Below are positions 1 to 64,000 of a stretch of DNA of 64,000 nucleotides, one piece after another; within the stretch, counting starts at the first letter, position 1; each line of letters opens with the position of its first letter. The stretch spans positions 6,160,029 through 6,224,028 of the forward strand of contig NZ_CP007440.1 in NCBI RefSeq assembly GCF_001579845.1, in the 5' to 3' direction. The translations under genes and the position numbers were made by a program. The stretch is from Rhodoplanes sp. Z2-YC6860. GTDB taxonomy: Bacteria; Pseudomonadota; Alphaproteobacteria; Rhizobiales; Xanthobacteraceae. Under the pieces are notes generated by a model that ran no database searches, was not told the origin of the DNA, and was given only the letters and a program-made list of their open reading frames with translations.

Positions 1-767
1 ATCGCCGTCAGACAGACAAACAGCGCGCCCAGACGAAGCATCCATTGCAACTGGCCGGTGCTCTCGGACGTGATCCGGCGAAAGACCTTTGACCAGACGA
101 TTGGGCCAGGCGGAAGTCTTCGCCGGAACGCCGACAGGAACAGCACCAGCCAGACAATCGAGACCGAGCCCAGATAGGCGGCTGCGGTGTTTCGATTGAC
201 GAAGGTCGCCGTCACCGATCCCGGTATCGATATGCGATCCCGGCCGAACATCTTCGCGAAATCGACTCCGAGGCTCACCAGGCCAAATACCGCGCATGCG
301 AGCCCGCTGTAAGCCATGACTTGCAACGCCTGGTCGGCTCGATGCTTGCCTGTTCCGACGATCAAACCCAGCGTCAGCGCGAGCAGGCACGAGAGCGACG
401 GCCCCATCGCATAGAACGGCTCGCCACGGACGATCGACACACTTGGCGGAATGTCTGTTCCTAAAGCCTCTGATGCCTTTGCCCAGATCGGATTGGGGCG
501 GCCGATCCACGGATGGCTGGACAGCTGTTCGTGCAGGACAAAGCCGAAGCACAAAACGACCAGTCCGATGCCGCAGAGTAAGGCCAACTGACCGCCATGG
601 AGCTTGCGTGGCGATGCCAGCAGCAAGCCCAGAGCGAGGACAACGCACCACAGCGCAACCGCCACCGGCGAACGCGACCCCAAAGGCAACGGCGCGCCGG
701 CAATCGCGAACAGGAGGACGTAAGCAGCCCCCCGGTCCAACCGGGACTCGCGCTCAGAGCCTTGCAT
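1..767 (-). CDS. O-antigen ligase/Wzy-like polytopic membrane protein (partial, runs off left edge)
   Basis: The minus-strand frame is open from an ATG at 767 to the window edge, giving about 255 residues without a stop. The translation begins MQGSERESRLDRG and continues with several hydrophobic helices. Near residue 190 it has a TFVNRNTAAAYLG segment, which resembles the conserved F-x-N-x-N loop of O-antigen ligase/polymerase (Wzy/WaaL) proteins. These inner-membrane proteins join or polymerise lipid-linked glycans. The gene lies 48 bp downstream of the Wza-like export lipoprotein on the same strand, so the two are probably co-transcribed. A GTG two codons upstream is an alternative start. 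The C-terminal half is outside the window, so ligase and polymerase cannot be told apart. Confidence 0.75.
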   Translation of the reverse strand, partial: MQGSERESRLDRGAAYVLLFAIAGAPLPLGSRSPVAVALWCVVLALGLLLASPRKLHGGQLALLCGIGLVVLCFGFVLHEQLSSHPWIGRPNPIWAKASEALGTDIPPSVSIVRGEPFYAMGPSLSCLLALTLGLIVGTGKHRADQALQVMAYSGLACAVFGLVSLGVDFAKMFGRDRISIPGSVTATFVNRNTAAAYLGSVSIVWLVLFLSAFRRRLPPGPIVWSKVFRRITSESTGQLQWMLRLGALFVCLTA

Positions 768-815
768 GCCCACGCATGTTAGATCGAAGGGGCTCGATCT
801 ACCTCAGAGATCAGA

Positions 816-1976
816 CTAGCGGCTGAGCGTGTTCTTGACCTGCTCGCGCAGCAAGATTCCGTTGCTCGCCGTTCCCATGATCGTGTTCAGATAGGTCAGG
901 AACTTGGTGACCTCGACCTGCGGCGCATTGGCAACGAAGATCACGTCGCCGTTCCGCATCTGGACCGTGGTGGCGGTGAAGTACCCACCCGGATCGCGGA
1001 AGCTGATGCTGAAGATGACCGGGATCAGCTCGGTCGTGAACCCCTTCACGTCTACGCCAAGCTTCTGCGCCACTTCGCGCGGCTCGCGGCGATAAAGGAA
1101 GACCGAGCCGGGATCCGCCTGCGTGTCGAACAAACCACCGGCTTTGGCAACGCCCTCGGCCAGGTTTATGCGCCACGCGTCGAAGTTGAACTCGCCCTGC
1201 TGTCCCGTTGCGCCGAAGGCGATGAACTTCTGCTGCTCCCGATAGACATAGATTCGGTCGCCAGGCTGGACGTAGATGTTGTTCTCAGGCTGATAGATCA
1301 GGTTGGCGAACGGAACCGTCGCCCGCTTCCCATTGCGATCCAGCAAAACCCAGCTCTCGAAACCCTGTCCGCTGATGCCGCCAGCCCGCGTGATCGCGTC
1401 GGTAATGCGATCGCCAGCGCCCAAGCCCGGAACCGGGAAGCGCGTCGGTGTTCCGACCGCTCCGAAGACGCTGACCAGATTCGACCGCTGCTGCGACTGC
1501 GCAACCACGACTTGCGGCTCGATGGCGCGGTTTCGAATCCTTTGAACGATATCGTTCTGGATTTGATAATTGGTGCGTCCCGCAGCCTTGATCAGGCCCG
1601 CATATGGCACGCTGATGTTTCCGTCGTTGTCGACGGTCTGATCGGGAATTGTAACGAAGTTGCCTGGACGAACGCCCGCCTCGATCGGGATGAACAGACC
1701 ACCGGCAGCCGCTTCGAAGATCGTGACGCTGACCACGTCGCCGATGCCATAAACGATGGGCGTCGGGGCGCGCCGATCTTTGAAGGCGCCAGCCAATGTC
1801 GCGGGTTCAAACTGCGCCAGAATTGCGGCGCTGGTCGGGTTGAGCTTTACCAGCCCGTAAGGAACGCTGGTCGCGATCTGCGTCTCCACGCTGGCAGTCC
1901 AAGGGCCGGATGCGGGGGTTTGAATGCATCCAGTCGCCAGACTACAGAGCAGAGCGCCTGCACCGAGGCGCAGCAT
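816..1976 (-). CDS. Wza-like polysaccharide export outer-membrane lipoprotein
   Basis: This 386-residue protein begins MLRLGAGALLCSLATGC, a signal peptide ending in a lipobox (LATGC) for lipid attachment at Cys17. A Poly_export domain follows (GDVVSVTIFEA, then VDNDGNISVPYAG and EPQVVVAQ), and then two SLBB-like segments (LGAGDRITDAITRAGG and NIYVQPGDRIYVYR). This matches the Wza/GfcE family, which forms the outer-membrane channel for capsule or exopolysaccharide. The frame is open upstream to 2048, but the extra residues precede the signal peptide. A GTG at 2003, behind a run of G, is a possible alternative start. The 190 bp upstream are A+T-rich with TTAACA-like repeats around 2080-2097 and probably hold the promoter. 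Confidence 0.9.
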   Translation of the reverse strand: MLRLGAGALLCSLATGCIQTPASGPWTASVETQIATSVPYGLVKLNPTSAAILAQFEPATLAGAFKDRRAPTPIVYGIGDVVSVTIFEAAAGGLFIPIEAGVRPGNFVTIPDQTVDNDGNISVPYAGLIKAAGRTNYQIQNDIVQRIRNRAIEPQVVVAQSQQRSNLVSVFGAVGTPTRFPVPGLGAGDRITDAITRAGGISGQGFESWVLLDRNGKRATVPFANLIYQPENNIYVQPGDRIYVYREQQKFIAFGATGQQGEFNFDAWRINLAEGVAKAGGLFDTQADPGSVFLYRREPREVAQKLGVDVKGFTTELIPVIFSISFRDPGGYFTATTVQMRNGDVIFVANAPQVEVTKFLTYLNTIMGTASNGILLREQVKNTLSR

Positions 1977-2167
1977 TCCGACACTAAAATTGGGTCCCAC
2001 GAACCCCCCCGTGTTTACGCTACCTAAATACAAGTTCTCCGCGTGCACAACCCTTTCGCCCGCGAAGATCGGTATCGGATGTTAACAACTTAATGTTAAA
2101 GAATGGAAGACGTTGGGGTTTTTCAAAATCACATCTGATTTCGCGATTTTTCTCTCCATACTGTGGC

Positions 2168-2806
2168 TTAAAGATCACAATACTTTACGACCAATCGCAA
2201 ACTTAATGCAAGTTCGCTCGTCTTGGTCACGGCTTGTATCAAAAGCTCAGCGCCATCTCGATTAAGGCCGGCAGGCACCCGACGCGTGGTCAGGATTTCG
2301 TCATCCGGGACAAGCTTGCCAATCTGGCGAGGGGTAGCCATGACGCGCGTGCTGGTATCACCGTGAGTTATGTCCCCTCGAAATCCAAGCACGGAAACCT
2401 TGGGAAGCCCCCTGTCGAAATGGCACTTCGTGGCCTCCCAAATAGTCTGTTCAGCTGTCTGCTGACCCCAGCGAACATCTGAAAACCTGGTTGTGATGAC
2501 GCCATAAAAATCGACGCCAGGCGCATGATCTGAAATGCGCACGTCTGTTTGGATGTCGGCCGTGGCGCCCTCTCGCTCGCGCGCGCCGGACGCGGATTGG
2601 CGCGGCGCGCTCGCAGGCGGCCCGCCGAAAGACAGCGAGCCCATGAGGATATGCCGGACGCCGGAAGCAGCCGCATGGACCCTGCCGGGCGTCCACAGTG
2701 CAACCAACGCGAGCGAAACGGCCACAATCAAGGTGGCGCGCCGCAAATTTAAAAGCTGCATTGGGAAACGCAAACCAAAGCTCACTGCGCCAATTCGGGA
2801 CACCAT
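2168..2806 (-). CDS. secreted hypothetical protein
   Basis: A 212-residue product of no recognised family. A hydrophobic stretch (ATLIVAVSLALVALW) followed by GRVHAA looks like a cleavable signal peptide. The mature part includes DVRISDHAPGVDFYGVI and ends in LRLVVKYCDL, with two cysteines that could form a disulphide. The start is uncertain: ATG 2806 is used here, and ATG 2761 would give a more compact signal peptide. It lies between the export lipoprotein and a second small secreted protein, all on the minus strand. Competing frames on both strands lack a signal peptide and were judged shadows. Confidence 0.5.
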   Translation of the reverse strand: MVSRIGAVSFGLRFPMQLLNLRRATLIVAVSLALVALWTPGRVHAAASGVRHILMGSLSFGGPPASAPRQSASGAREREGATADIQTDVRISDHAPGVDFYGVITTRFSDVRWGQQTAEQTIWEATKCHFDRGLPKVSVLGFRGDITHGDTSTRVMATPRQIGKLVPDDEILTTRRVPAGLNRDGAELLIQAVTKTSELALSLRLVVKYCDL

Positions 2807-2907
2807 CGAGCGGAAATCCAATCCGCATCGGTGTGTAACGGCAATGGATTAATCAGCGCTGACTGGGAGCCCTGGCGGGTCACCGCTTTAGCGATGACGC
2901 GACACGC

Positions 2908-3165
2908 TTAATCGCAGACCCAAACCCGCTTGCGGATGACGCCATGGCGCGTTTTCACCCGAACATAGCGTACGCATTCGGAGGGCCGTTCCTCATATCC
3001 ATACGGGAACGGCAATCCCCAAAATGAAGCCTGCTCCAGTTCGGTGTTCGCAACGCGATTGATGCTGCCTGGATTGATCGGAGCGGCCTGGGCTGTAAAC
3101 GCCAAGCCAAGGCCGAGCATGAAAGCCGCGCTGTAGACAACCCGCTGCAAAGTCCTGCCCGCCAT
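2908..3165 (-). CDS. small secreted protein of unknown function
   Basis: An 85-residue protein starting MAGRTLQRVVYSAAFMLG with a clear Sec signal peptide ending TAQAAP. The short mature part is rich in aromatic and basic residues and carries two cysteines (SECVRYV and the C-terminal VWVCD). An AAGGAG ribosome-binding site at 3173-3178 sits 7 bases before this ATG. The ATG two codons upstream, nearly touching the site, is therefore unlikely to be the start. The 263 bp upstream form a divergent promoter region shared with the gene at 3435. Function unknown. Confidence 0.6.
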   Translation of the reverse strand: MAGRTLQRVVYSAAFMLGLGLAFTAQAAPINPGSINRVANTELEQASFWGLPFPYGYEERPSECVRYVRVKTRHGVIRKRVWVCD

Positions 3166-3434
3166 TTGCATTCTCCTTAGGACGATCGATCAGATCGAAA
3201 CTACGGGCGGCGCGCCCCCCACCCAACAACGTGTTGCTGTAATGTCCGCGATCCGTGCGGGCTGGGTGGATTTCCCAGGTCATTATTGGCAAACTGTTTT
3301 GGACCTGACAAGGCCGGGATCGGACCATTGTCCTAGGTTTCATTTTTCGCCTTGGATGGCGCGTCGCTCGCGCTGGCTCCGAATCGCCCCCTATCGCAAT
3401 TAATGACGCCGTTCAGTGAGGAATATGGAAGAGT

Positions 3435-4073
3435 ATGGCCGTCGTTAATTCATCGTCCTCGTTTTCGCGCGTTTGCGCAGCGCTCCTGATTTCAATTGTC
3501 TCTCTCTGCCTGTCCTCTGTGGTCGCGTCTGCCGCCGACCCGGACATCACCCGCTGTCGTACACTCGATAATTTGGACGCTCAGCTTAAGTGCTACGAAG
3601 ACGCCGCCAACAAAAACACGCAGATGGTTAGACCCTCCCCTGGGGGTTCACCGGATTCGCAGACGATCGGCGAATGGCGGTTCATCCGGACCCCCAATCC
3701 CCAGGGTGGATCCGAGGCCGTTTCGATCACAAGACCCGGCGATCTTGCGAAATCGGACCCGAACTTCGTGGGGATTATGATCCGGTGCGCAGCCTCGGAT
3801 ATCGAGGTCTTGGCTGTCCTATTACAGCCATTGCCCCCCAGGGCACGACCGATTGTTGTTGTGAATGGCGTGAAGTTCGACGGCCAGATCGTGCCGCCCG
3901 GAATGGTCAGATTGCCACCCGAATTATCCACGTCGGCAAGAACTCAATGGCCAAAGCTCCCGAGCGTGTCTCTGCAAGTGGAAGAAGGAGGAACGTCGAC
4001 CAAAGGTATGGTTTTTCTCGATGGTCTCGACCAAGCACTGGAAAAGCTGACAACGACTTGTCCTGCTCGCTGA
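3435..4073 (+). CDS. secreted protein with a CxxLxxLxxxxxCYE-type motif
   Basis: A 212-residue exported protein. An N-terminal signal peptide (AALLISIVSLCLSSVVASAAD) is followed by TRCRTLDNLDAQLKCYEDA. The same C-x(12)-CY-D/E arrangement occurs at the start of mature VasI/TagO-type and related periplasmic proteins. Later it has W-R-F-I-R-T-P and DPNFVGIMIRCAASDIEVL, which also resemble that fold, so a TagO/VasI-like beta domain is plausible but not certain. A GGAAGAG ribosome-binding site precedes ATG 3435. No type VI secretion genes are nearby, so a T6SS role is not inferred. Confidence 0.65.
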   Translation: MAVVNSSSSFSRVCAALLISIVSLCLSSVVASAADPDITRCRTLDNLDAQLKCYEDAANKNTQMVRPSPGGSPDSQTIGEWRFIRTPNPQGGSEAVSITRPGDLAKSDPNFVGIMIRCAASDIEVLAVLLQPLPPRARPIVVVNGVKFDGQIVPPGMVRLPPELSTSARTQWPKLPSVSLQVEEGGTSTKGMVFLDGLDQALEKLTTTCPAR

Positions 4074-4223
4074 CTGCTTCGTTGACCGCGCGCTGAGAAA
4101 GCAAGGTCCAGCCGACCGCCTGGCAATATCCCCACCTCGATGGCCGCGCCCAGGGTCCAGGTTCAGGGTCCCCTTGCCCCGCCCCAGGCATCATGTTTAT
4201 AGACGTCAAAGATCGGATCGCCC

Positions 4224-5519
4224 GTGCGCGCGGCTCATATTATTCTTTTATCGTTGGGCGGCCTTACGCCTGTCCTTCTGTTTTTTGACGGACCTCTGGC
4301 GGGCGTCGTTGCGGGCTTGTTCGGCGCTGTTGCTCTGGCGATGGTTCCCGGGGCCATTCGGCCAGGCGAGGCCGACCATCTCGTGATCGCGATGCGATGG
4401 ATTGCTGCGTTGGCAGCGCTACCGGTGCTCTGGCTTCTGATTCAACTCCTACCGCTGCCGTTCGGAGCTCTGTCCCGATCGATCTGGCAAAGTGCCGGCG
4501 AAGCCCTCGGCATATCGCTTTGGCCTCATGCGACAATCGATCCAGGTCTCACCATTATAGCTCTCTGCAATTACCTCTTTGTCGTGTCGGTTGGCTTTGC
4601 GGCCGCCGCCGTATCGATCGATCGTCTGCGGGCCGAAATGCTGTTCATGGTGCTGGGCGCGGCAGCCGGCGCCGTTTCTCTGATGTTCATCTCAGGCAGA
4701 CTGGGATTGCTGGCGATTTTCGGAATAATCCAAACGGCCCCCTGGCCCGAAGCTCACGCGATCTGCGTTTTTGGCACGATCGTTTTCGCGAATATCCTCA
4801 TTTTCGAAGTGGAGCGACAACTGACCGGCCGTGGTCAACAAAACACCAAAGGTCGGCATTATTGGCCTCTCGTTGCTTCGATCGCCGGTTTTGGTATTTG
4901 CGGCCTCGCCGTATTCATGGATGAATCGAGCCACGGCATCTTTGCTGTCGCCTGCGGACTCGCAGCCGTCGCCATCATCTACTTTGTTCGGCGTATTGGA
5001 CTCGGCTGGCCCGCAGCGCTCGCTATGGCGGGAGTGGCGACCCTATGCGCCGTGTTGGTGGTCGCGACCAAAGCGCAGCCTCTGACAGCCGATTTCCCGG
5101 CACGCTATGCGGCTCACGCTGCACCAAATCTGATCGCTGCATCAAATCGTATCATCGGCGGCGTTGGAATCGGTGGCAGCGGCGCCGGCACTTTCAAGGC
5201 TGTCTATCGTTTCTACCAACAGACCGAGGTCACCGGGCGCCCCGAGGCTCCAACCTTCGCGGCCAAGCTTGCGATCGAATTGGGCGGGCCGATGCTGTGG
5301 CTGCTGGTTGCCGAGACAATCGCATTGGCATTGATTTGTGCAGGAGGCGCGTTCAATCGCGGACGCGACTTTTCCTACCCGATGGCCGGTGCTGGCGTGA
5401 CGATTGCCGCACTGATTCTGGCGTTCTGTGACAACAGCCTCAACAATGCTGCAGTCGAAATTCTGATAGCTTTGACACTGGGCGTTGCGCTGGTCCAGCG
5501 CATCAGCCGCACCCGCTGA
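4224..5519 (+). CDS. O-antigen ligase/polymerase-like polytopic membrane protein
   Basis: A 431-residue integral membrane protein with about ten hydrophobic helices, starting at GTG 4224 (MRAAHIILLSLGG). Around residues 313-330 it has GVGIGGSGAGTFKAVYRFY, close to the G-x-G-x-GTF...Y signature in the large periplasmic loop of Wzy/WaaL proteins. A second loop has IWQSAGEALG near the N-terminus, as in the left-edge protein, so the two look like distant paralogues. Its probable role is glycan polymerisation or ligation at the inner membrane. The FkbM methyltransferase gene follows after 54 bp. A decayed partial copy of this gene lies at 6379-6506. Confidence 0.75.
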   Translation: MRAAHIILLSLGGLTPVLLFFDGPLAGVVAGLFGAVALAMVPGAIRPGEADHLVIAMRWIAALAALPVLWLLIQLLPLPFGALSRSIWQSAGEALGISLWPHATIDPGLTIIALCNYLFVVSVGFAAAAVSIDRLRAEMLFMVLGAAAGAVSLMFISGRLGLLAIFGIIQTAPWPEAHAICVFGTIVFANILIFEVERQLTGRGQQNTKGRHYWPLVASIAGFGICGLAVFMDESSHGIFAVACGLAAVAIIYFVRRIGLGWPAALAMAGVATLCAVLVVATKAQPLTADFPARYAAHAAPNLIAASNRIIGGVGIGGSGAGTFKAVYRFYQQTEVTGRPEAPTFAAKLAIELGGPMLWLLVAETIALALICAGGAFNRGRDFSYPMAGAGVTIAALILAFCDNSLNNAAVEILIALTLGVALVQRISRTR

Positions 5520-5573
5520 TTACACCCGATAGCGCGTACGGTCCGATTTGAAGACTTTATACTTTATCGCTTC

Positions 5574-6368
5574 GTGGCAATTTCGCGATTTCGGACAGAT
5601 TTAGCGATAATGATGCAGGGTGCCCCGATGCAAGCTCAACCCCTTGCCAACACGCATAGCGAGTGGTGCTTTAGAAGCATGTTCAGAAATCTTCGAACGG
5701 CTGTTCGTGCACGACTTGCCAAGCGGCTAAACGCCCCATCCATTCCGGCGTCGCTCGAACGTCTGTTAGCAAACGGCTTCAGCCCCACCATCATCCATGA
5801 TGTCGGTGCCTACCGAGGCGACTTTGCGCGAGAATGTCTCCGGATCTGGCCCGAAAGCCAGGTGCATTGTTTCGAGGTGCTTCCTGACCGTGTCGCCGAG
5901 ATAAAGCGACTCTCGGATCAGAGAATCATCGTCCATGAGTATCTTCTTGGAGAGACGACGAAAGTCTGCGAACTACATGAATTGGAAACAGCATCGTCAG
6001 TTCTTTTAGAGCATAACAACGCAAACGTCCCTGTGACCCGATCTTATCCGATGAAGACGGTAGATGAGATTGGCATAACGCCGGACCTATTGAAACTTGA
6101 TGTCCAAGGCTACGAGTATCAGGTCCTTCAAGGCGCAAAAGCCACTCTGCCCGGCGTTTCTGTTATACTCGCCGAAGTAAATCTCATCGATATCCACCGC
6201 GAGTGCCACTTGCTCGATGAGCTCATTGGCTATCTTCGGGAATTTGATTTTATGACTTACGACATTTGCGGGCTGGGGAGACGCCCGCTTGACGACGCAC
6301 TTTGGCAAGCAGACTTTATTTTTGTAAAACGCGAAAGCCCGCTACGCGCAAACAAGCGGTGGGGCTAA
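5574..6368 (+). CDS. FkbM-family SAM-dependent methyltransferase
   Basis: The 264-residue product has the FkbM methyltransferase core. It includes IIHDVGAYRGDFARE (SAM-binding motif I), VHCFEVLPDRV, and LLKLDVQGYEYQVLQGA, the hallmark D-x-Q/E-G-x-E motif. FkbM enzymes O-methylate sugars, polyketides and other small substrates; next to EPS genes, a sugar O-methyltransferase is likely. The start is unclear: GTG 5574 gives the longest frame, and ATG 5610, 5613 or 5628 (after AGGGTG) would remove a poorly conserved leader. The gene is visibly more A+T-rich than most neighbours and sits between an intact membrane gene and the decayed copy of it. Confidence 0.85.
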   Translation: MAISRFRTDLAIMMQGAPMQAQPLANTHSEWCFRSMFRNLRTAVRARLAKRLNAPSIPASLERLLANGFSPTIIHDVGAYRGDFARECLRIWPESQVHCFEVLPDRVAEIKRLSDQRIIVHEYLLGETTKVCELHELETASSVLLEHNNANVPVTRSYPMKTVDEIGITPDLLKLDVQGYEYQVLQGAKATLPGVSVILAEVNLIDIHRECHLLDELIGYLREFDFMTYDICGLGRRPLDDALWQADFIFVKRESPLRANKRWG

Positions 6369-6378
6369 ACTGAGGTCT

Positions 6379-6506
6379 TGGCCCCTTGTTGTTTCTATTG
6401 CGGATTTGATATTCGCGGCCCAGCCGTATTCAACGCTGCAGTCGAAATACTTATAGCTCTGACACCGGACATTGCGCTGGTCCAACGCATCAGCCGCACC
6501 CGTTGA
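6379..6506 (+). pseudogene. decayed, internally deleted copy of the 4224-5519 membrane-protein gene
   Basis: By hand alignment, bases 6379-6432 match 4863-4917 (about 81% identity, one 1-base deletion). Bases 6432-6510 match 5445-5523 (about 87% identity). The roughly 530 bases between them are missing. The tail still reads AVEILIALTPDIALVQRISRTR and a stop, against AVEILIALTLGVALVQRISRTR in the intact gene. The 1-base deletion breaks the frame at the upstream end, and no start codon remains. Its stop abuts the convergent stop of the BTLCP gene. Confidence 0.85.
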
Positions 6507-7361
6507 TCACACGCCGACAGCGCGCACGGTTTGCCAGAACTTTGGGTTTCGCGGCGACTGCATGCGAAGCCATCGGTATCCGGTCTTCGACCACGGGACG
6601 ACGCTGGACCTCAGATTGTCGAGGACGAAATCTCCCGCGTTCGTTCGCACCACGAGCACCAAATGATGTTCGCCCCAATTGGTGACGACTTCCGCCAGCA
6701 GGAGCGTGCGCGATGGCCAGCCACGGGCAAGAAGCTTGTGCTGCTTGCTCACCGCATAGTCGTTACAGTCACCCGATTTTGGATTGATGATCCATTTCTC
6801 GCCTGCGAGTCCCTCTAGATTGCGCTCCGGCCGGATGCTTCGATTCACCTCGGCATTGACAGCTCTCAAATCGTCCCAGCGCTCGGATGTAAGGTCGAAT
6901 GCACCACCTCGGAACGCAATCTTGCTGATCTCGCAATCCTTGGGGTAGCGAAGACAGAAAACGGTATGCGCCATCGGCGCGAGCGTCGATGCCGCGAGCG
7001 GAATGCTATCGAGCTGCGGCCTGAGCGCCTTGGGCAAGCCCAACAAGGCCACCTTCTGAAGTGACTTCTGCTCGCTACTTGGTTGTGACTGATTGTCCAG
7101 TCGTACCGGGGGAAGCTGTATACCGAGTCCAGCCGCCTCATACGACGGACTGCTCCGGCAGGGGTCAGGATGCTCCGGACATGCAAGACTGCGTGAGCCC
7201 GGATGCCACAGATCCAGGCTCAAATAGCCGTCCGACCGGGCCATGGGCTTGTACGGATCTATCAAAGATGCGTTGGCCGGCCCAGTAAGGCCGAGACACA
7301 ACATCGCAACGGCCGCCGCCGTATTGCCGCCTTTTCCCAGCACGAGACACCTCCCGAACAT
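6507..7361 (-). CDS. BTLCP-family (transglutaminase-like) cysteine peptidase, paralogue 1
   Basis: A 284-residue protein with a signal peptide (VAMLCLGLTGPANA) and a C-terminal bacterial transglutaminase-like cysteine protease domain. The expected triad is visible: Cys199 in GDCNDYA, His233 in EHHLVLVV, and Asp248 in FVLDNL. The family includes LapG, the periplasmic protease that releases large surface adhesins under c-di-GMP control. The 80 or so residues before the domain are low in conserved features. It is a clear paralogue of the protein at 10081-10761. No LapD-like receptor is visible in the window, so control by c-di-GMP is only a possibility. Confidence 0.85.
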   Translation of the reverse strand: MFGRCLVLGKGGNTAAAVAMLCLGLTGPANASLIDPYKPMARSDGYLSLDLWHPGSRSLACPEHPDPCRSSPSYEAAGLGIQLPPVRLDNQSQPSSEQKSLQKVALLGLPKALRPQLDSIPLAASTLAPMAHTVFCLRYPKDCEISKIAFRGGAFDLTSERWDDLRAVNAEVNRSIRPERNLEGLAGEKWIINPKSGDCNDYAVSKQHKLLARGWPSRTLLLAEVVTNWGEHHLVLVVRTNAGDFVLDNLRSSVVPWSKTGYRWLRMQSPRNPKFWQTVRAVGV

Positions 7362-7514
7362 TTTCGGCAGGCGTCAGTGATAAGCAGCACCATCTGCGAT
7401 CACGTTGGGGTCAGGCAGTAAATCCGATTTGACCTTGAGCGATCCCAGTCAGGAATTGTTTACGGTCAGGATCGCCTATAACGTTAGTTCCGTGAAAACT
7501 CTCGACTTCCCAGA

Positions 7515-8255
7515 ATGCTGAAACCGATAAAAAAAAGCTCTTGGCGAAACCATCCTTCTATTCCATCAGGCTTGCGTCTCTACGTGGTTGCAGACGTACA
7601 CGGCAACGCCGCTGCTCTGCGAGACGTTTTTTCCCGCATTGACGCCGACATGGCCACCGCTGGCGCTCGGCGGATCGTTCAGATCTTTCTTGGCGACTAC
7701 ATCGATCGCGGACCCGCCTCGTCCGAAGTCCTCACACTTCTGATAACCCGGCAAATCAAAGCCGAGTTGGTGCTATTAAAAGGCAACCACGAAGCCATGC
7801 TCCTCAGATTCTTGCGTGACCCGCAAACGCTCGGAAACTGGCGTCAGAACGGTGGTTTGCAGACCTTGATTTCCTACGGCCTCAAGCCGTCGTTAAATCC
7901 ACAACCCGAAGAGCGTCGCGAGCTGGGCGAAAGATTCGCAACGGTGTTTCCTGACGCCCATCGCAACCTGATTTCCAAATTGCAGGTTCGGCAAACATGC
8001 GGAGATTTTTTCTTCGCCCATGCGGGCGTTCGGCCCGACGTTCCGCTGCAGGATCAGCGCGAAGATGACCTGTTGTGGATCCGCGAGGATTTTCTATTTT
8101 ATGAGGGTGAGTTCGGGAAGGTCATCGTTCACGGACACACTCCCGTCCGCCAGCCTGAGATTCACCACAATCGCATCAATCTCGACGTCGGCGCATATGC
8201 GACAGGCAAGCTCGCCTGCATGGTGATCGACGGTCAAACCATCGAATTCATTTAA
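7515..8255 (+). CDS. PPP-family metallophosphatase (serine/threonine phosphatase or Ap4A hydrolase-like)
   Basis: The 246-residue protein carries the full two-metal phosphoesterase set: DVHGN (27-31), GDYIDRG (60-66), GNHE (90-93), HAG (169-171) and HGHTP (206-210). It has no signal peptide, so it acts in the cytoplasm. Related enzymes dephosphorylate phospho-Ser/Thr/Tyr proteins or cleave diadenosine tetraphosphate, and sequence alone does not choose between these. In EPS loci such phosphatases often sit near export regulators, so a regulatory role in polysaccharide production is a reasonable inference. A 228-residue membrane protein follows after 96 bp on the same strand. Confidence 0.85.
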   Translation: MLKPIKKSSWRNHPSIPSGLRLYVVADVHGNAAALRDVFSRIDADMATAGARRIVQIFLGDYIDRGPASSEVLTLLITRQIKAELVLLKGNHEAMLLRFLRDPQTLGNWRQNGGLQTLISYGLKPSLNPQPEERRELGERFATVFPDAHRNLISKLQVRQTCGDFFFAHAGVRPDVPLQDQREDDLLWIREDFLFYEGEFGKVIVHGHTPVRQPEIHHNRINLDVGAYATGKLACMVIDGQTIEFI

Positions 8256-8351
8256 AACCGCCCCCGATCCATCTCGGATGACAAGCCGAAGCGAGCGTGC
8301 GATATATCCAGTCTCCACATTAAAGTCGCCGAGAAGATATTCGCCATCCCC

Positions 8352-9038
8352 ATGCGCCCTTTTGCATTCATCTTGTTTCGAACCCTCGCCTACTGCTGGG
8401 CAGGCTCGGCTTTCGCTGTTGCCGTTTGGTTATTGGCCGCATACATCGTCAGTCCGTCGCTCAGTTATTTTCCAACCAACGCAAAGGAAGCAGACGCTTT
8501 TTCAGCAGGAGCTTCGCGCGCGAGATTTGCGGCCGCTATCGGAATCGTTCGTGGCGATCTCTGGTCCGAGGCAGCAATCGCAGAAGCCGCTCGCGGACTG
8601 TTTTGGCCACGCTCCCCGGACTTCGCGCCAAGCGATGCGGAAAGTGCGTTGTCGGCCGCACGCCATGCAGCGTCGTGGTCGCCGCACGATTCCCGAGTCT
8701 GGTTGGTTCTGGCTGGCGCACAACAACTTCACGACGGCAAATCCAGCGACACCGCGGTCGCCGAATTGAAGCAGTCCTTCTATACCGGCCCCAACGAGTT
8801 CGCTCTCTCGCCGCTGCGATTGACAGTCGCCGCCGGCATGACGTGGGATGAAGAGCTCACCCAAATGCTGAAAACAGAGATCACGCAGGTCATCCTCAAA
8901 CGGCCCGACCTTAAGGATGCCATTGCGACGGCCTATCAAATTGCGATTCCGGGTACCCAAAAAACGCTTGCAGCCATTCTCAACGACGCCGACCCGAATT
9001 TCCTGGCATCCGTCAAGACACGACCAATCGGTCGTTGA
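8352..9038 (+). CDS. membrane-anchored hypothetical protein of the EPS locus
   Basis: A 228-residue protein with one N-terminal transmembrane helix (AGSAFAVAVWLLAAYIV) and a probable extracytoplasmic helical domain rich in Ala/Arg pairs (SASRARFAAAIGIV, SALSAARHAASWSP). The helical pattern is reminiscent of TPR-like repeats, but no family is recognised. It follows the phosphatase gene and probably shares its transcript. A small hairpin (GCTCGT, CGAA loop, ACGAGC) at 9083-9098 downstream lacks a T-run and is only a weak terminator candidate. Confidence 0.6.
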   Translation: MRPFAFILFRTLAYCWAGSAFAVAVWLLAAYIVSPSLSYFPTNAKEADAFSAGASRARFAAAIGIVRGDLWSEAAIAEAARGLFWPRSPDFAPSDAESALSAARHAASWSPHDSRVWLVLAGAQQLHDGKSSDTAVAELKQSFYTGPNEFALSPLRLTVAAGMTWDEELTQMLKTEITQVILKRPDLKDAIATAYQIAIPGTQKTLAAILNDADPNFLASVKTRPIGR

Positions 9039-9164
9039 GCTTTTGACACCTGCCGCTATAACGAACGCGCAAACTTCCCGAGGCTCGTCGAAACGAGCTG
9101 AGCTAGGTCTCCACGACACAAAGTCGTTCTCAACGAACCCTGCCCAACGACACCTCTGCCGATC

Positions 9165-9392
9165 TTATCGATCGACATTCCCATTGTTGTTAAGGCAGTT
9201 GCGAAAGTAGACCTCGCGCTCTTTTGCGTTCGTTTGCTTGCCGCCCGTGGTCATGAGCGGATAAGCGGCCATCGACTTTTCGCGGCACTTCTTGGCGAGC
9301 TCTGCGTTGATCGCTTCGGCTTGCCGCGGCGCGCAAAGGGAAACGGCAATCATCAGTCCGAGAAGACCGGTCGTCTTGTATAAGCGGCTCAT
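9165..9392 (-). CDS. small secreted protein of unknown function
   Basis: A 75-residue protein starting MSRLYKTTGLLGLM, with a signal peptide ending RQAEA. The mature part is short and charged, with two cysteines (AKKCREKS and YFRNCLNNNG). GGAGAAATTT directly before ATG 9392 supports this start over the ATG five codons upstream. The pattern of two cysteines about 28 residues apart recalls other small periplasmic alphaproteobacterial proteins, but no function can be assigned. Confidence 0.6.
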   Translation of the reverse strand: MSRLYKTTGLLGLMIAVSLCAPRQAEAINAELAKKCREKSMAAYPLMTTGGKQTNAKEREVYFRNCLNNNGNVDR

Positions 9393-9430
9393 AAATTTCT
9401 CCATCACGAGAGTCGATCAGCAGTGCCGGT

Positions 9431-9808
9431 CTAGCGAATATTCACCTGCACTTTGATCAGTGTATGCCCCGGAACACCGCGAAAGCTGCCATCCAAGAGG
9501 ACCGAAAAGAAATCTTCGCCGGTGAACCCAGTTGGTGCCTCATAAGAGAAGGCATAGCCTTGAACCTTCACTTGGCCATGTTTTGCGGGCGATTCGATCT
9601 CGACCCGATTGATCAACATCGCCGCCGAACGCAACCCACGAATACATTGTTGGCCGCGACCGATGCCCATGGTCCATTCGATCGATTGGGAATCGAGCCG
9701 CGGTGCAGGTCCAGAAATGATGCAGTCGCCAGCCAGGCTGGGTTGAAGTCCCAAGAGAAGTCCGAAGAGAACTCCCGAGAGAATTCCCGCAAGCGCAGCT
9801 AACCGCAT
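9431..9808 (-). CDS. small secreted protein with an Ig-like/beta-sandwich domain
   Basis: A 125-residue product with signal peptide AALAGILSGVLFGLLLGLQPSLAG, followed by a beta-rich domain. The C-terminal part (SPAKHGQVKVQG, FSYEAPTGFTGEDFFSV) resembles bacterial Ig-like/cadherin-like folds, in which a Tyr-x-Pro...G-x-D-x-F pattern is common. The frame is open upstream to 9910, but that extension precedes the signal peptide. It lies 38 bp upstream of the other small secreted protein on the same strand, so the two may be co-expressed. Function unknown. Confidence 0.6.
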   Translation of the reverse strand: MRLAALAGILSGVLFGLLLGLQPSLAGDCIISGPAPRLDSQSIEWTMGIGRGQQCIRGLRSAAMLINRVEIESPAKHGQVKVQGYAFSYEAPTGFTGEDFFSVLLDGSFRGVPGHTLIKVQVNIR

Positions 9809-10080
9809 GGCGTCCCTACACGATTGGTAACGCCCCGATATATCACAGCCACAGCCGGTTGATAGCCATGGGCTAGATCTGATCGACCGCTTCCGGGCCG
9901 CGGCAGCCACCGTTCAATGGCCGAGCGCGCTCATCTTTTTAGGCCTTCCACGACCCGATCGCTATTCCCGAAGCGTTGGGCATCACAAGCTCGGCCATGC
10001 CGCCATCGGCGAGTCGATGAGATCTGTGAAGGCTGCTTGTTGGAGCAACTCGCAATGGCAGGTTCGGTGGCGATTGCCGT

Positions 10081-10761
10081 TCAATGGAGGCTGGCAAGCT
10101 TGATTGTGAACCAGAGCTTTGGCCGCGCCGGCGATTGGGCGCGAATCCACCGATAGGAGCTCTGCGAGACGGAGACGATATTCGGATTGAGATTGTCGAG
10201 CACGAAGTCGCCGTTGTCCATGCGCACGATGAGTACGAGGTGGTGGATGCCCTGACGGGTCCCGACTTCTGCGAGCAGCAAGGACCTCATGGGCCATCCT
10301 CGGCGCAGGAGTTCGTGACGCTTGGTCACCGCATAGTCATTGCAATCTCCGGCGTCCGGATGCACCAGCCAGTTTTCCGCCAGAACTCCACGATCATTGG
10401 TTTGCGGAACGATCGTTCGATTGACGTCGCGGTTCACGGTTTGCAGTTCTGTCCACAAAGATTCGTTGAGATCGTTCTTGAACCCACGCGCCGACGTTTG
10501 CTCGCATTCAGCAGTGTGCTGCATACAGAATCGGGTGAATGCCATCGGTGGGAGCGTTGGTGCGTCAAAGCTGAGGCGATCCACATAGGATAGGAATGTG
10601 CCTGGCCTGATCCACAAGCCTGAATGCGCATCCGCTGTCACGCTGGTTGTGGCAAGCGCGACTGTAATCGCAATAAGTTTAGGTTGTCGCCAGATCCGTA
10701 CGACATCGACAAGACGTGCAGCGTTCAGAAGGACAGTAAGGATGTTTACACTGGTATTCAT
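10081..10761 (-). CDS. BTLCP-family (transglutaminase-like) cysteine peptidase, paralogue 2
   Basis: A 226-residue exported protein of the BTLCP/LapG-like family. The catalytic residues are Cys140 (GDCNDYAVTK), His174 (IHHLVLIV) and Asp189 (FVLDN). A hydrophobic segment (LIAITVALATTSVTADA) serves as signal peptide after an unusually long n-region. The C-terminal 110 residues are closely similar to the protein at 6507-7361, including RGWP and YRW near the end. It lacks most of that paralogue's N-terminal spacer. Having two such proteases about 3 kb apart, upstream of a giant RTX protein, suggests surface-protein processing. Confidence 0.85.
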   Translation of the reverse strand: MNTSVNILTVLLNAARLVDVVRIWRQPKLIAITVALATTSVTADAHSGLWIRPGTFLSYVDRLSFDAPTLPPMAFTRFCMQHTAECEQTSARGFKNDLNESLWTELQTVNRDVNRTIVPQTNDRGVLAENWLVHPDAGDCNDYAVTKRHELLRRGWPMRSLLLAEVGTRQGIHHLVLIVRMDNGDFVLDNLNPNIVSVSQSSYRWIRAQSPARPKLWFTIKLASLH

Positions 10762-11025
10762 GTAGGTTTCCCTTGCCCCCGCAGGCTTCGTAGGAATCCC
10801 TCATCTCGCCGATCGTTCCCTTGGCTGACCGAATTTCGGAATCGAACTGTGCGTCACTCGACAATGCTGTCGCGGGGGGCAGCTGCGCCATGGTTCACCG
10901 GTACCGCGCTAAGTGCCGCTTGATCCGGTTGCGTCGTGAGGGCTTGATAGGGTGCCGTCACATTGTCGTAGAAATTGTCGGCACACACGCTTGGTGCTCG
11001 ATGCAGGAATGGGATCCGCTGCAAA

Positions 11026-12015
11026 ATGTCTGATGCTGGAAACGTGCTGGTTACCGGAGGCGCAGGCTTCATTGGAAGCCACGTCTGCAAGCGGCTGGCT
11101 GCTGCGGGCTACCAGCCTATCGTCCTGGACAATCTATCCCGCGGGTTCCGGTCTTCCGTGAAATGGGGACCTCTCGAAGTCGCCGACATCGGCGATGGAG
11201 CGCGGGTTCGCGAAATCCTCAATCGCTACCGCCCAATTGGTGTGATGCACTTTTCGGCGTTCACGAGCGTCGGTGAGTCCGTGCAGCAGCCTGCGCTCTA
11301 CTACTCGAACAATGTGGGAGCCACCGCAGTATTGCTGCAGGCCGTGATCGAGCACGGCGCCCCACCCTTCGTGTTCTCTTCGACTGCGGCGATCTACGGC
11401 AATCCAGCCTCGGTGCCCGTTGACGAGGATCATCCCCATCGGCCCATCAACCCTTATGGGCGTTCTAAGCTCTACGTCGAGCATATGCTTGCCGATGCAA
11501 ACCAGGCGAGCGGCCTTCCGTGGGTCGCCTTGCGTTACTTCAACGCCGCAGGATGCGACCCGGACGGCGAAATCGGAGAACGGCACGATCCGGAAACGCA
11601 CCTCATCCCGATCATTGTGCGTGCGGCTCTGAAGGGTTCGACAGTCTCCATCTTTGGCGACGACTACGACACCCCGGACGGGACCTGCATCCGCGACTAC
11701 ATTCACGTCAACGACCTGGCCGACGCACACATCCTTGCCCTCAAGTATCTGGCCCGCGGCGGCAAAAGCTGCGGCATCAATCTCGCGAACTCGAAGGGCT
11801 TTTCAGTCAGAGAAGTCCTCGCAACGGTGGAACGCGTGTGCGGGCGCCCTGTCGCCGTCAAGATTGACCCTCGACGGCCGGGAGACCCCGCAGTCTTGAT
11901 CGGCAAAACTGAGAGAGCCAAGGAGTTGCTGGGCTGGTCGCCCAAACGATCAGATCTGGAACTGCAGGTGCGTGACGCTTGGAACTGGTACGAGAACTTC
12001 CTGCCCTCGGTTTAG
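11026..12015 (+). CDS. galE: UDP-glucose 4-epimerase
   Basis: The 329-residue protein is an extended short-chain dehydrogenase. It has TGGAGFIGSH near the N-terminus (NAD binding), FSSTAAIYG, and the catalytic Tyr144-x3-Lys148 pair (YGRSK). It also has ALRYFNAAGCDPDG, HLIPI and GTCIRDYIHVNDLADAH, which are diagnostic of GalE. It interconverts UDP-glucose and UDP-galactose and supplies galactosyl donors for exopolysaccharide; in rhizobia the equivalent gene is exoB. The frame is open upstream to 10975, but the conserved protein starts at ATG 11026. Confidence 0.92.
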   Translation: MSDAGNVLVTGGAGFIGSHVCKRLAAAGYQPIVLDNLSRGFRSSVKWGPLEVADIGDGARVREILNRYRPIGVMHFSAFTSVGESVQQPALYYSNNVGATAVLLQAVIEHGAPPFVFSSTAAIYGNPASVPVDEDHPHRPINPYGRSKLYVEHMLADANQASGLPWVALRYFNAAGCDPDGEIGERHDPETHLIPIIVRAALKGSTVSIFGDDYDTPDGTCIRDYIHVNDLADAHILALKYLARGGKSCGINLANSKGFSVREVLATVERVCGRPVAVKIDPRRPGDPAVLIGKTERAKELLGWSPKRSDLELQVRDAWNWYENFLPSV

Positions 12016-12458
12016 TCGGACCGCCTCGCCTGCCGAGCCGACAATCCACAACACTCACCGCGAATATCTTCCGGCTCGCTACGTCACACGCCGAAGATCC
12101 TCGACGCACGTTTGAAAGTGATTCTCCACAGTCGAGCATCGGCAATTCCAAACGCGAGACCTTGGCGTCTCGCGACGCCTGACGATCAACGAAGCGCAGA
12201 GCGCAATCTCGACTCGATCACGCACACGCGAGGATTTTTCTTATCGTTTCACATCGAGCAGAGAATGATCGCCGTGCGACCGACGGCGAAATTTCCCAAA
12301 CGCGATAAGCGAATGCACAAAACTCGGCGACGAACGCGGCGAGTTCCGCGCGTACGTAGTTCCACCTATGTCATGTAGACTTTTAGGTTATCGCCGCGCT
12401 GATTGTTAGAAGATGCGCGGTAGCGTCTAAGCTCACCCTTGAAAGGAGAGTTACAGAC
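12016..12458. other. 443-bp intergenic region upstream of the RTX-GH16 gene
   Basis: No convincing gene is present. A perfect 7-bp stem (GCGAGAC at 12154-12160 with GTCTCGC at 12167-12173, 6-base loop) lies downstream of galE but has no T-run. The last 100 bases are more A+T-rich and presumably hold the promoter of the RTX gene, though no clear -35/-10 pair could be chosen. Confidence 0.5.
12442..12450 (+). promoter_or_regulatory. ribosome-binding site fixing a GTG start
   Basis: AAAGGAGAG ends 8 bases before GTG 12459. This strong Shine-Dalgarno match decides the start of the 1647-residue RTX protein, which has no nearby ATG. Confidence 0.8.
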
Positions 12459-15400
12459 GTGTTGCGGAATAGTGGCGTGCCGAAGCTCATCGTGATTGGA
12501 GGAACACAAAACAACATCATTCAAGGAGGCGCCAGCAACGACACTCTGACCGGCGGCCTCGGCGACGACACTTTCATCATCTCGAAGGGCGGCGGTTCCG
12601 ACACCATCACCGATTTTTCGCCCGGCGATATCCTTCGCATCGTCAATTACGGCTTCACTGATTTCTCCTCGTTCGCTGCCGCGATGAAACAATCGGGTGC
12701 GGACACGATCATATCCTTGGGTGGCGGTGAAACGTTGACGCTCAAAGGCGTCACCGCCAGTTCCGTTACACAGTCCAGCGTCGTGTTTGCACAGGATTCC
12801 TCCGCTCCTGCCGCAGCCCCAATGGCACTTGCGGCGATCGCGCCTGCGTCCCCCGTGGACGCGCTGGTGGCGAGCGGCGCCTCGAGTCATTGGTTTTCGA
12901 GTTCCGTCGCCGGCTCAAGCCTGGTGGGAACTTCGGGAAACGATTCGCTGACTGCAGGCGCGGGAAACATCACGCTGGCCGGCGGCACCGGCGACGACAT
13001 CTACACGGTCTATAATCAGACCGACACGGTGATTGAGAAGCCCGGTGAAGGAAACGACACCGTCCTCACCTGGGCCTCGAGCTACACGCTGGCCAATGAC
13101 CAGTCGATCGAGAACCTGACGCTGGCCGGAACCGCCGCATCGTGCGGAACCGGCAACGATCTTGACAACATCATCACCGGAAACTCGGGGAACAACGTCC
13201 TCGATGGCGGCAAGGGTAACGATGCCCTGATCGGTGGCGGCGGCCGGGATACGTTTGCCATCACATTCGGTAACGGTTTCGACACCATCCGCGATTTTGC
13301 GGCAACCGGCTCCGGCGCCGACATCGTCCGGCTCAACGGCTTTGCCGCCAGCTCTTTCGCCGATCTCGCGCAATACATGACTCAGGTCGGCGCGGACACC
13401 GTTCTTAATTTCGGCAATGGCGATGGCGTCGTTCTCAAAAACGTCGCGATGACCGACCTCACGGCCGGCAATTTCCAGTTTGCGTTCGTCGGCACGGCTG
13501 GCAATGACGTGATCGCAGGCGGCGCAGGGAATGACCTTATGACAGGCGGACGAGGCCGCGACACCTTTATCATCAGCAAAGGCGGAGGCTCCGATACGAT
13601 CACCGATTTCACCGCCGGAAGCGGTGGAGATTACCTGAAGATCGCCAACTACGGCTTCTCGACCTTCTCGAGCTTCATCGCCGCGGCTTCGCAGTCGGGT
13701 CAGGACACCGTCGTCGCGCTCGGCAACGGCGAAACGCTGACTCTCAAGAATGTACTTGCGACCAAACTGTTGGCCGGCAACGTCCTGCTCAGCAACGATC
13801 TCCCCGGCGACGGTGATATCATCACCCAGGTCGTAACGCCGCCATCCGGCGCGTCGACCAGATGGTTCTCAGTGACATCCGGCAGCACCGCGACGGGAAC
13901 CGCTGGCAACGACCAGTTCTCGACAAGCGGCAGCAACATCACCGTGATCGGGGGAGCGGGCGACGATATTTATAACATCGCCGACGCGGCAACGACCAAG
14001 ATCGTCGAAGCCGTCGATGGCGGCATCGACACTGTTCAATCCTGGTACACGTATTCGCTTCCGACCGATCAGTACGTCGAGAACCTGTCGCTCATGGGCA
14101 CAGGCAACATCAACGGGACGGGCAACGACCTCAGCAATCTGATCACGGGCAACAGCGCCAACAACATCATCACCGGCGGACTTGGAAGCGACACGTTCAC
14201 CGGCGGTGGCGGTGCCGACACGTTCCTTATCTTCAAGGGCACCGGCATGAAAACGGTGACCGACTTCGCGACATCCGGCGCCGGCGCCGATGTTCTGAAG
14301 CTTGACGGATTCTCCTGGGGCTCCTTCGACGCCTTGAAGGCCCAGATGCGTCAAATCGGCAACGACACCGTCATCTGGCTCGGCGGTAGCGATTCGGTGC
14401 TACTGAAGAACGTTCAGATATCCAGTCTGACCGCCGCCAACTTCAACCTGGTGAATGTCGCAGACACGATCGTGGGCACGTCCGGGGCGGATACGCTGAA
14501 CGGCGGCGATGGCAACGATATCCTCACCGGCGGCGCCGGGCGCGATACCTTCGTGATCGACAAGGGGAACGGCTCGGACATCATCACGGACTTCACACCC
14601 GGCGCGGCCGGCGATTTCCTGGATCTCCGGCACTATGGCTTCAGCAATTTTGCCCAGCTGCAAGCCCGGATGACGCAATCCGGCGGGGATACGATCATCG
14701 CGCTGTCGGATACCGAAACCGTCACGTTGAAGAACGTCCGTGCGACCGACATCTTGTCGAGCAATGTGGTGATCGAGTTCGACCTGCCGAACTCTTCCGG
14801 CGGCACGGCCCATACATTCACCACCAGCGTTGCCGGCGACACTCTCACCGGCACGAGCGCAAACGATTATCTCATCATGAATGCCGCGCACGTGACGGCA
14901 ACCGGTGGGGCCGGAAACGACATCTACATCGTCAGCGATCAGAGCGACGTCGTCATCGAAGCAGCGAACGGAGGTATCGATACTGTCCAGACAGGGAGCT
15001 ACGGCTACCAGCTCTCCAATTCGCAATTGATCGAAAATATCGGTCTGCTCGGTTCCGGCGATTCATTCGCGGTCGGCAACGATCTCGACAACATCGTCAC
15101 CGGAAACTCCGGAAACAACACGCTGAACGGCGGCAACGGCGATGACATCCTCACGGGCAACGCTGGCGCCGACATGTTCGTCATCGCCAAAGGCCAAGGC
15201 TCCGACATCATCACCGACTTCTCGCCCGCTCAGGGCGATGTCATCCGCCTCGACAACTTCGGCTTCAAGAGCTTCGCTGACGTTGCGGCGATCATGCAGC
15301 AGGTCGGAACCAACACCGTGCTGTTCTTCGGCGACGGACAATCGCTGATCCTGCAAAACACTCAGACAAGCAGTCTTAGCGCCGCCAGCTTCGTCTTCGA

Positions 15401-17402
15401 TCTCGACACCAGCTCGATGGTGCAGACCTTCAACGACGACTTCGACACGCTCTCTCTCTATCACGGCAATACCGGCACCTGGTTGACGCGATACGAATGG
15501 GGCGGAACGACTGCCTATACGCTGACCTCCAACAGCGAGAAGCAGCTCTATGTCGATCCGTCGTTTCGGGGATTGCCAGGCACGCAATCCTCGAGCTCGC
15601 TCGGGTTCGATCCATTCAACATCAACGATGGACAGCTCACGATCACGGCATCGCCCATGCCGGCCGCGGACGCCTCCTATACGGGTGGTTACGCATTCAC
15701 TTCCGGCATGTTGAGCAGCGCCGCAACGTTCGCCCAGACCTATGGGTATTTCGAGATCGCGGCGACGTTGCCCGACGGTCACGGCGCCTGGCCGGCCTTC
15801 TGGCTCCAGCGGGCGGACCACACATGGCCTCCCGAAATCGACGTCATGGAGGCGTTCGGTGACCAGAAGACCATGGTTCATTCCGGGGTCTGGTACGACA
15901 CCACTCCCACTCAGGTCGGCAATTGGGAATCGACCGGCGAACTCACCGGCGAGCACAAATTCGGCGTCGAGTGGACGCCCTACACGGTCACGTTCTACGT
16001 CGACGGACACGAAACGGCGAGCTACGCCACGCCGACCGACCTGAACAGCGCCATGTACATGGTCGCCAATCTGGCCATGGGCGGCACCTGGCCGGGCAAT
16101 CCGGATCCCGACGCCACCGCGCAGTTCACGATCGACTCGATCAAGGCGTATCAGCTCACGGACTACACGCTCGATCACTACACGCTGCTCACAAGCGCCG
16201 CACCGACCGATTCGATCGTCGCCACGGGGACGAGCGGAACGCTCAACGGCACCACCAGCGCCGACCTTATCGACGATCACGGAGCAGGCTACGTACTCAA
16301 TGGCGGCCTGGGTGACGACACCTACCTCGTCGCCAACCGTGGAACCACGGTCGTCGAACAGTTCAATGGCGGTATCGATACGGTGAAGTCGTCGGTTTCT
16401 TTCACGCTCGGCGACAACGTCGAGAACCTGACGTTGACCGGCACGGCCAACATCGATGCCTGCGGCAATTCGCAGTCGAACATCATTATCGGCAACTCCG
16501 GCGACAACATCATCACCGGCGGCCAAGGCAACGACATCCTCACCGGCGGTGGCGGTCACAACATCTTCGTCTTCAACCCGGGTGACGGTTCGGACATCAT
16601 CACCGATTTCCAAGCCGGCGTCGGTGCCGGCGACGTCGTCAAGCTCGACGGCTACGGCTTCTCGTCCTTCGGAGGCATCCAGAGTGCGATGTCGCAGCAC
16701 GGCGCGGACGTCTGGCTTGCGCTTTCGACGTACGAAACGCTCGTGTTCCGCTCACACACGATCGGCGATTTTGCCGCCGACGACTTCAATATTCCGGACA
16801 TCCCTCCCGTCGGGGGAACGCTGATATCCTCCGAGAACGGAACGCCCGGCGACGACACGCTGATCGGCACCGGCGGCGGAAACTACATGGACGGCAAAGG
16901 CGGCAACGACACTCTGATCGGTGGCCCCGGCGACGATACCTACGTGGTCTATTCGACGGACAACCCGACCATCATCGAGAACCCCAACGAGGGCATCGAT
17001 ACGGTTCTGTCGCAGCGGTCGTTCCAGCTTCCGGACAACGTTGAGAACCTGACACTCGTGGGGTGGAACACCACGGGCACCGGCAATGATCTCGACAACA
17101 GAATCGTCGGCACCGGCGGTGCCGAGACTCTCAACGGCAAGGGCGGCAACGACTGGCTGTTCGGCGGCGCCGGCAACGACACGTTCGTGTATGAGAAGAA
17201 TTCCGGCTTCGACACGATCGCCGACTTCCATGTCAACACCGGCAGCGGAGAGCACGACACGCTCAAGCTGGTCGGATACGGCTCCGACGCAACGCTGACC
17301 AACGACGGCGACGTTTGGACCGTCCATTACAGCGGCGGCGAGGATCAGATCAAAATCACCGGTGTAACCCAACTCACCCACGCCGATTACTTGTTCCAGT
17401 AA
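12459..17402 (+). CDS. giant RTX-repeat protein with an embedded GH16 glycoside hydrolase domain
   Basis: The 1647-residue protein starts at GTG and has no Sec signal peptide, as expected for type I secretion through a C-terminal signal. Glycine/aspartate-rich Ca2+-binding nonapeptides (GGxGxDxx) are spread through its length. Residues about 987-1232 form a GH16 beta-jelly-roll, with [23 protein letters not shown] followed by the catalytic EIDVME: Glu1126 nucleophile, Asp1128, and Glu1131 acid/base. GH16 members hydrolyse beta-1,3/1,4-glucans, agar and succinoglycan-type polymers (the rhizobial ExsH is a secreted RTX-GH16 glycanase). The likely role is trimming the locus's own exopolysaccharide or digesting a plant or algal glucan. 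No ABC exporter, MFP or TolC gene is seen nearby. A hairpin lies just downstream. Confidence 0.9.
12480..17390 (+). repeat. eight RTX modules with a conserved hydrophobic trailer
   Basis: RTX nonapeptide blocks are followed by the pattern D-F-x(n)-G-x-D-x-L-x-L-x-x-[YF]-G-F-x-x-F...Q-x-G-x-D-T...G-x-G-E-T-L-x-L-K-N. The [YF]GF-like position recurs near bases 12649, 13336, 13648, 14308, 14634, 15258, 16651 and 17275. Alternate modules also carry a D-x-x-I-E-N-L-x-L-x-G-T segment. The GH16 domain is inserted between modules six and seven. Confidence 0.8.
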
Positions 17403-17769
17403 ACCGCGTGTTGCCACAGGCGGTGCCGGTGAATTCGGCCGGCACCGTCGTCCAACCCAGCGATGCGCCGCTGTGACGCACGTCGTGATATATAAACAGC
17501 ACTGATGCCGCTTCGTCAGGCACGCGCGGCAACACGCTACCGTTTTGCATCGAAGATTGGATCGGCACCGCCTCAGATTTTTGAATTGCTGGACGAAATG
17601 CGGGCCGCATTGTGACCGCCCCAAGACACGTCCTCAACGGCGATCGCGCATGTCGAGAAAGCATGTTGCGACGCAGCGACAAAGCCGTTAAGCCCGTCCG
17701 AGACGTCGCGGAAAAACTTTCAATCACGTCACAGTGGTCGGCTTCGCACGTTTGCGTCGAGGACGTTGT
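17403..17769. other. 367-bp intergenic region after the RTX-GH16 gene
   Basis: A 9-bp perfect stem (17422-17430 with 17440-17448, 9-base loop containing GAATTC) follows the RTX stop codon by about 20 bases. It has no T-run, so it may be a transcript-stabilising or Rho-associated structure. Nothing else recognisable is seen; GAGGA at 17759-17763 is the ribosome-binding site of the next gene. Confidence 0.5.
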
Positions 17770-18999
17770 ATGGACCGTCGCGAAATTGCGAAGCAAGAGC
17801 AGCTCGGAGCTCAACGGTTCCAGCTCAAGGATCTTTTAAAGACCAGGATGTTGGGCGCCGAACTCGACGCGTCCAAAGGCGTTGGGCCCGGCTTCGATTT
17901 TCTGCGCTTGGCCTTGGCCATTCTCATATTCTATGGCCACACCAGCCTGCTGACGGTTGTCGCGACGCCTCCGACGTTTGCATCCGACTTGTCGGCGGCA
18001 ACGAACGCCGGCGACCTCGTGTCGATGACGATCTCCGCGCTCAAGACACGCGGCTACGTTCTGTTCGTGCCGATGTTTTTCGCCTTGAGCGGCTTTCTGG
18101 TCGCTGGATCTGCACTCCGACTGCAGCACGTCGGTCAATTCCTCGGCTTTCGCGTTCTGCGCATCCTGCCGGCGCTCCTGGTGGAGGTGACGCTGTCGGC
18201 GCTGATCCTGGGAGCGATATTCACGACGCTGCCGTTGCGTGACTATTTCACAGATCCGCAATTTTTCCGCTACTTCGGCAACATCGTCGGTCATATCACC
18301 TTTCATCTGCCTGGTGTTTTCACCAGCAATCCAAAGACGGACTACGTCAACGGTGCGCTTTGGACGCTGCCGCCGGAATTCTTCTGTTACTTGATCCTGT
18401 CGGCACTCATGATCCTCGGCATTCTCGGCCGTCGACAGATCGTCCTTGTCTTGTTCGTCGCGTGCGCCATCGTGATCGTCCCGGCTTCGCTGTTTTACGG
18501 CATCGGCATCACGGGCACGTTTTATTCGACATCAGCCATTGTGAGCTATTTCGTTGCCGGCGTTTTGACGTTCCTGTACCGCGAAAAAGTGCCGCTCAAT
18601 TTTGGGGCAGCCATCATCTGCGGTCTCGTCGCCCTGGCCGCGGTTCCCTATCCAAGGATGGCATTCGTCCTCGTCCCATTCCTGACGTATCTCACGGTAT
18701 GGGTCGGTTTGCAGTCCTGGCTCGCTCTGCCCTTCATGAAGGGAAGAGATTATTCGTACGGTATCTACCTCTACAACTTCCCGATCTGCCAAGCGATCAT
18801 CGCGACCATTCCTGGCATTTCGCGCGGGCAACTGATCGTCTCGGGGCTGATCACGAGCTTGGCATTCGCAGCCTTCTCCTGGCACTTCATCGAAAAGCCG
18901 TTCCTTCGCTTCAAGAGTCTTCTTGTATCGGACCGGTTCAAGATCGGGCGTTGGACAAGAACGGCACGAACGAACGCGGCGGAGACCGACAAGGCCTGA
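17770..18999 (+). CDS. acyltransferase 3 family membrane protein (OafA/ExoZ-like)
   Basis: A 409-residue polytopic protein of the acyltransferase-3 family. It has GFDFLRLALAILIFYGH (the R-x(10)-H-like catalytic region of helix 1), FFALSGFLVAGSAL and FLGFRVLRILPALLVEV, with about ten helices in all. Family members O-acetylate or succinylate surface sugars using a cytoplasmic acyl donor. GAGGA at 17759-17763 supports ATG 17770. Its position in an EPS locus suggests decoration of exopolysaccharide. The C-terminus is short and basic. Confidence 0.88.
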   Translation: MDRREIAKQEQLGAQRFQLKDLLKTRMLGAELDASKGVGPGFDFLRLALAILIFYGHTSLLTVVATPPTFASDLSAATNAGDLVSMTISALKTRGYVLFVPMFFALSGFLVAGSALRLQHVGQFLGFRVLRILPALLVEVTLSALILGAIFTTLPLRDYFTDPQFFRYFGNIVGHITFHLPGVFTSNPKTDYVNGALWTLPPEFFCYLILSALMILGILGRRQIVLVLFVACAIVIVPASLFYGIGITGTFYSTSAIVSYFVAGVLTFLYREKVPLNFGAAIICGLVALAAVPYPRMAFVLVPFLTYLTVWVGLQSWLALPFMKGRDYSYGIYLYNFPICQAIIATIPGISRGQLIVSGLITSLAFAAFSWHFIEKPFLRFKSLLVSDRFKIGRWTRTARTNAAETDKA

Positions 19000-19113
19000 G
19001 CGGCGCCATCCGACGGTGGAGCTTCGTTCGCTACGACTTCATAAAAAGAAAGATGTGGCCATCGTCGGTGTCGTTTCTTTCAGACCCCCCGCGCAATCGA
19101 GACAAAATACTCA

Positions 19114-19515
19114 ATGACGCCATCCTCGCTGAAATCTTGCTTCAAGCTCGGCGGATGGCTCGCGATTTTAACGATAGCCGTTCTCTCTCTTGTCCCAGGC
19201 GAGATGCGACCGCACACATTGTCGGTAAGCCAGCTTGAGCACGTCATTGCCTACGCCATCACCGGAGCGCTGCTGGCGGCCGGCTATCCAATCCTCAATC
19301 AGCGCATCCTCGTCGTTGCCGGACTGACGTGCTACGCCGGCATCCTCGAGATCATTCAACTTTGGGTGCCGGGTCGAACGTCCAAGATTATCGACCTCGT
19401 CGCAGGGGCTTCCGGAGCGCTGGCGGGAGTCCTCTTGGTCTTAGCGCTGCAAAGCTGGCTCTTTCGGACGGCTGAACATCGGCCCGCGCCTCTGTCGTCA
19501 AAGCTTCGCGGCTGA
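19114..19515 (+). CDS. VanZ-like family membrane protein
   Basis: A 133-residue protein with four hydrophobic helices. VLSLVPGEMRP, LEHVIAYAITGALL, and EIIQLWVPGRTSKIIDLVAGASGALAG match the VanZ-like family pattern (S-x-x-P...K-x-x-H-x-x-x-Y...E-x-x-Q...D-x-x-x-N/G). VanZ confers slight teicoplanin resistance in enterococci, but proteobacterial members are common in EPS loci without known function. It lies 114 bp after the acyltransferase gene on the same strand. Confidence 0.8.
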   Translation: MTPSSLKSCFKLGGWLAILTIAVLSLVPGEMRPHTLSVSQLEHVIAYAITGALLAAGYPILNQRILVVAGLTCYAGILEIIQLWVPGRTSKIIDLVAGASGALAGVLLVLALQSWLFRTAEHRPAPLSSKLRG

Positions 19516-19598
19516 GTGGGATCGACTGCCTATCGAATCGGCAGGAAAGCGGTTAACTTTTTGCTTGTATTGGGTTTTGCGAAACACCGGCGCCGATT

Positions 19599-20822
19599 GT
19601 GCGGATCGTCATCAACGACTACCTCGGCCATGCGCCGCAGATGCAACTGAGCCGCGCGCTTGCAGGGCGCGGGCACGACGTGTTGCATCTTTATTCGGGC
19701 GACATCCAGACGCCGAAAGCTGATCTCGCGCGGCAGGACGGCGATCCGCCATCGCTCACCATCGAAGGACTGTCACTGGGCCGCGCGTTGTCGCGCTCGT
19801 TCTTCGGCCGGCGGTGGCAGGAAGCAACGTTCGGGCGGCTTGTCGCACAGCGGACTAAAAGCTTCGGCCCCGATATCGTAATGGCCTGCAACAACCCGCT
19901 CGATGTACAGAGCCGGCTGCAGGCGGCTTGCAACGGCGCCAAGATTCCATTCGTCTACTGGATGCAGGATTTCCAGTCGCTCGAGATCGACCGCATGATC
20001 GCCGGTCGCGGTGCGATCATGAACATCGCGGTGGGTGGCTATTATCACGGACTCGAACGCAAACTGCTTCAGCGTAGCGAGGCGATCGTGCCGATCGCCG
20101 ACGACATGCTCAGCATTCTGTCGGAGAGCTGGGAGGTGTTCGAGCGCCAATGCATGGTGGTGCGCAACTGGTCGCCGCTCGACCGGCTCACGCCCGGCAA
20201 CAAGGACAATGACTGGTCGCGTGCGAACGGCCTCGCGGGTCGCAAGATTGCGCTCTACACCGGCTCGCTTGGCGCGATGGAAAATCCGATGCTCCTCGTC
20301 GAGCTTGCCGAGAGGCTGCGCGACAGGTCCGACACCCTGGTGCTGGTGGTGTCGTCAGGCCCGGGCGCCGACCAGATCGCGCGCGAGTCCAGCGCGCGCG
20401 GCCTTGCCAATCTGCGAGTGATGCCGTTTCAGCCCTACGAGCACTACGGAGATGTGCTGGCGAGCGCTGACGTGCTGCTTGCGATGGTGAGCGGCCAGGC
20501 CGGCGTGCTCTATGTGCCGTCCAAGGCCAGTTCGTATCTCTGTGCCGGCCGCGCCATCGTGATCGCGGCACCATGGCAGAACCTCGCCGCCACCACGGTC
20601 CAGGAAAGCCAAGGTGGCCGGGTCGTCACCGCGGATCATGCGTCCGAGATGGCAGATGCCGTCGCGACGCTTATCACCGACGACAGCCTTCGGACGCAGA
20701 TGGCAACCCAGGCTCGAAGCTACGCCGAGCGCATGTTCGAGATTTCCAAGATCGCAGATCGCTTCGAGCGGTTGTTCGAACGGCTGCGTACCGGCACACC
20801 GCGGCATCGGCTGCCGCAGTAG
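19599..20822 (+). CDS. GT4-type glycosyltransferase (WbuB-like)
   Basis: A 407-residue GT-B fold glycosyltransferase starting at GTG. The N-terminus MRIVINDYLGHAPQMQLSRAL fits the acceptor domain. The C-terminal half has ALYTGSLGAMENPMLL, VVSSGPGADQI, MPFQPYEHYGDVLASADVLLAM and VPSKASSYLCAGRAIV, which form the nucleotide-sugar site of the GT4 family. It resembles WbuB-type transferases of O-antigen and colanic-acid clusters and probably adds a sugar to the lipid-linked repeat in the cytoplasm. It ends 45 bp from the convergent cytochrome gene, closing the polysaccharide region. Confidence 0.85.
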   Translation: MRIVINDYLGHAPQMQLSRALAGRGHDVLHLYSGDIQTPKADLARQDGDPPSLTIEGLSLGRALSRSFFGRRWQEATFGRLVAQRTKSFGPDIVMACNNPLDVQSRLQAACNGAKIPFVYWMQDFQSLEIDRMIAGRGAIMNIAVGGYYHGLERKLLQRSEAIVPIADDMLSILSESWEVFERQCMVVRNWSPLDRLTPGNKDNDWSRANGLAGRKIALYTGSLGAMENPMLLVELAERLRDRSDTLVLVVSSGPGADQIARESSARGLANLRVMPFQPYEHYGDVLASADVLLAMVSGQAGVLYVPSKASSYLCAGRAIVIAAPWQNLAATTVQESQGGRVVTADHASEMADAVATLITDDSLRTQMATQARSYAERMFEISKIADRFERLFERLRTGTPRHRLPQ

Positions 20823-20867
20823 CGCGGAATGAAGCCTGCGTTAGCGGGCCGCAAGCGCCCTCGCCAC

Positions 20868-21437
20868 TCACCGCAGCGATGCGAGATACTTCGCCATAGA
20901 ATCACGCTCGCCGTCGCTCAGCCCGTGCATGAACCCCGGCATGTCGAGGTTGTTGGTCCGCTCGCTGGTGGCGAAGTTCTTCATCGCGGTTGACAGGTAC
21001 TCGTAGCTCAAGCCTGCGAGGCGCGGCGCCGGCATGCCACCCTGGAAGTTCGGCTGATGGCACGGCTGGCACTGGGCGATGCCGGCAGGCGGCGAGACCG
21101 CAGCGGCCGGAGCCGGCTGCACGGGCCAGCTCTTGGCCGCGAAGTAGGCCGCGAGCTTGCGAAGATCGTCTTCAGCCAAGCCTTTGGCGATCGTCGTCAT
21201 GATCGGATTGGCACGCTCGCCGTTCCGATAATTGCGCAGCTGCTTCATCAAATAGCTCTGCTGCTGACCCCAGATGATCGGCATGGTTTTCGGATCGATC
21301 GGCATGCCATTGGCGCCGTGACATACATTGCAGGTCTGTGCCTTGGCCGCGATATCGTCAGCCGCGGAAGCCGATACCATTGAAATCGCAAAGACAAATG
21401 CTGCGCCGACCATCGTCGGCATGAGACGTTGGACCAT
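20868..21437 (-). CDS. periplasmic diheme cytochrome c (c553/c4-like)
   Basis: A 189-residue exported protein with two heme-binding motifs: CNVCH (36-40) and CQPCH (123-127). A signal peptide ends SASAAD. GGGGAGGAG before ATG 21437 fixes the start; the frame is open upstream to 21557. Conserved MPIIWGQQQSYLMKQLRNY and AKGLAEDDLRKLAAYF are typical of cytochrome c553/c4-type soluble electron carriers. It is transcribed divergently from the propeller protein at 21649, which itself has a CxxCH site, so the two may be redox partners. Confidence 0.88.
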   Translation of the reverse strand: MVQRLMPTMVGAAFVFAISMVSASAADDIAAKAQTCNVCHGANGMPIDPKTMPIIWGQQQSYLMKQLRNYRNGERANPIMTTIAKGLAEDDLRKLAAYFAAKSWPVQPAPAAAVSPPAGIAQCQPCHQPNFQGGMPAPRLAGLSYEYLSTAMKNFATSERTNNLDMPGFMHGLSDGERDSMAKYLASLR

Positions 21438-21648
21438 GTGACGCTCCTCCCCACCCGTGACTGACGCACGGTGTTGGTGACGAAAGTATCCAGACAAAGC
21501 TGATGGGGCGCAACCGGCCTGAGGCCCCTTGTTTAGGCAGCCCGGCGGAGTCACCATAGGGGCAAGCGCCGGCTGTCGAGAGATTCGGTTACGAACCCGA
21601 CAGAGATAAGCTTCAAGAAATTAAAACAAATTCTGCAGGGAGAAAGCG

Positions 21649-23295
21649 ATGCAACGCAAATTGATGTTGAGCATCACCGTCAGTGCAGCAGCGATGCTCT
21701 TCCATCCGACAATTCAAACGGCTTGGGCCCAAGGCCAGGCGGCGTTGACCGGCACGGTCAGCTCCGAGGCCGAAGGCAAGATGGAAGGTGTGGTTGTCAC
21801 CGCCCAGAAGCCGGGATCGATCGTGCGCATCAGCGTCACCACCGACAAACAAGGCCGCTACGCGTTCCCGGAAAATCGACTCGAGCCCGGTGACTACACC
21901 ATCACGATCCGTGCGGTCGGCTACGACATGGACGGCGCCACCAAGGCAACGGTCGAGACCGAGAAGACCGCAAACGCCGACATCAAGCTGAAGAAGACCA
22001 AAAACCTCGCAAGCCAGCTCACCAATGCCGAGTGGATGATGAGCATTCCCGGCACCGAGGCGCAGAAGGCGAACCTGCTCGATTGCAGCAGCTGCCACAC
22101 GATGGAGCGCATCATGCGCTCGACGCACGATGCTGACGAATGGACGCAGGTGATCACGCGCATGAAGGGCTACGGCGCGGTGAGCCAGCCGGTTAAGCCA
22201 CAGCCGATGCTGGACGCGAGCCGCTCGGGCACACCGGAGCAATACCGCAAGATGGCCGAGTATCTCGCGACCATCAATCTAAGCTCCAGCGACCACTGGA
22301 ATTACGAACTCCGCACGCTGCCGCGCCCGAAGGGCCGCGACACCCGCGCCATCGTCACCGAATACGACATGGTTCGTCCGACCACCGAGCCGCATGACAT
22401 CCTGCTCGATAAGGACGGCAACGTCTGGTACACGGACTTCGGCGAGATGTTCATCGGCAAGTTCAATCCGAAGACGCTGAAACTCACCGAGTATCCGATC
22501 AAGAAGTTCAAGGACAAGGCGCCGACCGGGCTGCTCAGCATCGATTTCGACCACACCGGCAAGATCTGGTTCGACACGATGTACCAGGGCGCTCTCGGCA
22601 ACCTGGATCCGAAGACCGGCGAGATCGCTTATCACCCGCTGCCGCCGGAATACAACGACGATCGCGTCCAACTCAACTTCACCGGACTGCGCTACGACGT
22701 CGACGGCAAGGTGTGGACCAAGAGCGTCGGTACGCAGGACATCTTCCGGCTCGATCTCGCGAGCAACAAGTGGGAGAAATTCCATCCGACCGACGAGTTG
22801 AAGTCGCCGGCCAGCATCTATCAGGTCATCTCGGACTCCAAGAATAACCTCTGGATGGCCGAGTTCACCGGCGGCCATCTCGGCAAGATCGATGCAAAGA
22901 CCCTGAAAGTGACCTGGTATCCCGTGCCCACGCCGTTCGCTCGGGCCCGCCGTATGGTCATCGACGATCAAGATCGCATCACGGTCACCGAATATCGCGG
23001 CAACCAGGTCGCGCAGTTCGACCCCAAGACTGAAAAATTCACCGAATACATGCTGCCGCCCTACACGTTCCCGTACCGCGCCAGCTTCGACAAGAACGGT
23101 GATATCTGGGCCTCGACCATGAGCACCGACCGCGTGGTGCGGGTCGACACCAAGACCGGTGCGTGGACGCAGTATCTGATGCCCACCGACACCAACATGC
23201 GCACGGTGTATGTCGATAACACGACGACACCGGTGACATTCTGGGTCGGCAGCAACCACGACCATCGGATCGTGAAGGTCGAACCGCTCGACTGA
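21649..23295 (+). CDS. periplasmic CnaB-like / CxxCH / Vgb-type beta-propeller fusion protein
   Basis: A 548-residue exported protein with three parts. After a signal peptide (ends TAWAQ), residues about 30-115 form a carboxypeptidase-regulatory (CnaB-like) beta domain (ALTGTVSSEAEGKMEGVVV, GRYAFPENRLEPGDYTITI). Residues about 120-210 contain DCSSCHTMERI, with a c-type heme motif at Cys146-x2-Cys149-His150. Residues about 225-548 are a six- or seven-bladed propeller with repeats such as DKDGNVWYTDFG and DSKNNLWMAEFTGG, as in virginiamycin B lyase (Vgb) and SMP-30/NHL proteins. A true lyase activity is doubtful; an electron-transfer-linked enzyme or sensor is more plausible. Confidence 0.8.
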   Translation: MQRKLMLSITVSAAAMLFHPTIQTAWAQGQAALTGTVSSEAEGKMEGVVVTAQKPGSIVRISVTTDKQGRYAFPENRLEPGDYTITIRAVGYDMDGATKATVETEKTANADIKLKKTKNLASQLTNAEWMMSIPGTEAQKANLLDCSSCHTMERIMRSTHDADEWTQVITRMKGYGAVSQPVKPQPMLDASRSGTPEQYRKMAEYLATINLSSSDHWNYELRTLPRPKGRDTRAIVTEYDMVRPTTEPHDILLDKDGNVWYTDFGEMFIGKFNPKTLKLTEYPIKKFKDKAPTGLLSIDFDHTGKIWFDTMYQGALGNLDPKTGEIAYHPLPPEYNDDRVQLNFTGLRYDVDGKVWTKSVGTQDIFRLDLASNKWEKFHPTDELKSPASIYQVISDSKNNLWMAEFTGGHLGKIDAKTLKVTWYPVPTPFARARRMVIDDQDRITVTEYRGNQVAQFDPKTEKFTEYMLPPYTFPYRASFDKNGDIWASTMSTDRVVRVDTKTGAWTQYLMPTDTNMRTVYVDNTTTPVTFWVGSNHDHRIVKVEPLD

Positions 23296-23310
23296 CGAGC
23301 GGACGGGCGA

Positions 23311-24930
23311 TCAGCCCACGGCGATTTGCTTCGGCGCGGCCGCTTCGGCGGCCGCGTTTGTTTTACCGGTGCGGTGGATGAAGTCGGGCAGCCCCTGCCC
23401 CATCGAGTGCTCGTAGCGGATTGCCGGTGCGCCGGCGTTGAACGGGATGTTCAAGGTCTTCCGCACGTCGCGTTCGACCATGTCGCGCAGGCTCACGAGT
23501 TGCTCGGCGCTGAGATGATCGGTGTAGACGAACGAGCGGTAGCCGCCGTTCGGATCGCCTTTGTAGTAGTCGGCACAGACCGTGTAGTCGACCTCGCGGG
23601 CATGCAGCCGGTCGCCGGTCTTCGGATGCGTGTAGGTCCACACATCGCGCTCGGTCGGATGCGGCACGGCGAGATCATAATACGGCGTGCCCGGATAGGT
23701 GGTGATCACGGTACAGTCGAAATCATCGACCCGGTTGCGGATGAGCCAGTCGCGGATCGCCGTGACGGTCTCCTCCGACTCGCCCGGATGGCCGCAGGAC
23801 ATCAGCGCCTTGACCTTCAGCCCGGCCTGCTTGGCGTAACCAACGCAGCGGTCGTTGTCGGCGAGCTTGGCGCGCTTGTCGATGTTGACCAGGATGCGCT
23901 CGTGGGCGGCCTCGAAGCCGCAAAGGAGCCAACGGAAGCCGGCGCGGCGCATGGCAATCGCCTGCTCCAAGGTGAACAGCTCCGACTTCACGAAGCCGCG
24001 CAGCCGGAATTCGGTGCCGAGCCGCGACTGCAGGTCGGAAAGCCCGTCCATCAGTTCGACAAAGCTCTTCGAGACATTGAGCTCGTCGTCATAGAACATG
24101 AAACCCGTGTAGCCGTGGTCGCGATGTAGGTTCTCGACCTCGAACAGGATTGACTCGACCGAGCGATTTCTGATCTGCCGCAGGCTCTTGGAGTTGCGGC
24201 CGCCGCAGAAACCGCAGCCGAACGGACAGCCCAACTGCGCAATCAAGCTCGTCGCACGGTGGCCTTCGATGCTGTAGTGGTACGACTTCAGGTCGACGAG
24301 ATGCCGCGCCGGCAGCGGGCTCTCGGTGAACATCGCGTCGGTGAGAAACAGCCCGCCCTTCGGATCGTCGCCGTCGATCACTTTCGGCGGGTCATCCTTC
24401 AGCGCCTCGAAGATCGCAAGCTCGCCGTCGCCGCTGCACAGCACGTCGAAGATGGCTTCGAGTTGCGCGGCAGAACGATGACCGCGGCCATTCAGCCCAT
24501 TGCGCTTCTTCTCGAGCTTCTGCGCCGAATAGATCAGCGTGACATGCGGCCCGCCGAGAATGAGCCGGAGATCGGGACGCAGCCGCCGGATGGTGTTGGC
24601 GATCTGGATGACCGCCGGCAATTGCGGAGTCGTTGCCGTGATGCCGATCGCCACGTCCTGGCAGCTCGCGAGATAGTCTTCGAGGGGGCTGAGAAAGTTC
24701 TCCACCCCGGACAGATCGAGCAGGTTCACCCGCCAGCGCTGTGCCTCGAGGCTCGCCGCGACCTTCAAAATTCCGAGGCTGACGAACACCCGCTCATCCA
24801 GCAAGAACGCCGATGGCGGCGTGACCAGGCAGATGGAGCGGGACCGGTCGGCGAGCACCCGCAACGCGTCGCGCACCGCGGGCTCGTTCCACTCGAGGGA
24901 GGTGCTCTGGCGGTGGTAAGGCGTGGTCAC
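23311..24930 (-). CDS. B12-binding-domain radical SAM protein
   Basis: A 539-residue protein (GTG start at 24930; a TTG at 24963 is an alternative). The N-terminal 200 residues resemble a cobalamin-binding Rossmann fold (SLGILKVAASLEAQ, VAIGITATTPQLPAVIQIANTI, LILGGPHVTL). The radical SAM core follows, with the 4Fe-4S motif Cys235-x3-Cys239-x2-Cys242 (CPFGCGFC) and then GFMFYDDELNV, FRWLLCGFEAAHERIL and VKALMSCGHPGESEET. Such B12-rSAM proteins catalyse methylations or ring rearrangements. The classical B12-ligating D-x-H-x-x-G is not evident, as in many family members. The gene is convergent with the propeller gene, 15 bp away. Confidence 0.85.
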   Translation of the reverse strand: MTTPYHRQSTSLEWNEPAVRDALRVLADRSRSICLVTPPSAFLLDERVFVSLGILKVAASLEAQRWRVNLLDLSGVENFLSPLEDYLASCQDVAIGITATTPQLPAVIQIANTIRRLRPDLRLILGGPHVTLIYSAQKLEKKRNGLNGRGHRSAAQLEAIFDVLCSGDGELAIFEALKDDPPKVIDGDDPKGGLFLTDAMFTESPLPARHLVDLKSYHYSIEGHRATSLIAQLGCPFGCGFCGGRNSKSLRQIRNRSVESILFEVENLHRDHGYTGFMFYDDELNVSKSFVELMDGLSDLQSRLGTEFRLRGFVKSELFTLEQAIAMRRAGFRWLLCGFEAAHERILVNIDKRAKLADNDRCVGYAKQAGLKVKALMSCGHPGESEETVTAIRDWLIRNRVDDFDCTVITTYPGTPYYDLAVPHPTERDVWTYTHPKTGDRLHAREVDYTVCADYYKGDPNGGYRSFVYTDHLSAEQLVSLRDMVERDVRKTLNIPFNAGAPAIRYEHSMGQGLPDFIHRTGKTNAAAEAAAPKQIAVG

Positions 24931-25046
24931 GCGGTATCGGGCCTTTCGCGGAAGACTGCCCAAGTTATTAATTTATTTGGTTAATTATCGTTTAAGCCGC
25001 CCGCCTCGTGGCTGCGCTGCCCATTTCTGCCGCTTTATTTTGCATC

Positions 25047-25061
25047 GCACAAATATCGTGC
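25047..25061 (+). promoter_or_regulatory. NtrC-type enhancer site
   Basis: GCAC-N7-GTGC (spacer AAATATC) matches the dyad of the NtrC consensus, with the correct 7-base spacing. It lies about 90 bp upstream of the sigma-54-like promoter of nasT, a normal enhancer distance. Confidence 0.65.
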
Positions 25062-25151
25062 AGCTGGGCGTCCGGAAGCGGACGACCGCAAGGTGCTGCA
25101 TTTTTGATCCAAGCCCTTCATTCCGCGAGGCAATCGCCCCGGCTGGGCGGT

Positions 25152-25166
25152 TGGCACGCTGCTTGA
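25152..25166 (+). promoter_or_regulatory. sigma-54 (-24/-12) promoter of nasT-nasS
   Basis: TGGCAC-N5-TTGA fits the RpoN consensus TGGCAC-N5-TTGC except for the last base. The -12 G is at 25165, which predicts transcription from about 25177, just before nasT. The same sequence context (TTGGCAC...GCTTGAAT) recurs before nrtA. Confidence 0.65.
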
Positions 25167-25199
25167 ATTTTATTCAACAGCCGGACTTGGACCCAATCT

Positions 25200-25784
25200 T
25201 TGGACCCCTCATTCAAGATCGTCATCGTCGACAAGAACCCGATCCGCGCCGCCATCCTGGAGGATGGGCTGCGGGAGGCCGGCCACGTGCAGGTGGTCCG
25301 GATCGACGAGACCTCGCATCTCCTCCAGCGCATCTACACCCTGGATCCCGACGTCATCCTGATCGACCTGGAGAATCCCTCCCGCGACGTACTCGAACAG
25401 ATGTTCCAGATGAGCCGCGTGGTGAAGCGGCCGATCGCGATGTTCGTCGACCAGAGCGATCGCGCCTCGATCGAGGCTGCCGTCGATGCAGGCGTGTCGG
25501 CCTACATCGTCGGCGGGCTTCGCAAGGAGCGGGTGCAGAACATCCTCGATCTCTGCATTTCCCGTTTCAACGCATTCTCGCGGCTCGAAAGCGAGCTCGA
25601 AAAGACGCGCTCGGCACTCGAAGAGCGCAAGGTGATCGACCGCGCCAAGGGCATCCTGATGAAGGCGAAGAACCTGACTGAAGAAACCGCCTACGCGCTG
25701 CTGCGCAAGACCGCGATGAACGAAAACAAGAAGATCGCCGAGGTCGCGCAGTCCGTGATCACGGCGGCGGAGTTGTTCAAATGA
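25200..25784 (+). CDS. nasT: NasT-type ANTAR-domain transcription antiterminator
   Basis: A 194-residue protein. Residues 5-120 form a response-regulator-like receiver (FKIVIVDKNPIRAAIL, DVILIDLENP). Residues about 130-190 are an ANTAR RNA-binding domain (LEERKVIDRAKGILMKAKNLTEETAYALLRKTAM). NasT binds paired hexaloop hairpins in leader RNA and prevents termination when nitrate relieves its inhibition by NasS. The start is TTG 25200, with no ATG upstream in frame. It overlaps nasS by 4 bp (ATGA), indicating translational coupling. The gene order here is T before S. Confidence 0.92.
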   Translation: MDPSFKIVIVDKNPIRAAILEDGLREAGHVQVVRIDETSHLLQRIYTLDPDVILIDLENPSRDVLEQMFQMSRVVKRPIAMFVDQSDRASIEAAVDAGVSAYIVGGLRKERVQNILDLCISRFNAFSRLESELEKTRSALEERKVIDRAKGILMKAKNLTEETAYALLRKTAMNENKKIAEVAQSVITAAELFK

Positions 25785-26974
25785 CCCCTGACAAGCTCGC
25801 TGCCGACAAGCGTCTGCGCATCGGCTTCATCCCGCTCTGCGACGCGACCGCTTTGCTGATCGCGGTCGACAAGGGCTTCACCGCAGCCGAAGGCCTCGAT
25901 GTCGAGCTGGTCCGCGAGGTGTCGTGGGCCAACATCCGCGACAAGCTCAACATCGGACTGTTCGACGCCGCGCATCTGATTGCGCCGATTGCGATCGCTT
26001 CGAGCCTCGGCCTCGGCCACGTCAAAGTGCCGATCGTTGCGCCGTTCGCGCTCGGCGTGAACGGCAACGCCATTACAGTGTCGCCTGCGCTCTATGCCTC
26101 GCTCGCGGCGGCCGCCGACGGCAACATTGGCGATCCGCTGGTCACCGCGAAAGCGCTGGCCAAGGTGGTCGCGACCCGCAAGCAGCGCGGCCAGGAGCCG
26201 CTCACCTTCGGCATGACGTTTCCGTTCTCCACGCACAATTATCACCTGCGCTTCTGGATGGCGGCGGGTGGCGTCGATCCGGACGAGGACGTGCGGCTCG
26301 TCGTGCTGCCGCCGCCCTACATGGTGGAGAGTCTCGCCAACCGGCACGTCGATGCCTTCTGCGTCGGCGCACCCTGGAATTCGGTGGCGGTCGATCTCGG
26401 CATCGGCTTCATCCTGCATTTCGTCTCGGATATTTTGCCGCGCGCGGCCGAGAAGGTGCTAGGCTTCCGCGGCCGCTGGGCACGCGAGAATCCGGAAATG
26501 CTGGCCGCGCTGGTGCGCGCCCATGCCAAGGCCGCCGATTTCGTCGAGGACCCGGCCAACCGCGACGAGGTCTGCGCTCTCCTCGCTCCGGCCAACCGCA
26601 TCGGCGTCGCGCCTGAAGTCCTTCGCCGCACCTTCGACGGCCGGCTCAAGGTCTCACCCGACGGCGCGACGCGCAGCGACCCCAACTACTTGCTGGTCGG
26701 CCGCGATGGCGCCGGACGGCCCGATCCGGCGCAGGCTGCGTGGCTCTATGCGCAGATGGTGCGCTGGGGTCAGGCGCCGTTCTCCGACGAGATGTGCCGC
26801 GCCGCCATGGCGGTGTTCCGGCCCGATCTCTATGACGATGCCACTATAGGAATGAACGGCCCGACCGCGAACGCGCCCGCGAGCATCGGCGCGTTTGCAG
26901 GACCGGTGTTCGATCCGCGCGACATCGCCGGACACCTCGCGGCGTGGCGGATCGGCCGGGTGCCGATCAGCTGA
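25781..26974 (+). CDS. nasS: NasS-type cytoplasmic nitrate/nitrite sensor
   Basis: A 397-residue homologue of the NrtA/CmpA nitrate-binding proteins but without a signal peptide (starts MTPDKLAADKRLRIGFIPL), the hallmark of NasS. Conserved features are FSTHNYHLRFWMAAGGVDPD, PPPYMVESLANRHVDAFCVGAPWN and GFRGRWARENPEM. It sequesters NasT in the absence of nitrate. It shares blocks such as AAGG-DPD, DAFCVG-PWN and TFP with the periplasmic NrtA encoded just downstream. The intergenic stretch after it (344 bp) contains the regulated nrtA leader. Confidence 0.9.
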   Translation: MTPDKLAADKRLRIGFIPLCDATALLIAVDKGFTAAEGLDVELVREVSWANIRDKLNIGLFDAAHLIAPIAIASSLGLGHVKVPIVAPFALGVNGNAITVSPALYASLAAAADGNIGDPLVTAKALAKVVATRKQRGQEPLTFGMTFPFSTHNYHLRFWMAAGGVDPDEDVRLVVLPPPYMVESLANRHVDAFCVGAPWNSVAVDLGIGFILHFVSDILPRAAEKVLGFRGRWARENPEMLAALVRAHAKAADFVEDPANRDEVCALLAPANRIGVAPEVLRRTFDGRLKVSPDGATRSDPNYLLVGRDGAGRPDPAQAAWLYAQMVRWGQAPFSDEMCRAAMAVFRPDLYDDATIGMNGPTANAPASIGAFAGPVFDPRDIAGHLAAWRIGRVPIS

Positions 26975-27125
26975 AAGCAGTCCTGCCTAAATATTGCGCT
27001 GCACAAAAAACCAACAAATTGCGATCGGCGACGGCCTCAAAAGCATTCAAAACAGGCCTGCTTCTTCGCTGTGCAGCCGCTCGTAATCCTCTGATCGGAT
27101 GATGCTTTTGGCGCTCAGCCCGGAT

Positions 27126-27140
27126 TGGCACAGCGCTTGA
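27126..27140 (+). promoter_or_regulatory. sigma-54 (-24/-12) promoter of nrtA
   Basis: TGGCAC-N5-TTGA at 27126-27140, near-identical to the element before nasT. It predicts a transcript start at about 27151, giving a leader of about 168 nt before the nrtA ATG. Upstream half-sites of the NtrC type (GCAC near 27001, GTGC near 27071) are weak. Confidence 0.6.
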
Positions 27141-27155
27141 ATAGGACCTTCCAGG

Positions 27156-27198
27156 ATACCGGTGCGCGAGCAGCGGTGTCAGGGTCCAACGAAGGGCC
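27156..27198 (+). promoter_or_regulatory. ANTAR (NasT)-type paired-hairpin leader RNA
   Basis: The first hairpin pairs 27156-27161 with 27174-27179 (ATACCG/CGGTGT) and closes on a TG-CGCGAG-CA tip. The second pairs GGTCC (27183-27187) with GGGCC (27194-27198) around a hexaloop AACGAA. Its loop has the A at position 1 and G at position 4 that ANTAR proteins require. The first loop has G4 but not A1. The terminator follows 10 bases downstream. Confidence 0.65.
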
Positions 27199-27208
27199 AC
27201 ATAGCAAC

Positions 27209-27255
27209 GCCGCTGTCCTGGGGAGGCTCTTCGCGCCTCGGGCTGCGGCTTTTTT
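27209..27255 (+). terminator. intrinsic terminator in the nrtA leader (attenuator)
   Basis: An outer stem GCCGC (27209-27213)/GCGGC (27245-27249) encloses an inner stem GAGGC (27223-27227)/GCCTC (27235-27239) with a 7-base loop. Six T residues follow (27250-27255). It lies 64 bases before the nrtA start codon, so it would stop transcription of the operon unless antitermination occurs. Confidence 0.75.
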
Positions 27256-27318
27256 GTTGGCTGAAACCGACACGTGCCGGCGCGTCGGCGACGGGAAACC
27301 AGAGAGGGCAACGAAGAC

Positions 27319-28635
27319 ATGACCAGCGACCGCCGAACCGGCAGCAAGACCATCAGCCGACGATCGTTCCTCAAAGCCAGCGCAGGCACCGCCGCGCTGC
27401 TCGGCGCTGTGCAAACGCAATATCCGTTCGGCGCCAACGTCGCGCAAGCGGCCGGACCGGAGGTCACCAAGGCTGTCCTCGGCTACATCGCGCTGATGGA
27501 TGCCTCGCCGCTGGTGATCGCCAAAGAGAAAGGATTCTTCGCCAAGCACGGCATGCCGGACGTCGAGGTCGCCAAGCAGGCCTCCTGGGGCGCGACACGC
27601 GACAACATCGTGCTCGGCTCCGCCAACAACGGCATCGATGGCGCACACATTCTCACGCCGATGCCCTACCTGATCTCAGCCGGCAAGGTGACGCAGAACA
27701 ACGTCCCGACGCCGATGTACATCCTGGCGCGGCTCAATCTCGACGCCCAGGCGATTTCGGTCGCCGGCGAATACAAGGATTTGAAAGTCACCGCCGACGC
27801 CTCGCCGCTGAAGGCCGCTTTCGAGAAGAAGAAGGCCGCCGGCAAGGAGGTCAAGATCGCCATGACTTTCCCCGGCGGCACGCACGACCTTTGGATCCGC
27901 TACTGGATCGCCGCCGGCGGCATCGATCCCGACAAGGACGTTTCGACCATCGTCGTGCCGCCGCCGCAGATGGTGGCGAACATGAAGGTCGGCAACATGG
28001 ACGCCTTCTGCGTCGGCGAGCCGTGGAACGAGCAGCTCGTCAACCAGGGCATCGGCTTCACCGCCTGTACCACCGGCGAGATCTGGTCGAAGCATCCCGA
28101 GAAGGCGCTCGGTCTGCGCGCCGAATGGGTCGACAAGAATCCGAACGCCGCGAAAGCGCTGCTGATGGCCGTGATGGAGGCCCAGCAGTGGTGCGAGAAG
28201 ATGGAGAACAAGGACGAGATGTCCGCCATCGTCGGCAAGCGGCAATGGTTCAACGTTCCGGTTGCCGACATCGTCGGCCGCGCCAAGGGCGACATCAATT
28301 ACGGCAACGGCCGCGTCGAGAAGGGCACCAAGCAATATATGAAATTCTGGAGCGAGCACGCCTCGTATCCGTTCAAGAGCCACGACACCTGGTTCGTTAC
28401 CGAGGATATCCGCTGGGGCAAGTTCGAGCCCACCACCGACGTCAAGGCGTTGGTCGACAAGGTCAACCGCGAGGACCTGTGGCGCACGGCCGCCAAGGAG
28501 CTGTCGATCGCGGCGACGGATATTCCGGCGTCGCCGTCGCGCGGCAAGGAGACCTTCTTCGACGGCAAGGTCTTCGATCCGGACAACCCGACGGCCTACC
28601 TCAAGAGCCTTTCCATCAAGCGTGTCGAGGTGTGA
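27319..28635 (+). CDS. nrtA: nitrate ABC transporter substrate-binding protein (Tat-exported)
   Basis: A 438-residue periplasmic protein with a twin-arginine signal peptide (SRRSFLKASAGTAAL). The mature part belongs to the NrtA/CmpA family: AKEKGFFAKHGMPDVEVAKQ, TFPGGTHDLWIRYWIAAGG, MDAFCVGEPWNEQL, GDINYGNGR. It captures nitrate or nitrite for the NrtBD importer. The frame is open upstream to 27274, but ATG 27319, before MTSDRRTG, fits the Tat signal. It is the first gene after the ANTAR leader and terminator. Confidence 0.92.
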   Translation: MTSDRRTGSKTISRRSFLKASAGTAALLGAVQTQYPFGANVAQAAGPEVTKAVLGYIALMDASPLVIAKEKGFFAKHGMPDVEVAKQASWGATRDNIVLGSANNGIDGAHILTPMPYLISAGKVTQNNVPTPMYILARLNLDAQAISVAGEYKDLKVTADASPLKAAFEKKKAAGKEVKIAMTFPGGTHDLWIRYWIAAGGIDPDKDVSTIVVPPPQMVANMKVGNMDAFCVGEPWNEQLVNQGIGFTACTTGEIWSKHPEKALGLRAEWVDKNPNAAKALLMAVMEAQQWCEKMENKDEMSAIVGKRQWFNVPVADIVGRAKGDINYGNGRVEKGTKQYMKFWSEHASYPFKSHDTWFVTEDIRWGKFEPTTDVKALVDKVNREDLWRTAAKELSIAATDIPASPSRGKETFFDGKVFDPDNPTAYLKSLSIKRVEV

Positions 28636-28694
28636 CGGCAATTGCGCGGGCCGCTTCGAAAGGAGCGGCCCTGCACTTCGGACGGAGAAAGTCG

Positions 28695-29594
28695 ATGAAC
28701 ATGCAGGCCGTTAAGACAGAAAGCGCAGCCGCAATCCCACTCGCCCCGGCCGGCGAAGTGCTGCGCCTGCCGGCGCCGAAAGCAAGCTATCTGAAAACCA
28801 AGCTGCTTCCGGCCGCGAAGGACATCGCCGCCAAGCTGATCCCGCCGCTCGTGATGATCGCACTGATCCTGCTGGTCTGGCAGATCCTCTGCTCGAAGCA
28901 GGGCGCGACGCTCCCCTCGCCGTCCAAGATCTGGAGCGAAGCCCGCGACCTGATCACCGATCCGTTCTTCGTCGCGGGTCCACAGGACATCGGGCTTGGC
29001 TGGCGCGTGCTGGTTTCGCTGCAGCGCGTCGCCATCGGCTACGGCTTCGCCGCGGTGATCGGCATCCTGCTCGGCGCTCTCGTCGGCCAGTCGGTCTGGG
29101 CGATGCGCGGGCTCGATCCGATCTTCCAGATCCTGCGCACCATCTCGCCGCTCGCCTGGCTGCCGATTTCGCTGGCCGCGTTCCGCGACAGCCAGCCGTC
29201 GGCGATCTTCGTGATCTTCATCACCGCGGTGTGGCCGATCATCATCAACACCGCGGTCGGCATCCGCAACATTCCGCAGGACTACCGCAACGTCGCCGCG
29301 GTGCTCCGGCTCAACCACTTCGAGTTCTTCGTCAAGGTGATGATCCCGTCGGCCGCGCCTTACATCTTCACGGGGCTGCGGATCGGCATCGGCCTGTCGT
29401 GGCTTGCCATCGTCGCGGCCGAAATGCTGACCGGCGGTGTCGGCATCGGCTTCTTCATCTGGGACGCGTGGAACTCCTCGCGGCTCTCCGACATCGTGGT
29501 CGCGCTGGCCTACATCGGCGGCATCGGCTTCGTGCTCGACCGCATCGTCGCCTTCGTCGCGACCATCGTCACCCGCGGCACGTCAGCCAATTAA
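28695..29594 (+). CDS. nrtB: nitrate ABC transporter permease
   Basis: A 299-residue inner-membrane permease of the BPD_transp_1 family with six or so helices (LIPPLVMIALILLVWQIL, VSLQRVAIGYGFAAVIGILLG, ISPLAWLPISLAAF). The cytoplasmic EAA loop reads YRNVAAVLRLNHFEFFVKVMIP-like, contacting the ATPase. CGGAGAAAG at 28683-28691 precedes ATG 28695. The C-terminus contains AEMLTGGVGIGFFIWDAWN, typical of NrtB. A longer frame running through from 27162 is a chance extension, because nrtA is read in another frame. Confidence 0.92.
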   Translation: MNMQAVKTESAAAIPLAPAGEVLRLPAPKASYLKTKLLPAAKDIAAKLIPPLVMIALILLVWQILCSKQGATLPSPSKIWSEARDLITDPFFVAGPQDIGLGWRVLVSLQRVAIGYGFAAVIGILLGALVGQSVWAMRGLDPIFQILRTISPLAWLPISLAAFRDSQPSAIFVIFITAVWPIIINTAVGIRNIPQDYRNVAAVLRLNHFEFFVKVMIPSAAPYIFTGLRIGIGLSWLAIVAAEMLTGGVGIGFFIWDAWNSSRLSDIVVALAYIGGIGFVLDRIVAFVATIVTRGTSAN

Positions 29595-29618
29595 TCCGGC
29601 CAATCGAGGACAACAGCG

Positions 29619-30419
29619 ATGCCGACCTATCCGTATCTCAAGATCGATCACGTCGACAAAAGCTTCAAGCGCGGCTCCGCCACGACCGAGGTATTGAAGG
29701 ACGTCACGCTCGCCGTCGAGAAGGGCGAGTTCGTCTCGATCATCGGCCACTCCGGCTGCGGCAAGAGCACTCTGCTCAATCTGGTGGCCGGCCTCCTGCC
29801 GGTCTCGGCCGGCTGCGTGCTCCTCGAGAACAAGGAGGTCAACGAGCCTGGCCCGGATCGCGCCGTGGTGTTCCAGAACCACTCGCTGCTGCCGTGGCTC
29901 ACGGTCTACGCCAACGTCAAGATTGCGGTCGACAAGGTGTTCTCTTCGACCAAGTCGAAGCAGGAGCGCCACGACTGGATCATGCACAATCTCGATCTCG
30001 TGCAGATGGGCCACGCCAAAGACAAGCGGCCGTCGGAAATTTCCGGCGGCATGAAGCAGCGCGTTGGCATCGCCCGCGCGCTGGCGATGGAGCCGAAGGT
30101 GCTCCTCCTCGACGAGCCGTTCGGCGCGCTCGATGCGCTCACGCGGGCGCATCTGCAGGACTCGGTGATGGCGATCCATGCCAAGCTCGGAAACACCGTG
30201 CTGATGATCACCCATGACGTCGACGAAGCGGTGCTGCTCTCCGATCGCATTGTGATGATGACCAATGGTCCCGCGGCGCATATCGGCGAGATCCTCGACG
30301 TGCCGCTCCCCCGGCCGCGCAAGCGTCTGACACTGGCCGGCGACGCCGCCTACGTGAAATCCCGCCAGCGGGTGTTGGAATTTCTGTACGAGCGCCATCA
30401 CTACGTCGAGGCGGCCTAA
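29619..30419 (+). CDS. nrtD: nitrate ABC transporter ATP-binding protein
   Basis: A 266-residue ABC ATPase with Walker [10 protein letters not shown] (43-51), Q-loop [12 protein letters not shown], signature ISGGMKQRV, Walker [16 protein letters not shown] and switch His in ITHDVDEAV. It lacks the C-terminal NrtA-like domain of cyanobacterial NrtC and so matches NrtD. Its gene follows nrtB by 24 bp and precedes the flavoreductase gene by 5 bp, indicating a single operon for nitrate uptake and reduction. Confidence 0.92.
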
Positions 30420-30424
30420 AGCGC

Positions 30425-32032
30425 ATGAACGCCCCGATCCGTCCGCCGCTGTCGTCGATCGTGCCGCAAAGCGCGCCGTTCAGCGCCGAGCAGCGCGGTT
30501 GGCTGGGCGACTTCTTCGCGGGCCTTCTGGACGCGGACTCGGTGGCTGCGTCGCCGCAGAGCGCTTCGACGTCGATGCCTGGCGAAAAAATGGGCGACGC
30601 GGAGAACGACGGCGCGCCGTGGCACGACCTCACCATGCCGCTTGCCGAGCGCATGAAGCTTGCCGAGGGCAAGGCGCTCAACCGCCGGATGATGGCTGCC
30701 ATGGGTCAGCAGGACTGCGGCCAATGCGGTTATGACTGCGCACGATATGCCGACGCGATCTTCAGCAAGAACGAAGAACGCCTGAACCTCTGCGTGCCGG
30801 GTGGTAAGGAAACCACCCGGATGCTGAAGTCGCTCTATGCTGAGATCGGTTCGGCTCCGGTCTCAGAAGCCAAGTCTGAGATCAAGATTGAAGCGCCGCT
30901 GGCGGTGAGGCCCGAACGCACTCCGGGTTCCCGCGACAACCCGGCGATGGCCACCTTCGTCTCGCGCACGCGTCTCAACAAGAAAGGCTCGGCGAAAGAG
31001 ACCTGGCATGTCGAGTTCGATCTCTCCGAAAGCAATCTCGATTACACGGTCGGCGATGCCTTCGGCCTGTTTCCCACCAACGATCCCGGGCTGGTCGAGG
31101 CCGTGCTCCAGGCACTCGACGCGCCGGCGGATTTCCCGATCGGCGGGCGCACGCTGCGCGAGGTGCTGACCGACGGCGTGTCGCTGTCGCCGGCCCCCGA
31201 CATGCTGTTCCAGCTGTTCTCCTACATCACCGGCGGCGACCGCCGGAAGAAGGCCCAGGCGCTGGCCGCGGGCGAAGACCCCGATGGCGACGCGGCGACC
31301 CTCGACGTGCTCGCCGCGATCGAGAAATTCCGCGGCGTGCGACCTGACCCCGAGGCGTTGGTTGAAGCGCTCGATCCGTTGCAGCCGCGGCTCTACTCGA
31401 TCTCGTCGTCGCCCAAGGCCATCAAGGGGCGCGTCTCGCTCACCGTCGATGCGGTGCGCTACGACGTCAACAAGCGCACCCGGCTCGGCGTCGCCTCGAC
31501 CTTCCTTGCCGGACGCATTAATCCTGGCGGCAAGCTCCGTGTCTATGTGCAGAAGGCGCACGCCTTCAGCCTCCCCGCCGATCCAAAGGCGCCGATCATC
31601 ATGATCGGGCCCGGCACCGGCGTCGCGCCATTCCGCGCCTTCCTGCAGGAGCGGATGGCCACCAAAGCACCCGGAAAGAACTGGCTGTTCTTCGGCCATC
31701 AGAAGCGCGACTTCGATTTCTTCTATGAGGACGAGCTCAACGGCATGAAGGCCGCGGGCGTGCTCACACGGCTCTCGCTCGCCTGGTCGCGCGACGGAGA
31801 CGAGAAGTTCTACGTCCAGGACCGCATGCTGCAGGCTGGCCGCGAGGTCTGGACCTGGATCGCCGACGGCGCCCACATCTATGTCTGCGGCGATGCTCAG
31901 CGCATGGCGAAGGACGTCGAGCGCGCGCTGATCGACATCGTCGCCACACACGGCGCGCGCACCACCAATGAAGCCGTTCACTTCATCGCCGAGTTGAAGA
32001 AGGCCGGGCGCTATCAGGCGGACGTCTACTGA
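30425..32032 (+). CDS. 4Fe-4S/FAD/NADPH reductase (CysJ-like flavoprotein), probable electron donor to NasC
   Basis: A 535-residue protein. Residues about 90-125 hold a 4Fe-4S motif, Cys98-x2-Cys101-x3-Cys105-x17-Cys123 (DCGQCGYDC...LNLC). Residues about 160-535 are a CysJ/P450-reductase-type FAD and NADPH module: PRLYSISSSP, IGPGTGVAPFRAFLQER, YVCGDAQRMAKDVE and the C-terminal RYQADVY. The flavodoxin (FMN) domain of normal CysJ is absent and the Fe-S module takes its place. It starts 5 bp after nrtD and ends 2 bp before nasC, so it most likely passes NADPH electrons to nitrate reductase, and perhaps to a nitrite reductase encoded elsewhere. Confidence 0.85.
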   Translation: MNAPIRPPLSSIVPQSAPFSAEQRGWLGDFFAGLLDADSVAASPQSASTSMPGEKMGDAENDGAPWHDLTMPLAERMKLAEGKALNRRMMAAMGQQDCGQCGYDCARYADAIFSKNEERLNLCVPGGKETTRMLKSLYAEIGSAPVSEAKSEIKIEAPLAVRPERTPGSRDNPAMATFVSRTRLNKKGSAKETWHVEFDLSESNLDYTVGDAFGLFPTNDPGLVEAVLQALDAPADFPIGGRTLREVLTDGVSLSPAPDMLFQLFSYITGGDRRKKAQALAAGEDPDGDAATLDVLAAIEKFRGVRPDPEALVEALDPLQPRLYSISSSPKAIKGRVSLTVDAVRYDVNKRTRLGVASTFLAGRINPGGKLRVYVQKAHAFSLPADPKAPIIMIGPGTGVAPFRAFLQERMATKAPGKNWLFFGHQKRDFDFFYEDELNGMKAAGVLTRLSLAWSRDGDEKFYVQDRMLQAGREVWTWIADGAHIYVCGDAQRMAKDVERALIDIVATHGARTTNEAVHFIAELKKAGRYQADVY

Positions 32033-32034
32033 TC

Positions 32035-34701
32035 ATGCACGCGCCGGTCCCACTCCCGCCTCCCGTCCGCACCGCCTGCCCGTATTGCGGCGTCGGCTGC
32101 GGCGTGCTGGCGCGGCCGGATGGCTCGGGCGGCGCGATCACCACCGGCGATCCCGATCATCCGGCGAATTCGGGACGGCTCTGTTCGAAGGGCTTTGCGC
32201 TGGAAGAGACGCTTGGCCTCCGCGGCCGGCTCCTTCATCCGATGCTGCGTCGCGCCGACAAGAGCTACGCGGAGGTCGATTGGGACACGGCAACCGCAGC
32301 GGTCGCCGATGGCTTCCGCAAAGTCATCGATCGGCATGGCCCCGGCGCGGGCGCGTTCTATCTTTCGGGTCAGTTGCTGACCGAGGACTATTACGTCGCG
32401 AACAAGCTCGCCAAAGGCTTCCTCGGCACCGCCAACGTCGACACCAATTCGCGGCTTTGCATGGCATCGACGGTAGCCGGCCATCGTCGCGCCTTCGGCG
32501 AGGACGTCGTACCGGGAAGCTACGAAGACCTCGACCAGGCGAACCTCGTGGTGCTGGTCGGCTCCAACACGGCCTGGTGCCATCCGGTGCTGTTCCAGCG
32601 CATCGCGCGGAACCGCAAGGAGCGCAGCGCCAGAATCGTGGTGATCGATCCGCGCCGCACCGTGACCGGCGACGAGGCCGATCTTTTTCTGGCCATCGCA
32701 CCCGGCAGCGACACCGCATTGTTCTCGGGCCTCCTTGTGTATCTCGCCGAGGTCGGCGCGCTCGACCAGCGTTATATCGACGCTCATACGAATGGCTTTG
32801 CCGAGGCGCTGATGCGCGCGAGAGAGATCGCGCCCGACGCGGCAGCGACCGCCGCGGCCACCGGCCTCGACGAGGGCGAGATCGCGCAGTTCTTCCAGCT
32901 TTTTCGCTCCAAGGAAAAGGTCGTCACCTGCTTCTCGCAAGGGGTGAACCAGTCGGCGCAGGGCACCGACAAGGTCAACGCCATCATCAATTGCCATCTC
33001 GCCACCGGCCGCATCGGCAAGCCCGGCATGGGGCCGTTCTCGCTGACCGGCCAGCCCAACGCGATGGGCGGACGCGAGGTTGGCGGCCTCGCCAACATGC
33101 TTGCGGCGCACATGGGCTTCGCACCTGACGAGGTCGATCGGGTGCGCCGGTTCTGGAACGCGCCACGCATGGCCGAGCGCGAGGGACTCAAGGCCGTGCA
33201 GATGTTCGAGGCCATCGAACGGGGCGAGATCAAGGCGCTGTGGGTGATGGCCACGAACCCCGCGGTGTCGCTGCCGCGCGCCGGAGCGATGGGAGAGGCA
33301 TTGAACAAGCTCGACCTGTTCGTCGTGTCTGAGAACATGTTGAGCAACGACACGGTGTCGGCTGCGCCGCACGTGCTCCTGCCCGCCGCCGCGTGGGGCG
33401 AGAAGGACGGCACGGTGACCAATTCCGAACGGCGCATCAGCCGGCAGCGCGCTTTCCTGCCAATGCCCGAAGAGGTGAAGCCCGACTGGTGGATCATCGC
33501 GCAGGTGGCGCGGCAACTCGGTTATGGCGACGCGTTTTCCTATCGCAACGCCGCCGGGATCTTCCGCGAGCACGCGGCGCTGTCCGCGTTCGAGAATGAC
33601 GGCGCCCGCGTCTTCGACCTCGGCGGGCTTTCGAATGCGCCCGACGAGGACTACGACGCGTTGGAGCCGGTGCAATGGCCGGTGCGCGCGAGCCAAACCG
33701 TCGGGACCGAACGGCTGTTTGCCGACGGGCAGTTCAGCACTCCGGATCGGAAGGCGCGTTTCATCGCGCCCGAGCGCCCGGCGCTCCGCGAAGACATCAG
33801 CGCCGATTTTCCGCTGCGGCTCAACACCGGGCGATTGCGCGATCAGTGGCACACCATGACGCGTTCAGGGCAAAGCCCGAGGCTCGGCTCGCACAAGCCC
33901 GAGCCCTTCGCGGAGATCCATCCGCTCGATGCCAAGATTTATGGCCTGAGCAACGGCGGCTTCGTCCGTGTCCACAGCCGGCATGGATCGTGCTTGCTCA
34001 AGGTCGTGACCAGCGCCGGCCAGCAACGCGGCTCGATCTTTGCGCCGATCCATTGGAGCGCAGCCAACGCGTCGTGCGCTCGTGTCGGCGATCTGGTGGC
34101 CCCGGAAACCGATCCGTTCTCCGGGCAGCCGGAGGCCAAGGCCACGCCCGTCGCCGTGGAGCGTGTGGATTTCACCTATCGCGGCTTTGCGCTGTCGCGC
34201 GAGGCACTGCCCTTCCCGCGCGACAGCTGGTGGATCGAACTCGCTTTGCCCGACATCACCGGCTACGCCTTCGCCAGCAACGACGCCCCAGCCGCATGGC
34301 GCGAGCTCGCGCCGAACCTTTTTCCCGACGCGACGCTGACCGAGTATGTCGACCGGCGGCGCGGCATCTATCGCGCCGCAGCTTTCAACGGCGAACAGCT
34401 CGAAGGCGCGCTGTTCCTGGGGCCCGCTGAAGCGCCACCGCAATGGCGCGAGCTCGGCCAAATGACCGGCCGTATGGGACTGAGCGAGCCTGGGCAGATC
34501 GTCTGCGCCTGTTTCAGCGTCGGCCTTTCCGCCATTCAGGAAACGCTTGCATCTGGCAAGGCGGCCACCGCCGCTGAGATCGGCAAGGCGCTTCGCGCCG
34601 GCACCAAGTGCGGCACGTGCCTGCCGGAAATCGAAAGCATCGCCACTCACGAACTCAATGCGAAGAAACCGAGCAACCTCGAAGGAGCGTTTCTCCGATG
34701 A
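32035..34701 (+). CDS. nasC: assimilatory nitrate reductase catalytic subunit
   Basis: An 888-residue molybdopterin enzyme of the NasA/NasC type. The N-terminal 4Fe-4S ligands are Cys15, Cys18, Cys22 and Cys50 (CPYCGVGC...GRLCSKG). The Mo-ligating Cys is at 142 in NSRLCMAS. FSQGVNQSAQGTDK and GRLRDQWHTMTRSG are conserved in nitrate reductases. A C-terminal BFD-like [2Fe-2S] domain has Cys824, Cys826, Cys859 and Cys862 (CACFSVG...KCGTC). No signal peptide is present, so it is cytoplasmic. It overlaps the CysG-like gene by 4 bp (ATGA). Confidence 0.95.
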   Translation: MHAPVPLPPPVRTACPYCGVGCGVLARPDGSGGAITTGDPDHPANSGRLCSKGFALEETLGLRGRLLHPMLRRADKSYAEVDWDTATAAVADGFRKVIDRHGPGAGAFYLSGQLLTEDYYVANKLAKGFLGTANVDTNSRLCMASTVAGHRRAFGEDVVPGSYEDLDQANLVVLVGSNTAWCHPVLFQRIARNRKERSARIVVIDPRRTVTGDEADLFLAIAPGSDTALFSGLLVYLAEVGALDQRYIDAHTNGFAEALMRAREIAPDAAATAAATGLDEGEIAQFFQLFRSKEKVVTCFSQGVNQSAQGTDKVNAIINCHLATGRIGKPGMGPFSLTGQPNAMGGREVGGLANMLAAHMGFAPDEVDRVRRFWNAPRMAEREGLKAVQMFEAIERGEIKALWVMATNPAVSLPRAGAMGEALNKLDLFVVSENMLSNDTVSAAPHVLLPAAAWGEKDGTVTNSERRISRQRAFLPMPEEVKPDWWIIAQVARQLGYGDAFSYRNAAGIFREHAALSAFENDGARVFDLGGLSNAPDEDYDALEPVQWPVRASQTVGTERLFADGQFSTPDRKARFIAPERPALREDISADFPLRLNTGRLRDQWHTMTRSGQSPRLGSHKPEPFAEIHPLDAKIYGLSNGGFVRVHSRHGSCLLKVVTSAGQQRGSIFAPIHWSAANASCARVGDLVAPETDPFSGQPEAKATPVAVERVDFTYRGFALSREALPFPRDSWWIELALPDITGYAFASNDAPAAWRELAPNLFPDATLTEYVDRRRGIYRAAAFNGEQLEGALFLGPAEAPPQWRELGQMTGRMGLSEPGQIVCACFSVGLSAIQETLASGKAATAAEIGKALRAGTKCGTCLPEIESIATHELNAKKPSNLEGAFLR

Positions 34702-35789
34702 CCGCCACACTGACGACGCATGCAATTCCTCACACACCGCCGGCGCGCATGGAGCCGCTGGCACGGCTGCCGGTGTTCTTCGCGCTGGAAGGCCGCCGCG
34801 CCCTGGTCGCCGGCGGCACGCAAGGCGCAGCCTGGAAGGCGGAGCTTCTGTCAGCCGCAGGCGCCGAGGTCTCGGTCTATGCGCCGGAAACCTGCGATCA
34901 CATCGTGGCGCTCGCGATCGATCCGCCGCAGGGCACCGTCACCATCCAGCGCCGCGCCTGGACGCCGGCGGACATGGCCGGCATGGCGATCGCGGTCGGC
35001 GCCTTCGACAATGACGAGGACGCGCGGCGCTTCTCCGACGCCGCACGCGCGGCCGGTGTTCCGGTCAACGTCGTCGACAATCCGAAATTCTGCGACTTCT
35101 CGTTCGGCGCCATCGTCAACCGTTCGCCGCTCGTGATCGGCATCTCCACCGACGGCGCGTCACCGGTGTTCGGCCAGGCCATCCGCGGCAAGCTCGAAAC
35201 CTTGATCCCGCGAGGCTTTGCCCGCTGGGCCGAGATGGCGCGGCGCTGGCGTTCCGATCTCAAGGCCACCGGTCTGTCGTTCAACGCCAAGCGGCGGTTC
35301 TGGCAGTTGTTCACCGAGCGCGCCGTGAAGCACCCTGACGCGGAGCCAGAGGGCTCCGACTATGACCTCCTGCTCGAGCAGACTCGGACCGAGGGCGAGC
35401 GCGTCGAACACGGCACCGTCACGCTGGTGGGCGCCGGCCCCGGCGATCCGGAGCTCCTGACGCTGCGCGCGATGCGCGCGCTGCAGTCGGCCGACGTGAT
35501 CCTGTTCGACGAACGGGTGTCTATGGAGACGCTGGATTTCGCGCGGCGCGAAGCGAAGAAGCTTCTGGTTGGCAGGGCTGGTGACGATGTCGCCGAACTG
35601 ATGGTCGGACTCGCCAAGGCCGGCCGCCGCGTGGTGCGGCTCAGCGGCGCGGACGTTATGAACAATACGGATGATGTGCTTGCGGGCTGCAGGAAGGCCG
35701 GCATCGCTATCGAAGTGGTGCCGGGCGTCACGTCTGCCGGTCTGAAGGAAACGCCGCAAGCCGGCAGCGCCGAAACCCGCGTGGCGTAA
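34698..35789 (+). CDS. CysG-like siroheme synthase with a short methyltransferase domain
   Basis: A 363-residue protein. Residues about 20-190 resemble the precorrin-2 dehydrogenase/ferrochelatase half of CysG (LEGRRALVAGGTQGAAWKAELL, NVVDNPKFCDFSFGAIVNRSPL, ISTDGASPVFGQAIRGKLE). Residues about 235-355 begin a uroporphyrinogen-III methyltransferase domain (VTLVGAGPGDPELLTLRAMRAL, ADVILFDERVS). The similarity stops shortly after EVVPGVTS, so roughly the C-terminal half of the usual SUMT domain is missing. Siroheme is needed by nitrite and sulfite reductases, which explains its place after nasC. It may act only as a dehydrogenase; SUMT activity is doubtful. Confidence 0.8.
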   Translation: MTATLTTHAIPHTPPARMEPLARLPVFFALEGRRALVAGGTQGAAWKAELLSAAGAEVSVYAPETCDHIVALAIDPPQGTVTIQRRAWTPADMAGMAIAVGAFDNDEDARRFSDAARAAGVPVNVVDNPKFCDFSFGAIVNRSPLVIGISTDGASPVFGQAIRGKLETLIPRGFARWAEMARRWRSDLKATGLSFNAKRRFWQLFTERAVKHPDAEPEGSDYDLLLEQTRTEGERVEHGTVTLVGAGPGDPELLTLRAMRALQSADVILFDERVSMETLDFARREAKKLLVGRAGDDVAELMVGLAKAGRRVVRLSGADVMNNTDDVLAGCRKAGIAIEVVPGVTSAGLKETPQAGSAETRVA

Positions 35790-35792
35790 GCA

Positions 35793-36572
35793 CTATTCGG
35801 CCGGTTTGGCTTCCTTGGCCTCGAGGCCCAGCACCTTCAGGATTTCGTCCTGGATCGGCTGGCGACCGGTGGTGCGCGCAGCTTCATCAAGCCGCGTCTC
35901 GTAGGCGATGCGCGCTGGGCGGTGAAACACCATCACACGGTCGCCGATGTCCATCGCCTCGTTGATGTGATGGGTGATGAACACCGCGGTCTTGCCGTTC
36001 TGCTTCACGAGGCGGACGAACTCGGCGCGCAGGTCGCGCGCGGTCATCTCGTCGAGCGCCGAGAATGGTTCGTCGCAGAGCAGGATATCCGGTTCGACCG
36101 CAAAGGCCCGCGCGATCGAAACGCGCTGGCGCATGCCGCCCGACAGCGCATGCGGCCAGTCGTTCTCGTGACCCGACAGGCCGAGCCGCGCCAGCCAGCG
36201 CTTGGCGATCGCCACGGCGTCGCTGTGCTTCCGATCGAGGATTTCGAGCCCGAGCACAACGTTGTCGAGCGCCGAGCGCCACGGCATCAGCCGGTCGTTC
36301 TGGAACACGATTCCGATCTTGCCACGGAAGAAATTGAACTCCCGGAACGGATCGTGGCCAGTGACGCTCACCGTGCCGCTGGTCGGCTCGATCAGACCCG
36401 AAAGCAGGTTGAACATCGTCGACTTGCCGCAGCCGGTCTTGCCCAGCACCGCGATGATCTCGCCCTTGTCGATGGTAAAGGACAGCTTGTCGACGGCCGT
36501 GAACGTCCCCGAGCCGTCCGGCTTGGTGAAGTCCTTCGAGACGTTGTCGAAGCGGATCAGCGGTTCGGCCAT
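35793..36572 (-). CDS. ABC transporter ATP-binding protein (SsuB/TauB-like)
   Basis: A 259-residue ABC ATPase with Walker A GKTGCGKST (44-52), FQNDRLMPWRSALDNV, signature LSGGMRQRV, Walker B ILLCDEPFSALDEMT and switch ITHHINEAMD. It groups with NitT/TauT-type importers for sulfonates, thiamine precursors or aromatic carboxylates. It is the last gene of a minus-strand set whose permease and binding protein lie upstream. A 49-bp palindromic repeat separates it from the permease gene. It ends 3 bp from the convergent CysG-like gene. Confidence 0.9.
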   Translation of the reverse strand: MAEPLIRFDNVSKDFTKPDGSGTFTAVDKLSFTIDKGEIIAVLGKTGCGKSTMFNLLSGLIEPTSGTVSVTGHDPFREFNFFRGKIGIVFQNDRLMPWRSALDNVVLGLEILDRKHSDAVAIAKRWLARLGLSGHENDWPHALSGGMRQRVSIARAFAVEPDILLCDEPFSALDEMTARDLRAEFVRLVKQNGKTAVFITHHINEAMDIGDRVMVFHRPARIAYETRLDEAARTTGRQPIQDEILKVLGLEAKEAKPAE

Positions 36573-36586
36573 AGAGCTTTCTCATT

Positions 36587-36635
36587 GAGCATGATCTTGT
36601 CCGAAAACCGGTTCCCACTTTTCGGGATCATGCTC
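36587..36635. repeat. 49-bp palindromic intergenic repeat (REP-like)
   Basis: Perfect 10-base terminal arms (GAGCATGATC/GATCATGCTC) flank a second inner dyad (CCGAAAA/TTTTCGG). A very similar sequence is widespread between genes in Bradyrhizobium and Rhodopseudomonas genomes, from general knowledge. Here it sits inside an operon, between permease and ATPase genes. Confidence 0.85.
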
Positions 36636-36636
36636 G

Positions 36637-37410
36637 TCACGCCGCCCGCTCGGAAACCGGCCGGTAACGCAGAAGCCAGTTCTCGACCCAAACGATGACC
36701 TGCTGAACGACAAGGACAAAGAGAACGAGCTGGATGGTCCAGGCGAGCGCGCCGGCCATATCGAACAATTGCTGCTGGCGCAGAAGCTCGTAGCCGACGC
36801 CGCCGGTCGCGCCGACGAGCTCGGCCACCACGACGACGCGCGCCGCGCTGCCGAGGTTGATCTTCCATGCCGTGAGAATGCCCGGAATGATCGTCGGCAC
36901 GATCAGCACGCGGAACAGCGTCCAGCCGCTCGGCCGGAACGACATGGTCATCTCGAACAGGTCCTTGGACATCGAGCGATAGGAATCGATCACCTGGAAC
37001 GTGAACGCCGGCAGCGTCGTGATGATCATGATGAAGGCGATGCGGAACTCGGTGCCTTTGAACCAGATGATGGCAACGATCACCCAGGACAGCGCCGGGA
37101 TGCCCTGCAGGAACACCAGGAACGGCGTGACGTAGCTTTCGATCTTGGGATAACGGCCGATCGGGATCGCGAGCAGCGAACCGAAGACGAAGGCGCCGGC
37201 AAGACCGATGAAGATACGCAACGCAGTTTCCAGAACCTGTGACAGCTCCGACCACGTCACCAGGATATGCCAGGTGCGCGCAATGATCTTCTGGATCGGC
37301 GGAAACAGGTAGTCCGGAAAGAAGTAGGACGCGATCTGCCAGGCGGCCAGCAGCACCACGATGCTGGCGGACGCCTGGAGAAACTGTCTGATGCGTGGAC
37401 TGACGCTCAT
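36637..37410 (-). CDS. ABC transporter permease (SsuC/NitT family)
   Basis: A 257-residue BPD_transp_1 permease with about six helices (ASIVVLLAAWQIASYFF, ALRIFIGLAGAFVFGSLLAIPIG, IQLVLFVLVVQQVIVWVEN). The cytoplasmic loop has MTMSFRPSGWTLFRVLIVPTI, corresponding to the EAA motif. It lies 13 bp downstream of its binding-protein gene and upstream of the ATPase gene. The substrate is unknown, but the neighbouring molybdenum hydroxylase, aldolase and amidohydrolase suggest an aromatic or heterocyclic acid. Confidence 0.9.
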   Translation of the reverse strand: MSVSPRIRQFLQASASIVVLLAAWQIASYFFPDYLFPPIQKIIARTWHILVTWSELSQVLETALRIFIGLAGAFVFGSLLAIPIGRYPKIESYVTPFLVFLQGIPALSWVIVAIIWFKGTEFRIAFIMIITTLPAFTFQVIDSYRSMSKDLFEMTMSFRPSGWTLFRVLIVPTIIPGILTAWKINLGSAARVVVVAELVGATGGVGYELLRQQQLFDMAGALAWTIQLVLFVLVVQQVIVWVENWLLRYRPVSERAA

Positions 37411-37423
37411 CGGCGCGAAGATA

Positions 37424-38413
37424 TCACTTCAACGGCTTGTCGTAGATCGAGGCGTCCGACGGCATGCTCGGCAGATAGTTGGTATCCATACCGGCCTTAT
37501 AAACCGCCTGGATGTCCTTCTTGATGTCGCCGGCCTTGGTAAGTTTCATGGCGAGCCGTTCATTCGACTTGATCATCGCGGCGACGGCCTTCAACTCCTC
37601 GGGCGCGGCGCCCTTGGCCAGGAGCGGCGCGGCCTCTTCCGGATTCTTCTGCACCCATTCCACCGCGGCCTTGTAGATGGTGTAGAGCTTCTGCACCTTG
37701 TCCGGGTTGGCATCGGCCCAGTCGCTGTGCGCGCCGACACCGAGATACGGGATGGTGCCGCCGCCGGCAAAGTCCTTCCAGGCCTTCTCGATGTTGAGAT
37801 CGACGAGGCGGATGCCGGGTTTCTTGGTGATCAGGAGCGTGTACGCCGGCTCCCAGATCTGGATGGCGTCTGCGCGATCCGCGATGGCGTAGCTGATCAA
37901 GCCGGGCGGTGCGGTGTTGACGACTTTGATCTTGGACAGGTCAACGCCTGCGCGCTTCTCGAAGAACTCCGACATCTGATAGTTCGTGGTGGAGCGTGCG
38001 CCGGCGAGTTCCTTGCCTTCCAGGTCCTTCAGCGTCTTGACGTTGTCGCGCGAGGTGACCACCGTGCCCCAGAAGTCGAACAGGTTGAACAGGTACTTCA
38101 CCTTAACGCCGCGCACATCGGCGAGACCCATGGTGGTCAGCGAGGCGCTGCCGCCGACCTTGAACTCGCCCGAGTTGAACTGTGTCGCGTAGGCGTCGGG
38201 CGTGCGCTCCTCGAAATTGATGTCGAGGCCGTTCGCGATATCAAACTTCTGCGCCTTGATCACTGGTGGCAACAGCGCGCCGAGGGAGGGCGGCGCGAAG
38301 ATCACGATGGTGAGCTTCTCGACTGCTTGCGCATAAGCGCTCGACAGGGAGCCGAAGGCCAATGCCGATGCAGCCAGAGCCAGCACCGGCAGCCGGGTAA
38401 GATTTGTTTTCAT
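37424..38413 (-). CDS. NMT1/SsuA-like ABC transporter substrate-binding protein
   Basis: A 329-residue periplasmic binding protein with a signal peptide (LALAASALAFGSLSSAYAQ). It belongs to the NMT1/THI5-like group: LTIVIFAPPSLGALLPPVIK, FKVGGSASLTTMGLADVRG, NYQMSEFFEKRAGVD and RADAIQIWEPAY. This group binds sulfonates, pyrimidine precursors, phthalate-type acids and similar ligands, so the ligand cannot be stated. It is 26 bp downstream of the amidohydrolase gene and begins the transporter segment of the operon. Confidence 0.88.
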   Translation of the reverse strand: MKTNLTRLPVLALAASALAFGSLSSAYAQAVEKLTIVIFAPPSLGALLPPVIKAQKFDIANGLDINFEERTPDAYATQFNSGEFKVGGSASLTTMGLADVRGVKVKYLFNLFDFWGTVVTSRDNVKTLKDLEGKELAGARSTTNYQMSEFFEKRAGVDLSKIKVVNTAPPGLISYAIADRADAIQIWEPAYTLLITKKPGIRLVDLNIEKAWKDFAGGGTIPYLGVGAHSDWADANPDKVQKLYTIYKAAVEWVQKNPEEAAPLLAKGAAPEELKAVAAMIKSNERLAMKLTKAGDIKKDIQAVYKAGMDTNYLPSMPSDASIYDKPLK

Positions 38414-38439
38414 GTCGCCCTCCCTTTGAATTCGCTCTT

Positions 38440-39417
38440 TCAGTTGATCCGGAACAGCTTCGCGGCTGTCCCGCCGCTGATCGCCGCCACCTGATCCGGT
38501 TTCAGGCCTGCTTTGTTGACGATATCCATCGGCTCGTGATCGCCGATCGGAAATGGCATGTCCGAACCGAGCATGACACGGTCTGCGCCCATCATCTCGA
38601 TGACAAAACGCAGCACCCGCGGGTCGTGCTCGATGGTGTCCGTATAAAGGCGGTTCAGCGCCTCCATCGGATCGTGGGTGCCCGGCGTGATGCTGTGGTT
38701 GCGCTTGAGGCGGCCGACGACGATCGGCAGGCCACCTGCGGCGATCGGCACGAAGATCTTGGCGTTCTTGTATCGCGTCACATGCCCGCTCATGGCGAGC
38801 CGCGAGATCGCCACCACCGCATCGGCGACGCGGCCGACGCCGTTGGCGAGGCCGTAGTCATGCACGCGGCTTTCGCCCGCATCGAAGGCCGGATGGATGT
38901 GGATCACCGCGCCGGTGTCGTCGGCGACCTTCCAGAACGGCTCCAGGTCGGGCGCGTCGAGCACGCTGCCGATGCCGCGCGGCAAGGTCGAGATCATCGT
39001 CCCTCTGAAGCCTGCGGCCATCGCCGCCTTCAGCACGGACGCCGCGCGGGCGCCGTCCTGGAGCGGCAACGTCGCCAGCGGCACGAACTTCGGCTCGGCC
39101 TTGCTGGCCGAGAGCAGTGCGTCGTTGAACATCCGGCACCAGGTCTCACCCTCGGCCGCAGGCAGATCGCTGCCGAACCAGTCCGGCCAGCCGCCGTTCA
39201 CCTGCTTGTCGATACCCTGCTTCTGCATCCAGGCAAGACGGCCAGTGACATCGCTCAGGCCCTTCATCGCAGGCCGCGACGGCTTGGCATTGCCGAAGCC
39301 CAGCGCCAGGCCGTGCTCGTTGTCGATGATCTTCAGCGACGGCAGCTTCGGACCTTCCTTGCGGATGGTATTGAGCAGGTCCGGCGGGATCAGATGGCCG
39401 TGGGTATCGATGATCAT
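38440..39417 (-). CDS. ACMSD-type amidohydrolase (decarboxylase/hydratase-like)
   Basis: A 325-residue TIM-barrel protein starting MIIDTHGHLIPP, with the metal-binding H-x-H pair. HIHPAFD provides a further His, and MLGSDMPFPIGDHEP the metal-binding Asp typical of the ACMSD branch of amidohydrolase-2. Members decarboxylate or hydrate aromatic or muconate-type acids (gamma-resorcylate, alpha-amino-beta-carboxymuconate semialdehyde, 4-oxalomesaconate). GGAAGACGG directly before ATG 39417 supports this start over the longer frame. It is flanked by the molybdenum hydroxylase genes and an ABC importer on the same strand. Confidence 0.85.
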   Translation of the reverse strand: MIIDTHGHLIPPDLLNTIRKEGPKLPSLKIIDNEHGLALGFGNAKPSRPAMKGLSDVTGRLAWMQKQGIDKQVNGGWPDWFGSDLPAAEGETWCRMFNDALLSASKAEPKFVPLATLPLQDGARAASVLKAAMAAGFRGTMISTLPRGIGSVLDAPDLEPFWKVADDTGAVIHIHPAFDAGESRVHDYGLANGVGRVADAVVAISRLAMSGHVTRYKNAKIFVPIAAGGLPIVVGRLKRNHSITPGTHDPMEALNRLYTDTIEHDPRVLRFVIEMMGADRVMLGSDMPFPIGDHEPMDIVNKAGLKPDQVAAISGGTAAKLFRIN

Positions 39418-39445
39418 TCCGTCTTCCAATCGTTGCTTTGAACTC

Positions 39446-39493
39446 AACTCTCTCCGTTCGTCCCCACGAAAGCAGGGACGAACGGAGAGAGTT
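39446..39493. repeat. 19-bp perfect inverted repeat (hairpin) between CoxL-like and amidohydrolase genes
   Basis: Bases 39446-39464 are exactly complementary to 39475-39493, with a 10-base loop. The arms are rich in CTCTCC/GGAGAG. No T-run follows on either strand, so it may be a mobile palindromic repeat or an RNA-stabilising structure rather than an intrinsic terminator. Confidence 0.85.
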
Positions 39494-39505
39494 TGCCTTT
39501 CACTT

Positions 39506-41908
39506 CTATATCGCTTTCCCTTCGCGCGCCGCGGCGATCATGTCGCCGAGCCGCGCCACCTTGATGGGAAGCGAATTCACCACGATGCCGAGCGGCCGGA
39601 TCGCATCGTTGACCGCGCTCGCCACCGCCGCCGGCGCGCCGAGATAGCCGCTTTCGCCCGAACCCTTCTGCCCGAACACCGTCAGCGGCGACGGGGTTTC
39701 GTGGTGCACGATCTCGACCGGCGGCACTTCATGGGCGGACGGCAGCAGATAATCCATGAAATTCTGCGCCACCAGCAGGCCGTCGTCGTTATAGGCGAAC
39801 TCCTCGTACAGAGCAGCGCCTATTCCGTGGGCAATGCCGCCCATGGTCATGCCGCGCACGATCTTCGGATTGATCACGACGCCGCAGTCGTGGCCGATGA
39901 CATAGCGCTTGATCTCGGGCTTGCCGAGCTCGGGGTCGATGGTCACCAGCATCAGATGGAACTCAAACGAGTAGCACGGATACATCTGCACCCGGCCGTC
40001 CGCGGTCGGCAGGCCGCCGCCGGTCGGCACCGGCATGATGTGGCTCACCGACAGCCCGGGCTCCATGTCCGGCGGCAGGCGGTGAATGTAGCGGTGGCCG
40101 ATGGTGACGAGCTCGGTCCAGGTCCGCTTCTTGTCCGGCAACGACGCGTCGAACACATCGCCGTTTTGATAGGTCATCCGTTCAAGCGGCACGCCGAGAT
40201 CGTGCGCCGCGATGGCGACGAGCTTGGCCTTGAGCTTTTTGGCTGCATGGAACGCGGCGCCACCCAGCATGATCGCCATGCGGCTGCCGACCGGACTGTT
40301 GCTCGGTAGTGAATTGAGCGAGTCCGCGCGCACGACCCGCACCTTGTCAGGATCGACCTCCAGCACCTCGCCGACCACCGTGCCGACCAGGGTCTCATGG
40401 CCCTGCCCCGCCGACGTCGTGTGCATGGTCGCCGTGATCGAACCAACGAGGTCGATGCTGATGCGGCAGGAGTCCATCCAGGTCGTGGTGCCGACCTTGG
40501 GATTGAGCAGCGGCTCGAACGACGAGTTGCCGCCGGAGGGCTCGAGGCACGACGCAATGCCGATGCCGGCGAGCGTGCCCGCTTCGCGCAGCCGGTCGCG
40601 TTCGGCGACCAGGGCCTCATAGCCGGCCTTGGCCAGCACCTTTTCGATCACGGCCTGATAATTGCCGCTGTCGTAGGTCGAGCCGCTCGGAATGAGGTAT
40701 GGAAAATCATCGGGCCGGATCATATTGCGCTGGCGCACTTCGAGCCGGTCGAGGCCAAGCTTGTTGGCGACCTCCTCGATGGTGCGCTCGATCGCGTAGT
40801 TGGTCGGAGACTGCCCGAACGCGCGCACCGCCTCCTGCACGGTCTTGTTCGAGAGCACCGCGATCGCCTGGTACTGCACGCTCTTGATCTTGTAAGGCCC
40901 GACGATGGCGCCGACCGGCTTGCCCAATTGAAACGGCGAGCGGCCCGCATAGGCGCCGACATTGTCGAGCGCCCGCATCTTCATCGAGCGGATGATGCCT
41001 TGGTTGTCGAACGCCACCTCGACGTCGAAGTTGCGCTCCGGCCCGTGCATGTCGCCGCCGCGCATGTTCTCGAGCCGGTCCTCGATGAAGCGGATCGGCA
41101 TGCCGAGACGGCGCGTCAAATAGGCGACCAGAATGGTGTGCTTGATGCCGCGCTTGACGCCATAGCTGCCGCCGACATCGACGTCGTAGTGCACGCGCAC
41201 CGACGACATCGGCAGCTTCATCGTCATCGCGATCTGGTCGGGATATTTCGGCATCTGGATCGAAGCCCAGACGTCGAGCATCTCCCGCCAGGGGTCCCAG
41301 CTTGCCGTGACGCCGAAGGTCTCGACCGGCACGGTGGCGCTGCGGCCCCATTTCACGACATGACGGAATTTGTGCGGGCTCGCCGTGAAATCCTTCTCGA
41401 CCTCGCCCCACACGAAGGTGCGGTCGAGCAGCACGTTCGTGCCATGGGCCGGGTGGACCAGCACGCCGCCCTTGTAGGCCTGTTCGCCATCGAGAACGAA
41501 GGGCAGCGGTTCGTATTCGACCGCAATCAGCTCGGCCGCGTCCTCGGCGAGCGCCCGGCTGTCTGCGACCACCGCCGCGACCCATTCGCCGGCATAGCGT
41601 GCCACATCGACCGCCAAGGGCCTTCGCGGCACGTTCGGTGTTTCCAAGCCGGACGCGAGCACGTTGGTCGCACCGGCCAGCTCGGCGCCGTCGAGCACGT
41701 AGTGCACGCCCGGCATGGCCAGCGCTGCGGACTTATCGATCGAGACGATCTTCGCCGCCGGGTGCGGACAGGTCACCAGCGCGACATGCTTGACGCCTTG
41801 CGGCACGATATCGGCGGCGAAATTGCCCTTGCCGACCACGAACCGGCGGTCCTCGCGCACGCGACGATCGGAGGAGATGAAGCGGAATCTTTTTTCCGGC
41901 GCGCTCAT
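39506..41908 (-). CDS. xanthine dehydrogenase-family molybdopterin-binding (large) subunit
   Basis: An 800-residue aldehyde-oxidase/xanthine-dehydrogenase large subunit. Conserved parts include GKGNFAADI near the N-terminus, HVALVTCPHPAAKIVSID, VRAFGQSPTNYAIER, TTSAGQGHET and the C-terminal GSGESGYLGAPAAV, in which Glu752 is the catalytic base. The active-site loop lacks the AYxCSFR motif of form I CO dehydrogenase, so CO oxidation is unlikely. These enzymes hydroxylate aromatic or N-heterocyclic rings using water. Its gene overlaps the 2Fe-2S subunit gene by 4 bp. Confidence 0.92.
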   Translation of the reverse strand: MSAPEKRFRFISSDRRVREDRRFVVGKGNFAADIVPQGVKHVALVTCPHPAAKIVSIDKSAALAMPGVHYVLDGAELAGATNVLASGLETPNVPRRPLAVDVARYAGEWVAAVVADSRALAEDAAELIAVEYEPLPFVLDGEQAYKGGVLVHPAHGTNVLLDRTFVWGEVEKDFTASPHKFRHVVKWGRSATVPVETFGVTASWDPWREMLDVWASIQMPKYPDQIAMTMKLPMSSVRVHYDVDVGGSYGVKRGIKHTILVAYLTRRLGMPIRFIEDRLENMRGGDMHGPERNFDVEVAFDNQGIIRSMKMRALDNVGAYAGRSPFQLGKPVGAIVGPYKIKSVQYQAIAVLSNKTVQEAVRAFGQSPTNYAIERTIEEVANKLGLDRLEVRQRNMIRPDDFPYLIPSGSTYDSGNYQAVIEKVLAKAGYEALVAERDRLREAGTLAGIGIASCLEPSGGNSSFEPLLNPKVGTTTWMDSCRISIDLVGSITATMHTTSAGQGHETLVGTVVGEVLEVDPDKVRVVRADSLNSLPSNSPVGSRMAIMLGGAAFHAAKKLKAKLVAIAAHDLGVPLERMTYQNGDVFDASLPDKKRTWTELVTIGHRYIHRLPPDMEPGLSVSHIMPVPTGGGLPTADGRVQMYPCYSFEFHLMLVTIDPELGKPEIKRYVIGHDCGVVINPKIVRGMTMGGIAHGIGAALYEEFAYNDDGLLVAQNFMDYLLPSAHEVPPVEIVHHETPSPLTVFGQKGSGESGYLGAPAAVASAVNDAIRPLGIVVNSLPIKVARLGDMIAAAREGKAI

Positions 41909-42399
41909 GGTGTCGCGTCCTGTGGCTGGTTCTGGCCACGCATCCGTTCGGCCGCGAGCGCGATCGCCTCAACGATCTGCGCGTAGCCGGTGCAGCGGCA
42001 GATGTTGCCGGAGATCGCGTCGACGATCTCCTCGCGGGTCGGCGCGGCGTTCTTCAACAGCAGCGAATGCGCGGCGAGGATCATCGCCGGTGTGCAGTAG
42101 CCGCACTGCATGCCGTGTGTCTCGCAGAACGCGTCCTGCAGAATCGAAAGTTCGCCAGGCCCAGGCGAAAGGCCCTCGATGGTGGTGATGGCATAACCAT
42201 CGGCCTGCACGGCGAACATCAGGCAGGAGCGCACCGCGGTGCCGTCGATCAGCACCGTGCAGGCGCCACAGACCCCGTGCTCACAGCCGGCATGGGCGCC
42301 GTTGAGCTGAAGCTTGTCCCGCAGACAGTCGAGCAGGCTGGTGCGCGGCTCGACCTCGACGGTGCGGGTCTCTGCATTGATGTCGAGCTCGACCTTCAT
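41905..42399 (-). CDS. xanthine dehydrogenase-family 2Fe-2S (small) subunit
   Basis: A 164-residue protein with two [2Fe-2S] sites. The plant-ferredoxin-type site uses Cys39, Cys44, Cys47 and Cys59 (GCEHGVCGAC...SC). The second uses Cys99, Cys102, Cys134 and Cys136 (QCGYC...CRC). It conducts electrons from the molybdenum centre to FAD. The start is ATG 42399, which overlaps the FAD-subunit gene by 4 bp; the longer frame to 42645 lies inside that gene. The order is medium, small, large subunit, as in CO-dehydrogenase-like operons. Confidence 0.94.
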   Translation of the reverse strand: MKVELDINAETRTVEVEPRTSLLDCLRDKLQLNGAHAGCEHGVCGACTVLIDGTAVRSCLMFAVQADGYAITTIEGLSPGPGELSILQDAFCETHGMQCGYCTPAMILAAHSLLLKNAAPTREEIVDAISGNICRCTGYAQIVEAIALAAERMRGQNQPQDATP

Positions 42400-43271
42400 G
42401 AACGCCCCGCAGCGGATTGGTAGGCGTCGGCGACGGCACGCACCACCATGGTGACGGCGACCCGGCGGCGATAGTCGGCCGAAGCGTGCAGATCGGCCAG
42501 CATCTCGACATCGGCGAGCGCCGCCTTGGCGGCCGCCCGAACCCTGGCCTCGTCGAAAGCGATGCCGATCAATGTGTCGGCCACCGCGTCGAGCCGCATC
42601 GGCACTGCCGTCGCAGCGCCCAGACCGATCGTCGCGCTCGTGCACAATCCTTCGGCATCGAGCGCGAGCTGTGCCGCGGCGGACACAAACGCAAAATCGC
42701 TCTGCCTTGCGTTGACCTCATGAAAGCCCACGCCCACCCGCGGCTCGTGCCAGACCGGAAAGCTCACCGACTTGAGACAGGCTGCGAGCGGCAGCGACGT
42801 CACCATCGGCCCCAGGAAAAACTCGGCGGCCGGCATTTCATGATCCTTGCCGTTCTCCCGCCAGACCAGCGTCGCTTCGAGGGTAACGGCGACCAGCACG
42901 ATCTCGGCCGCGGCGTCGCCGTTGGCGATCGAGCCGCCGACGGTGCCGCGCGCCCGGGTCGCGCTGTGCCCGACAAAAGGCATCACCTTGGCGAGCAGCG
43001 GAACCTTCGCGCCGATCAGCGGATCGCTCTCGATCACATGCTGTTTCGTCGCCGCCCCGACCACCACGGAGGCGCCCTGCTCCCGCACGAACGAGAGCCC
43101 CGGAATGCGAGCGATATCAATGAGCCGGGTCGGCCGGGCAAGCCGCATGGCCATCAGCGGCACCAGCGTCTGGCCGCCCGCGATCACGCGTGCGCCATCG
43201 TCAGCGGCAAGCATGGCGCAGGCCTCATCGATGTCCGCCGGACGGGAGTATTCAAACGGTGCGGGCTTCAT
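42396..43271 (-). CDS. xanthine dehydrogenase-family FAD-binding (medium) subunit
   Basis: A 291-residue CoxM-type subunit. The FAD motifs VIAGGQTLVPLMAMRLA and TRARGTVGGSIANGDAAAE are clear, and GFHEVNARQSDFAFVSAAA follows in the C-terminal part. It passes electrons from the small subunit to an acceptor. There is no sign of the extra 4Fe-4S insertion of 4-hydroxybenzoyl-CoA reductase. The gene is 27 bp after the class II aldolase gene and overlaps the small-subunit gene. Confidence 0.93.
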   Translation of the reverse strand: MKPAPFEYSRPADIDEACAMLAADDGARVIAGGQTLVPLMAMRLARPTRLIDIARIPGLSFVREQGASVVVGAATKQHVIESDPLIGAKVPLLAKVMPFVGHSATRARGTVGGSIANGDAAAEIVLVAVTLEATLVWRENGKDHEMPAAEFFLGPMVTSLPLAACLKSVSFPVWHEPRVGVGFHEVNARQSDFAFVSAAAQLALDAEGLCTSATIGLGAATAVPMRLDAVADTLIGIAFDEARVRAAAKAALADVEMLADLHASADYRRRVAVTMVVRAVADAYQSAAGRS

Positions 43272-43298
43272 CGGCGGACGATTGGCACAATCCCGGTC

Positions 43299-44087
43299 TT
43301 AGTGCCAGTACGGCGGATAGGCGGAATTCTTCTGCTCAGCGTCGAGAAGCCGCAGCATGGCCGGCCATTCCAGCACGCCGTAGGGCCGCCGCGTGCCCGG
43401 CTGGTAGAGATGCGCGGTGTGCGCCAGCACGTTCTCGCCCGGCACATTGAGCTCCGTGCGTGCCGCCATGGCATCGACCTGGGAGCGGCAGGATTGCTCA
43501 AGCTGGTACATCAGATTGAAGGCCTCCGGCACCGACGGCCCGCAGGTGAGCAGGCCGTGGTTCTTCATGACAAGCGCGTTGTGTTCGCCGAGGTCATCCA
43601 CGATCCGCTCGCGCTCTTCGAGATCGACCGCCGGTCCCTCGAAGTCGTGATAGCCGATGTGGTTGTGAAAGCGGATCGAGGTCTGCGACAGCGGCAGAAG
43701 CCCGCAGTTCATCGCCGACACCGCGATACCGGCGCGGGTGTGGGTGTGCAGCACGCATTTGACGTCCGGCCGCGCCTTGTGGATCGCACCGTGGATCACA
43801 TAGCCGGACTTGTTGATGCCGTAATCGGTATCGGGCTTGTGGATGATCTCGCCCTCGACATCGATTTTCACCAGGCTCGACGCGGTGATCTCCTTGTAGA
43901 GGAGCCCATAGAGGTTGATCAGCAGGTGCTCGGTGCCGGGAATCCGCGACGTGACGTGGTTGTAGATCAGGTCCGTCATCCCATACTGATCGATCAGCCG
44001 GTAGCAGGCGGCAAGCTCGACCCGGGCCGTCCACTCCTCGGGCGACACCTGGTCTTTGACCGACTTGAAGTTGGTATCGTACTTCAT
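43299..44087 (-). CDS. class II aldolase/adducin family protein
   Basis: A 262-residue protein of the class II aldolase family (fuculose-phosphate aldolase fold). Zinc ligands His114 and His116 are in VLHTHTRAG, and a third His is in ALVMKNHGLL. It starts MKYDTNFKSVKD at ATG 44087; the frame to 44183 upstream is a poor extension. Related proteins cleave or decarboxylate hydroxy-acids and hydroxy-ketones. It is the first gene of the minus-strand operon running to the ABC importer and is divergent from the HpcH/HpaI aldolase. Confidence 0.85.
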   Translation of the reverse strand: MKYDTNFKSVKDQVSPEEWTARVELAACYRLIDQYGMTDLIYNHVTSRIPGTEHLLINLYGLLYKEITASSLVKIDVEGEIIHKPDTDYGINKSGYVIHGAIHKARPDVKCVLHTHTRAGIAVSAMNCGLLPLSQTSIRFHNHIGYHDFEGPAVDLEERERIVDDLGEHNALVMKNHGLLTCGPSVPEAFNLMYQLEQSCRSQVDAMAARTELNVPGENVLAHTAHLYQPGTRRPYGVLEWPAMLRLLDAEQKNSAYPPYWH

Positions 44088-44200
44088 GACACTCCGGTCC
44101 CCAGGGCTGGCGTAGCGGGCTGGCGTTTCCTCAAAGCCAGCATACCCCCTGCCCCGAGGCCCGGCCAAGCGCATTGGCCGCATATCCGGAGTGCCCCCTC

Positions 44201-45001
44201 TTGAGCCCAGCCAGCGACCTGTTGCGGAACCCCGTCAAAGAAAAGCTCGCCCGCGGCGAGGTCGTCTCCTCCATGACGGTACGGCTCAGCCGATCGATCG
44301 AGATCGCCCGGATCGCCAAGACCGCGGGCTTCGACATGCTTTACATCGACCTGGAGCATTCGCCGCTGACGCTCGATGCCACAGGGCAGATTTGCATGTC
44401 CTGTCTGGACCTCGGCGTGATGCCCGCTGTGCGGGTGCCGGCCAATACACCTGACTATATTTCACGCATTCTCGATGCTGGCGCGCTCGGCGTCATCGCA
44501 CCCCATGTGCGTTCGGCCGCAGAGGCTCGCGAGGTGGTCAAGGCCGCAAAGCTCCCCCCGCTCGGCGAGCGCTCCAACACCGGCGCGTTTGCGCATCTGC
44601 GTTACCGCTCGTTTCCGGCCGAGGAGACCGCGCGGGCGATCAACGACGCGACCATGGTGATCGTGCAGTTCGAGTCGGCGGATTGCCTGCCCAAGGCCGA
44701 CGAGATCGTCGCGGTCGAAGGCGTCGACATCGTGCTGGTCGGATTGAACGACATGCTGGGCGACATGGGACTCGCCGGGCAATATGACCACCCCAAGGTG
44801 CGCGAGATTTATGAGACCGTGATCGCGGCCTGCCGCCGGCACGGCAAGCACTGTGGCGTCGGCGGACTTTCGAGCAGGCCTGACCTGATGGCCGAATATG
44901 TGCGGCTGGGTGCCCGCTATGTCTCGACCGGGACCGACCTGGCATTCCTGCTCGGGGCCGCGACCGCACGGGCGAAGCAGATCCAAGAGATCAAGTTCTG
45001 A
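44201..45001 (+). CDS. HpcH/HpaI-type aldolase (class II pyruvate/2-oxo acid aldolase)
   Basis: A 266-residue TIM-barrel protein with GFDMLYIDLEHSPL (metal-binding Glu), MPAVRVPANTPDYISRILDAGALGVIAPHV and MVIVQFESADCL. This is the HpcH/HpaI aldolase fold that releases pyruvate or acetyl units from 4-hydroxy-2-oxo acids. The start is TTG 44201, with GGAG at 44188-44191; TTG 44174 is a weaker choice. It is divergent from the class II aldolase/Mo-hydroxylase operon, so a shared 113-bp promoter region is likely. Confidence 0.87.
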   Translation: MSPASDLLRNPVKEKLARGEVVSSMTVRLSRSIEIARIAKTAGFDMLYIDLEHSPLTLDATGQICMSCLDLGVMPAVRVPANTPDYISRILDAGALGVIAPHVRSAAEAREVVKAAKLPPLGERSNTGAFAHLRYRSFPAEETARAINDATMVIVQFESADCLPKADEIVAVEGVDIVLVGLNDMLGDMGLAGQYDHPKVREIYETVIAACRRHGKHCGVGGLSSRPDLMAEYVRLGARYVSTGTDLAFLLGAATARAKQIQEIKF

Positions 45002-45202
45002 GGGCCCAGGCTCATTTTGTCGCGGGCGCGCCGGAAGATTTTCCAAGGCATTTGTTACGCCGGGGACATGATGTATCCATAAGTCCGGAAAAGGGCGACG
45101 CACGACCTCGCACGCGCGAGGATAAATAACGGCCTGGTGCGGCGGCGGCATCGACACGATGACGACGCCCGAACTGTCGGCCCAATAACGGGAGGGAAAT
45201 TG

Positions 45203-46216
45203 ATGCGATCCGTTCGTTCGAGACGCTTTGTGGCTGCAAATCTTGTAGTCGCAAGCCTTATAGCCACAAGTCTTGCCGCCGCAGGCATGCTGCTGGCACT
45301 GGCCGCACCCGCGCTGGCCCAATCCGACTATCCGAACCGCCCGGTGCGGCTGATCATCCCGTTCCCGCCGGGCGGCAGCAACGACGTGGTCGGCCGCATG
45401 ATCGGCACCGCGCTCAGCGACAAGCTCGGCAAGCAGGTGATCATCGACAATCGCGCCGGCGCCGGTGGCGTGGTCGGCACCGAGATCGCCGCGCATGCGC
45501 CGCCGGACGGCTACACGCTGCTCGTGATTTCGCTCGCACACGCGGTCAATCCGTGGCTCTACAAATTGCCCTACGATCCGATCAAGGATTTCGTGCCGAT
45601 CGGCATCATGGGCGCCGGACCGAACGTCGTGGTCGTGCATCCGAGCCTGCCGGTGCATTCGATCAAGGAACTCTTTGATCTCGCCAAGAAGCAGCCGGGC
45701 GAATTGCAATACGCCTCGGCCGGCATCGGCAGCTTCCAGCATCTCGGCGGCGAGTTGTTCAAGCTCGAAGCCGGCGTCGATATTCTGCATGTGCCGTTCA
45801 AGGGCGGCGGCCCATCCATGATCGACGTGATCGGCGGCCACACCAAGGTGATGTTCTCGTCGCTGGTGCAGACCACACCGCACATCAAGACCGGCAAGCT
45901 CCGCGCCATCGGCGTGGGCTCCAAGGAGCGAAGCAAGGTGCTGCCGGACGTTCCCTCGGTCTCCGAGACCGTGCCGACCTACGAGGCCGTGAACTGGTGG
46001 GGCATCGTCGCGCCGGCCGGAACGCCACAGCCCATCATTGACAAGGTCTACGCCGCACTCACCGCGGCGCAGGACTCGCCGGAAGTCGAGAAGCAGTTCG
46101 CCACCGAGGGCGCGGTGGTGATGAGAAAATCGCCGGCCGAGTTCGGCGCCTACATGGTCAGCGAAATGAAGAAGTGGGAACAGGTGGTAAAAAAGGGCGG
46201 TATCAAAGCCGAGTAG
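45203..46216 (+). CDS. tctC: TctC (Bug)-family tricarboxylate transport substrate-binding protein
   Basis: A 337-residue periplasmic binding protein. It has a long signal peptide ending APALAQ and mature start SDYPNRPVRLIIPFPPGGSND, the signature of the Bug family. [22 protein letters not shown] and the near-C-terminal MKKWEQVVKKGG are also conserved. GGAGGG at 45191-45196 precedes ATG 45203. It feeds the TctAB permease encoded next (168 bp and 10 bp spacing). Three 15-base near-repeats in the signal-peptide coding region (45231-45275) encode hydrophobic residues. Confidence 0.9.
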   Translation: MRSVRSRRFVAANLVVASLIATSLAAAGMLLALAAPALAQSDYPNRPVRLIIPFPPGGSNDVVGRMIGTALSDKLGKQVIIDNRAGAGGVVGTEIAAHAPPDGYTLLVISLAHAVNPWLYKLPYDPIKDFVPIGIMGAGPNVVVVHPSLPVHSIKELFDLAKKQPGELQYASAGIGSFQHLGGELFKLEAGVDILHVPFKGGGPSMIDVIGGHTKVMFSSLVQTTPHIKTGKLRAIGVGSKERSKVLPDVPSVSETVPTYEAVNWWGIVAPAGTPQPIIDKVYAALTAAQDSPEVEKQFATEGAVVMRKSPAEFGAYMVSEMKKWEQVVKKGGIKAE

Positions 46217-46249
46217 CTGTTTCCCACCACTCGTGACACACTCACCGGG

Positions 46250-46362
46250 CCTCATGCTGAGGAGCGTCGCGCCAGCGATGCGTCTCGAAGCATGAGGCCG
46301 CCACAGATGGGGCCGCCCCATCCTTCGAGACGCGGTGCTACGCACCGCTGCTCAGGATGAGG
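46250..46362. repeat. two-armed palindromic repeat between tctC and tctB
   Basis: The first arm, 46250-46297, begins CCTCATGC and ends GCATGAGG. The second, 46318-46362, begins CATCCTTCGAGACGC and ends CTCAGGATGAGG. Such 'tccttcgagacgc...ctcaggatgagg' elements are common between Bradyrhizobiaceae genes. The neighbouring element at 48385-48491 is a related copy. Confidence 0.8.
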
Positions 46363-46384
46363 TCGGGGTAAGCACCGAGAATCC

Positions 46385-46837
46385 ATGCAGCTTGAATTCC
46401 GCAGCAATCGCGACTTCTGGGCCGGCATCATGCTGATCGTGACCGGCGCGACCGCGGTCATCATCGCCCGGGACTACAACTTCGGCACCTCGCTGCGCAT
46501 GGGACCGGGCTATTTCCCTACCGTGCTCGGCTCCGCATTGGTGCTGTTCGGCCTGTATTTCGTCGCGGTCGGTCTCAAGCGAAACGAAAAGATCGAAGGT
46601 AACTGGCCGCTGCGGCCGCTGATCGTGCTGCCGGCCGCGCTGGTGCTGTTCGGCCTCCTGATCGACCGCGCGGGTTTCATACCGGCGTTGCTCGCGCTGA
46701 TCGTGGGGTCGGCTGCGGCCGGCACCGAATTCAAGCTTGTCGAAGTGCTGCTGCTCGCGGTCGGTCTCACCGCGTTCTGCGTGGCGCTGTTCATCTGGGG
46801 GCTGGGACTGCCCTATCCGCTCATCGTCGGTTGGTGA
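46385..46837 (+). CDS. tctB: TctB small membrane subunit
   Basis: A 150-residue protein with four predicted helices (FWAGIMLIVTGATAVIIA, VLGSALVLFGLYFVAVGL, PLIVLPAALVLFGLLI, LLLAVGLTAFCVALFIWGL). The segment MGPGYFPTVLGSAL is characteristic of TctB, the small integral subunit of the tripartite tricarboxylate transporter. It lies between tctC and tctA, ending 9 bp before tctA. Confidence 0.9.
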   Translation: MQLEFRSNRDFWAGIMLIVTGATAVIIARDYNFGTSLRMGPGYFPTVLGSALVLFGLYFVAVGLKRNEKIEGNWPLRPLIVLPAALVLFGLLIDRAGFIPALLALIVGSAAAGTEFKLVEVLLLAVGLTAFCVALFIWGLGLPYPLIVGW

Positions 46838-46846
46838 CGCACTGCC

Positions 46847-48343
46847 ATGGACCTTTTCCACAATCTGATTTTCGGCTTCGAGGTCGCGTTCTCCTGGCAG
46901 AACCTGCTGTATTGCCTGATCGGCGTGTCAGTCGGCACCTTGATCGGCGTGCTGCCCGGCATCGGCCCGCTCGCCACCATCGCGATGCTGCTGCCGATCA
47001 CCTTCAACGTCGCCCCGGTCGGCGCGCTGATCATGCTAGCCGGCATCTATTACGGCGCACAGTATGGCGGCTCGACAACCGCCATCCTGGTCAATCTGCC
47101 GGGTGAGACCTCTGCGGTCGTCACCTGCATCGACGGCTACCAGATGGCGCGGCGGGGCCGCGCGGGCCCGGCGCTCGCGATCGCGGCGATTGGCTCGTTC
47201 GCCGCCGGCACCTTCGGCACGCTGCTCATTGCCATCGCCGGCCCGTCGCTCGCCGATCTCGCACTGAACTTCGGCGCGCCGGAATATTTCTCGCTGATGC
47301 TGATGGGTCTTGTCGCCGCCGCCGTGCTTGCGCAGGGCGATATCGTCAAATCGATCTCCATGGTGGTGATGGGCCTGCTGCTTGGCATCGTCGGCACCGA
47401 CGTCAACACCGGCGTGCAGCGCTTCTCATTCGGCATCACCGAATTGTCCGACGGCATCGGCTTCATCGTGGTCGCTGTCGGCGTGTTCGCCATCGGCGAG
47501 ATCGTCGCCAATCTCGGCGACCCCGAGAAGCGCGCGGTGTTTACTGAGAAGGTGAAAAACCTGATGCCGACCATGGAAGACATGAAAGCCTCGATCGGCC
47601 CGATCACGCGCGGCACCTTGCTCGGCTCGTTCTTCGGCGTTCTGCCCGGCACCGGGCCGGCCATCGCATCGTTCTCCTCCTACATGGTGGAGAAGAAGCT
47701 TGCGAAGGACCCGTCGCGCTTCGGCAAGGGCGCGATCGAAGGCGTTGCCGGACCGGAGTCGGCCAACAATGCCGATGCGCAATGCAAATTCATCCCGATG
47801 CTGGCGCTCGGCCTGCCCGCTTCGGGCGTCATGGCGCTGATGCTCGGCGCACTCACGATCCAGGGCATTCAGCCGGGGCCGGAGGTCATGACCACGCGGC
47901 CCGAATTGTTCTGGGGTCTCGTCGCCAGCATGTGGATCGGCAACGCCCTGCTCGTGGTGCTCAATCTGCCGATGATCGGGCTCTGGGTGAAGCTTCTGAG
48001 GGTACCCTATCGGCTGCTGTTTCCCGCTATCATGGCGTTCTCGGCCATCGGCATTTACAGCGTCAACAACTCGTCATTCGAGATCTATCTTACCGCGATC
48101 TTCGGCGTGATCGGCTTCATCTGGATCAGACTCGGCTGCAGCCCGGCGCCGATGCTGCTCGGCTTCGTGCTTGGCCCGATGATGGAAGAGCACCTGCGCC
48201 GCGCCATGCTGATGTCGAAGGGCAACCCGTCGGTGTTTTTCACCCGGCCAATCAGCCTCGCCTTCCTGATCGCGACGCTCGGCATCTTGATCGTGATGAT
48301 CGCGCCTGCGGTACGCCGCCGGCGTGTCGAGATCGCGGGGTGA
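46847..48343 (+). CDS. tctA: TctA large membrane subunit
   Basis: A 498-residue polytopic protein of the TctA family with GVLPGIGPLATIAMLLP and YYGAQYGGSTTAILVNLPGE, the conserved loop that forms the substrate pathway. A second internal repeat contains VLPGTGPAIASFSSY. It drives cation-coupled uptake of a carboxylate delivered by TctC. The tctC-tctB-tctA order is standard. No two-component tctDE genes are visible. Confidence 0.93.
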   Translation: MDLFHNLIFGFEVAFSWQNLLYCLIGVSVGTLIGVLPGIGPLATIAMLLPITFNVAPVGALIMLAGIYYGAQYGGSTTAILVNLPGETSAVVTCIDGYQMARRGRAGPALAIAAIGSFAAGTFGTLLIAIAGPSLADLALNFGAPEYFSLMLMGLVAAAVLAQGDIVKSISMVVMGLLLGIVGTDVNTGVQRFSFGITELSDGIGFIVVAVGVFAIGEIVANLGDPEKRAVFTEKVKNLMPTMEDMKASIGPITRGTLLGSFFGVLPGTGPAIASFSSYMVEKKLAKDPSRFGKGAIEGVAGPESANNADAQCKFIPMLALGLPASGVMALMLGALTIQGIQPGPEVMTTRPELFWGLVASMWIGNALLVVLNLPMIGLWVKLLRVPYRLLFPAIMAFSAIGIYSVNNSSFEIYLTAIFGVIGFIWIRLGCSPAPMLLGFVLGPMMEEHLRRAMLMSKGNPSVFFTRPISLAFLIATLGILIVMIAPAVRRRRVEIAG

Positions 48344-48384
48344 CACCATACTCGAACTTGAAGAAACGCTGATCGAACTATCCC

Positions 48385-48491
48385 CGTCACCCTGAGGCGC
48401 TCGGCCGAAGGCCGAGCCTCGAAGGGCGACGGCCCGGGATTTCGGGGCCGCATCCTTCGAGGCTCGCTTCGCTCGCGCCTCAGGATGACGG
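48385..48491. repeat. palindromic repeat downstream of tctA
   Basis: Nested dyads: CTCGGCC/GGCCGAG near 48400-48416, and a larger pair starting CGTCACCCTGAGGCGC and ending CGCCTCAGGATGACGG. It belongs to the same family as the element at 46250-46362 (shared catccttcgag core). It lies between convergent genes. Confidence 0.8.
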
Positions 48492-48528
48492 TGAGAGAGT
48501 GTGGTCGCGGCTTGAAGAAGTGCCGCGC

Positions 48529-49452
48529 TTAAGCCCAGTTCAGCCGCTTCAGGATCGCCTTGCCCATCACCCAGTCCTTGTCTTCCTCGGACAGGAACGA
48601 CAACTCCTTGGTGAACTGCTCGATGCGCTGGCGGTAGGTCGCCTTGGCGAAAGAGTTCGTCATGTCCGTGCCCCAATACGAGCGTTGCGGACCGTAGGCA
48701 TCGAAGCAGCGCTTGATGTGCTCGGACGTGTCGCGGAATGGGTACGCCTCCTGGGAGAAAGTCCCCGCCGCCGACACCTTCACCGAGACGTTCGGGTATT
48801 TCGCAAGCTTCACCACCTCGTCGATCGCAGACTTGGTGCGCCCTTCCTTGCCGATCTCCGCGGTCATGCCCATGTGGTCGATGATCAGCGCCAATCCGGG
48901 ATGGCGCTCGGCGATGGGCGCAAAGCGCGGCAGGTTGTCCGGCGCAAAGAACATGATCGGCACGCCCGCCTTCTCGGCCGCCGGGAAAATCCAGTTGGCG
49001 TGCTCGAGCATCGCCGCCTGCTCGCGCTGGAAGGTGAGCCGGATGCCGAGCATGCCCGGCTGCTCCTTCCACTTCGGCAACAATGCTGCCGACTCCGGCT
49101 TCTCCAGCGCGATACGCCCCATGATGCCGAAACGCTTGGGATAGCGCTTCGCGGCTTCGAGTGCGTAGTCGTTGCGATCGCCCGGCCATGACGGCGGCAC
49201 CACGACAACGCGGTCGACGCCGGCCTCGTCCATCATCGGCACGAGCTTCTCGATGGTGAAGGGCTCCGGCAGCTGTGGCTTCCGCCCCGGCACCCATTTC
49301 CAGTCCTCTGACTCGGCCTTCCACAGATGGACCTGCGCGTCGACGATCATGCGCTTCTTTTCGGATTGAGCCATGGCTTTGGACATTCCCTGCACCGCGA
49401 GCGTTGCGCCCGCGGCTGCTGTTGTGTGGATGAACTGTCGGCGTGATGGCAT
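48529..49452 (-). CDS. Tat-exported amidohydrolase-2 family protein
   Basis: A 307-residue amidohydrolase with a twin-arginine signal (PSRRQFIHTTAAAGAT) and a mature domain starting MIVDAQVHLWKAE. The first metal motif reads QVH rather than the usual H-x-H, as in the lactonase-like subgroup (4-sulfomuconolactone or L-rhamnono-lactone hydrolase-like). LALIIDHMGM supplies His and Asp, and YWGTDMTN the catalytic Asp. GGGAGGTCTGAC before ATG 49452 fixes the start. A periplasmic location is unusual for this family. Confidence 0.82.
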   Translation of the reverse strand: MPSRRQFIHTTAAAGATLAVQGMSKAMAQSEKKRMIVDAQVHLWKAESEDWKWVPGRKPQLPEPFTIEKLVPMMDEAGVDRVVVVPPSWPGDRNDYALEAAKRYPKRFGIMGRIALEKPESAALLPKWKEQPGMLGIRLTFQREQAAMLEHANWIFPAAEKAGVPIMFFAPDNLPRFAPIAERHPGLALIIDHMGMTAEIGKEGRTKSAIDEVVKLAKYPNVSVKVSAAGTFSQEAYPFRDTSEHIKRCFDAYGPQRSYWGTDMTNSFAKATYRQRIEQFTKELSFLSEEDKDWVMGKAILKRLNWA

Positions 49453-49548
49453 GTCAGACCTCCCAGGCAAAACACCGCCATTCTGATGATGGCGTGCGAA
49501 GCCCAAGTCTGCGCCCTTCCCGGGCGTGTCTCAATGCCGGTATTGGCT

Positions 49549-50514
49549 TTACGGGATCAGCAATATTTTTCCGAAGTGCTGGTTGGCGCGCATGTGCTCG
49601 TGGCCGGCGCGCGCCTCACTGAGCGGATAGGTCTTGTCGATCGGCACGCGGATGCGGCCGGCCTTCACGTCGTCCCACAGGTCGGAACGCATCTTTATGA
49701 GGATGTCGCGCACCTCTTCCACGGTGCGGGTGCGGAATGTCACGCCGATGTAATCGATGCGCTTTCTCGCATGCAGATCGAAATCGAACTCGGCCTTCAT
49801 GCCGGCGAGCCGGCCGATGTTGACGATACGGCCGAGCAGCGCGGTCGCCTCCATGGTCTGGCTCACGGTCGGCCCCGACAGCATGTCGACCGTGAGATTG
49901 ACGCCCTTGCCGCCGGTCGCCTCGAGCACCTGCTGCGGCCATTTCGGATCACGGGTGTCGACCGCGAGATCGGCGCCGAACTCCTTGAGGCGTGCGCGGC
50001 GCGCTTCATTGGTCGAGGTGCCGACGACGAGCTTGGCGCCCATCAGCTTGGCGATCTGCAATCCGATGAGGCCGACGCCGGAGCTCGCGCCCTGCACCAT
50101 CACGGCTTCGCCGGCCTTCATACGGCCCGCGGTGACCAGCGCGTTGTGCAGCGTGTTGAGCCCGATCGGCAGGGTCGCCGCTTGCTCGAAGCCCATGCTG
50201 TCCGGCACCTTCATGGCGCGGCCATAATCGCTGACCGCATATTCGGCGTGGCTGCCGGGGCTGTGGCACATCACCCGGTCGCCCACTTTGAAGTCGTGCA
50301 CCTCGCCGCCGACCTCGACCACCTCACCGGAAAACTCGCTGCCGACCGGCCGGCCTGTGGCGGCGCCATGGCTGGTGTCACCGCGCGCCGAGCCGAGATC
50401 GGCGCGGTTGAGCGCAATGGCTTTGATCTTGATCAGGATATCGGAGGGCTTCGGCTTGGGCGCGGGTACGTCCGCAATGACAACGCCGCTCGGCGACGCA
50501 ACACCAGCCTTCAT
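49549..50514 (-). CDS. zinc-independent quinone oxidoreductase-like (MDR family)
   Basis: A 321-residue medium-chain dehydrogenase/reductase. GROES-like N-terminal half has IKIKAIALNRADLGSARGD and VGSEFSGEVVEVGGEV. The Rossmann half has VMVQGASSGVGLIGLQIAKLMGAKLVVG. It lacks the cysteine cluster of zinc alcohol dehydrogenases, matching NADPH:quinone oxidoreductase/enoyl reductase types. It lies between the extradiol dioxygenase and the Tat-exported amidohydrolase genes on the same strand. Confidence 0.88.
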   Translation of the reverse strand: MKAGVASPSGVVIADVPAPKPKPSDILIKIKAIALNRADLGSARGDTSHGAATGRPVGSEFSGEVVEVGGEVHDFKVGDRVMCHSPGSHAEYAVSDYGRAMKVPDSMGFEQAATLPIGLNTLHNALVTAGRMKAGEAVMVQGASSGVGLIGLQIAKLMGAKLVVGTSTNEARRARLKEFGADLAVDTRDPKWPQQVLEATGGKGVNLTVDMLSGPTVSQTMEATALLGRIVNIGRLAGMKAEFDFDLHARKRIDYIGVTFRTRTVEEVRDILIKMRSDLWDDVKAGRIRVPIDKTYPLSEARAGHEHMRANQHFGKILLIP

Positions 50515-50562
50515 GGTCCTGCCCCTTGTCCTGTCAACGATGAAACGAAAGCGCCGCGCGCG

Positions 50563-51573
50563 TCAGCTCACGGCCTTCTGCGCCTTCATGCTGTCCAGCC
50601 ACGGACAGACGCCGGTCATCTGATTGTAGTTGCCCTCGATCACCTGCACCGGCTGGCGCAGCCCTGCCTCGGCCGAAGCGATGCAAAGCTGACGCGACTC
50701 CTCGCGCTTCTCCGGCGTCATCCACTTGCGGTCATGACCCCAGAGGCTCGGACCGAGCTTTCGCTCGAACGGCTTCCAGGTGCTGTCATCGATACACTGG
50801 CCGCCCCAGCCGTACTCCACCATAAAGCCCGACGGATTGTAGGTGTAGAACGAGGTCATGTAGTCGCCGGAGTGGCGGCCGAGCGTCACCGCGATGTTGT
50901 CGGGATTGCCGAGCGCGAGATCGTAGCCCTGGCCCATGTCGTCGAAACTGTAGAGCTCGACCATCATGTGATGGACCATGTTCTTGCCGGTCTCCATCAT
51001 CGCGAAGCTGTGGTGCCGCGGATTGACGTGGAAGAAATAGCCCTCGAACGGGCGCTTCCAGAAATCGCTGAGCTTGAATTCCAGGATGTCCTGATAGAAC
51101 GGCATCGCATCCGCAAGCCGCTCGAAGTGCATCACCACGTGGCCCATGCCGAGCGGCCCGGTGCGGAAGCCCGAGATGTTACGGCCGGGCCGGAACGGGT
51201 CGGACGCGGTCGCGGCGCCATGGAAGAACTCGAGCCGGTTGCCGCCCGGATCGCTTGTCACGATCAGGTCCTTCACGTGGCGCTCGTCGGCCAGTGCGCG
51301 GGAGCCTCGCGCCACCTTGGTGCCACGAGCTTCGAGCTTGGCCCCGATCGCGTCGAGGCTGGCCGCGTCCGCCACCTCCCAGCCGAAGAAACCGATGCCC
51401 TGCCCGCCGTCGGCCTCGACCACGATGCGCTGCTTGCGGTCGTCCATGCGCAACGCCATGGTCGAGCGCGACTTGTCGATGCGCTGCATGCCCAGGAAGT
51501 TCTGGCCGTAGGCCGCCCAGTCCTCGAGGCTGCTGCAGCGGACCCCGACATATCCCAGTGCTTGCACGTGCAT
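50563..51573 (-). CDS. type I extradiol (BphC-like) ring-cleavage dioxygenase, VOC superfamily
   Basis: A 336-residue two-domain VOC protein. The Fe(II) triad is visible as His145 (GMGHVVMHF), His202 (HHMMVEL) and Glu253 (FMVEYGWGG), nearly the positions of BphC (146/210/260). The start is ATG 51573 (MHVQALGYVGVRCS). Such enzymes cleave catechols next to the hydroxyl pair. It sits downstream of a MarR regulator and an arylsulfotransferase-like gene, suggesting a pathway for a catecholic substrate. Confidence 0.92.
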   Translation of the reverse strand: MHVQALGYVGVRCSSLEDWAAYGQNFLGMQRIDKSRSTMALRMDDRKQRIVVEADGGQGIGFFGWEVADAASLDAIGAKLEARGTKVARGSRALADERHVKDLIVTSDPGGNRLEFFHGAATASDPFRPGRNISGFRTGPLGMGHVVMHFERLADAMPFYQDILEFKLSDFWKRPFEGYFFHVNPRHHSFAMMETGKNMVHHMMVELYSFDDMGQGYDLALGNPDNIAVTLGRHSGDYMTSFYTYNPSGFMVEYGWGGQCIDDSTWKPFERKLGPSLWGHDRKWMTPEKREESRQLCIASAEAGLRQPVQVIEGNYNQMTGVCPWLDSMKAQKAVS

Positions 51574-51673
51574 TGGCCGTTTCCCGTTTGCGGTTCGATT
51601 TGCGCGCATTTTAGCACGGCACGGGCGTCGGCAAAGACCGGCTCTGCCAGGTCGCCGGCAACGGGTGCCAGGC

Positions 51674-52744
51674 CTACGCGTAGACGGATTTCACCCGGTT
51701 CCGGATTTGCGGCGAATCCACCGCATAGCGGTAGGCCCGGAACACCTCGTTCGATGGGTCGCCCACCCGGTCCGGTCCCATGAATGGGCTGACATACTCC
51801 CAGACGATCTCGCCCTCGGGCGTGACCTCGAACAGCCGTCCCCACTGCCCTTCGCAGATCAGCGTGTTGCCGGTGGGCAGCCGCTGGGCTCCGCTGATGT
51901 GAGGGCTGAAGAAGGTGTAGGACGGCTTCGCCCGATATTCCCACACCGTTTTGTGCGTGGCCGGATCGATCTCGATCACCCGCGAGAACGGATTGGTCGT
52001 GGTGTTGATGCCGTTGGCAAACAGCGTGACGTTGCCGTTCGGCAGCAGCACGCAGTCGTGCTGCATGCCGAAGCTGTCGTCACGGTGCTCCCATTTCATC
52101 TTTTTGGTCTGCCGGTCGATCAGCCCGATCATGTTGAGACGGCGGAAGCTGATGTAGATGTCGCCGTTCGGGAGCGGAAAGATCGCGTTGGCGTGCGCGA
52201 ACTCGTCGCGAAGCTGGTTCGACACCAGCGGATATTTCTCGATCTCCATATCGCAACACGCCTGCCACTCCCACACCGTCTTTCCGTCCGGCGTGATCTC
52301 CAGGATCGTGTCGCCATACATGCAGCCGTCGGGATGGCTGGTGCCGGCAAGCCCGCCGGGAATCCGTTTCGCGAAGTCGGGCGGGACCAACTCCCAGCCC
52401 AGGAAGAGAGTGTTTCCGTTCGGCAGCCGCCGCAGGTCGTGGTGCTGGCCGACATGGGTGTGCTCCCAGAGCACCTTGCCGTTCCAGTCGTATTCACGGA
52501 TGAGCCCGCCGCGACCGCCCATGTGCTGTGGGCCTTCCTTCAGGCGCCCCGACCAGAGCAGGTTGCCGTTCTCCAAGAGATATCCGTAGGTGCCGGTCAC
52601 CAGCGGATGGTGCCACTCATGCACGACGTCGCCGTGCAGTCCGATGATGTAGGTCGCCTTGCCGTTCAGCGGCGAGAACAGTGTGTAGCCGGGCGTGGTG
52701 CGCTCGCGGTCGTGAACCAGCACCCCGAATTCGCGATGACGCAT
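51674..52744 (-). CDS. arylsulfotransferase (ASST)-like beta-propeller protein
   Basis: A 356-residue protein with repeated propeller motifs: HDLRRLPNGNTLFLG, HANAIFPLPNGDIYISF, HDCVLLPNGNVTLFANG, GAQRLPTGNTLICEG. This pattern fits the arylsulfotransferase-2 family. Classical ASSTs move sulfate between phenols in the periplasm, but no signal peptide is visible here (MRHREFGVLVHDRERT). It is immediately after the MarR gene (4 bp apart) and before the dioxygenase gene. Whether it transfers sulfate or is a structural relative is unresolved. Confidence 0.75.
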   Translation of the reverse strand: MRHREFGVLVHDRERTTPGYTLFSPLNGKATYIIGLHGDVVHEWHHPLVTGTYGYLLENGNLLWSGRLKEGPQHMGGRGGLIREYDWNGKVLWEHTHVGQHHDLRRLPNGNTLFLGWELVPPDFAKRIPGGLAGTSHPDGCMYGDTILEITPDGKTVWEWQACCDMEIEKYPLVSNQLRDEFAHANAIFPLPNGDIYISFRRLNMIGLIDRQTKKMKWEHRDDSFGMQHDCVLLPNGNVTLFANGINTTTNPFSRVIEIDPATHKTVWEYRAKPSYTFFSPHISGAQRLPTGNTLICEGQWGRLFEVTPEGEIVWEYVSPFMGPDRVGDPSNEVFRAYRYAVDSPQIRNRVKSVYA

Positions 52745-52748
52745 GCGT

Positions 52749-53300
52749 CTACCCCCTTGCGCGCCGCGGCTCGGCGCTCCTCTGTGTTTTTTCGACTTGC
52801 ATTTCTTCCGCCAGCATCCGCTCCGCCTCGGCCGTCATGACGGCGAGGACCTTGTCGAACACGCGGAACTCCGCCGCCGAAACGCTGCCTTCGAGCCGCT
52901 CCTGCCGCTCGCGGACGAAAGGTCTCGTGGCGTTGGCGATCGAACGGCCGGCCGGTGTGAGGCGGACCACCCGCAGGCGGCGGTCCTCCGCATCGACGAC
53001 CCGCGTCGCGAGGCCCCGGTCGATGAGATCCGTCAGGGCGCGGGTGGCATGCGCCTTGTCGAGCTGGGTGTGGCGGGCGATCTCCCGGATCGACAGCGCG
53101 TCAGATTGCGAAAGCACCGCCACGATCCGGTGCTCGGCGAGATTGAGTCCGAATTCGCGGCGGCCGTACAGCAAGGTCTGCTGCGCCAGCGCATCGGCGA
53201 TCCTGCTGAAGCGATAGCCGAACCGGCGTTCGAACGGCACCTGCGGTTCGGCGCGGGATGAGGTGGGCCTTGGCATGGGTCTTCGCATAACCGAATTCAT
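52749..53300 (-). CDS. MarR-family transcriptional regulator
   Basis: A 183-residue winged-helix protein: LNLAEHRIVAVLSQSDALSIREIARHTQLDKAHATRALTDLIDRGL-type recognition helices, then VDAEDRRLRVVRLTPAGRSI, the MarR wing. These regulators respond to phenolic ligands and often control adjacent catabolic genes. It heads a minus-strand set of five genes ending at 48529. A CATTG-N6-CAATG palindrome overlaps its start codon, consistent with autoregulation. Confidence 0.92.
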   Translation of the reverse strand: MNSVMRRPMPRPTSSRAEPQVPFERRFGYRFSRIADALAQQTLLYGRREFGLNLAEHRIVAVLSQSDALSIREIARHTQLDKAHATRALTDLIDRGLATRVVDAEDRRLRVVRLTPAGRSIANATRPFVRERQERLEGSVSAAEFRVFDKVLAVMTAEAERMLAEEMQVEKTQRSAEPRRARG

Positions 53301-53313
53301 TGTAATCTCAATG
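53298..53313. promoter_or_regulatory. probable MarR operator
   Basis: CATTG-N6-CAATG palindrome overlapping the marR-like start, with a further CAATG at 53322-53326. A TTGACT at 53314-53319 reads toward the divergent tctC-type gene, though no good -10 follows. A regulator-binding site in this 106-bp divergent region is an inference from position and symmetry. Confidence 0.5.
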
Positions 53314-53406
53314 TTGACTTTGCAATGACCTCATGGAAATTTCAACGACATAAAAATACGCAAAGCCCATCAAGAGCGCTTGCCGATCCGTACCAGGGAG
53401 GTGTCC

Positions 53407-54399
53407 ATGCACATTGAGGCGTGGTTGCGGGACTGCGCATTCGGCGTCCTTTTATCGCTTGTGATTTCCTTGCCGGTTGTCGCCGAGGACGCCGGCGATT
53501 ATCCGAACCGCCCGATCCGCGTGATCGTCCCGGTGGGAGCAGGCGCAGGCATCGACAACGCGGCGCGGATCACGGCGGCGGCTGCGGAAAAATACATCGG
53601 CCAGAAATTCATCATCGAGAACAAGCCTGGCGCCAGCCAGAGGCTCGGCGCTTCGCTGGTCGCAAGGTCCGCTCCGGACGGGTACACGCTGTTGTTCACC
53701 AGCCCCTCCCCGGTCGTGGTGCAGGAGTTCTTCCCGCCCAAGCTCGACTACGACCCGGCGCAGGACCTCCAGCCGGTGGTCAATGGGATGTTCCAGCCGG
53801 CCGTGCTGGTCGTGCGGCCCTCGCTCGGCGTCAAATCGGTCGATGAATTCGTGGCCTACGCCAAGAAGAATCCCGGCAAGCTGTCGTTCGGGGTGCAGGG
53901 CATCGGCGGCGAGATGCATCTTTCGCTCGAGCACTTCAAGAAGACTGCCGGAGTGGACATCACCCCTGTGCCTTACAACGCCGGAACTCAGGCGATCGTC
54001 GATCTCCTGGCCGACCGGCTCGATGCCATGTTCCTGGTGGTGCCGCCGATCAAGGCGCACCTGGAGAGCGGCAAGCTGATCGCGCTCGCGACGCTCAATG
54101 CCAAGCGTATCGAAGCGCTGTCGAATGTGCCGACGATGGCCGAGCTCGGCCGCAACGAAATGACGGGCACGATCTGGTTCGGCTATCTGGCGCCCGCGAA
54201 AACACCGAAGCCGATCATCGACAAACTTGCGCGCGCGTTTGGACAGCTGCGTTCGGATGCCGACCTGTCCAAGCGGGTGGCCGAGATGGGTTCGGAGCTG
54301 GCGCCGATCGGTCCGGCCGAATTCGGCAAGCTGATCGAGAGTGACCGCAAGCGCTACGGCCAGATCGTCAGGGACGGCAATCTCGCAGCGCAGAAATAA
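53407..54399 (+). CDS. orphan TctC (Bug)-family binding protein 1
   Basis: A 330-residue Bug-type periplasmic protein with a signal peptide ending VVAED, then DYPNRPIRVIVPVGAGAGID. GASQRLGASLVARSAPDGYTLLF and the C-terminal RKRYGQIVRDGN match the family. GGGAGGTGTCC before ATG 53407 fixes the start. It is divergent from the MarR-type regulator and convergent with another TctC-like gene 8 bp away. There is no linked TctAB, so it may use permease subunits encoded elsewhere. Confidence 0.9.
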   Translation: MHIEAWLRDCAFGVLLSLVISLPVVAEDAGDYPNRPIRVIVPVGAGAGIDNAARITAAAAEKYIGQKFIIENKPGASQRLGASLVARSAPDGYTLLFTSPSPVVVQEFFPPKLDYDPAQDLQPVVNGMFQPAVLVVRPSLGVKSVDEFVAYAKKNPGKLSFGVQGIGGEMHLSLEHFKKTAGVDITPVPYNAGTQAIVDLLADRLDAMFLVVPPIKAHLESGKLIALATLNAKRIEALSNVPTMAELGRNEMTGTIWFGYLAPAKTPKPIIDKLARAFGQLRSDADLSKRVAEMGSELAPIGPAEFGKLIESDRKRYGQIVRDGNLAAQK

Positions 54400-54407
54400 C
54401 CACCTGC

Positions 54408-55382
54408 TCAATCCACCTTGATATTGGCGTCCTTCGCCACCGCCTGCCATTTGCCGTATTGCGCGGCGATGAATGCCGCGAAATCGGCGGGTGTACCCGG
54501 CGTCGAGACCGCGCCAAGCCGCGCGATGGTGGCCTGGATCTCGTCCGACTTGAGCCCTTCGTTGATTGCGGCGTTGAGCATGCCGACGATATTCGCAGGC
54601 GTTCCCGCCGGGGCCGCAATGCCGTTGAAGGTCGTCACCTCGTAGTTCGGCACGCCGGCCTCCATCATCGTTGGGAGGTCAGGTGCAAGGGCCGTACGCT
54701 GGCCGCTGGTCACCGCCAGCGCTCTCAGCTTTCCCTCGCGGATCAGCGGCAACAGGATGGTGACGCTCTCGAAGGTCATTTCGACGGTGCCGCTCAGCAC
54801 CGCGGTGACGGCCTCGCCGCCGCTGCGGAACGGCACGCCGGTGAGCTTGGCGCCCGAGCGCGCCATGAACAGTTCGCCGGTCAGATGCGGCAAGCCGCCT
54901 GCGCCGGTGTGGCCATAGTTGAGCTGGCCCGCATGGGCCTTGGCGTCCTCCACCAGGTCCTTGACCGTCTTCCATGGCCGCGACGGCTGCACCACCAGGA
55001 TCTGATAGCTCTCCGACACCTTGGCGACCGCGGCGAAATTCGTCACCGGGTGATAACCCGCGCTCGCCGACACCGCAGGCCTGACGGCAAGCACGCTCGT
55101 GTTGCCCGCCAGGAGCGTGTAGCCGTCCGGCGGCGCCGCGATCACCGCTCGGGCGCCAAGCGCGCCACCGGCACCGGCACGGTTCTCGACCACGACCGGT
55201 TGTCCGAGCTTGGGTTGTAGAATCTGCGAAGCGAGCCGCGCCGGCACGTCGGTCGGGCCGCCCGAGGCCGCCGGCACGATGATCTTGATCGGCTTGTCCG
55301 GATACTGCTGAGCATTCGCCACTGCCGTCATCAGCCCGAGCGCCAATGCTGCGAGCGCCCAAGGCGCCTGCCTGCCCGTCAT
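54408..55382 (-). CDS. orphan TctC (Bug)-family binding protein 2
   Basis: A 324-residue Bug protein with signal peptide ending ANAQ, then [43 protein letters not shown] and [22 protein letters not shown] are family features. GGGAGGACACC precedes ATG 55382. It is divergent from the ABC-2 exporter ATPase. No TctAB genes are adjacent. Confidence 0.9.
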
Positions 55383-55587
55383 GGTGTCCTCCCGGTCCGG
55401 CCGGATTTTGTGGCGCGCGGCGCGCCGGCATCCGGTCCAATGGACGAAAGCATGGCCATGCTGTGGCCAATTGACAACAGCTCTGCGGCGGCTCATTGGG
55501 GCCACGAATTATTCGCCCCGGAACGGCTGGCGGCTTCCACCGCCCATGCACATATCCGGCCCTCCGTTTCATCAGACTGCAATCACC

Positions 55588-56514
55588 GTGAATCCAATCC
55601 TTTCCATCGCCAATCTCTCGAAGACTTATGCGTCGGGTTTTCAGGCGCTCAAGAAGATTGATCTCGACATCGAGCGCGGCGAGATTTTCGCGCTGCTCGG
55701 GCCGAACGGCGCCGGCAAGACCACGCTGATCGGCATCATCTGCGGCATCGTCAACGCCACCACCGGCACCGTGACGGTCGCCGGCCACGACCACGTCCGC
55801 GATTTTCGCGCGGCGCGCTCGATGATCGGCCTCGTGCCGCAGGAGCTCCACACCGACGCCTTCGAAACCGTCTGGGCCACGGTGAGCTTCAGCCGCGGCC
55901 TGTTCGGCAAGCCGGCCAACCCGACGTATGTCGAGAAGGTGCTGCGCGACGTCGCGCTGTGGGACAAGAAAGACTCCAAGATCATGACGCTGTCCGGCGG
56001 CATGAAGCGCCGGGTGCTGATCGCGAAAGCGTTGGCACACGAGCCGCAGATCCTGTTCCTCGACGAGCCGACCGCTGGCGTCGACGTCGAGCTGCGCAAG
56101 GATATGTGGGAGGTGGTGCGCGAGCTGCGCAACGCCGGCGTCACCATCATCCTCACCACCCACTACATCGAGGAAGCCGAGCTGATGGCCGACCGTGTCG
56201 GCGTCATCAACAAGGGCGAGCTGATCCTGGTCGAGCGCAAGACCGAGCTGATGCACAAGCTCGGCAAGAAGCAGATGACCTTCGAGCTGCAGCAGAAGCT
56301 CGATTCCATCCCGGGCGCACTGGCCGAGCATAATCTGGCGCTGTCGGAGGACGGCCATTCGCTGACCTACACCTATGAGGCGCAGGGCGAACACCGTGGC
56401 GTGACGCGGCTGGTCGAGGAGCTTCTGCGCCAGAACATCCGGCTCAAGGACATCAACACCACGCAAAGCTCGCTCGAGGACATTTTCGTCGACCTGGTGA
56501 GGAACGACCAATGA
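55588..56514 (+). CDS. ABC-2-type exporter ATP-binding protein
   Basis: A 308-residue ABC ATPase (GTG start 55588; ATG 55546 is an alternative). Walker A is GPNGAGKTT (38-46). LSGGMKRRV signature, [12 protein letters not shown] Walker B and TTHYIEEAE switch follow. A C-terminal extension ends VDLVRNDQ, a DrrA/YadG-type feature. Its last codons overlap the permease gene by 4 bp. YadGH-type pairs export drugs, lipids or glycans; the substrate is unknown. Confidence 0.9.
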
Positions 56515-57272
56515 ATCACCGGGCGATCTGGGCAATCTACAAGTTCGAGATGGCGCGCACCGGGCGCACCATCTTCCAGAGCATCGTGTCGCCGGTGCTC
56601 TCGACTTCGCTCTATTTCATCGTGTTCGGCGCCGCGATCGGCTCGAAGATCCCGCAGGTCGACAACGTCAACTACGGCGCCTTCATCGTGCCGGGGCTGA
56701 TCATGATGACTCTGCTCACGCAGAGCGTCATGAACGCCTCGTTCGGCATCTATTTCCCGCGCTTCGTCGGCACGATCTTCGAGATTCTGTCGGCACCGAT
56801 TTCCGCCTTCGAGATCGTGGCGGGCTACGTCGGCGCGGCCGCGACCAAATCGATTATCCTCGGCCTGATCATTCTCGCCACCGCCGGCCTGTTCGTGCCG
56901 CTTCGGATCGAGCACCCGCTGATGATGCTCGCCTTCTTGGTGCTGACGTCGGCGACCTTCAGCCTGTTCGGCTTCATCATCGGGCTCTGGGCCGAGGGCT
57001 TCGAGAAGCTGCAGATCATCCCGCTGCTCATCCTCACGCCGCTGACATTCCTGGGTGGCAGCTTCTATTCGATCAACGTGCTGCCGCCGTTCTGGCAGAT
57101 GGTGAGCCTCGTCAATCCGATCGTCTATCTGATCTCGGGCTTCCGCTGGAGCTTCTACGAGGTTTCCGACGTCAATGTCGTCGTGAGCATCGTGATGATC
57201 GGGGTGTTCCTCGCCGCGTGCCTCGGCATCATCTGGTGGTTCTTCAAGACCGGCTACAAGATCAAGAAGTGA
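56511..57272 (+). CDS. ABC-2-type exporter permease
   Basis: A 253-residue six-helix ABC-2 permease (YadH-like). It includes [41 protein letters not shown] and [22 protein letters not shown], typical of this family. It overlaps its ATPase gene by 4 bp. An acyltransferase gene follows after 60 bp on the same strand, so glycolipid or polysaccharide export is possible but unproven. Confidence 0.92.
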
Positions 57273-57332
57273 CGCGGAACCCAGCGGCCGCTTGCGTGTT
57301 GGCACGAGGGCGTGCCGGCAGAGCGAGTGACG

Positions 57333-58295
57333 ATGGGGCAAGGGCGGATCGCGGTCATCGAGGCGATGCGAGGCTTCGCCGCGATTTCGGTCGCGCTCTT
57401 TCACTTTTCGGTCCAATTGGAGGGCCCTGTCAGAGCCATATTCGGCTATGGCTGGCTCGGCGTTGACGTCTTCTTCGTGATTTCGGGTTTCGTCATCCCG
57501 TTGTCGCTGTTCGGCCGCGGCTACTCGCTCCGGCAATTTCCGCAATTCCTGATGCGCCGGATGGTCCGGCTGGAGCCGCCTTATCTCGCCAGCATCGTAC
57601 TGGTTCTGGCGGTGTGGTCGCTGGCAGCGGTTGCGGTCGGATTGGGCGACGACCGGCCGGAGTATTCATGGGCGCAGGTGGCATCGCACCTGCTCTACGC
57701 CATCCCGCTGACCCACTACACATGGATCAGCGAGGCCTACTGGTCTCTGGCCTACGAGTTCGTCTTCTACATCGTCGCCGGATTGACCTTTGCCAGCCTG
57801 ATCGAATGGTCGATCGAATGGACCGTGCTGCTGGCGCTGGCGATCATGGGCGCCCTCTACCCCGTGGAGCACGCGTTCGACGTCTGCATCGTCGAGTTTC
57901 TCGTCGGCGTCATCGCCATGCGTATCGTGACCGGCACGGGCGATCCCCGCCGACTGTGGTTCTGGCTCGCGGCGAGCATTGCGGCTTCGCTCGCCATCGC
58001 GGGCGTGTGGGTCGCCGGCGCGATCACGGCGGCAGCCGCGGCCATTCTGTTTTTGCGGCAGCAGGAATTCGGCGGCTGGTCCCTGGCCATCGGCTCGATG
58101 TCCTATTCGCTCTACCTGACCCACACCTCGTTCGGCATTCTCGTGATGCAGGCCGGCAAGGGCTTCGACATCGGCCTGCCCTACCAGATCCTGCTGATGA
58201 TGGTCGCGCTGACGATCGCCCTGGCGTTCGCGTTCGTGTTCGCTCAGATCATCGAGCGGCCGTCGATGCAGGTATCTCGCCAGATCGCCGCCTGA
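57333..58295 (+). CDS. acyltransferase 3 family membrane protein
   Basis: A 320-residue polytopic protein starting MGQGRIAVIEAMRGFAAISVALFHF, the R-x(10)-H-type catalytic segment of acyltransferase 3. GWLGVDVFFVISGFVIPLSL and SMSYSLYLTHTSFGILV are also family hallmarks. It O-acylates a surface or exported molecule. It differs clearly from the protein at 17770-18999, so it is not a recent duplicate. It ends 5 bp from the convergent MFS gene. Confidence 0.9.
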   Translation: MGQGRIAVIEAMRGFAAISVALFHFSVQLEGPVRAIFGYGWLGVDVFFVISGFVIPLSLFGRGYSLRQFPQFLMRRMVRLEPPYLASIVLVLAVWSLAAVAVGLGDDRPEYSWAQVASHLLYAIPLTHYTWISEAYWSLAYEFVFYIVAGLTFASLIEWSIEWTVLLALAIMGALYPVEHAFDVCIVEFLVGVIAMRIVTGTGDPRRLWFWLAASIAASLAIAGVWVAGAITAAAAAILFLRQQEFGGWSLAIGSMSYSLYLTHTSFGILVMQAGKGFDIGLPYQILLMMVALTIALAFAFVFAQIIERPSMQVSRQIAA

Positions 58296-58300
58296 GAGCC

Positions 58301-59569
58301 TTATCTGGCGCGCAACTCAGCCATCTTGGTCCAGGCCAGCGCGGCGAGCGGCACCACGGCAATCAGCACCGCGGTCACGCCCGCCGCCGGCAGGCTCGCG
58401 CATTCCACCAACGGGCCTGTCACCACAGCAGCGAGCAAGGTCATCGCACCGCCGCCGCTTTCGCTCACGCCGATGGCGCGGCCGCGATGCTGGGTCTCGA
58501 CCAGATCGGCGATCAGCGCGGTCGAGGCCACATTGGCGCCGCACCAGCCGAGCCCGACCAGGAAGGTGCCGAGCGTCACCGACATATAACCGTCGGCGAA
58601 GGCCACGAGCAACGCGCCAATCAGCGCGATGCCGACGCCCGGATACATCACCCATTCGCGGCCGTAGCGGTCGGATGCCCAGCCGAGCGGGATCGTGAAC
58701 GCGAACATGCCGGCGGCGTGGAAGGCGTGAGAGATCGCAATCGAGGTGAGCGAGTATCCATGATGCGAGAGCACCAGCGACGTCAGCACCATGACGATCG
58801 CCATGTTGCCCTGCCCGGCACAGTTCGACAGGATCGCAAGCCGCGTCGGAATCCTGCGCAGCAGATCCCACGAATTGAATTCGGACACAGCGCCCGCCGC
58901 GGGCTTCGGCGGCGGCACGTAGTCCGGATAGTAGCGCTCCAGATGCATGCCGATCTCCTTCGGATCGGGCCGCACGAAGGTCACGAGCACCATGCCGCCG
59001 AGAATGAGCACCGGCATCATCAGCCACGGCAGGCCGAGCGCATTTAAGCCGGTGCGCGCCGAGATGTGGTCGGCAAGGCCCATCACCATCGGGCTCAGCA
59101 CGATGCCCACGAGTGAGCCGGTGGCGATGAAGCCCAGCGCCAGACCGCGCTGACGCGGCCGGTACATATCGGCGGCGGCAACGCGAAGCTGCTGTGCCGC
59201 GCTGATGCCCATGGAGAACACGATCATGCCGAGCGTCAGCCCGATCGCGCTGTTCGCCAGCATCGCAAGGCCGGACGCGAACGTCCCGATCAGCGCGAGC
59301 CCCTGCCCGAACAGCACGCCGGGCTTGCGACCGTAATTGTCGGTGATGCGGCCGACCGGATAGGACACCAGGAAACGGCTGACACCGAACAGGCCGACGG
59401 TGAGGCCTGCGAGGCTCGCCGAGCCGGTCACCGCGATCACCATCAGCGGGCCGATGCCGTAGGCGAGCTGCGTACCTGCGCCGACAAAGGCCTGCGACAG
59501 CGCCAAGAGAATCGTATTGCGCTTGATCAGCGGCGGGATCGTGCCCGCCGGGGCAACCGGCTTGTGCAC
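58301..59569 (-). CDS. MFS transporter
   Basis: A 422-residue, 12-helix major facilitator protein. The cytoplasmic motif between helices 2 and 3 reads YPVGRITDNYGRKPGVL, the conserved G-x-x-x-D-R/N-x-G-R-K. The second-half motif is GWASDRYGREWVM. The GTG start at 59569 abuts the TAA of the upstream LLM oxidoreductase, indicating translational coupling. It probably imports or exports the substrate or product of the neighbouring monooxygenase. Confidence 0.9.
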   Translation of the reverse strand: MHKPVAPAGTIPPLIKRNTILLALSQAFVGAGTQLAYGIGPLMVIAVTGSASLAGLTVGLFGVSRFLVSYPVGRITDNYGRKPGVLFGQGLALIGTFASGLAMLANSAIGLTLGMIVFSMGISAAQQLRVAAADMYRPRQRGLALGFIATGSLVGIVLSPMVMGLADHISARTGLNALGLPWLMMPVLILGGMVLVTFVRPDPKEIGMHLERYYPDYVPPPKPAAGAVSEFNSWDLLRRIPTRLAILSNCAGQGNMAIVMVLTSLVLSHHGYSLTSIAISHAFHAAGMFAFTIPLGWASDRYGREWVMYPGVGIALIGALLVAFADGYMSVTLGTFLVGLGWCGANVASTALIADLVETQHRGRAIGVSESGGGAMTLLAAVVTGPLVECASLPAAGVTAVLIAVVPLAALAWTKMAELRAR

Positions 59570-60625
59570 TTAGGTGTTCGCGAGTTGGGGCTGCGTGCGT
59601 GTGGCTGCGGGCTTGGGCGCCGGACCCGAGAACGCCGGCATGATGTCGTGCGCGAACGCGCGCAGGTTCTCGCGCGAGCCTGCCGGCCCGGTGAGCAGAA
59701 CATGCTCGACGCCCGCGGCGCGCAGCCGCGACAGCTTGGTCGCGATCTCGTCCGGCGTGCCGAACATCGCGCTTTCGGCTGCCGCGTCCAATGTCTGGTC
59801 GAACGACAGCATGCTCGACTTGCTGTTGCCATCCGGGGTCTGGGACAATTTCGCGAGCCGCGTCTGGTTCGCAAGACGGGCTTCGACCGCCTTCTGCTTG
59901 TCCTCGGCGTTCTTGGCCACATAGAAGGCGCGGCTGACCGCGACGTCCATCGGATCGAACTTGCGCCCGCAGGCCTCGACCTCGGCCTTGTAGATGTTGA
60001 AGCGGTCGATCGCGAGCTGCGTCGAGGCGAGCTGGTCGAGCATCAGCTTGGCGCCGCGCCGCGCCACCTTGCGGATCGAGTCCGGATTTCCGGCCGCCAT
60101 CCAGATCGGCGGATGCGGCTTCTGCCGGGTCGGCGGCTCGACGATGATGTTCTCGAAATTCCAGTACTTGCCGTGATGCGAGAAGCGCTCGTTCGAGGTC
60201 CAGGACTTGATGATCAGGCCGAGTCCTTCCTCGAAGCGCTCGTCGGCCTCCTCGATCGGGATGCAGAAGCTCGCGAACTCGTTGTGGCGATAGCCCTTGC
60301 CGACGCCGAACTCGAGCCGGCCGCCGGAGAGCAGATCGATCGTGGCGGCCTGCTCGGCGAGCAGCACCGGGTTGTGCCAGGGCAGCACGATCACCGCGGT
60401 GCCCAGCCGTAGCGTCTTGGTGCGGGCCGCGACCCAGGTCAGGAGATTCAGTGACGCGGACACCTGACCGAAGCCGGTGAAATGATGCTCGACCACGAAG
60501 GTCGAGTCGTATCCCAGCGCCTCGGCCTCGACGTTGTATTCGATGTAGTCCTTGAAGCCCTGACCGCTGTCGAGGTCGGGGCCGCCGCGTTGCGCCTGCG
60601 CGCTGCCGAACAGTCCGAATTTCAT
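59570..60625 (-). CDS. LLM-class (luciferase-like) flavin-dependent oxidoreductase
   Basis: A 351-residue luciferase-like TIM-barrel protein: MKFGLFGSAQAQRGG, ALGYDSTFVVEHHFTGFG, TLRLGTAVIVLPWHNPV and GGRLEFGVGKGYRHNEF. These features fit bacterial two-component FMN-dependent monooxygenases or F420-like oxidoreductases. An FMN cofactor with a separate reductase is expected, but no reductase gene is adjacent. It is directly coupled to the MFS gene. Confidence 0.9.
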   Translation of the reverse strand: MKFGLFGSAQAQRGGPDLDSGQGFKDYIEYNVEAEALGYDSTFVVEHHFTGFGQVSASLNLLTWVAARTKTLRLGTAVIVLPWHNPVLLAEQAATIDLLSGGRLEFGVGKGYRHNEFASFCIPIEEADERFEEGLGLIIKSWTSNERFSHHGKYWNFENIIVEPPTRQKPHPPIWMAAGNPDSIRKVARRGAKLMLDQLASTQLAIDRFNIYKAEVEACGRKFDPMDVAVSRAFYVAKNAEDKQKAVEARLANQTRLAKLSQTPDGNSKSSMLSFDQTLDAAAESAMFGTPDEIATKLSRLRAAGVEHVLLTGPAGSRENLRAFAHDIMPAFSGPAPKPAATRTQPQLANT

Positions 60626-60726
60626 CCTTGGGCATCCATTTTTTCGATTGCCGCCAATCTAGTGAGTCGGGCGGTCCCTGTCAGCGGCGTCGACGGTGGC
60701 ACGGCCCCGGCCGCATCGGCGGTGAA

Positions 60727-60761
60727 CTTCCTCCCCCTGGAAGGGGGGGCGGGGTGGGGGT
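60727..60761. repeat. C-rich/G-rich intergenic repeat
   Basis: CTTCCTCCCCCTGG followed by AAGGGGGGGCGGGGTGGGGGT. Variants of this 'ctccccctggaaggggg' element are common between rhizobial genes. It is probably a member of the same loose group as 62135-62239. Confidence 0.6.
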
Positions 60762-60799
60762 CAGTTTGCGCGAGAAGCAGCGCCGACAGCTATTCCGCA

Positions 60800-62017
60800 T
60801 CAAGGAACAGGCTGCGACCGGTCGACCGCGGCGCCGCGGAGGTAGACCGCCGAAATCTTCCGGGTGTTCTTGATGTCGTCGAGCGGATTGGCGTCCAACA
60901 CGATGAAGTCGGCGCTCTTGCCGGCCTCGAGCGTGCCGGCGTCCGCGATCCGCAGGAACTGGGCGCCGTTCTTCGTGGAGGCGATCAGCACCTGGGCCGG
61001 GGTCATGCCGGCCAGCACCATATCCTCCATCTCCTCATGCGGCCCCCACGGCCGGTTGCCGTCGGTGCCCATGACGATGAACACGCCGGCCGCGTTCATC
61101 TTGGCGAGATTGCGCGCCTGGATGCCGTGGAATTGCTGCACCTTCGGCAGGTCGAGGTTTTCCCGTTCGAGCTTGGCGAACTCCTCGGGCGTCATGCCGG
61201 CCTGCATCCAGCTCCGGTCGACCTTCACGCCGCGGTCCGGCAGGTTCGGATTGAGCACGATGCCCGGCCGCGCCTTGAACATCGCCACGGTTTCTTCGTC
61301 GACGTCCTGATCGCGGATGCCATGAGCGAAAGCGTCGATGCCGGCGCGCATCAGGCCCTTGGCGTCCTCCATGTTGAAGACGTGCGCGATCGCACGGATG
61401 CCTGCTTTGTGCGCCTCGTCGATCGCGGCGCCGTATTGCGCGGGCGTGACCTTCTGGACCTTGCCGTCGCGATCGTCGACCCAGATCTTGATGAGCTGCA
61501 CGCCGAGCGCGACGTTTTCGCGGACCGCCTTGCGGGCCTCATCCTCGCTCTCGATCTGGAAGGTCGGCCGCATCGGCTCCTTGCGGGTGATGCCGTGGCC
61601 GGCGCTGAGGAAGCGCGCAGCGCCTGGAATGACCTCGTTGCGCACCGAAAGCAGTTCAAGATTGTCGAGGCCGAGACTCTGGGCGGCACCGACGCCCCAG
61701 TAGCCGCGCTGCCGGAGATCGCGAATGAGCTTGTCGCGCGTGTAGCTCAGGTGCACATGGCTGTCGATCAGCGCCGGCATCACGGTCTTGCCGGAGACAT
61801 TCACGCGCTTGGCGTCGGCGGGCACGGTCACGCCCGCGCCGGCCTGCACGATCTTCGTGCCGTCCATCAGCAGCGTGGCGTTCTCGATGACACGGCCATC
61901 GCCGACGATCAGCCGCGCGCCTTCAAAGGCGGTCACGTCGGCCAGCGCAGAACCAGAGAATTGAGAGAGTGCACAAAAAACTGCGGCCGTGGCCGCGACT
62001 GCATTCACCCGGCGCAT
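60800..62017 (-). CDS. secreted amidohydrolase (imidazolonepropionase-like)
   Basis: A 405-residue metal-dependent hydrolase with a signal peptide (VNAVAATAAVFCALSQFSGSALA). It has VMPALIDSHVHLSYT (H-x-H), IAHVFNMEDAKGLMRAGIDAFAHG and MGTDGNRPWGPHEEM (metal Asp), with a final ADFIVLDANPLDDIKNTRKI. This is typical of imidazolonepropionase-like amidohydrolases exported to the periplasm. The start is ATG 62017; the frame upstream runs through a palindromic repeat. Natural substrate unknown. Confidence 0.87.
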   Translation of the reverse strand: MRRVNAVAATAAVFCALSQFSGSALADVTAFEGARLIVGDGRVIENATLLMDGTKIVQAGAGVTVPADAKRVNVSGKTVMPALIDSHVHLSYTRDKLIRDLRQRGYWGVGAAQSLGLDNLELLSVRNEVIPGAARFLSAGHGITRKEPMRPTFQIESEDEARKAVRENVALGVQLIKIWVDDRDGKVQKVTPAQYGAAIDEAHKAGIRAIAHVFNMEDAKGLMRAGIDAFAHGIRDQDVDEETVAMFKARPGIVLNPNLPDRGVKVDRSWMQAGMTPEEFAKLERENLDLPKVQQFHGIQARNLAKMNAAGVFIVMGTDGNRPWGPHEEMEDMVLAGMTPAQVLIASTKNGAQFLRIADAGTLEAGKSADFIVLDANPLDDIKNTRKISAVYLRGAAVDRSQPVP

Positions 62018-62134
62018 GAAAGCCCCCTGTCGTGAAATGGCACCACGACAGGGTAGCGCGTCTGAGTTGCAGCCGATACAGGCTGGAGCGCGATTCAGTG
62101 GAGATGAAGCGGTTGCAGCGCAGGCAGTGAACTC

Positions 62135-62239
62135 CCTCTCCCGTGGGGAGAGGGTTGGGGTGAGGGTGTACGGACTATCGATAGACCGTACACCCTCACC
62201 CGCCGCGCTTCGCGCGTCGACCTCTCCCCACGGGAGAGG
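62135..62239. repeat. 105-bp complex palindromic repeat
   Basis: The outer 19-base arms (62135-62153 and 62221-62239, CCTCTCCC...) are perfect complements. An inner 16-base pair (62158-62173 and 62186-62201) is also perfect, with a 12-base central loop containing ATCGAT. A small GCGC hairpin lies in the right arm. This 'ctctcccc...ggggagag...gtgagggtg' class is a well-known rhizobial intergenic repeat type. Confidence 0.88.
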
Positions 62240-62297
62240 TGAAGAGCGCAAGTGGCGAGAGTCGATTTCAGTCTCGCTGTTTATTCAGTCTCGCTGT

Positions 62298-63326
62298 TTA
62301 CGCCGCCTGCTTGGCGATCTGAGCCTTCAGCCGGCCGTAGACCTTGTAGGCATTGCCTTCGAAGATCTTCGCCTTGTCAGCATCCGACAGCGCGGCCTTG
62401 TCGACGTAGCGCTTGGTGTCGTCGAAGCCGAAGCCGGTGCGTGGGTCGTTGCCCTTGACGGCGCCGACCATCTCCGAGGCGAACAGGATATTGTCGACCG
62501 GCACCACCTTGGTGAGCAGGTCGATGCCCGGCTGATGATAGACGCAGGTGTCGAAGAAGATGTTGTTGCCCATGATCTCGGCAAGCTCGGGCTTGCCGTT
62601 GTTGAGGGCGATGCCGCGGAAGCGGCCCCAGTGGAACGGCACCGCGCCGCCGCCGTGCGGGATGATGAACTTCAGCTTCGGGAACTGCTTGAACAGGTCC
62701 GACAGGATGACCTGCATGAACACCGCGGTGTCGGCGTTCAGGTAATACGAGCCGGTGGTGTGCATCGCCGGATTGCAGCAGCCCGAGACGTGGATCATGC
62801 ACGGGCAGTCCAGCTCGATCATCTTCTCGTAGACCGGGAACCACGACTTATCGGTCATCGGCGGCGAATTGAAATAGCCGCCGGACGGATCGGGATTCAG
62901 GTTGCAGCCGACGAAGCCCATCTTCACACAGCGCTCGAGCTCGGCAACAACCCCCTTCGGGTCGACGCCGGGCGACTGCGGCAGCTGGCAGACGCCAATG
63001 AAATTCTTGGGATAGAGGCTGACCACCCGAGCGATCAGGTCATTGCAGATCTGCGACCATTCGATCGAAACGCTCTCGTCGCCGATGTGGTGGCCCATGC
63101 CCGAGGCGCGCGGTGAGAAGATCGTGAGGTCGGTGCCGCGGTCCTTCTGCAGCTTGAGCTGGTTCTGCTCGATACTTTCCCTGATCTCGTCGTCGGACAT
63201 CTTGAGCTGCGCCCGCGCCGGCATCCTGCTCTTGTCCTTGGCGTTGGCAGCCTCGGTCTGCTCCTTGCGGAAGCGGTGCAGGTCCTTCGGCTCGGTCGTG
63301 TAATGGCCGTGGCAGTCGATGATCAT
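62298..63326 (-). CDS. ligJ: 4-oxalomesaconate hydratase-like amidohydrolase
   Basis: A 342-residue amidohydrolase starting MIIDCHGHYTTEPKDL. Highly characteristic LigJ-type stretches follow: TIFSPRASGMGHHIGDE, NLNPDPSGGYFNSPPMTDKSW, HTTGSYYLNADT, FIIPHGGGAVPFHWGRFRG and NIFFDTCVYHQPGIDLLT. LigJ hydrates 4-oxalomesaconate in the protocatechuate 4,5-cleavage and gallate pathways. The start at ATG 63326 is chosen over a longer frame because of the conserved N-terminus. An HpcH/HpaI-type aldolase is divergent, 116 bp away. Confidence 0.88.
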   Translation of the reverse strand: MIIDCHGHYTTEPKDLHRFRKEQTEAANAKDKSRMPARAQLKMSDDEIRESIEQNQLKLQKDRGTDLTIFSPRASGMGHHIGDESVSIEWSQICNDLIARVVSLYPKNFIGVCQLPQSPGVDPKGVVAELERCVKMGFVGCNLNPDPSGGYFNSPPMTDKSWFPVYEKMIELDCPCMIHVSGCCNPAMHTTGSYYLNADTAVFMQVILSDLFKQFPKLKFIIPHGGGAVPFHWGRFRGIALNNGKPELAEIMGNNIFFDTCVYHQPGIDLLTKVVPVDNILFASEMVGAVKGNDPRTGFGFDDTKRYVDKAALSDADKAKIFEGNAYKVYGRLKAQIAKQAA

Positions 63327-63442
63327 GGATTTCCCGAGGTCTTGTGGTTTGTGTCGGCCGGATGCTACGGCCCGCGGCGGCATTGTCAAACCCGCCGAGG
63401 CATCTGATAGGATGCCGCCCGAATTCAAGGAGACTTCCAAAA

Positions 63443-64000
63443 ATGGCCGATTTGCCGCGTCTTAATAACGTCATCCGCGCCCTCGAAGCGGGCCAGCATG
63501 CGCTGACCTGTTTCGCCCCCGCCCACACTGACTCCGCGATCGCGATGAGCGCCTCGAAATACGACGGCTGCGTGTTCGAGATGGAGCACAACCCCTGGGA
63601 CAGCGGCCGGCTGCGCGACTGCCTGCAATACATGCTCAACCGCGCCCAGATCGCCAAGGCGGGCCTGGTCCCACCGGTGACGCCGATGGTCCGTATTCCG
63701 GTCAACGGCGTGGAGATGGCGCAATGGCAGGCCAAGCAGGCGCTGGACAGCGGCTGCTACGGTATCGTGTTCCCGCACATCTCGACCGTCGAAGAAGCCG
63801 CCAACGCGGTCGGCGCCTGCCGGTATCCGCGGATGAAGAACGCGCCGCTTTATGAGCCGGTCGGCATCCGCGGCGACGGACCGACCGCGGCCGCCCGCTA
63901 CTGGGGCTTGAGCCAGCAGGACTACTACAAGAAGGCCGACGTCTGGCCGCTCAACCCCGAAGGTGAGATTTTCTGCATCATTCAGATCGAGGACACCAAG
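63443..64000 (+). CDS. HpcH/HpaI-type aldolase (partial, runs off right edge)
   Basis: An open frame of 186 codons starting MADLPRLNNVIRALEAG, with AAGGAGA at 63427-63433. It has YDGCVFEMEHNPWD (metal Glu region), MVRIPVNG, SGCYGIVFPHISTVEEAA and GIRGDGPTAAARYWG, which match the HpcH/HpaI/citrate-lyase-beta TIM-barrel family. The last residues ADVWPLNPEGEIFCIIQIED are also typical. Next to a LigJ-like hydratase, it could cleave a 4-carboxy-4-hydroxy-2-oxo acid, though the usual enzyme (LigK) is of another fold. The C-terminus is outside the window. Confidence 0.87.
   Translation, partial: MADLPRLNNVIRALEAGQHALTCFAPAHTDSAIAMSASKYDGCVFEMEHNPWDSGRLRDCLQYMLNRAQIAKAGLVPPVTPMVRIPVNGVEMAQWQAKQALDSGCYGIVFPHISTVEEAANAVGACRYPRMKNAPLYEPVGIRGDGPTAAARYWGLSQQDYYKKADVWPLNPEGEIFCIIQIEDTK

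Follow-up and report, generated by a model that had tools for sequence, protein, structure and literature searches.

Predicted serial control of nitrate assimilation by NtrC/sigma-54-type promoters and a NasT-type antitermination leader in Rhodoplanes and its relatives

Gene layout of the locus

The window, the whole stretch of 64,000 nt that we analysed, comes from Rhodoplanes sp. Z2-YC6860 (assembly GCF_001579845.1, contig NZ_CP007440.1, positions 6,160,029-6,224,028 of the forward strand) and contains a nasTS pair directly before genes for nitrate uptake and reduction (Table 1). NasT combines a receiver with an ANTAR domain and is the sole ANTAR match of the whole genome (E up to 0.001). 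Its neighbor NasS is NrtA-like and is taken, by homology, as the nitrate/nitrite sensor. The assignment of nrtA to nitrate is based on its neighbors and relatives, and the flavoprotein is the probable electron donor of the reductase. The latter matches the family NF047855 with 432.2 bits, under its cut-off, and its top NCBIfam match, formate dehydrogenase alpha, is likewise under the cut-off. The genome also encodes one RpoN and a clear NtrC (729 bits).

Table 1. Genes and control features of the nitrate assimilation locus, in window coordinates
Feature	Position	Strand	Description
Enhancer-like site before nasT	25040..25062	+	TTGCATCGCACAAATATCGTGCA; contains GCAC-N7-GTGC; putative NtrC site
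Sigma-54-type element of nasTS	25152..25167	+	TGGCACGCTGCTTGAA; TGGCAC-N5-TTGA
nasT	25200..25784	+	response-regulator and ANTAR domains (Pfam PF03861, 80.0 bits; PF00072, 35.9 bits)
nasS	25781..26974	+	NMT1_2 (NrtA-like) protein directly after nasT
Enhancer-like site before nrtA	26994..27006	+	TTGCGCTGCACAA; matches site before nasT
Sigma-54-type element of nrtA operon	27126..27141	+	TGGCACAGCGCTTGAA; TGGCAC-N5-TTGA
P0, extra 5' hairpin	27155..27180	+	7+3 bp stem, GCGA tetraloop (folding)
P1, ANTAR hairpin	27183..27198	+	GGTCC-AACGAA-GGGCC; hexaloop with A1, G4
P2, ANTAR hairpin	27201..27216	+	ATAGC-AACGCC-GCTGT; hexaloop with A1, G4; overlaps terminator
Intrinsic terminator	27209..27255	+	GCCGC...GCGGC, then T6 (folding)
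nrtA	27319..28635	+	nitrate ABC transporter binding protein, Tat signal
nrtB	28695..29594	+	nitrate ABC permease (TIGR01183, 309.5 bits)
nrtC/D	29619..30419	+	nitrate ABC ATPase (TIGR01184, 341.5 bits)
Flavoprotein	30425..32032	+	sulfite-reductase-alpha type (NF004859, 866.2 bits)
Assimilatory nitrate reductase	32035..34701	+	NasC/NasA type; Pfam molybdopterin and BFD domains
Siroheme synthase	34698..35789	+	cysG-type; profile matches

Sigma-54-type elements and enhancer-like sites

The near-identical TGGCAC-N5-TTGA elements that a first-pass annotation had placed before nasT and nrtA are indeed there and nowhere else in the window: exactly two matches, both on the gene strand, against 0.10 expected, with two seen in none of 100 shuffles. 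When one mismatch is allowed, the window yields the same two matches against 3.25 expected and hence no excess. Across the 8.19-Mb genome the pattern occurs 14 times and its reversed control 4 times, and in nine close relatives it stands 31-33 bp 5' of nasT. Both elements have the GG at -24 expected of sigma-54 promoters, within TGGCAC, and from the second of them the nrtA transcript would be expected to start at about 27152.

The GCAC-N7-GTGC dyad reported upstream of nasT is present at 25047, yet taken alone it lies within chance (2 matches versus 2.32 expected in the window). The longer motif TTGCRNYGCACAA, drawn from the relatives and these two sites prior to counting, matches at 25040 and 26994, one site per element, versus 0.06 matches expected; the annotation had given such a site for nasT only and overlooked the one belonging to nrtA. 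The two sites lie 106 and 126 bp upstream, the former as a CGC-N11-GCA dyad and the latter with the left half alone, its right half appearing degenerate by eye. The dyad expected of an NtrC site is TGC-N11-GCA. Activator sites about 70-150 bp upstream are described for many sigma-54 promoters (PMC3844500).

This arrangement recurs in the relatives, of which we kept the best 80 of 244, giving 79 nasS loci with the window included (L034 and L042, with no nasS match, are outside the set). After nasS, TGGCAY-N5-TTG[AT] is found in 63 of the 79 loci and TGGCAY-N5-TCGC in nine more, 72 in all; the loci lacking the element are L002, L020, L050 (at a contig end), L064, L073, L075 and L076. In 52 of these 72, TGCACA stands 98-127 bp 5' of the element, against 3.83 expected (60-170 bp stretch searched). 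Element, upstream site and leader hairpins co-occur in relatives, with the Bradyrhizobium-type leaders lacking the terminator T-run.

The base at -12

The GC expected at -12 is replaced by GA in the window. Among the 63 nas/nir elements with TTG[AT] this base is A in 34, T in 29 and C in none, and the nine further loci hold GC at -12 within TCGC. The glnK-amtB operon is a classic NtrC target, and all 27 elements detected before glnK-amtB in the family use the same TTGA variant, with A at -12. That count comes from 41 genomes searched and 30 amtB loci, one without a recognised glnK and two without an element; for L129 the glnK used is possibly the wrong copy, as TTGAT stands before another, and the survey's 29 extra leader loci overlap the first locus set and are not independent of it. 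Since the nas/nir elements regularly have A or T at -12, and those of glnK-amtB A, the departure from GC, which the first-pass annotation had entered as a caveat, loses force. Being a conserved variant, the elements are best filed as sigma-54-like, probably a variant form. A class-wide glnK check, with a filter that favored A or C at -12, gave six elements (A in 3, C in 2, G in 1) from the 8 loci, out of 29, in which glnK was recognised; given these mixed bases, we claim A at -12 for the family alone. TTGC is retained at this genome's nirB promoter and, in 24 of 81 loci, at the candidate nasT promoter. It is conceivable, if rather doubtful, that the NtrC-activated sigma-54 promoters of the family, those of nas/nir leaders and glnK-amtB, form a subclass with A or T in place of C at -12.

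The nrtA leader

The nrtA leader folds better than all 200 shuffles (z -2.86). P1 and the terminator with its six T are both present as first described; P2, the second hairpin of the ANTAR pair, had been missed, and the CGCGAG hairpin (P0) named in its stead folds with a GCGA tetraloop. P1 and P2 each carry a C-G-closed hexaloop with A1 and G4 and are 2 nt apart. P2 (27201-27216) shares bases with the 5' arm of the terminator (27209-27213), so that sequence and folding both show P1 and P2, and show that they and the terminator exclude each other. In 43 of 48 leaders the lowest-energy fold has the P2 G4 base-paired to the terminator; in the window leader, P2 can be imposed at a cost of 7.3 kcal/mol. 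This folding set omits the Bradyrhizobium-type leaders, L077 and those without the P2 pattern, and the L028 and L030 leaders in it end early, at an internal T-run. Published ANTAR leaders likewise have two A1/G4 hairpins, of which the second overlaps the terminator (PMC3369931, PMC7496416).

Of the 63 leaders, drawn from the window and the best 80 of 244 relatives, 34 carry two hairpins in tandem with A1/G4 hexaloops, against 0.35 expected. We aligned 44 of the 63, leaving out seven without the P2 pattern, ten Bradyrhizobium-type leaders, L006 and L007. These 44 were selected for the presence of P2; in them 96.3% of P1 cells and 100% of P2 cells are paired, and 97.7% for the two together, versus 28-54% when the partner is slid. 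The P1 loop shows A1 and G4 in 35 of the 44, G1 in six and fewer than six bases in three. P2 is short, its fourth pair forming in 39 of 60 leaders and its fifth in 19 of 60. The covariation that the annotation had proposed to look for is modest: pairing is kept, and in P1 two pairs changed on both sides (4 cells), a number reached by 27 of 500 shuffles, the covariation score being reached by 38 of 500. Two of the three counted P2 pairs are invariant in the alignment, and among the aligned leaders no pair of the terminator stem has changed on both sides. With E allowed up to 5, an Rfam search of 22000-38000 still returned nothing at the nrtA leader, and the bare two-hairpin pattern, with 14 matches in the genome against 12 for the control, is uninformative. 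The CAGCGG of P0 together with CCGCTG was considered as an alternative antiterminator, an idea dropped because, by eye, relatives do not keep the CAGCGG sequence.

With a covariance model, the one strong match in this genome is the nrtA leader (77.2 bits); the next scores 16.3 bits, and thus the model finds no second strong target. The gene nirB is a possible, putative second NasT target, by a hairpin rule defined after its leader had been viewed. The conserved A/T at -12 and this possible target are the less expected parts of the system.

Proposed mechanism

We propose, with a probability of roughly 0.87, that the nitrate genes are under serial two-signal control. When nitrogen is short, phosphorylated NtrC would occupy the TTGCRNYGCACAA sites and activate sigma-54 RNA polymerase at 25152 (nasTS) and 27126 (nrtA operon), as the conserved sites suggest. 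The nrtA transcript, begun at about 27152, would fold P0 and then P1. By homology, NasT would be held by NasS when nitrate is absent, the terminator would form and transcription would stop. Nitrate or nitrite would free NasT from NasS, and NasT is predicted to bind P1 and P2; as P2 takes five bases of the terminator 5' arm, formation of the terminator would be blocked, and transcription would run on through nrtABC, the flavoprotein and nitrate reductase genes and cysG. As the promoter would respond to nitrogen status and the leader to nitrate, the two signals would act in series. Two-layer control, well supported by its conservation, is what the first-pass annotation had right in outline; its hairpin pair was wrong, as was its placing of both signals in one leader.

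Several other readings of these features deserve consideration. The elements might not be NtrC/sigma-54 promoters, with the nrtA operon transcripts coming from a different promoter or from nasTS read-through; the lack of GC at -12 would fit this, as would the seven of 12 other genomic TGGCAC-N5-TTGA sites that lie inside long ORFs. The 72 conserved elements, most with TGCACA at a confined distance, and the recurrence of TTGA before glnK-amtB argue against it. Further, a Salmonella sigma-54 ChIP-chip table includes TTGTA, TTGAT and TCGCT sites (PMC3844500), and nasA, nirA and nrtA are repressed in rpoN mutants of one Bradyrhizobium, although the nrtA site predicted in that paper differs in sequence (PMC13207237). 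We consider this reading improbable.

It is still less probable that NasT binds P0 and the AACGAA hairpin, with P2 an accident. P0 does form a hairpin in most of the folded relatives' leaders (37 of 48, z < -1). Against this, its sequence and loop vary, the stretch available to it shrinks to 9 nt in L021 and 2 nt in L080, and A1 is present in the P2 loop of 57 of the 60 leaders with the GC-loop-GC pattern, which itself required G4. Action of the leader through translation or Rho-dependent termination, in place of an intrinsic terminator, we regard as least likely: 12 of 60 leaders with P2 (L006, L007 and ten of Bradyrhizobium type) have no run of at least five T after it, whereas the window leader and 43 other aligned leaders have a GC stem and then a T-run after P2. 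We retain serial control by promoter and antitermination leader as the preferred reading.

Relation to known systems

The window system appears to be a new, well-preserved member of the known NtrC/sigma-54 plus NasST antitermination mode of control. As proposed for the window operon, the Klebsiella nasF operon is nitrogen-regulated from an NtrC/sigma-54 promoter. A comparable likeness lies in the nasAB genes of Azotobacter vinelandii, reportedly placed under NasT antitermination by Wang in 2012. The nasF leader likewise has P1 and P2 with A1/G4 hexaloops and a terminator, although Klebsiella NasR is a one-component nitrate sensor, whereas here a separate NasS senses (PMC3369931, PMC7496416). 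Expression of nas and nasT is NtrC-dependent in Pseudomonas stutzeri, as proposed for the window (PMC8443478). The leaders of P. stutzeri and A. vinelandii differ in being gammaproteobacterial.

NasT acts on both nas and nos leaders (PMC5424462, PMC6759348). Paracoccus denitrificans resembles the window in having nasTS upstream, a hairpin leader of about 200 bp before the nas genes and an NtrC-type site before nasT that is required for induction; that account leaves the nasA site unidentified (PMC5424462), whereas in the window an enhancer-like site and a sigma-54-type element precede both transcription units. In Bradyrhizobium diazoefficiens, nosR, nirA and narK share with our locus NasT, hairpin leaders and, as proposed here, a nitrate response, with the nasST-nirA and nrt/narK-nasC genes at separate places (PMC6759348, PMC4724949); in the window nrtABC and the nitrate reductase gene follow directly on nasTS.

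Implications

The comparative anatomy of 72 loci suggests how an ANTAR leader with a sigma-54-type promoter in front of it may integrate nitrogen shortage and nitrate, and with the NasT-target hairpins corrected, tests can be aimed at the right bases. In this family, the elements of two NtrC-type operons lack the textbook GC at -12, the TCGC form excepted, so that a search for sigma-54 promoters by strict consensus would miss them. If the -12 subclass is real, the strength of the sigma-54 hold on the closed complex could depend on the changed box, and the variant could thereby rank NtrC-type promoters or keep them silent.

Sigma-54-type elements and their probable activator

The genome (8.19 Mb, window included) carries the nitrate assimilation genes listed in the table, among which NasT combines a receiver with an ANTAR domain, for which the genome gives no other match at E up to 0.001, and NasS has an NrtA-like domain. 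The nearest NasT relatives come from MAGs labelled Xanthobacteraceae, Rhodoplanes and similar. The first-pass annotation placed TGGCAC-N5-TTGA elements before nasT and nrtA, and this holds: there are two in the window versus 0.10 expected. With one mismatch allowed, the window shows no excess (two matches versus 3.25 expected). Genome-wide, the motif occurs 14 times versus four for a reversed control, the 12 further sites lying within long ORFs (seven), without a nearby ORF (one) or before ORFs (four, glnK-amtB among them).

Features of the nitrate assimilation locus and of related promoters (window coordinates unless a contig is named; G000:C1 is a contig of the window's own genome)
Feature	Position	Form	Remark
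nasT-nasS-nrtA-nrtB-nrtC-flavoprotein-nitrate reductase-cysG	window	gene order	+ strand
Element before nasT	25152	TGGCAC-N5-TTGA	
Element before nrtA	27126	TGGCAC-N5-TTGA	
Upstream site before nasT	25040	TTGCRNYGCACAA	
Upstream site before nrtA	26994	TTGCRNYGCACAA	
P0, extra 5' hairpin	27155-27180	GCGA tetraloop	loop read as CGCGAG in the first-pass annotation
P1	27183-27198	GGTCC-AACGAA-GGGCC	
P2	27201-27216	ATAGC-AACGCC-GCTGT	A1/G4 hexaloop
Terminator	27209-27255		
glnK-amtB promoter	locus L102 (G000:C1:238196) and loci L124-L153	TGGCA-N6-TTGA, not TTGC	27/27 elements found
nirB leader (outside window)	locus L097, G000:C1:2073757-2073949	canonical TTGCA sigma-54 element	two A1/G4 hexaloop hairpins by sequence

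Relatives were sampled by NasT, as the best 80 of 244. Counting the window, 79 loci have nasS; TGGCA[CT]-N5-TTG lies 3' of it in 63 and TGGCAY-N5-TCGC[AT] in nine, all with Rhodopseudomonas titles; seven have neither form. Upstream of nasT, TGGAAY-N5-TTGC[AT] occurs in 24/81 loci. In nine close relatives (L001-L007, L034 and L042) the nasT start codon is 31-33 bp past the T of TGGCAC, which predicts an almost leaderless nasT mRNA with about 5-7 nt of 5' leader. In the window, the stretch from the element to the nasT start (25152-25202) has a longer spacer of 48 bp, and the start codon is TTG. RpoN and NtrC (729 bits) are both encoded in the genome, together with three more near-full-length NtrC-like activators, each under the family cut-off; we infer that NtrC is the activator of the nasT and nrtA promoters.

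That the -12 ends in GA and not GC had been raised as a concern. This is true here, but is not strong evidence against sigma-54, because the variant is conserved in the family's nas/nir and glnK-amtB elements and is seen in a Salmonella ChIP-chip table that includes TTGTA and TTGAT sites plus TCGCT at glnA (PMC3844500). Of 63 nas/nir-type elements, 34 have A at this position, 29 have T and none has C. A covariance model built on the leader recovered 29 loci, overlapping this first set, of which 27 have an element (TTGAA 20, TTGTA five, TTGAT one, TCGCA one); one further such locus, L174, has TCGCT. Across 30 glnK-amtB loci of the family, all 27 elements found have A at -12, 22 being TTGAT, and TGGCACGCTGTTTGAT lies 113 bp 5' of glnK in the window's genome. 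At the six glnK elements found outside the family the -12 base varies (A in three, C in two, G in one), and the nirB promoter of the window's genome has TTGCA. Hence, A/T at -12 seems to be a trait that NtrC-type promoters of the family have kept. No statement of it was found in the accessible parts of the literature searched (PMC6759348, PMC4724949, PMC5424462, PMC3369931, PMC7496416, PMC12316311, PMC3844500, PMC13207237, PMC8443478), which is not proof of its being unreported.

The GCAC-N7-GTGC dyad noted earlier before nasT is present, but alone carries little weight (two matches versus 2.32 expected in the window). It sits within TTGCRNYGCACAA; the window has two copies of this longer motif and no more, versus 0.06 expected, a count that is not blind, the motif being derived from relatives plus these very sites; the copy before nrtA had been missed. 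TGCACA lies 98-127 bp 5' of the element in 52 of 72 loci with an element (3.83 expected by shuffling), 43 at 120-127 bp and eight at 110-114 bp, with about one helical turn between the groups. Such placement is what the enhancer of a sigma-54 activator should look like.

The nrtA leader

We infer that the nrtA transcript starts near 27152. Its predicted leader fold, comprising P0, P1 and the terminator, beats each of 200 shuffles. The first-pass annotation took P0 and P1 as the ANTAR pair; the pair is instead P1 and P2, which begins 2 nt after P1 and has 27209-27213 in common with the 5' arm of the terminator. P0 is a hairpin in most relatives (z below -1 in 37 and below -2 in 15 of 48 folded leaders), conserved in form and variable in sequence and loop. 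Hairpins with A1/G4 hexaloops stand in tandem in 34 of 63 leaders versus 0.35 expected. The P2 pattern, which itself fixes G4, is found in 60 leaders, 57 of them with A1 in the loop, and the P1 loop in 44 aligned leaders has A1 and G4 in 35, G1 and G4 in six and a shorter form in three. On these 44, 96.3% of P1 cells and 100% of P2 cells are paired, versus 28-54% for the whole structure in a control with the partner slid. Covariation is modest, with two P1 pairs changed on both sides, a number that 27/500 shuffles reach; P2 and the stem of the terminator are nearly invariant. P2 is short (fourth pair formed in 39/60 leaders), and its G4 is paired to the terminator in the lowest-energy fold of 43 of the 48 leaders folded. 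To impose P2 takes 7.3 kcal/mol here and 7.6 on average, a price that NasT binding would have to pay. By eye, GTTGC or GTTGG often follows the terminator T-run (27256-27261 and relatives), and might base-pair with GCAAC in P2.

A run of at least five T follows P2 in 48/60 leaders and is absent in 12, namely ten Bradyrhizobium-type leaders plus L006 and L007. After nasS in Bradyrhizobium-type loci (L061, L070, L072 and others), P2 is kept as CAGC-AACGAA-GCTG with no run of five T, and in the three of these leaders that were folded, prediction pairs the AACGAA loop with a TTCGTT further downstream; this pairing and the missing T-run suggest that another mechanism may operate there. Full counting of the covariation controls and of the absent T-runs moves our confidence in a sigma-54-type NtrC promoter followed in series by a NasT antitermination leader to about 0.87 (previously 0.88); action of the leader via translation or Rho-dependent termination, and not via an intrinsic terminator, is highly improbable, if marginally less so for the same reason.

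Spread of the leader and a candidate second target

The leader covariance model gives one strong hit in the window's genome and, at E up to 0.05, hits in 48/80 genomes of the family (29/41 genera). The Rhodopseudomonas-titled leaders noted above, nine in all, reach 22.9 to 53.9 bits with this model and keep the order of element, hairpins and terminator, with an upstream TGCACA by eye.

Judging by its sequence, the nirB leader may offer NasT a second target in the window's genome. TGGCACAGCGATTGCA lies 192 bp 5' of the nirB start codon, and the hairpins CGGTC-AATGAC-GACTG and GGCC-AAAGCT-GGCC, with A1, G4 and C-G closure, fall within 80 bases of the element. This two-hairpin rule, fixed only after viewing the nirB leader, holds in 0/5000 shuffles and 3/1330 window tiles. 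Against this reading, the first hairpin is absent when the nirB leader is folded to its lowest energy, no U-tract terminator is evident, and the covariance model does not detect the leader.

Relation to known control

Several elements are established: antitermination by ANTAR proteins via two A1/G4 hairpins, the second overlapping a terminator (PMC3369931, PMC7496416), regulation of nas and nos leaders by NasT (PMC5424462, PMC6759348) and regulation of nasT itself by NtrC (PMC5424462, PMC8443478); rpoN mutants of a Bradyrhizobium are described as repressing nasA, nirA and nrtA (PMC13207237). Since each layer is already established in this literature, the combination of promoter and leader, through which nitrogen shortage (NtrC/sigma-54) and nitrate (NasS-NasT) would be read in series, is a new instance of known control.
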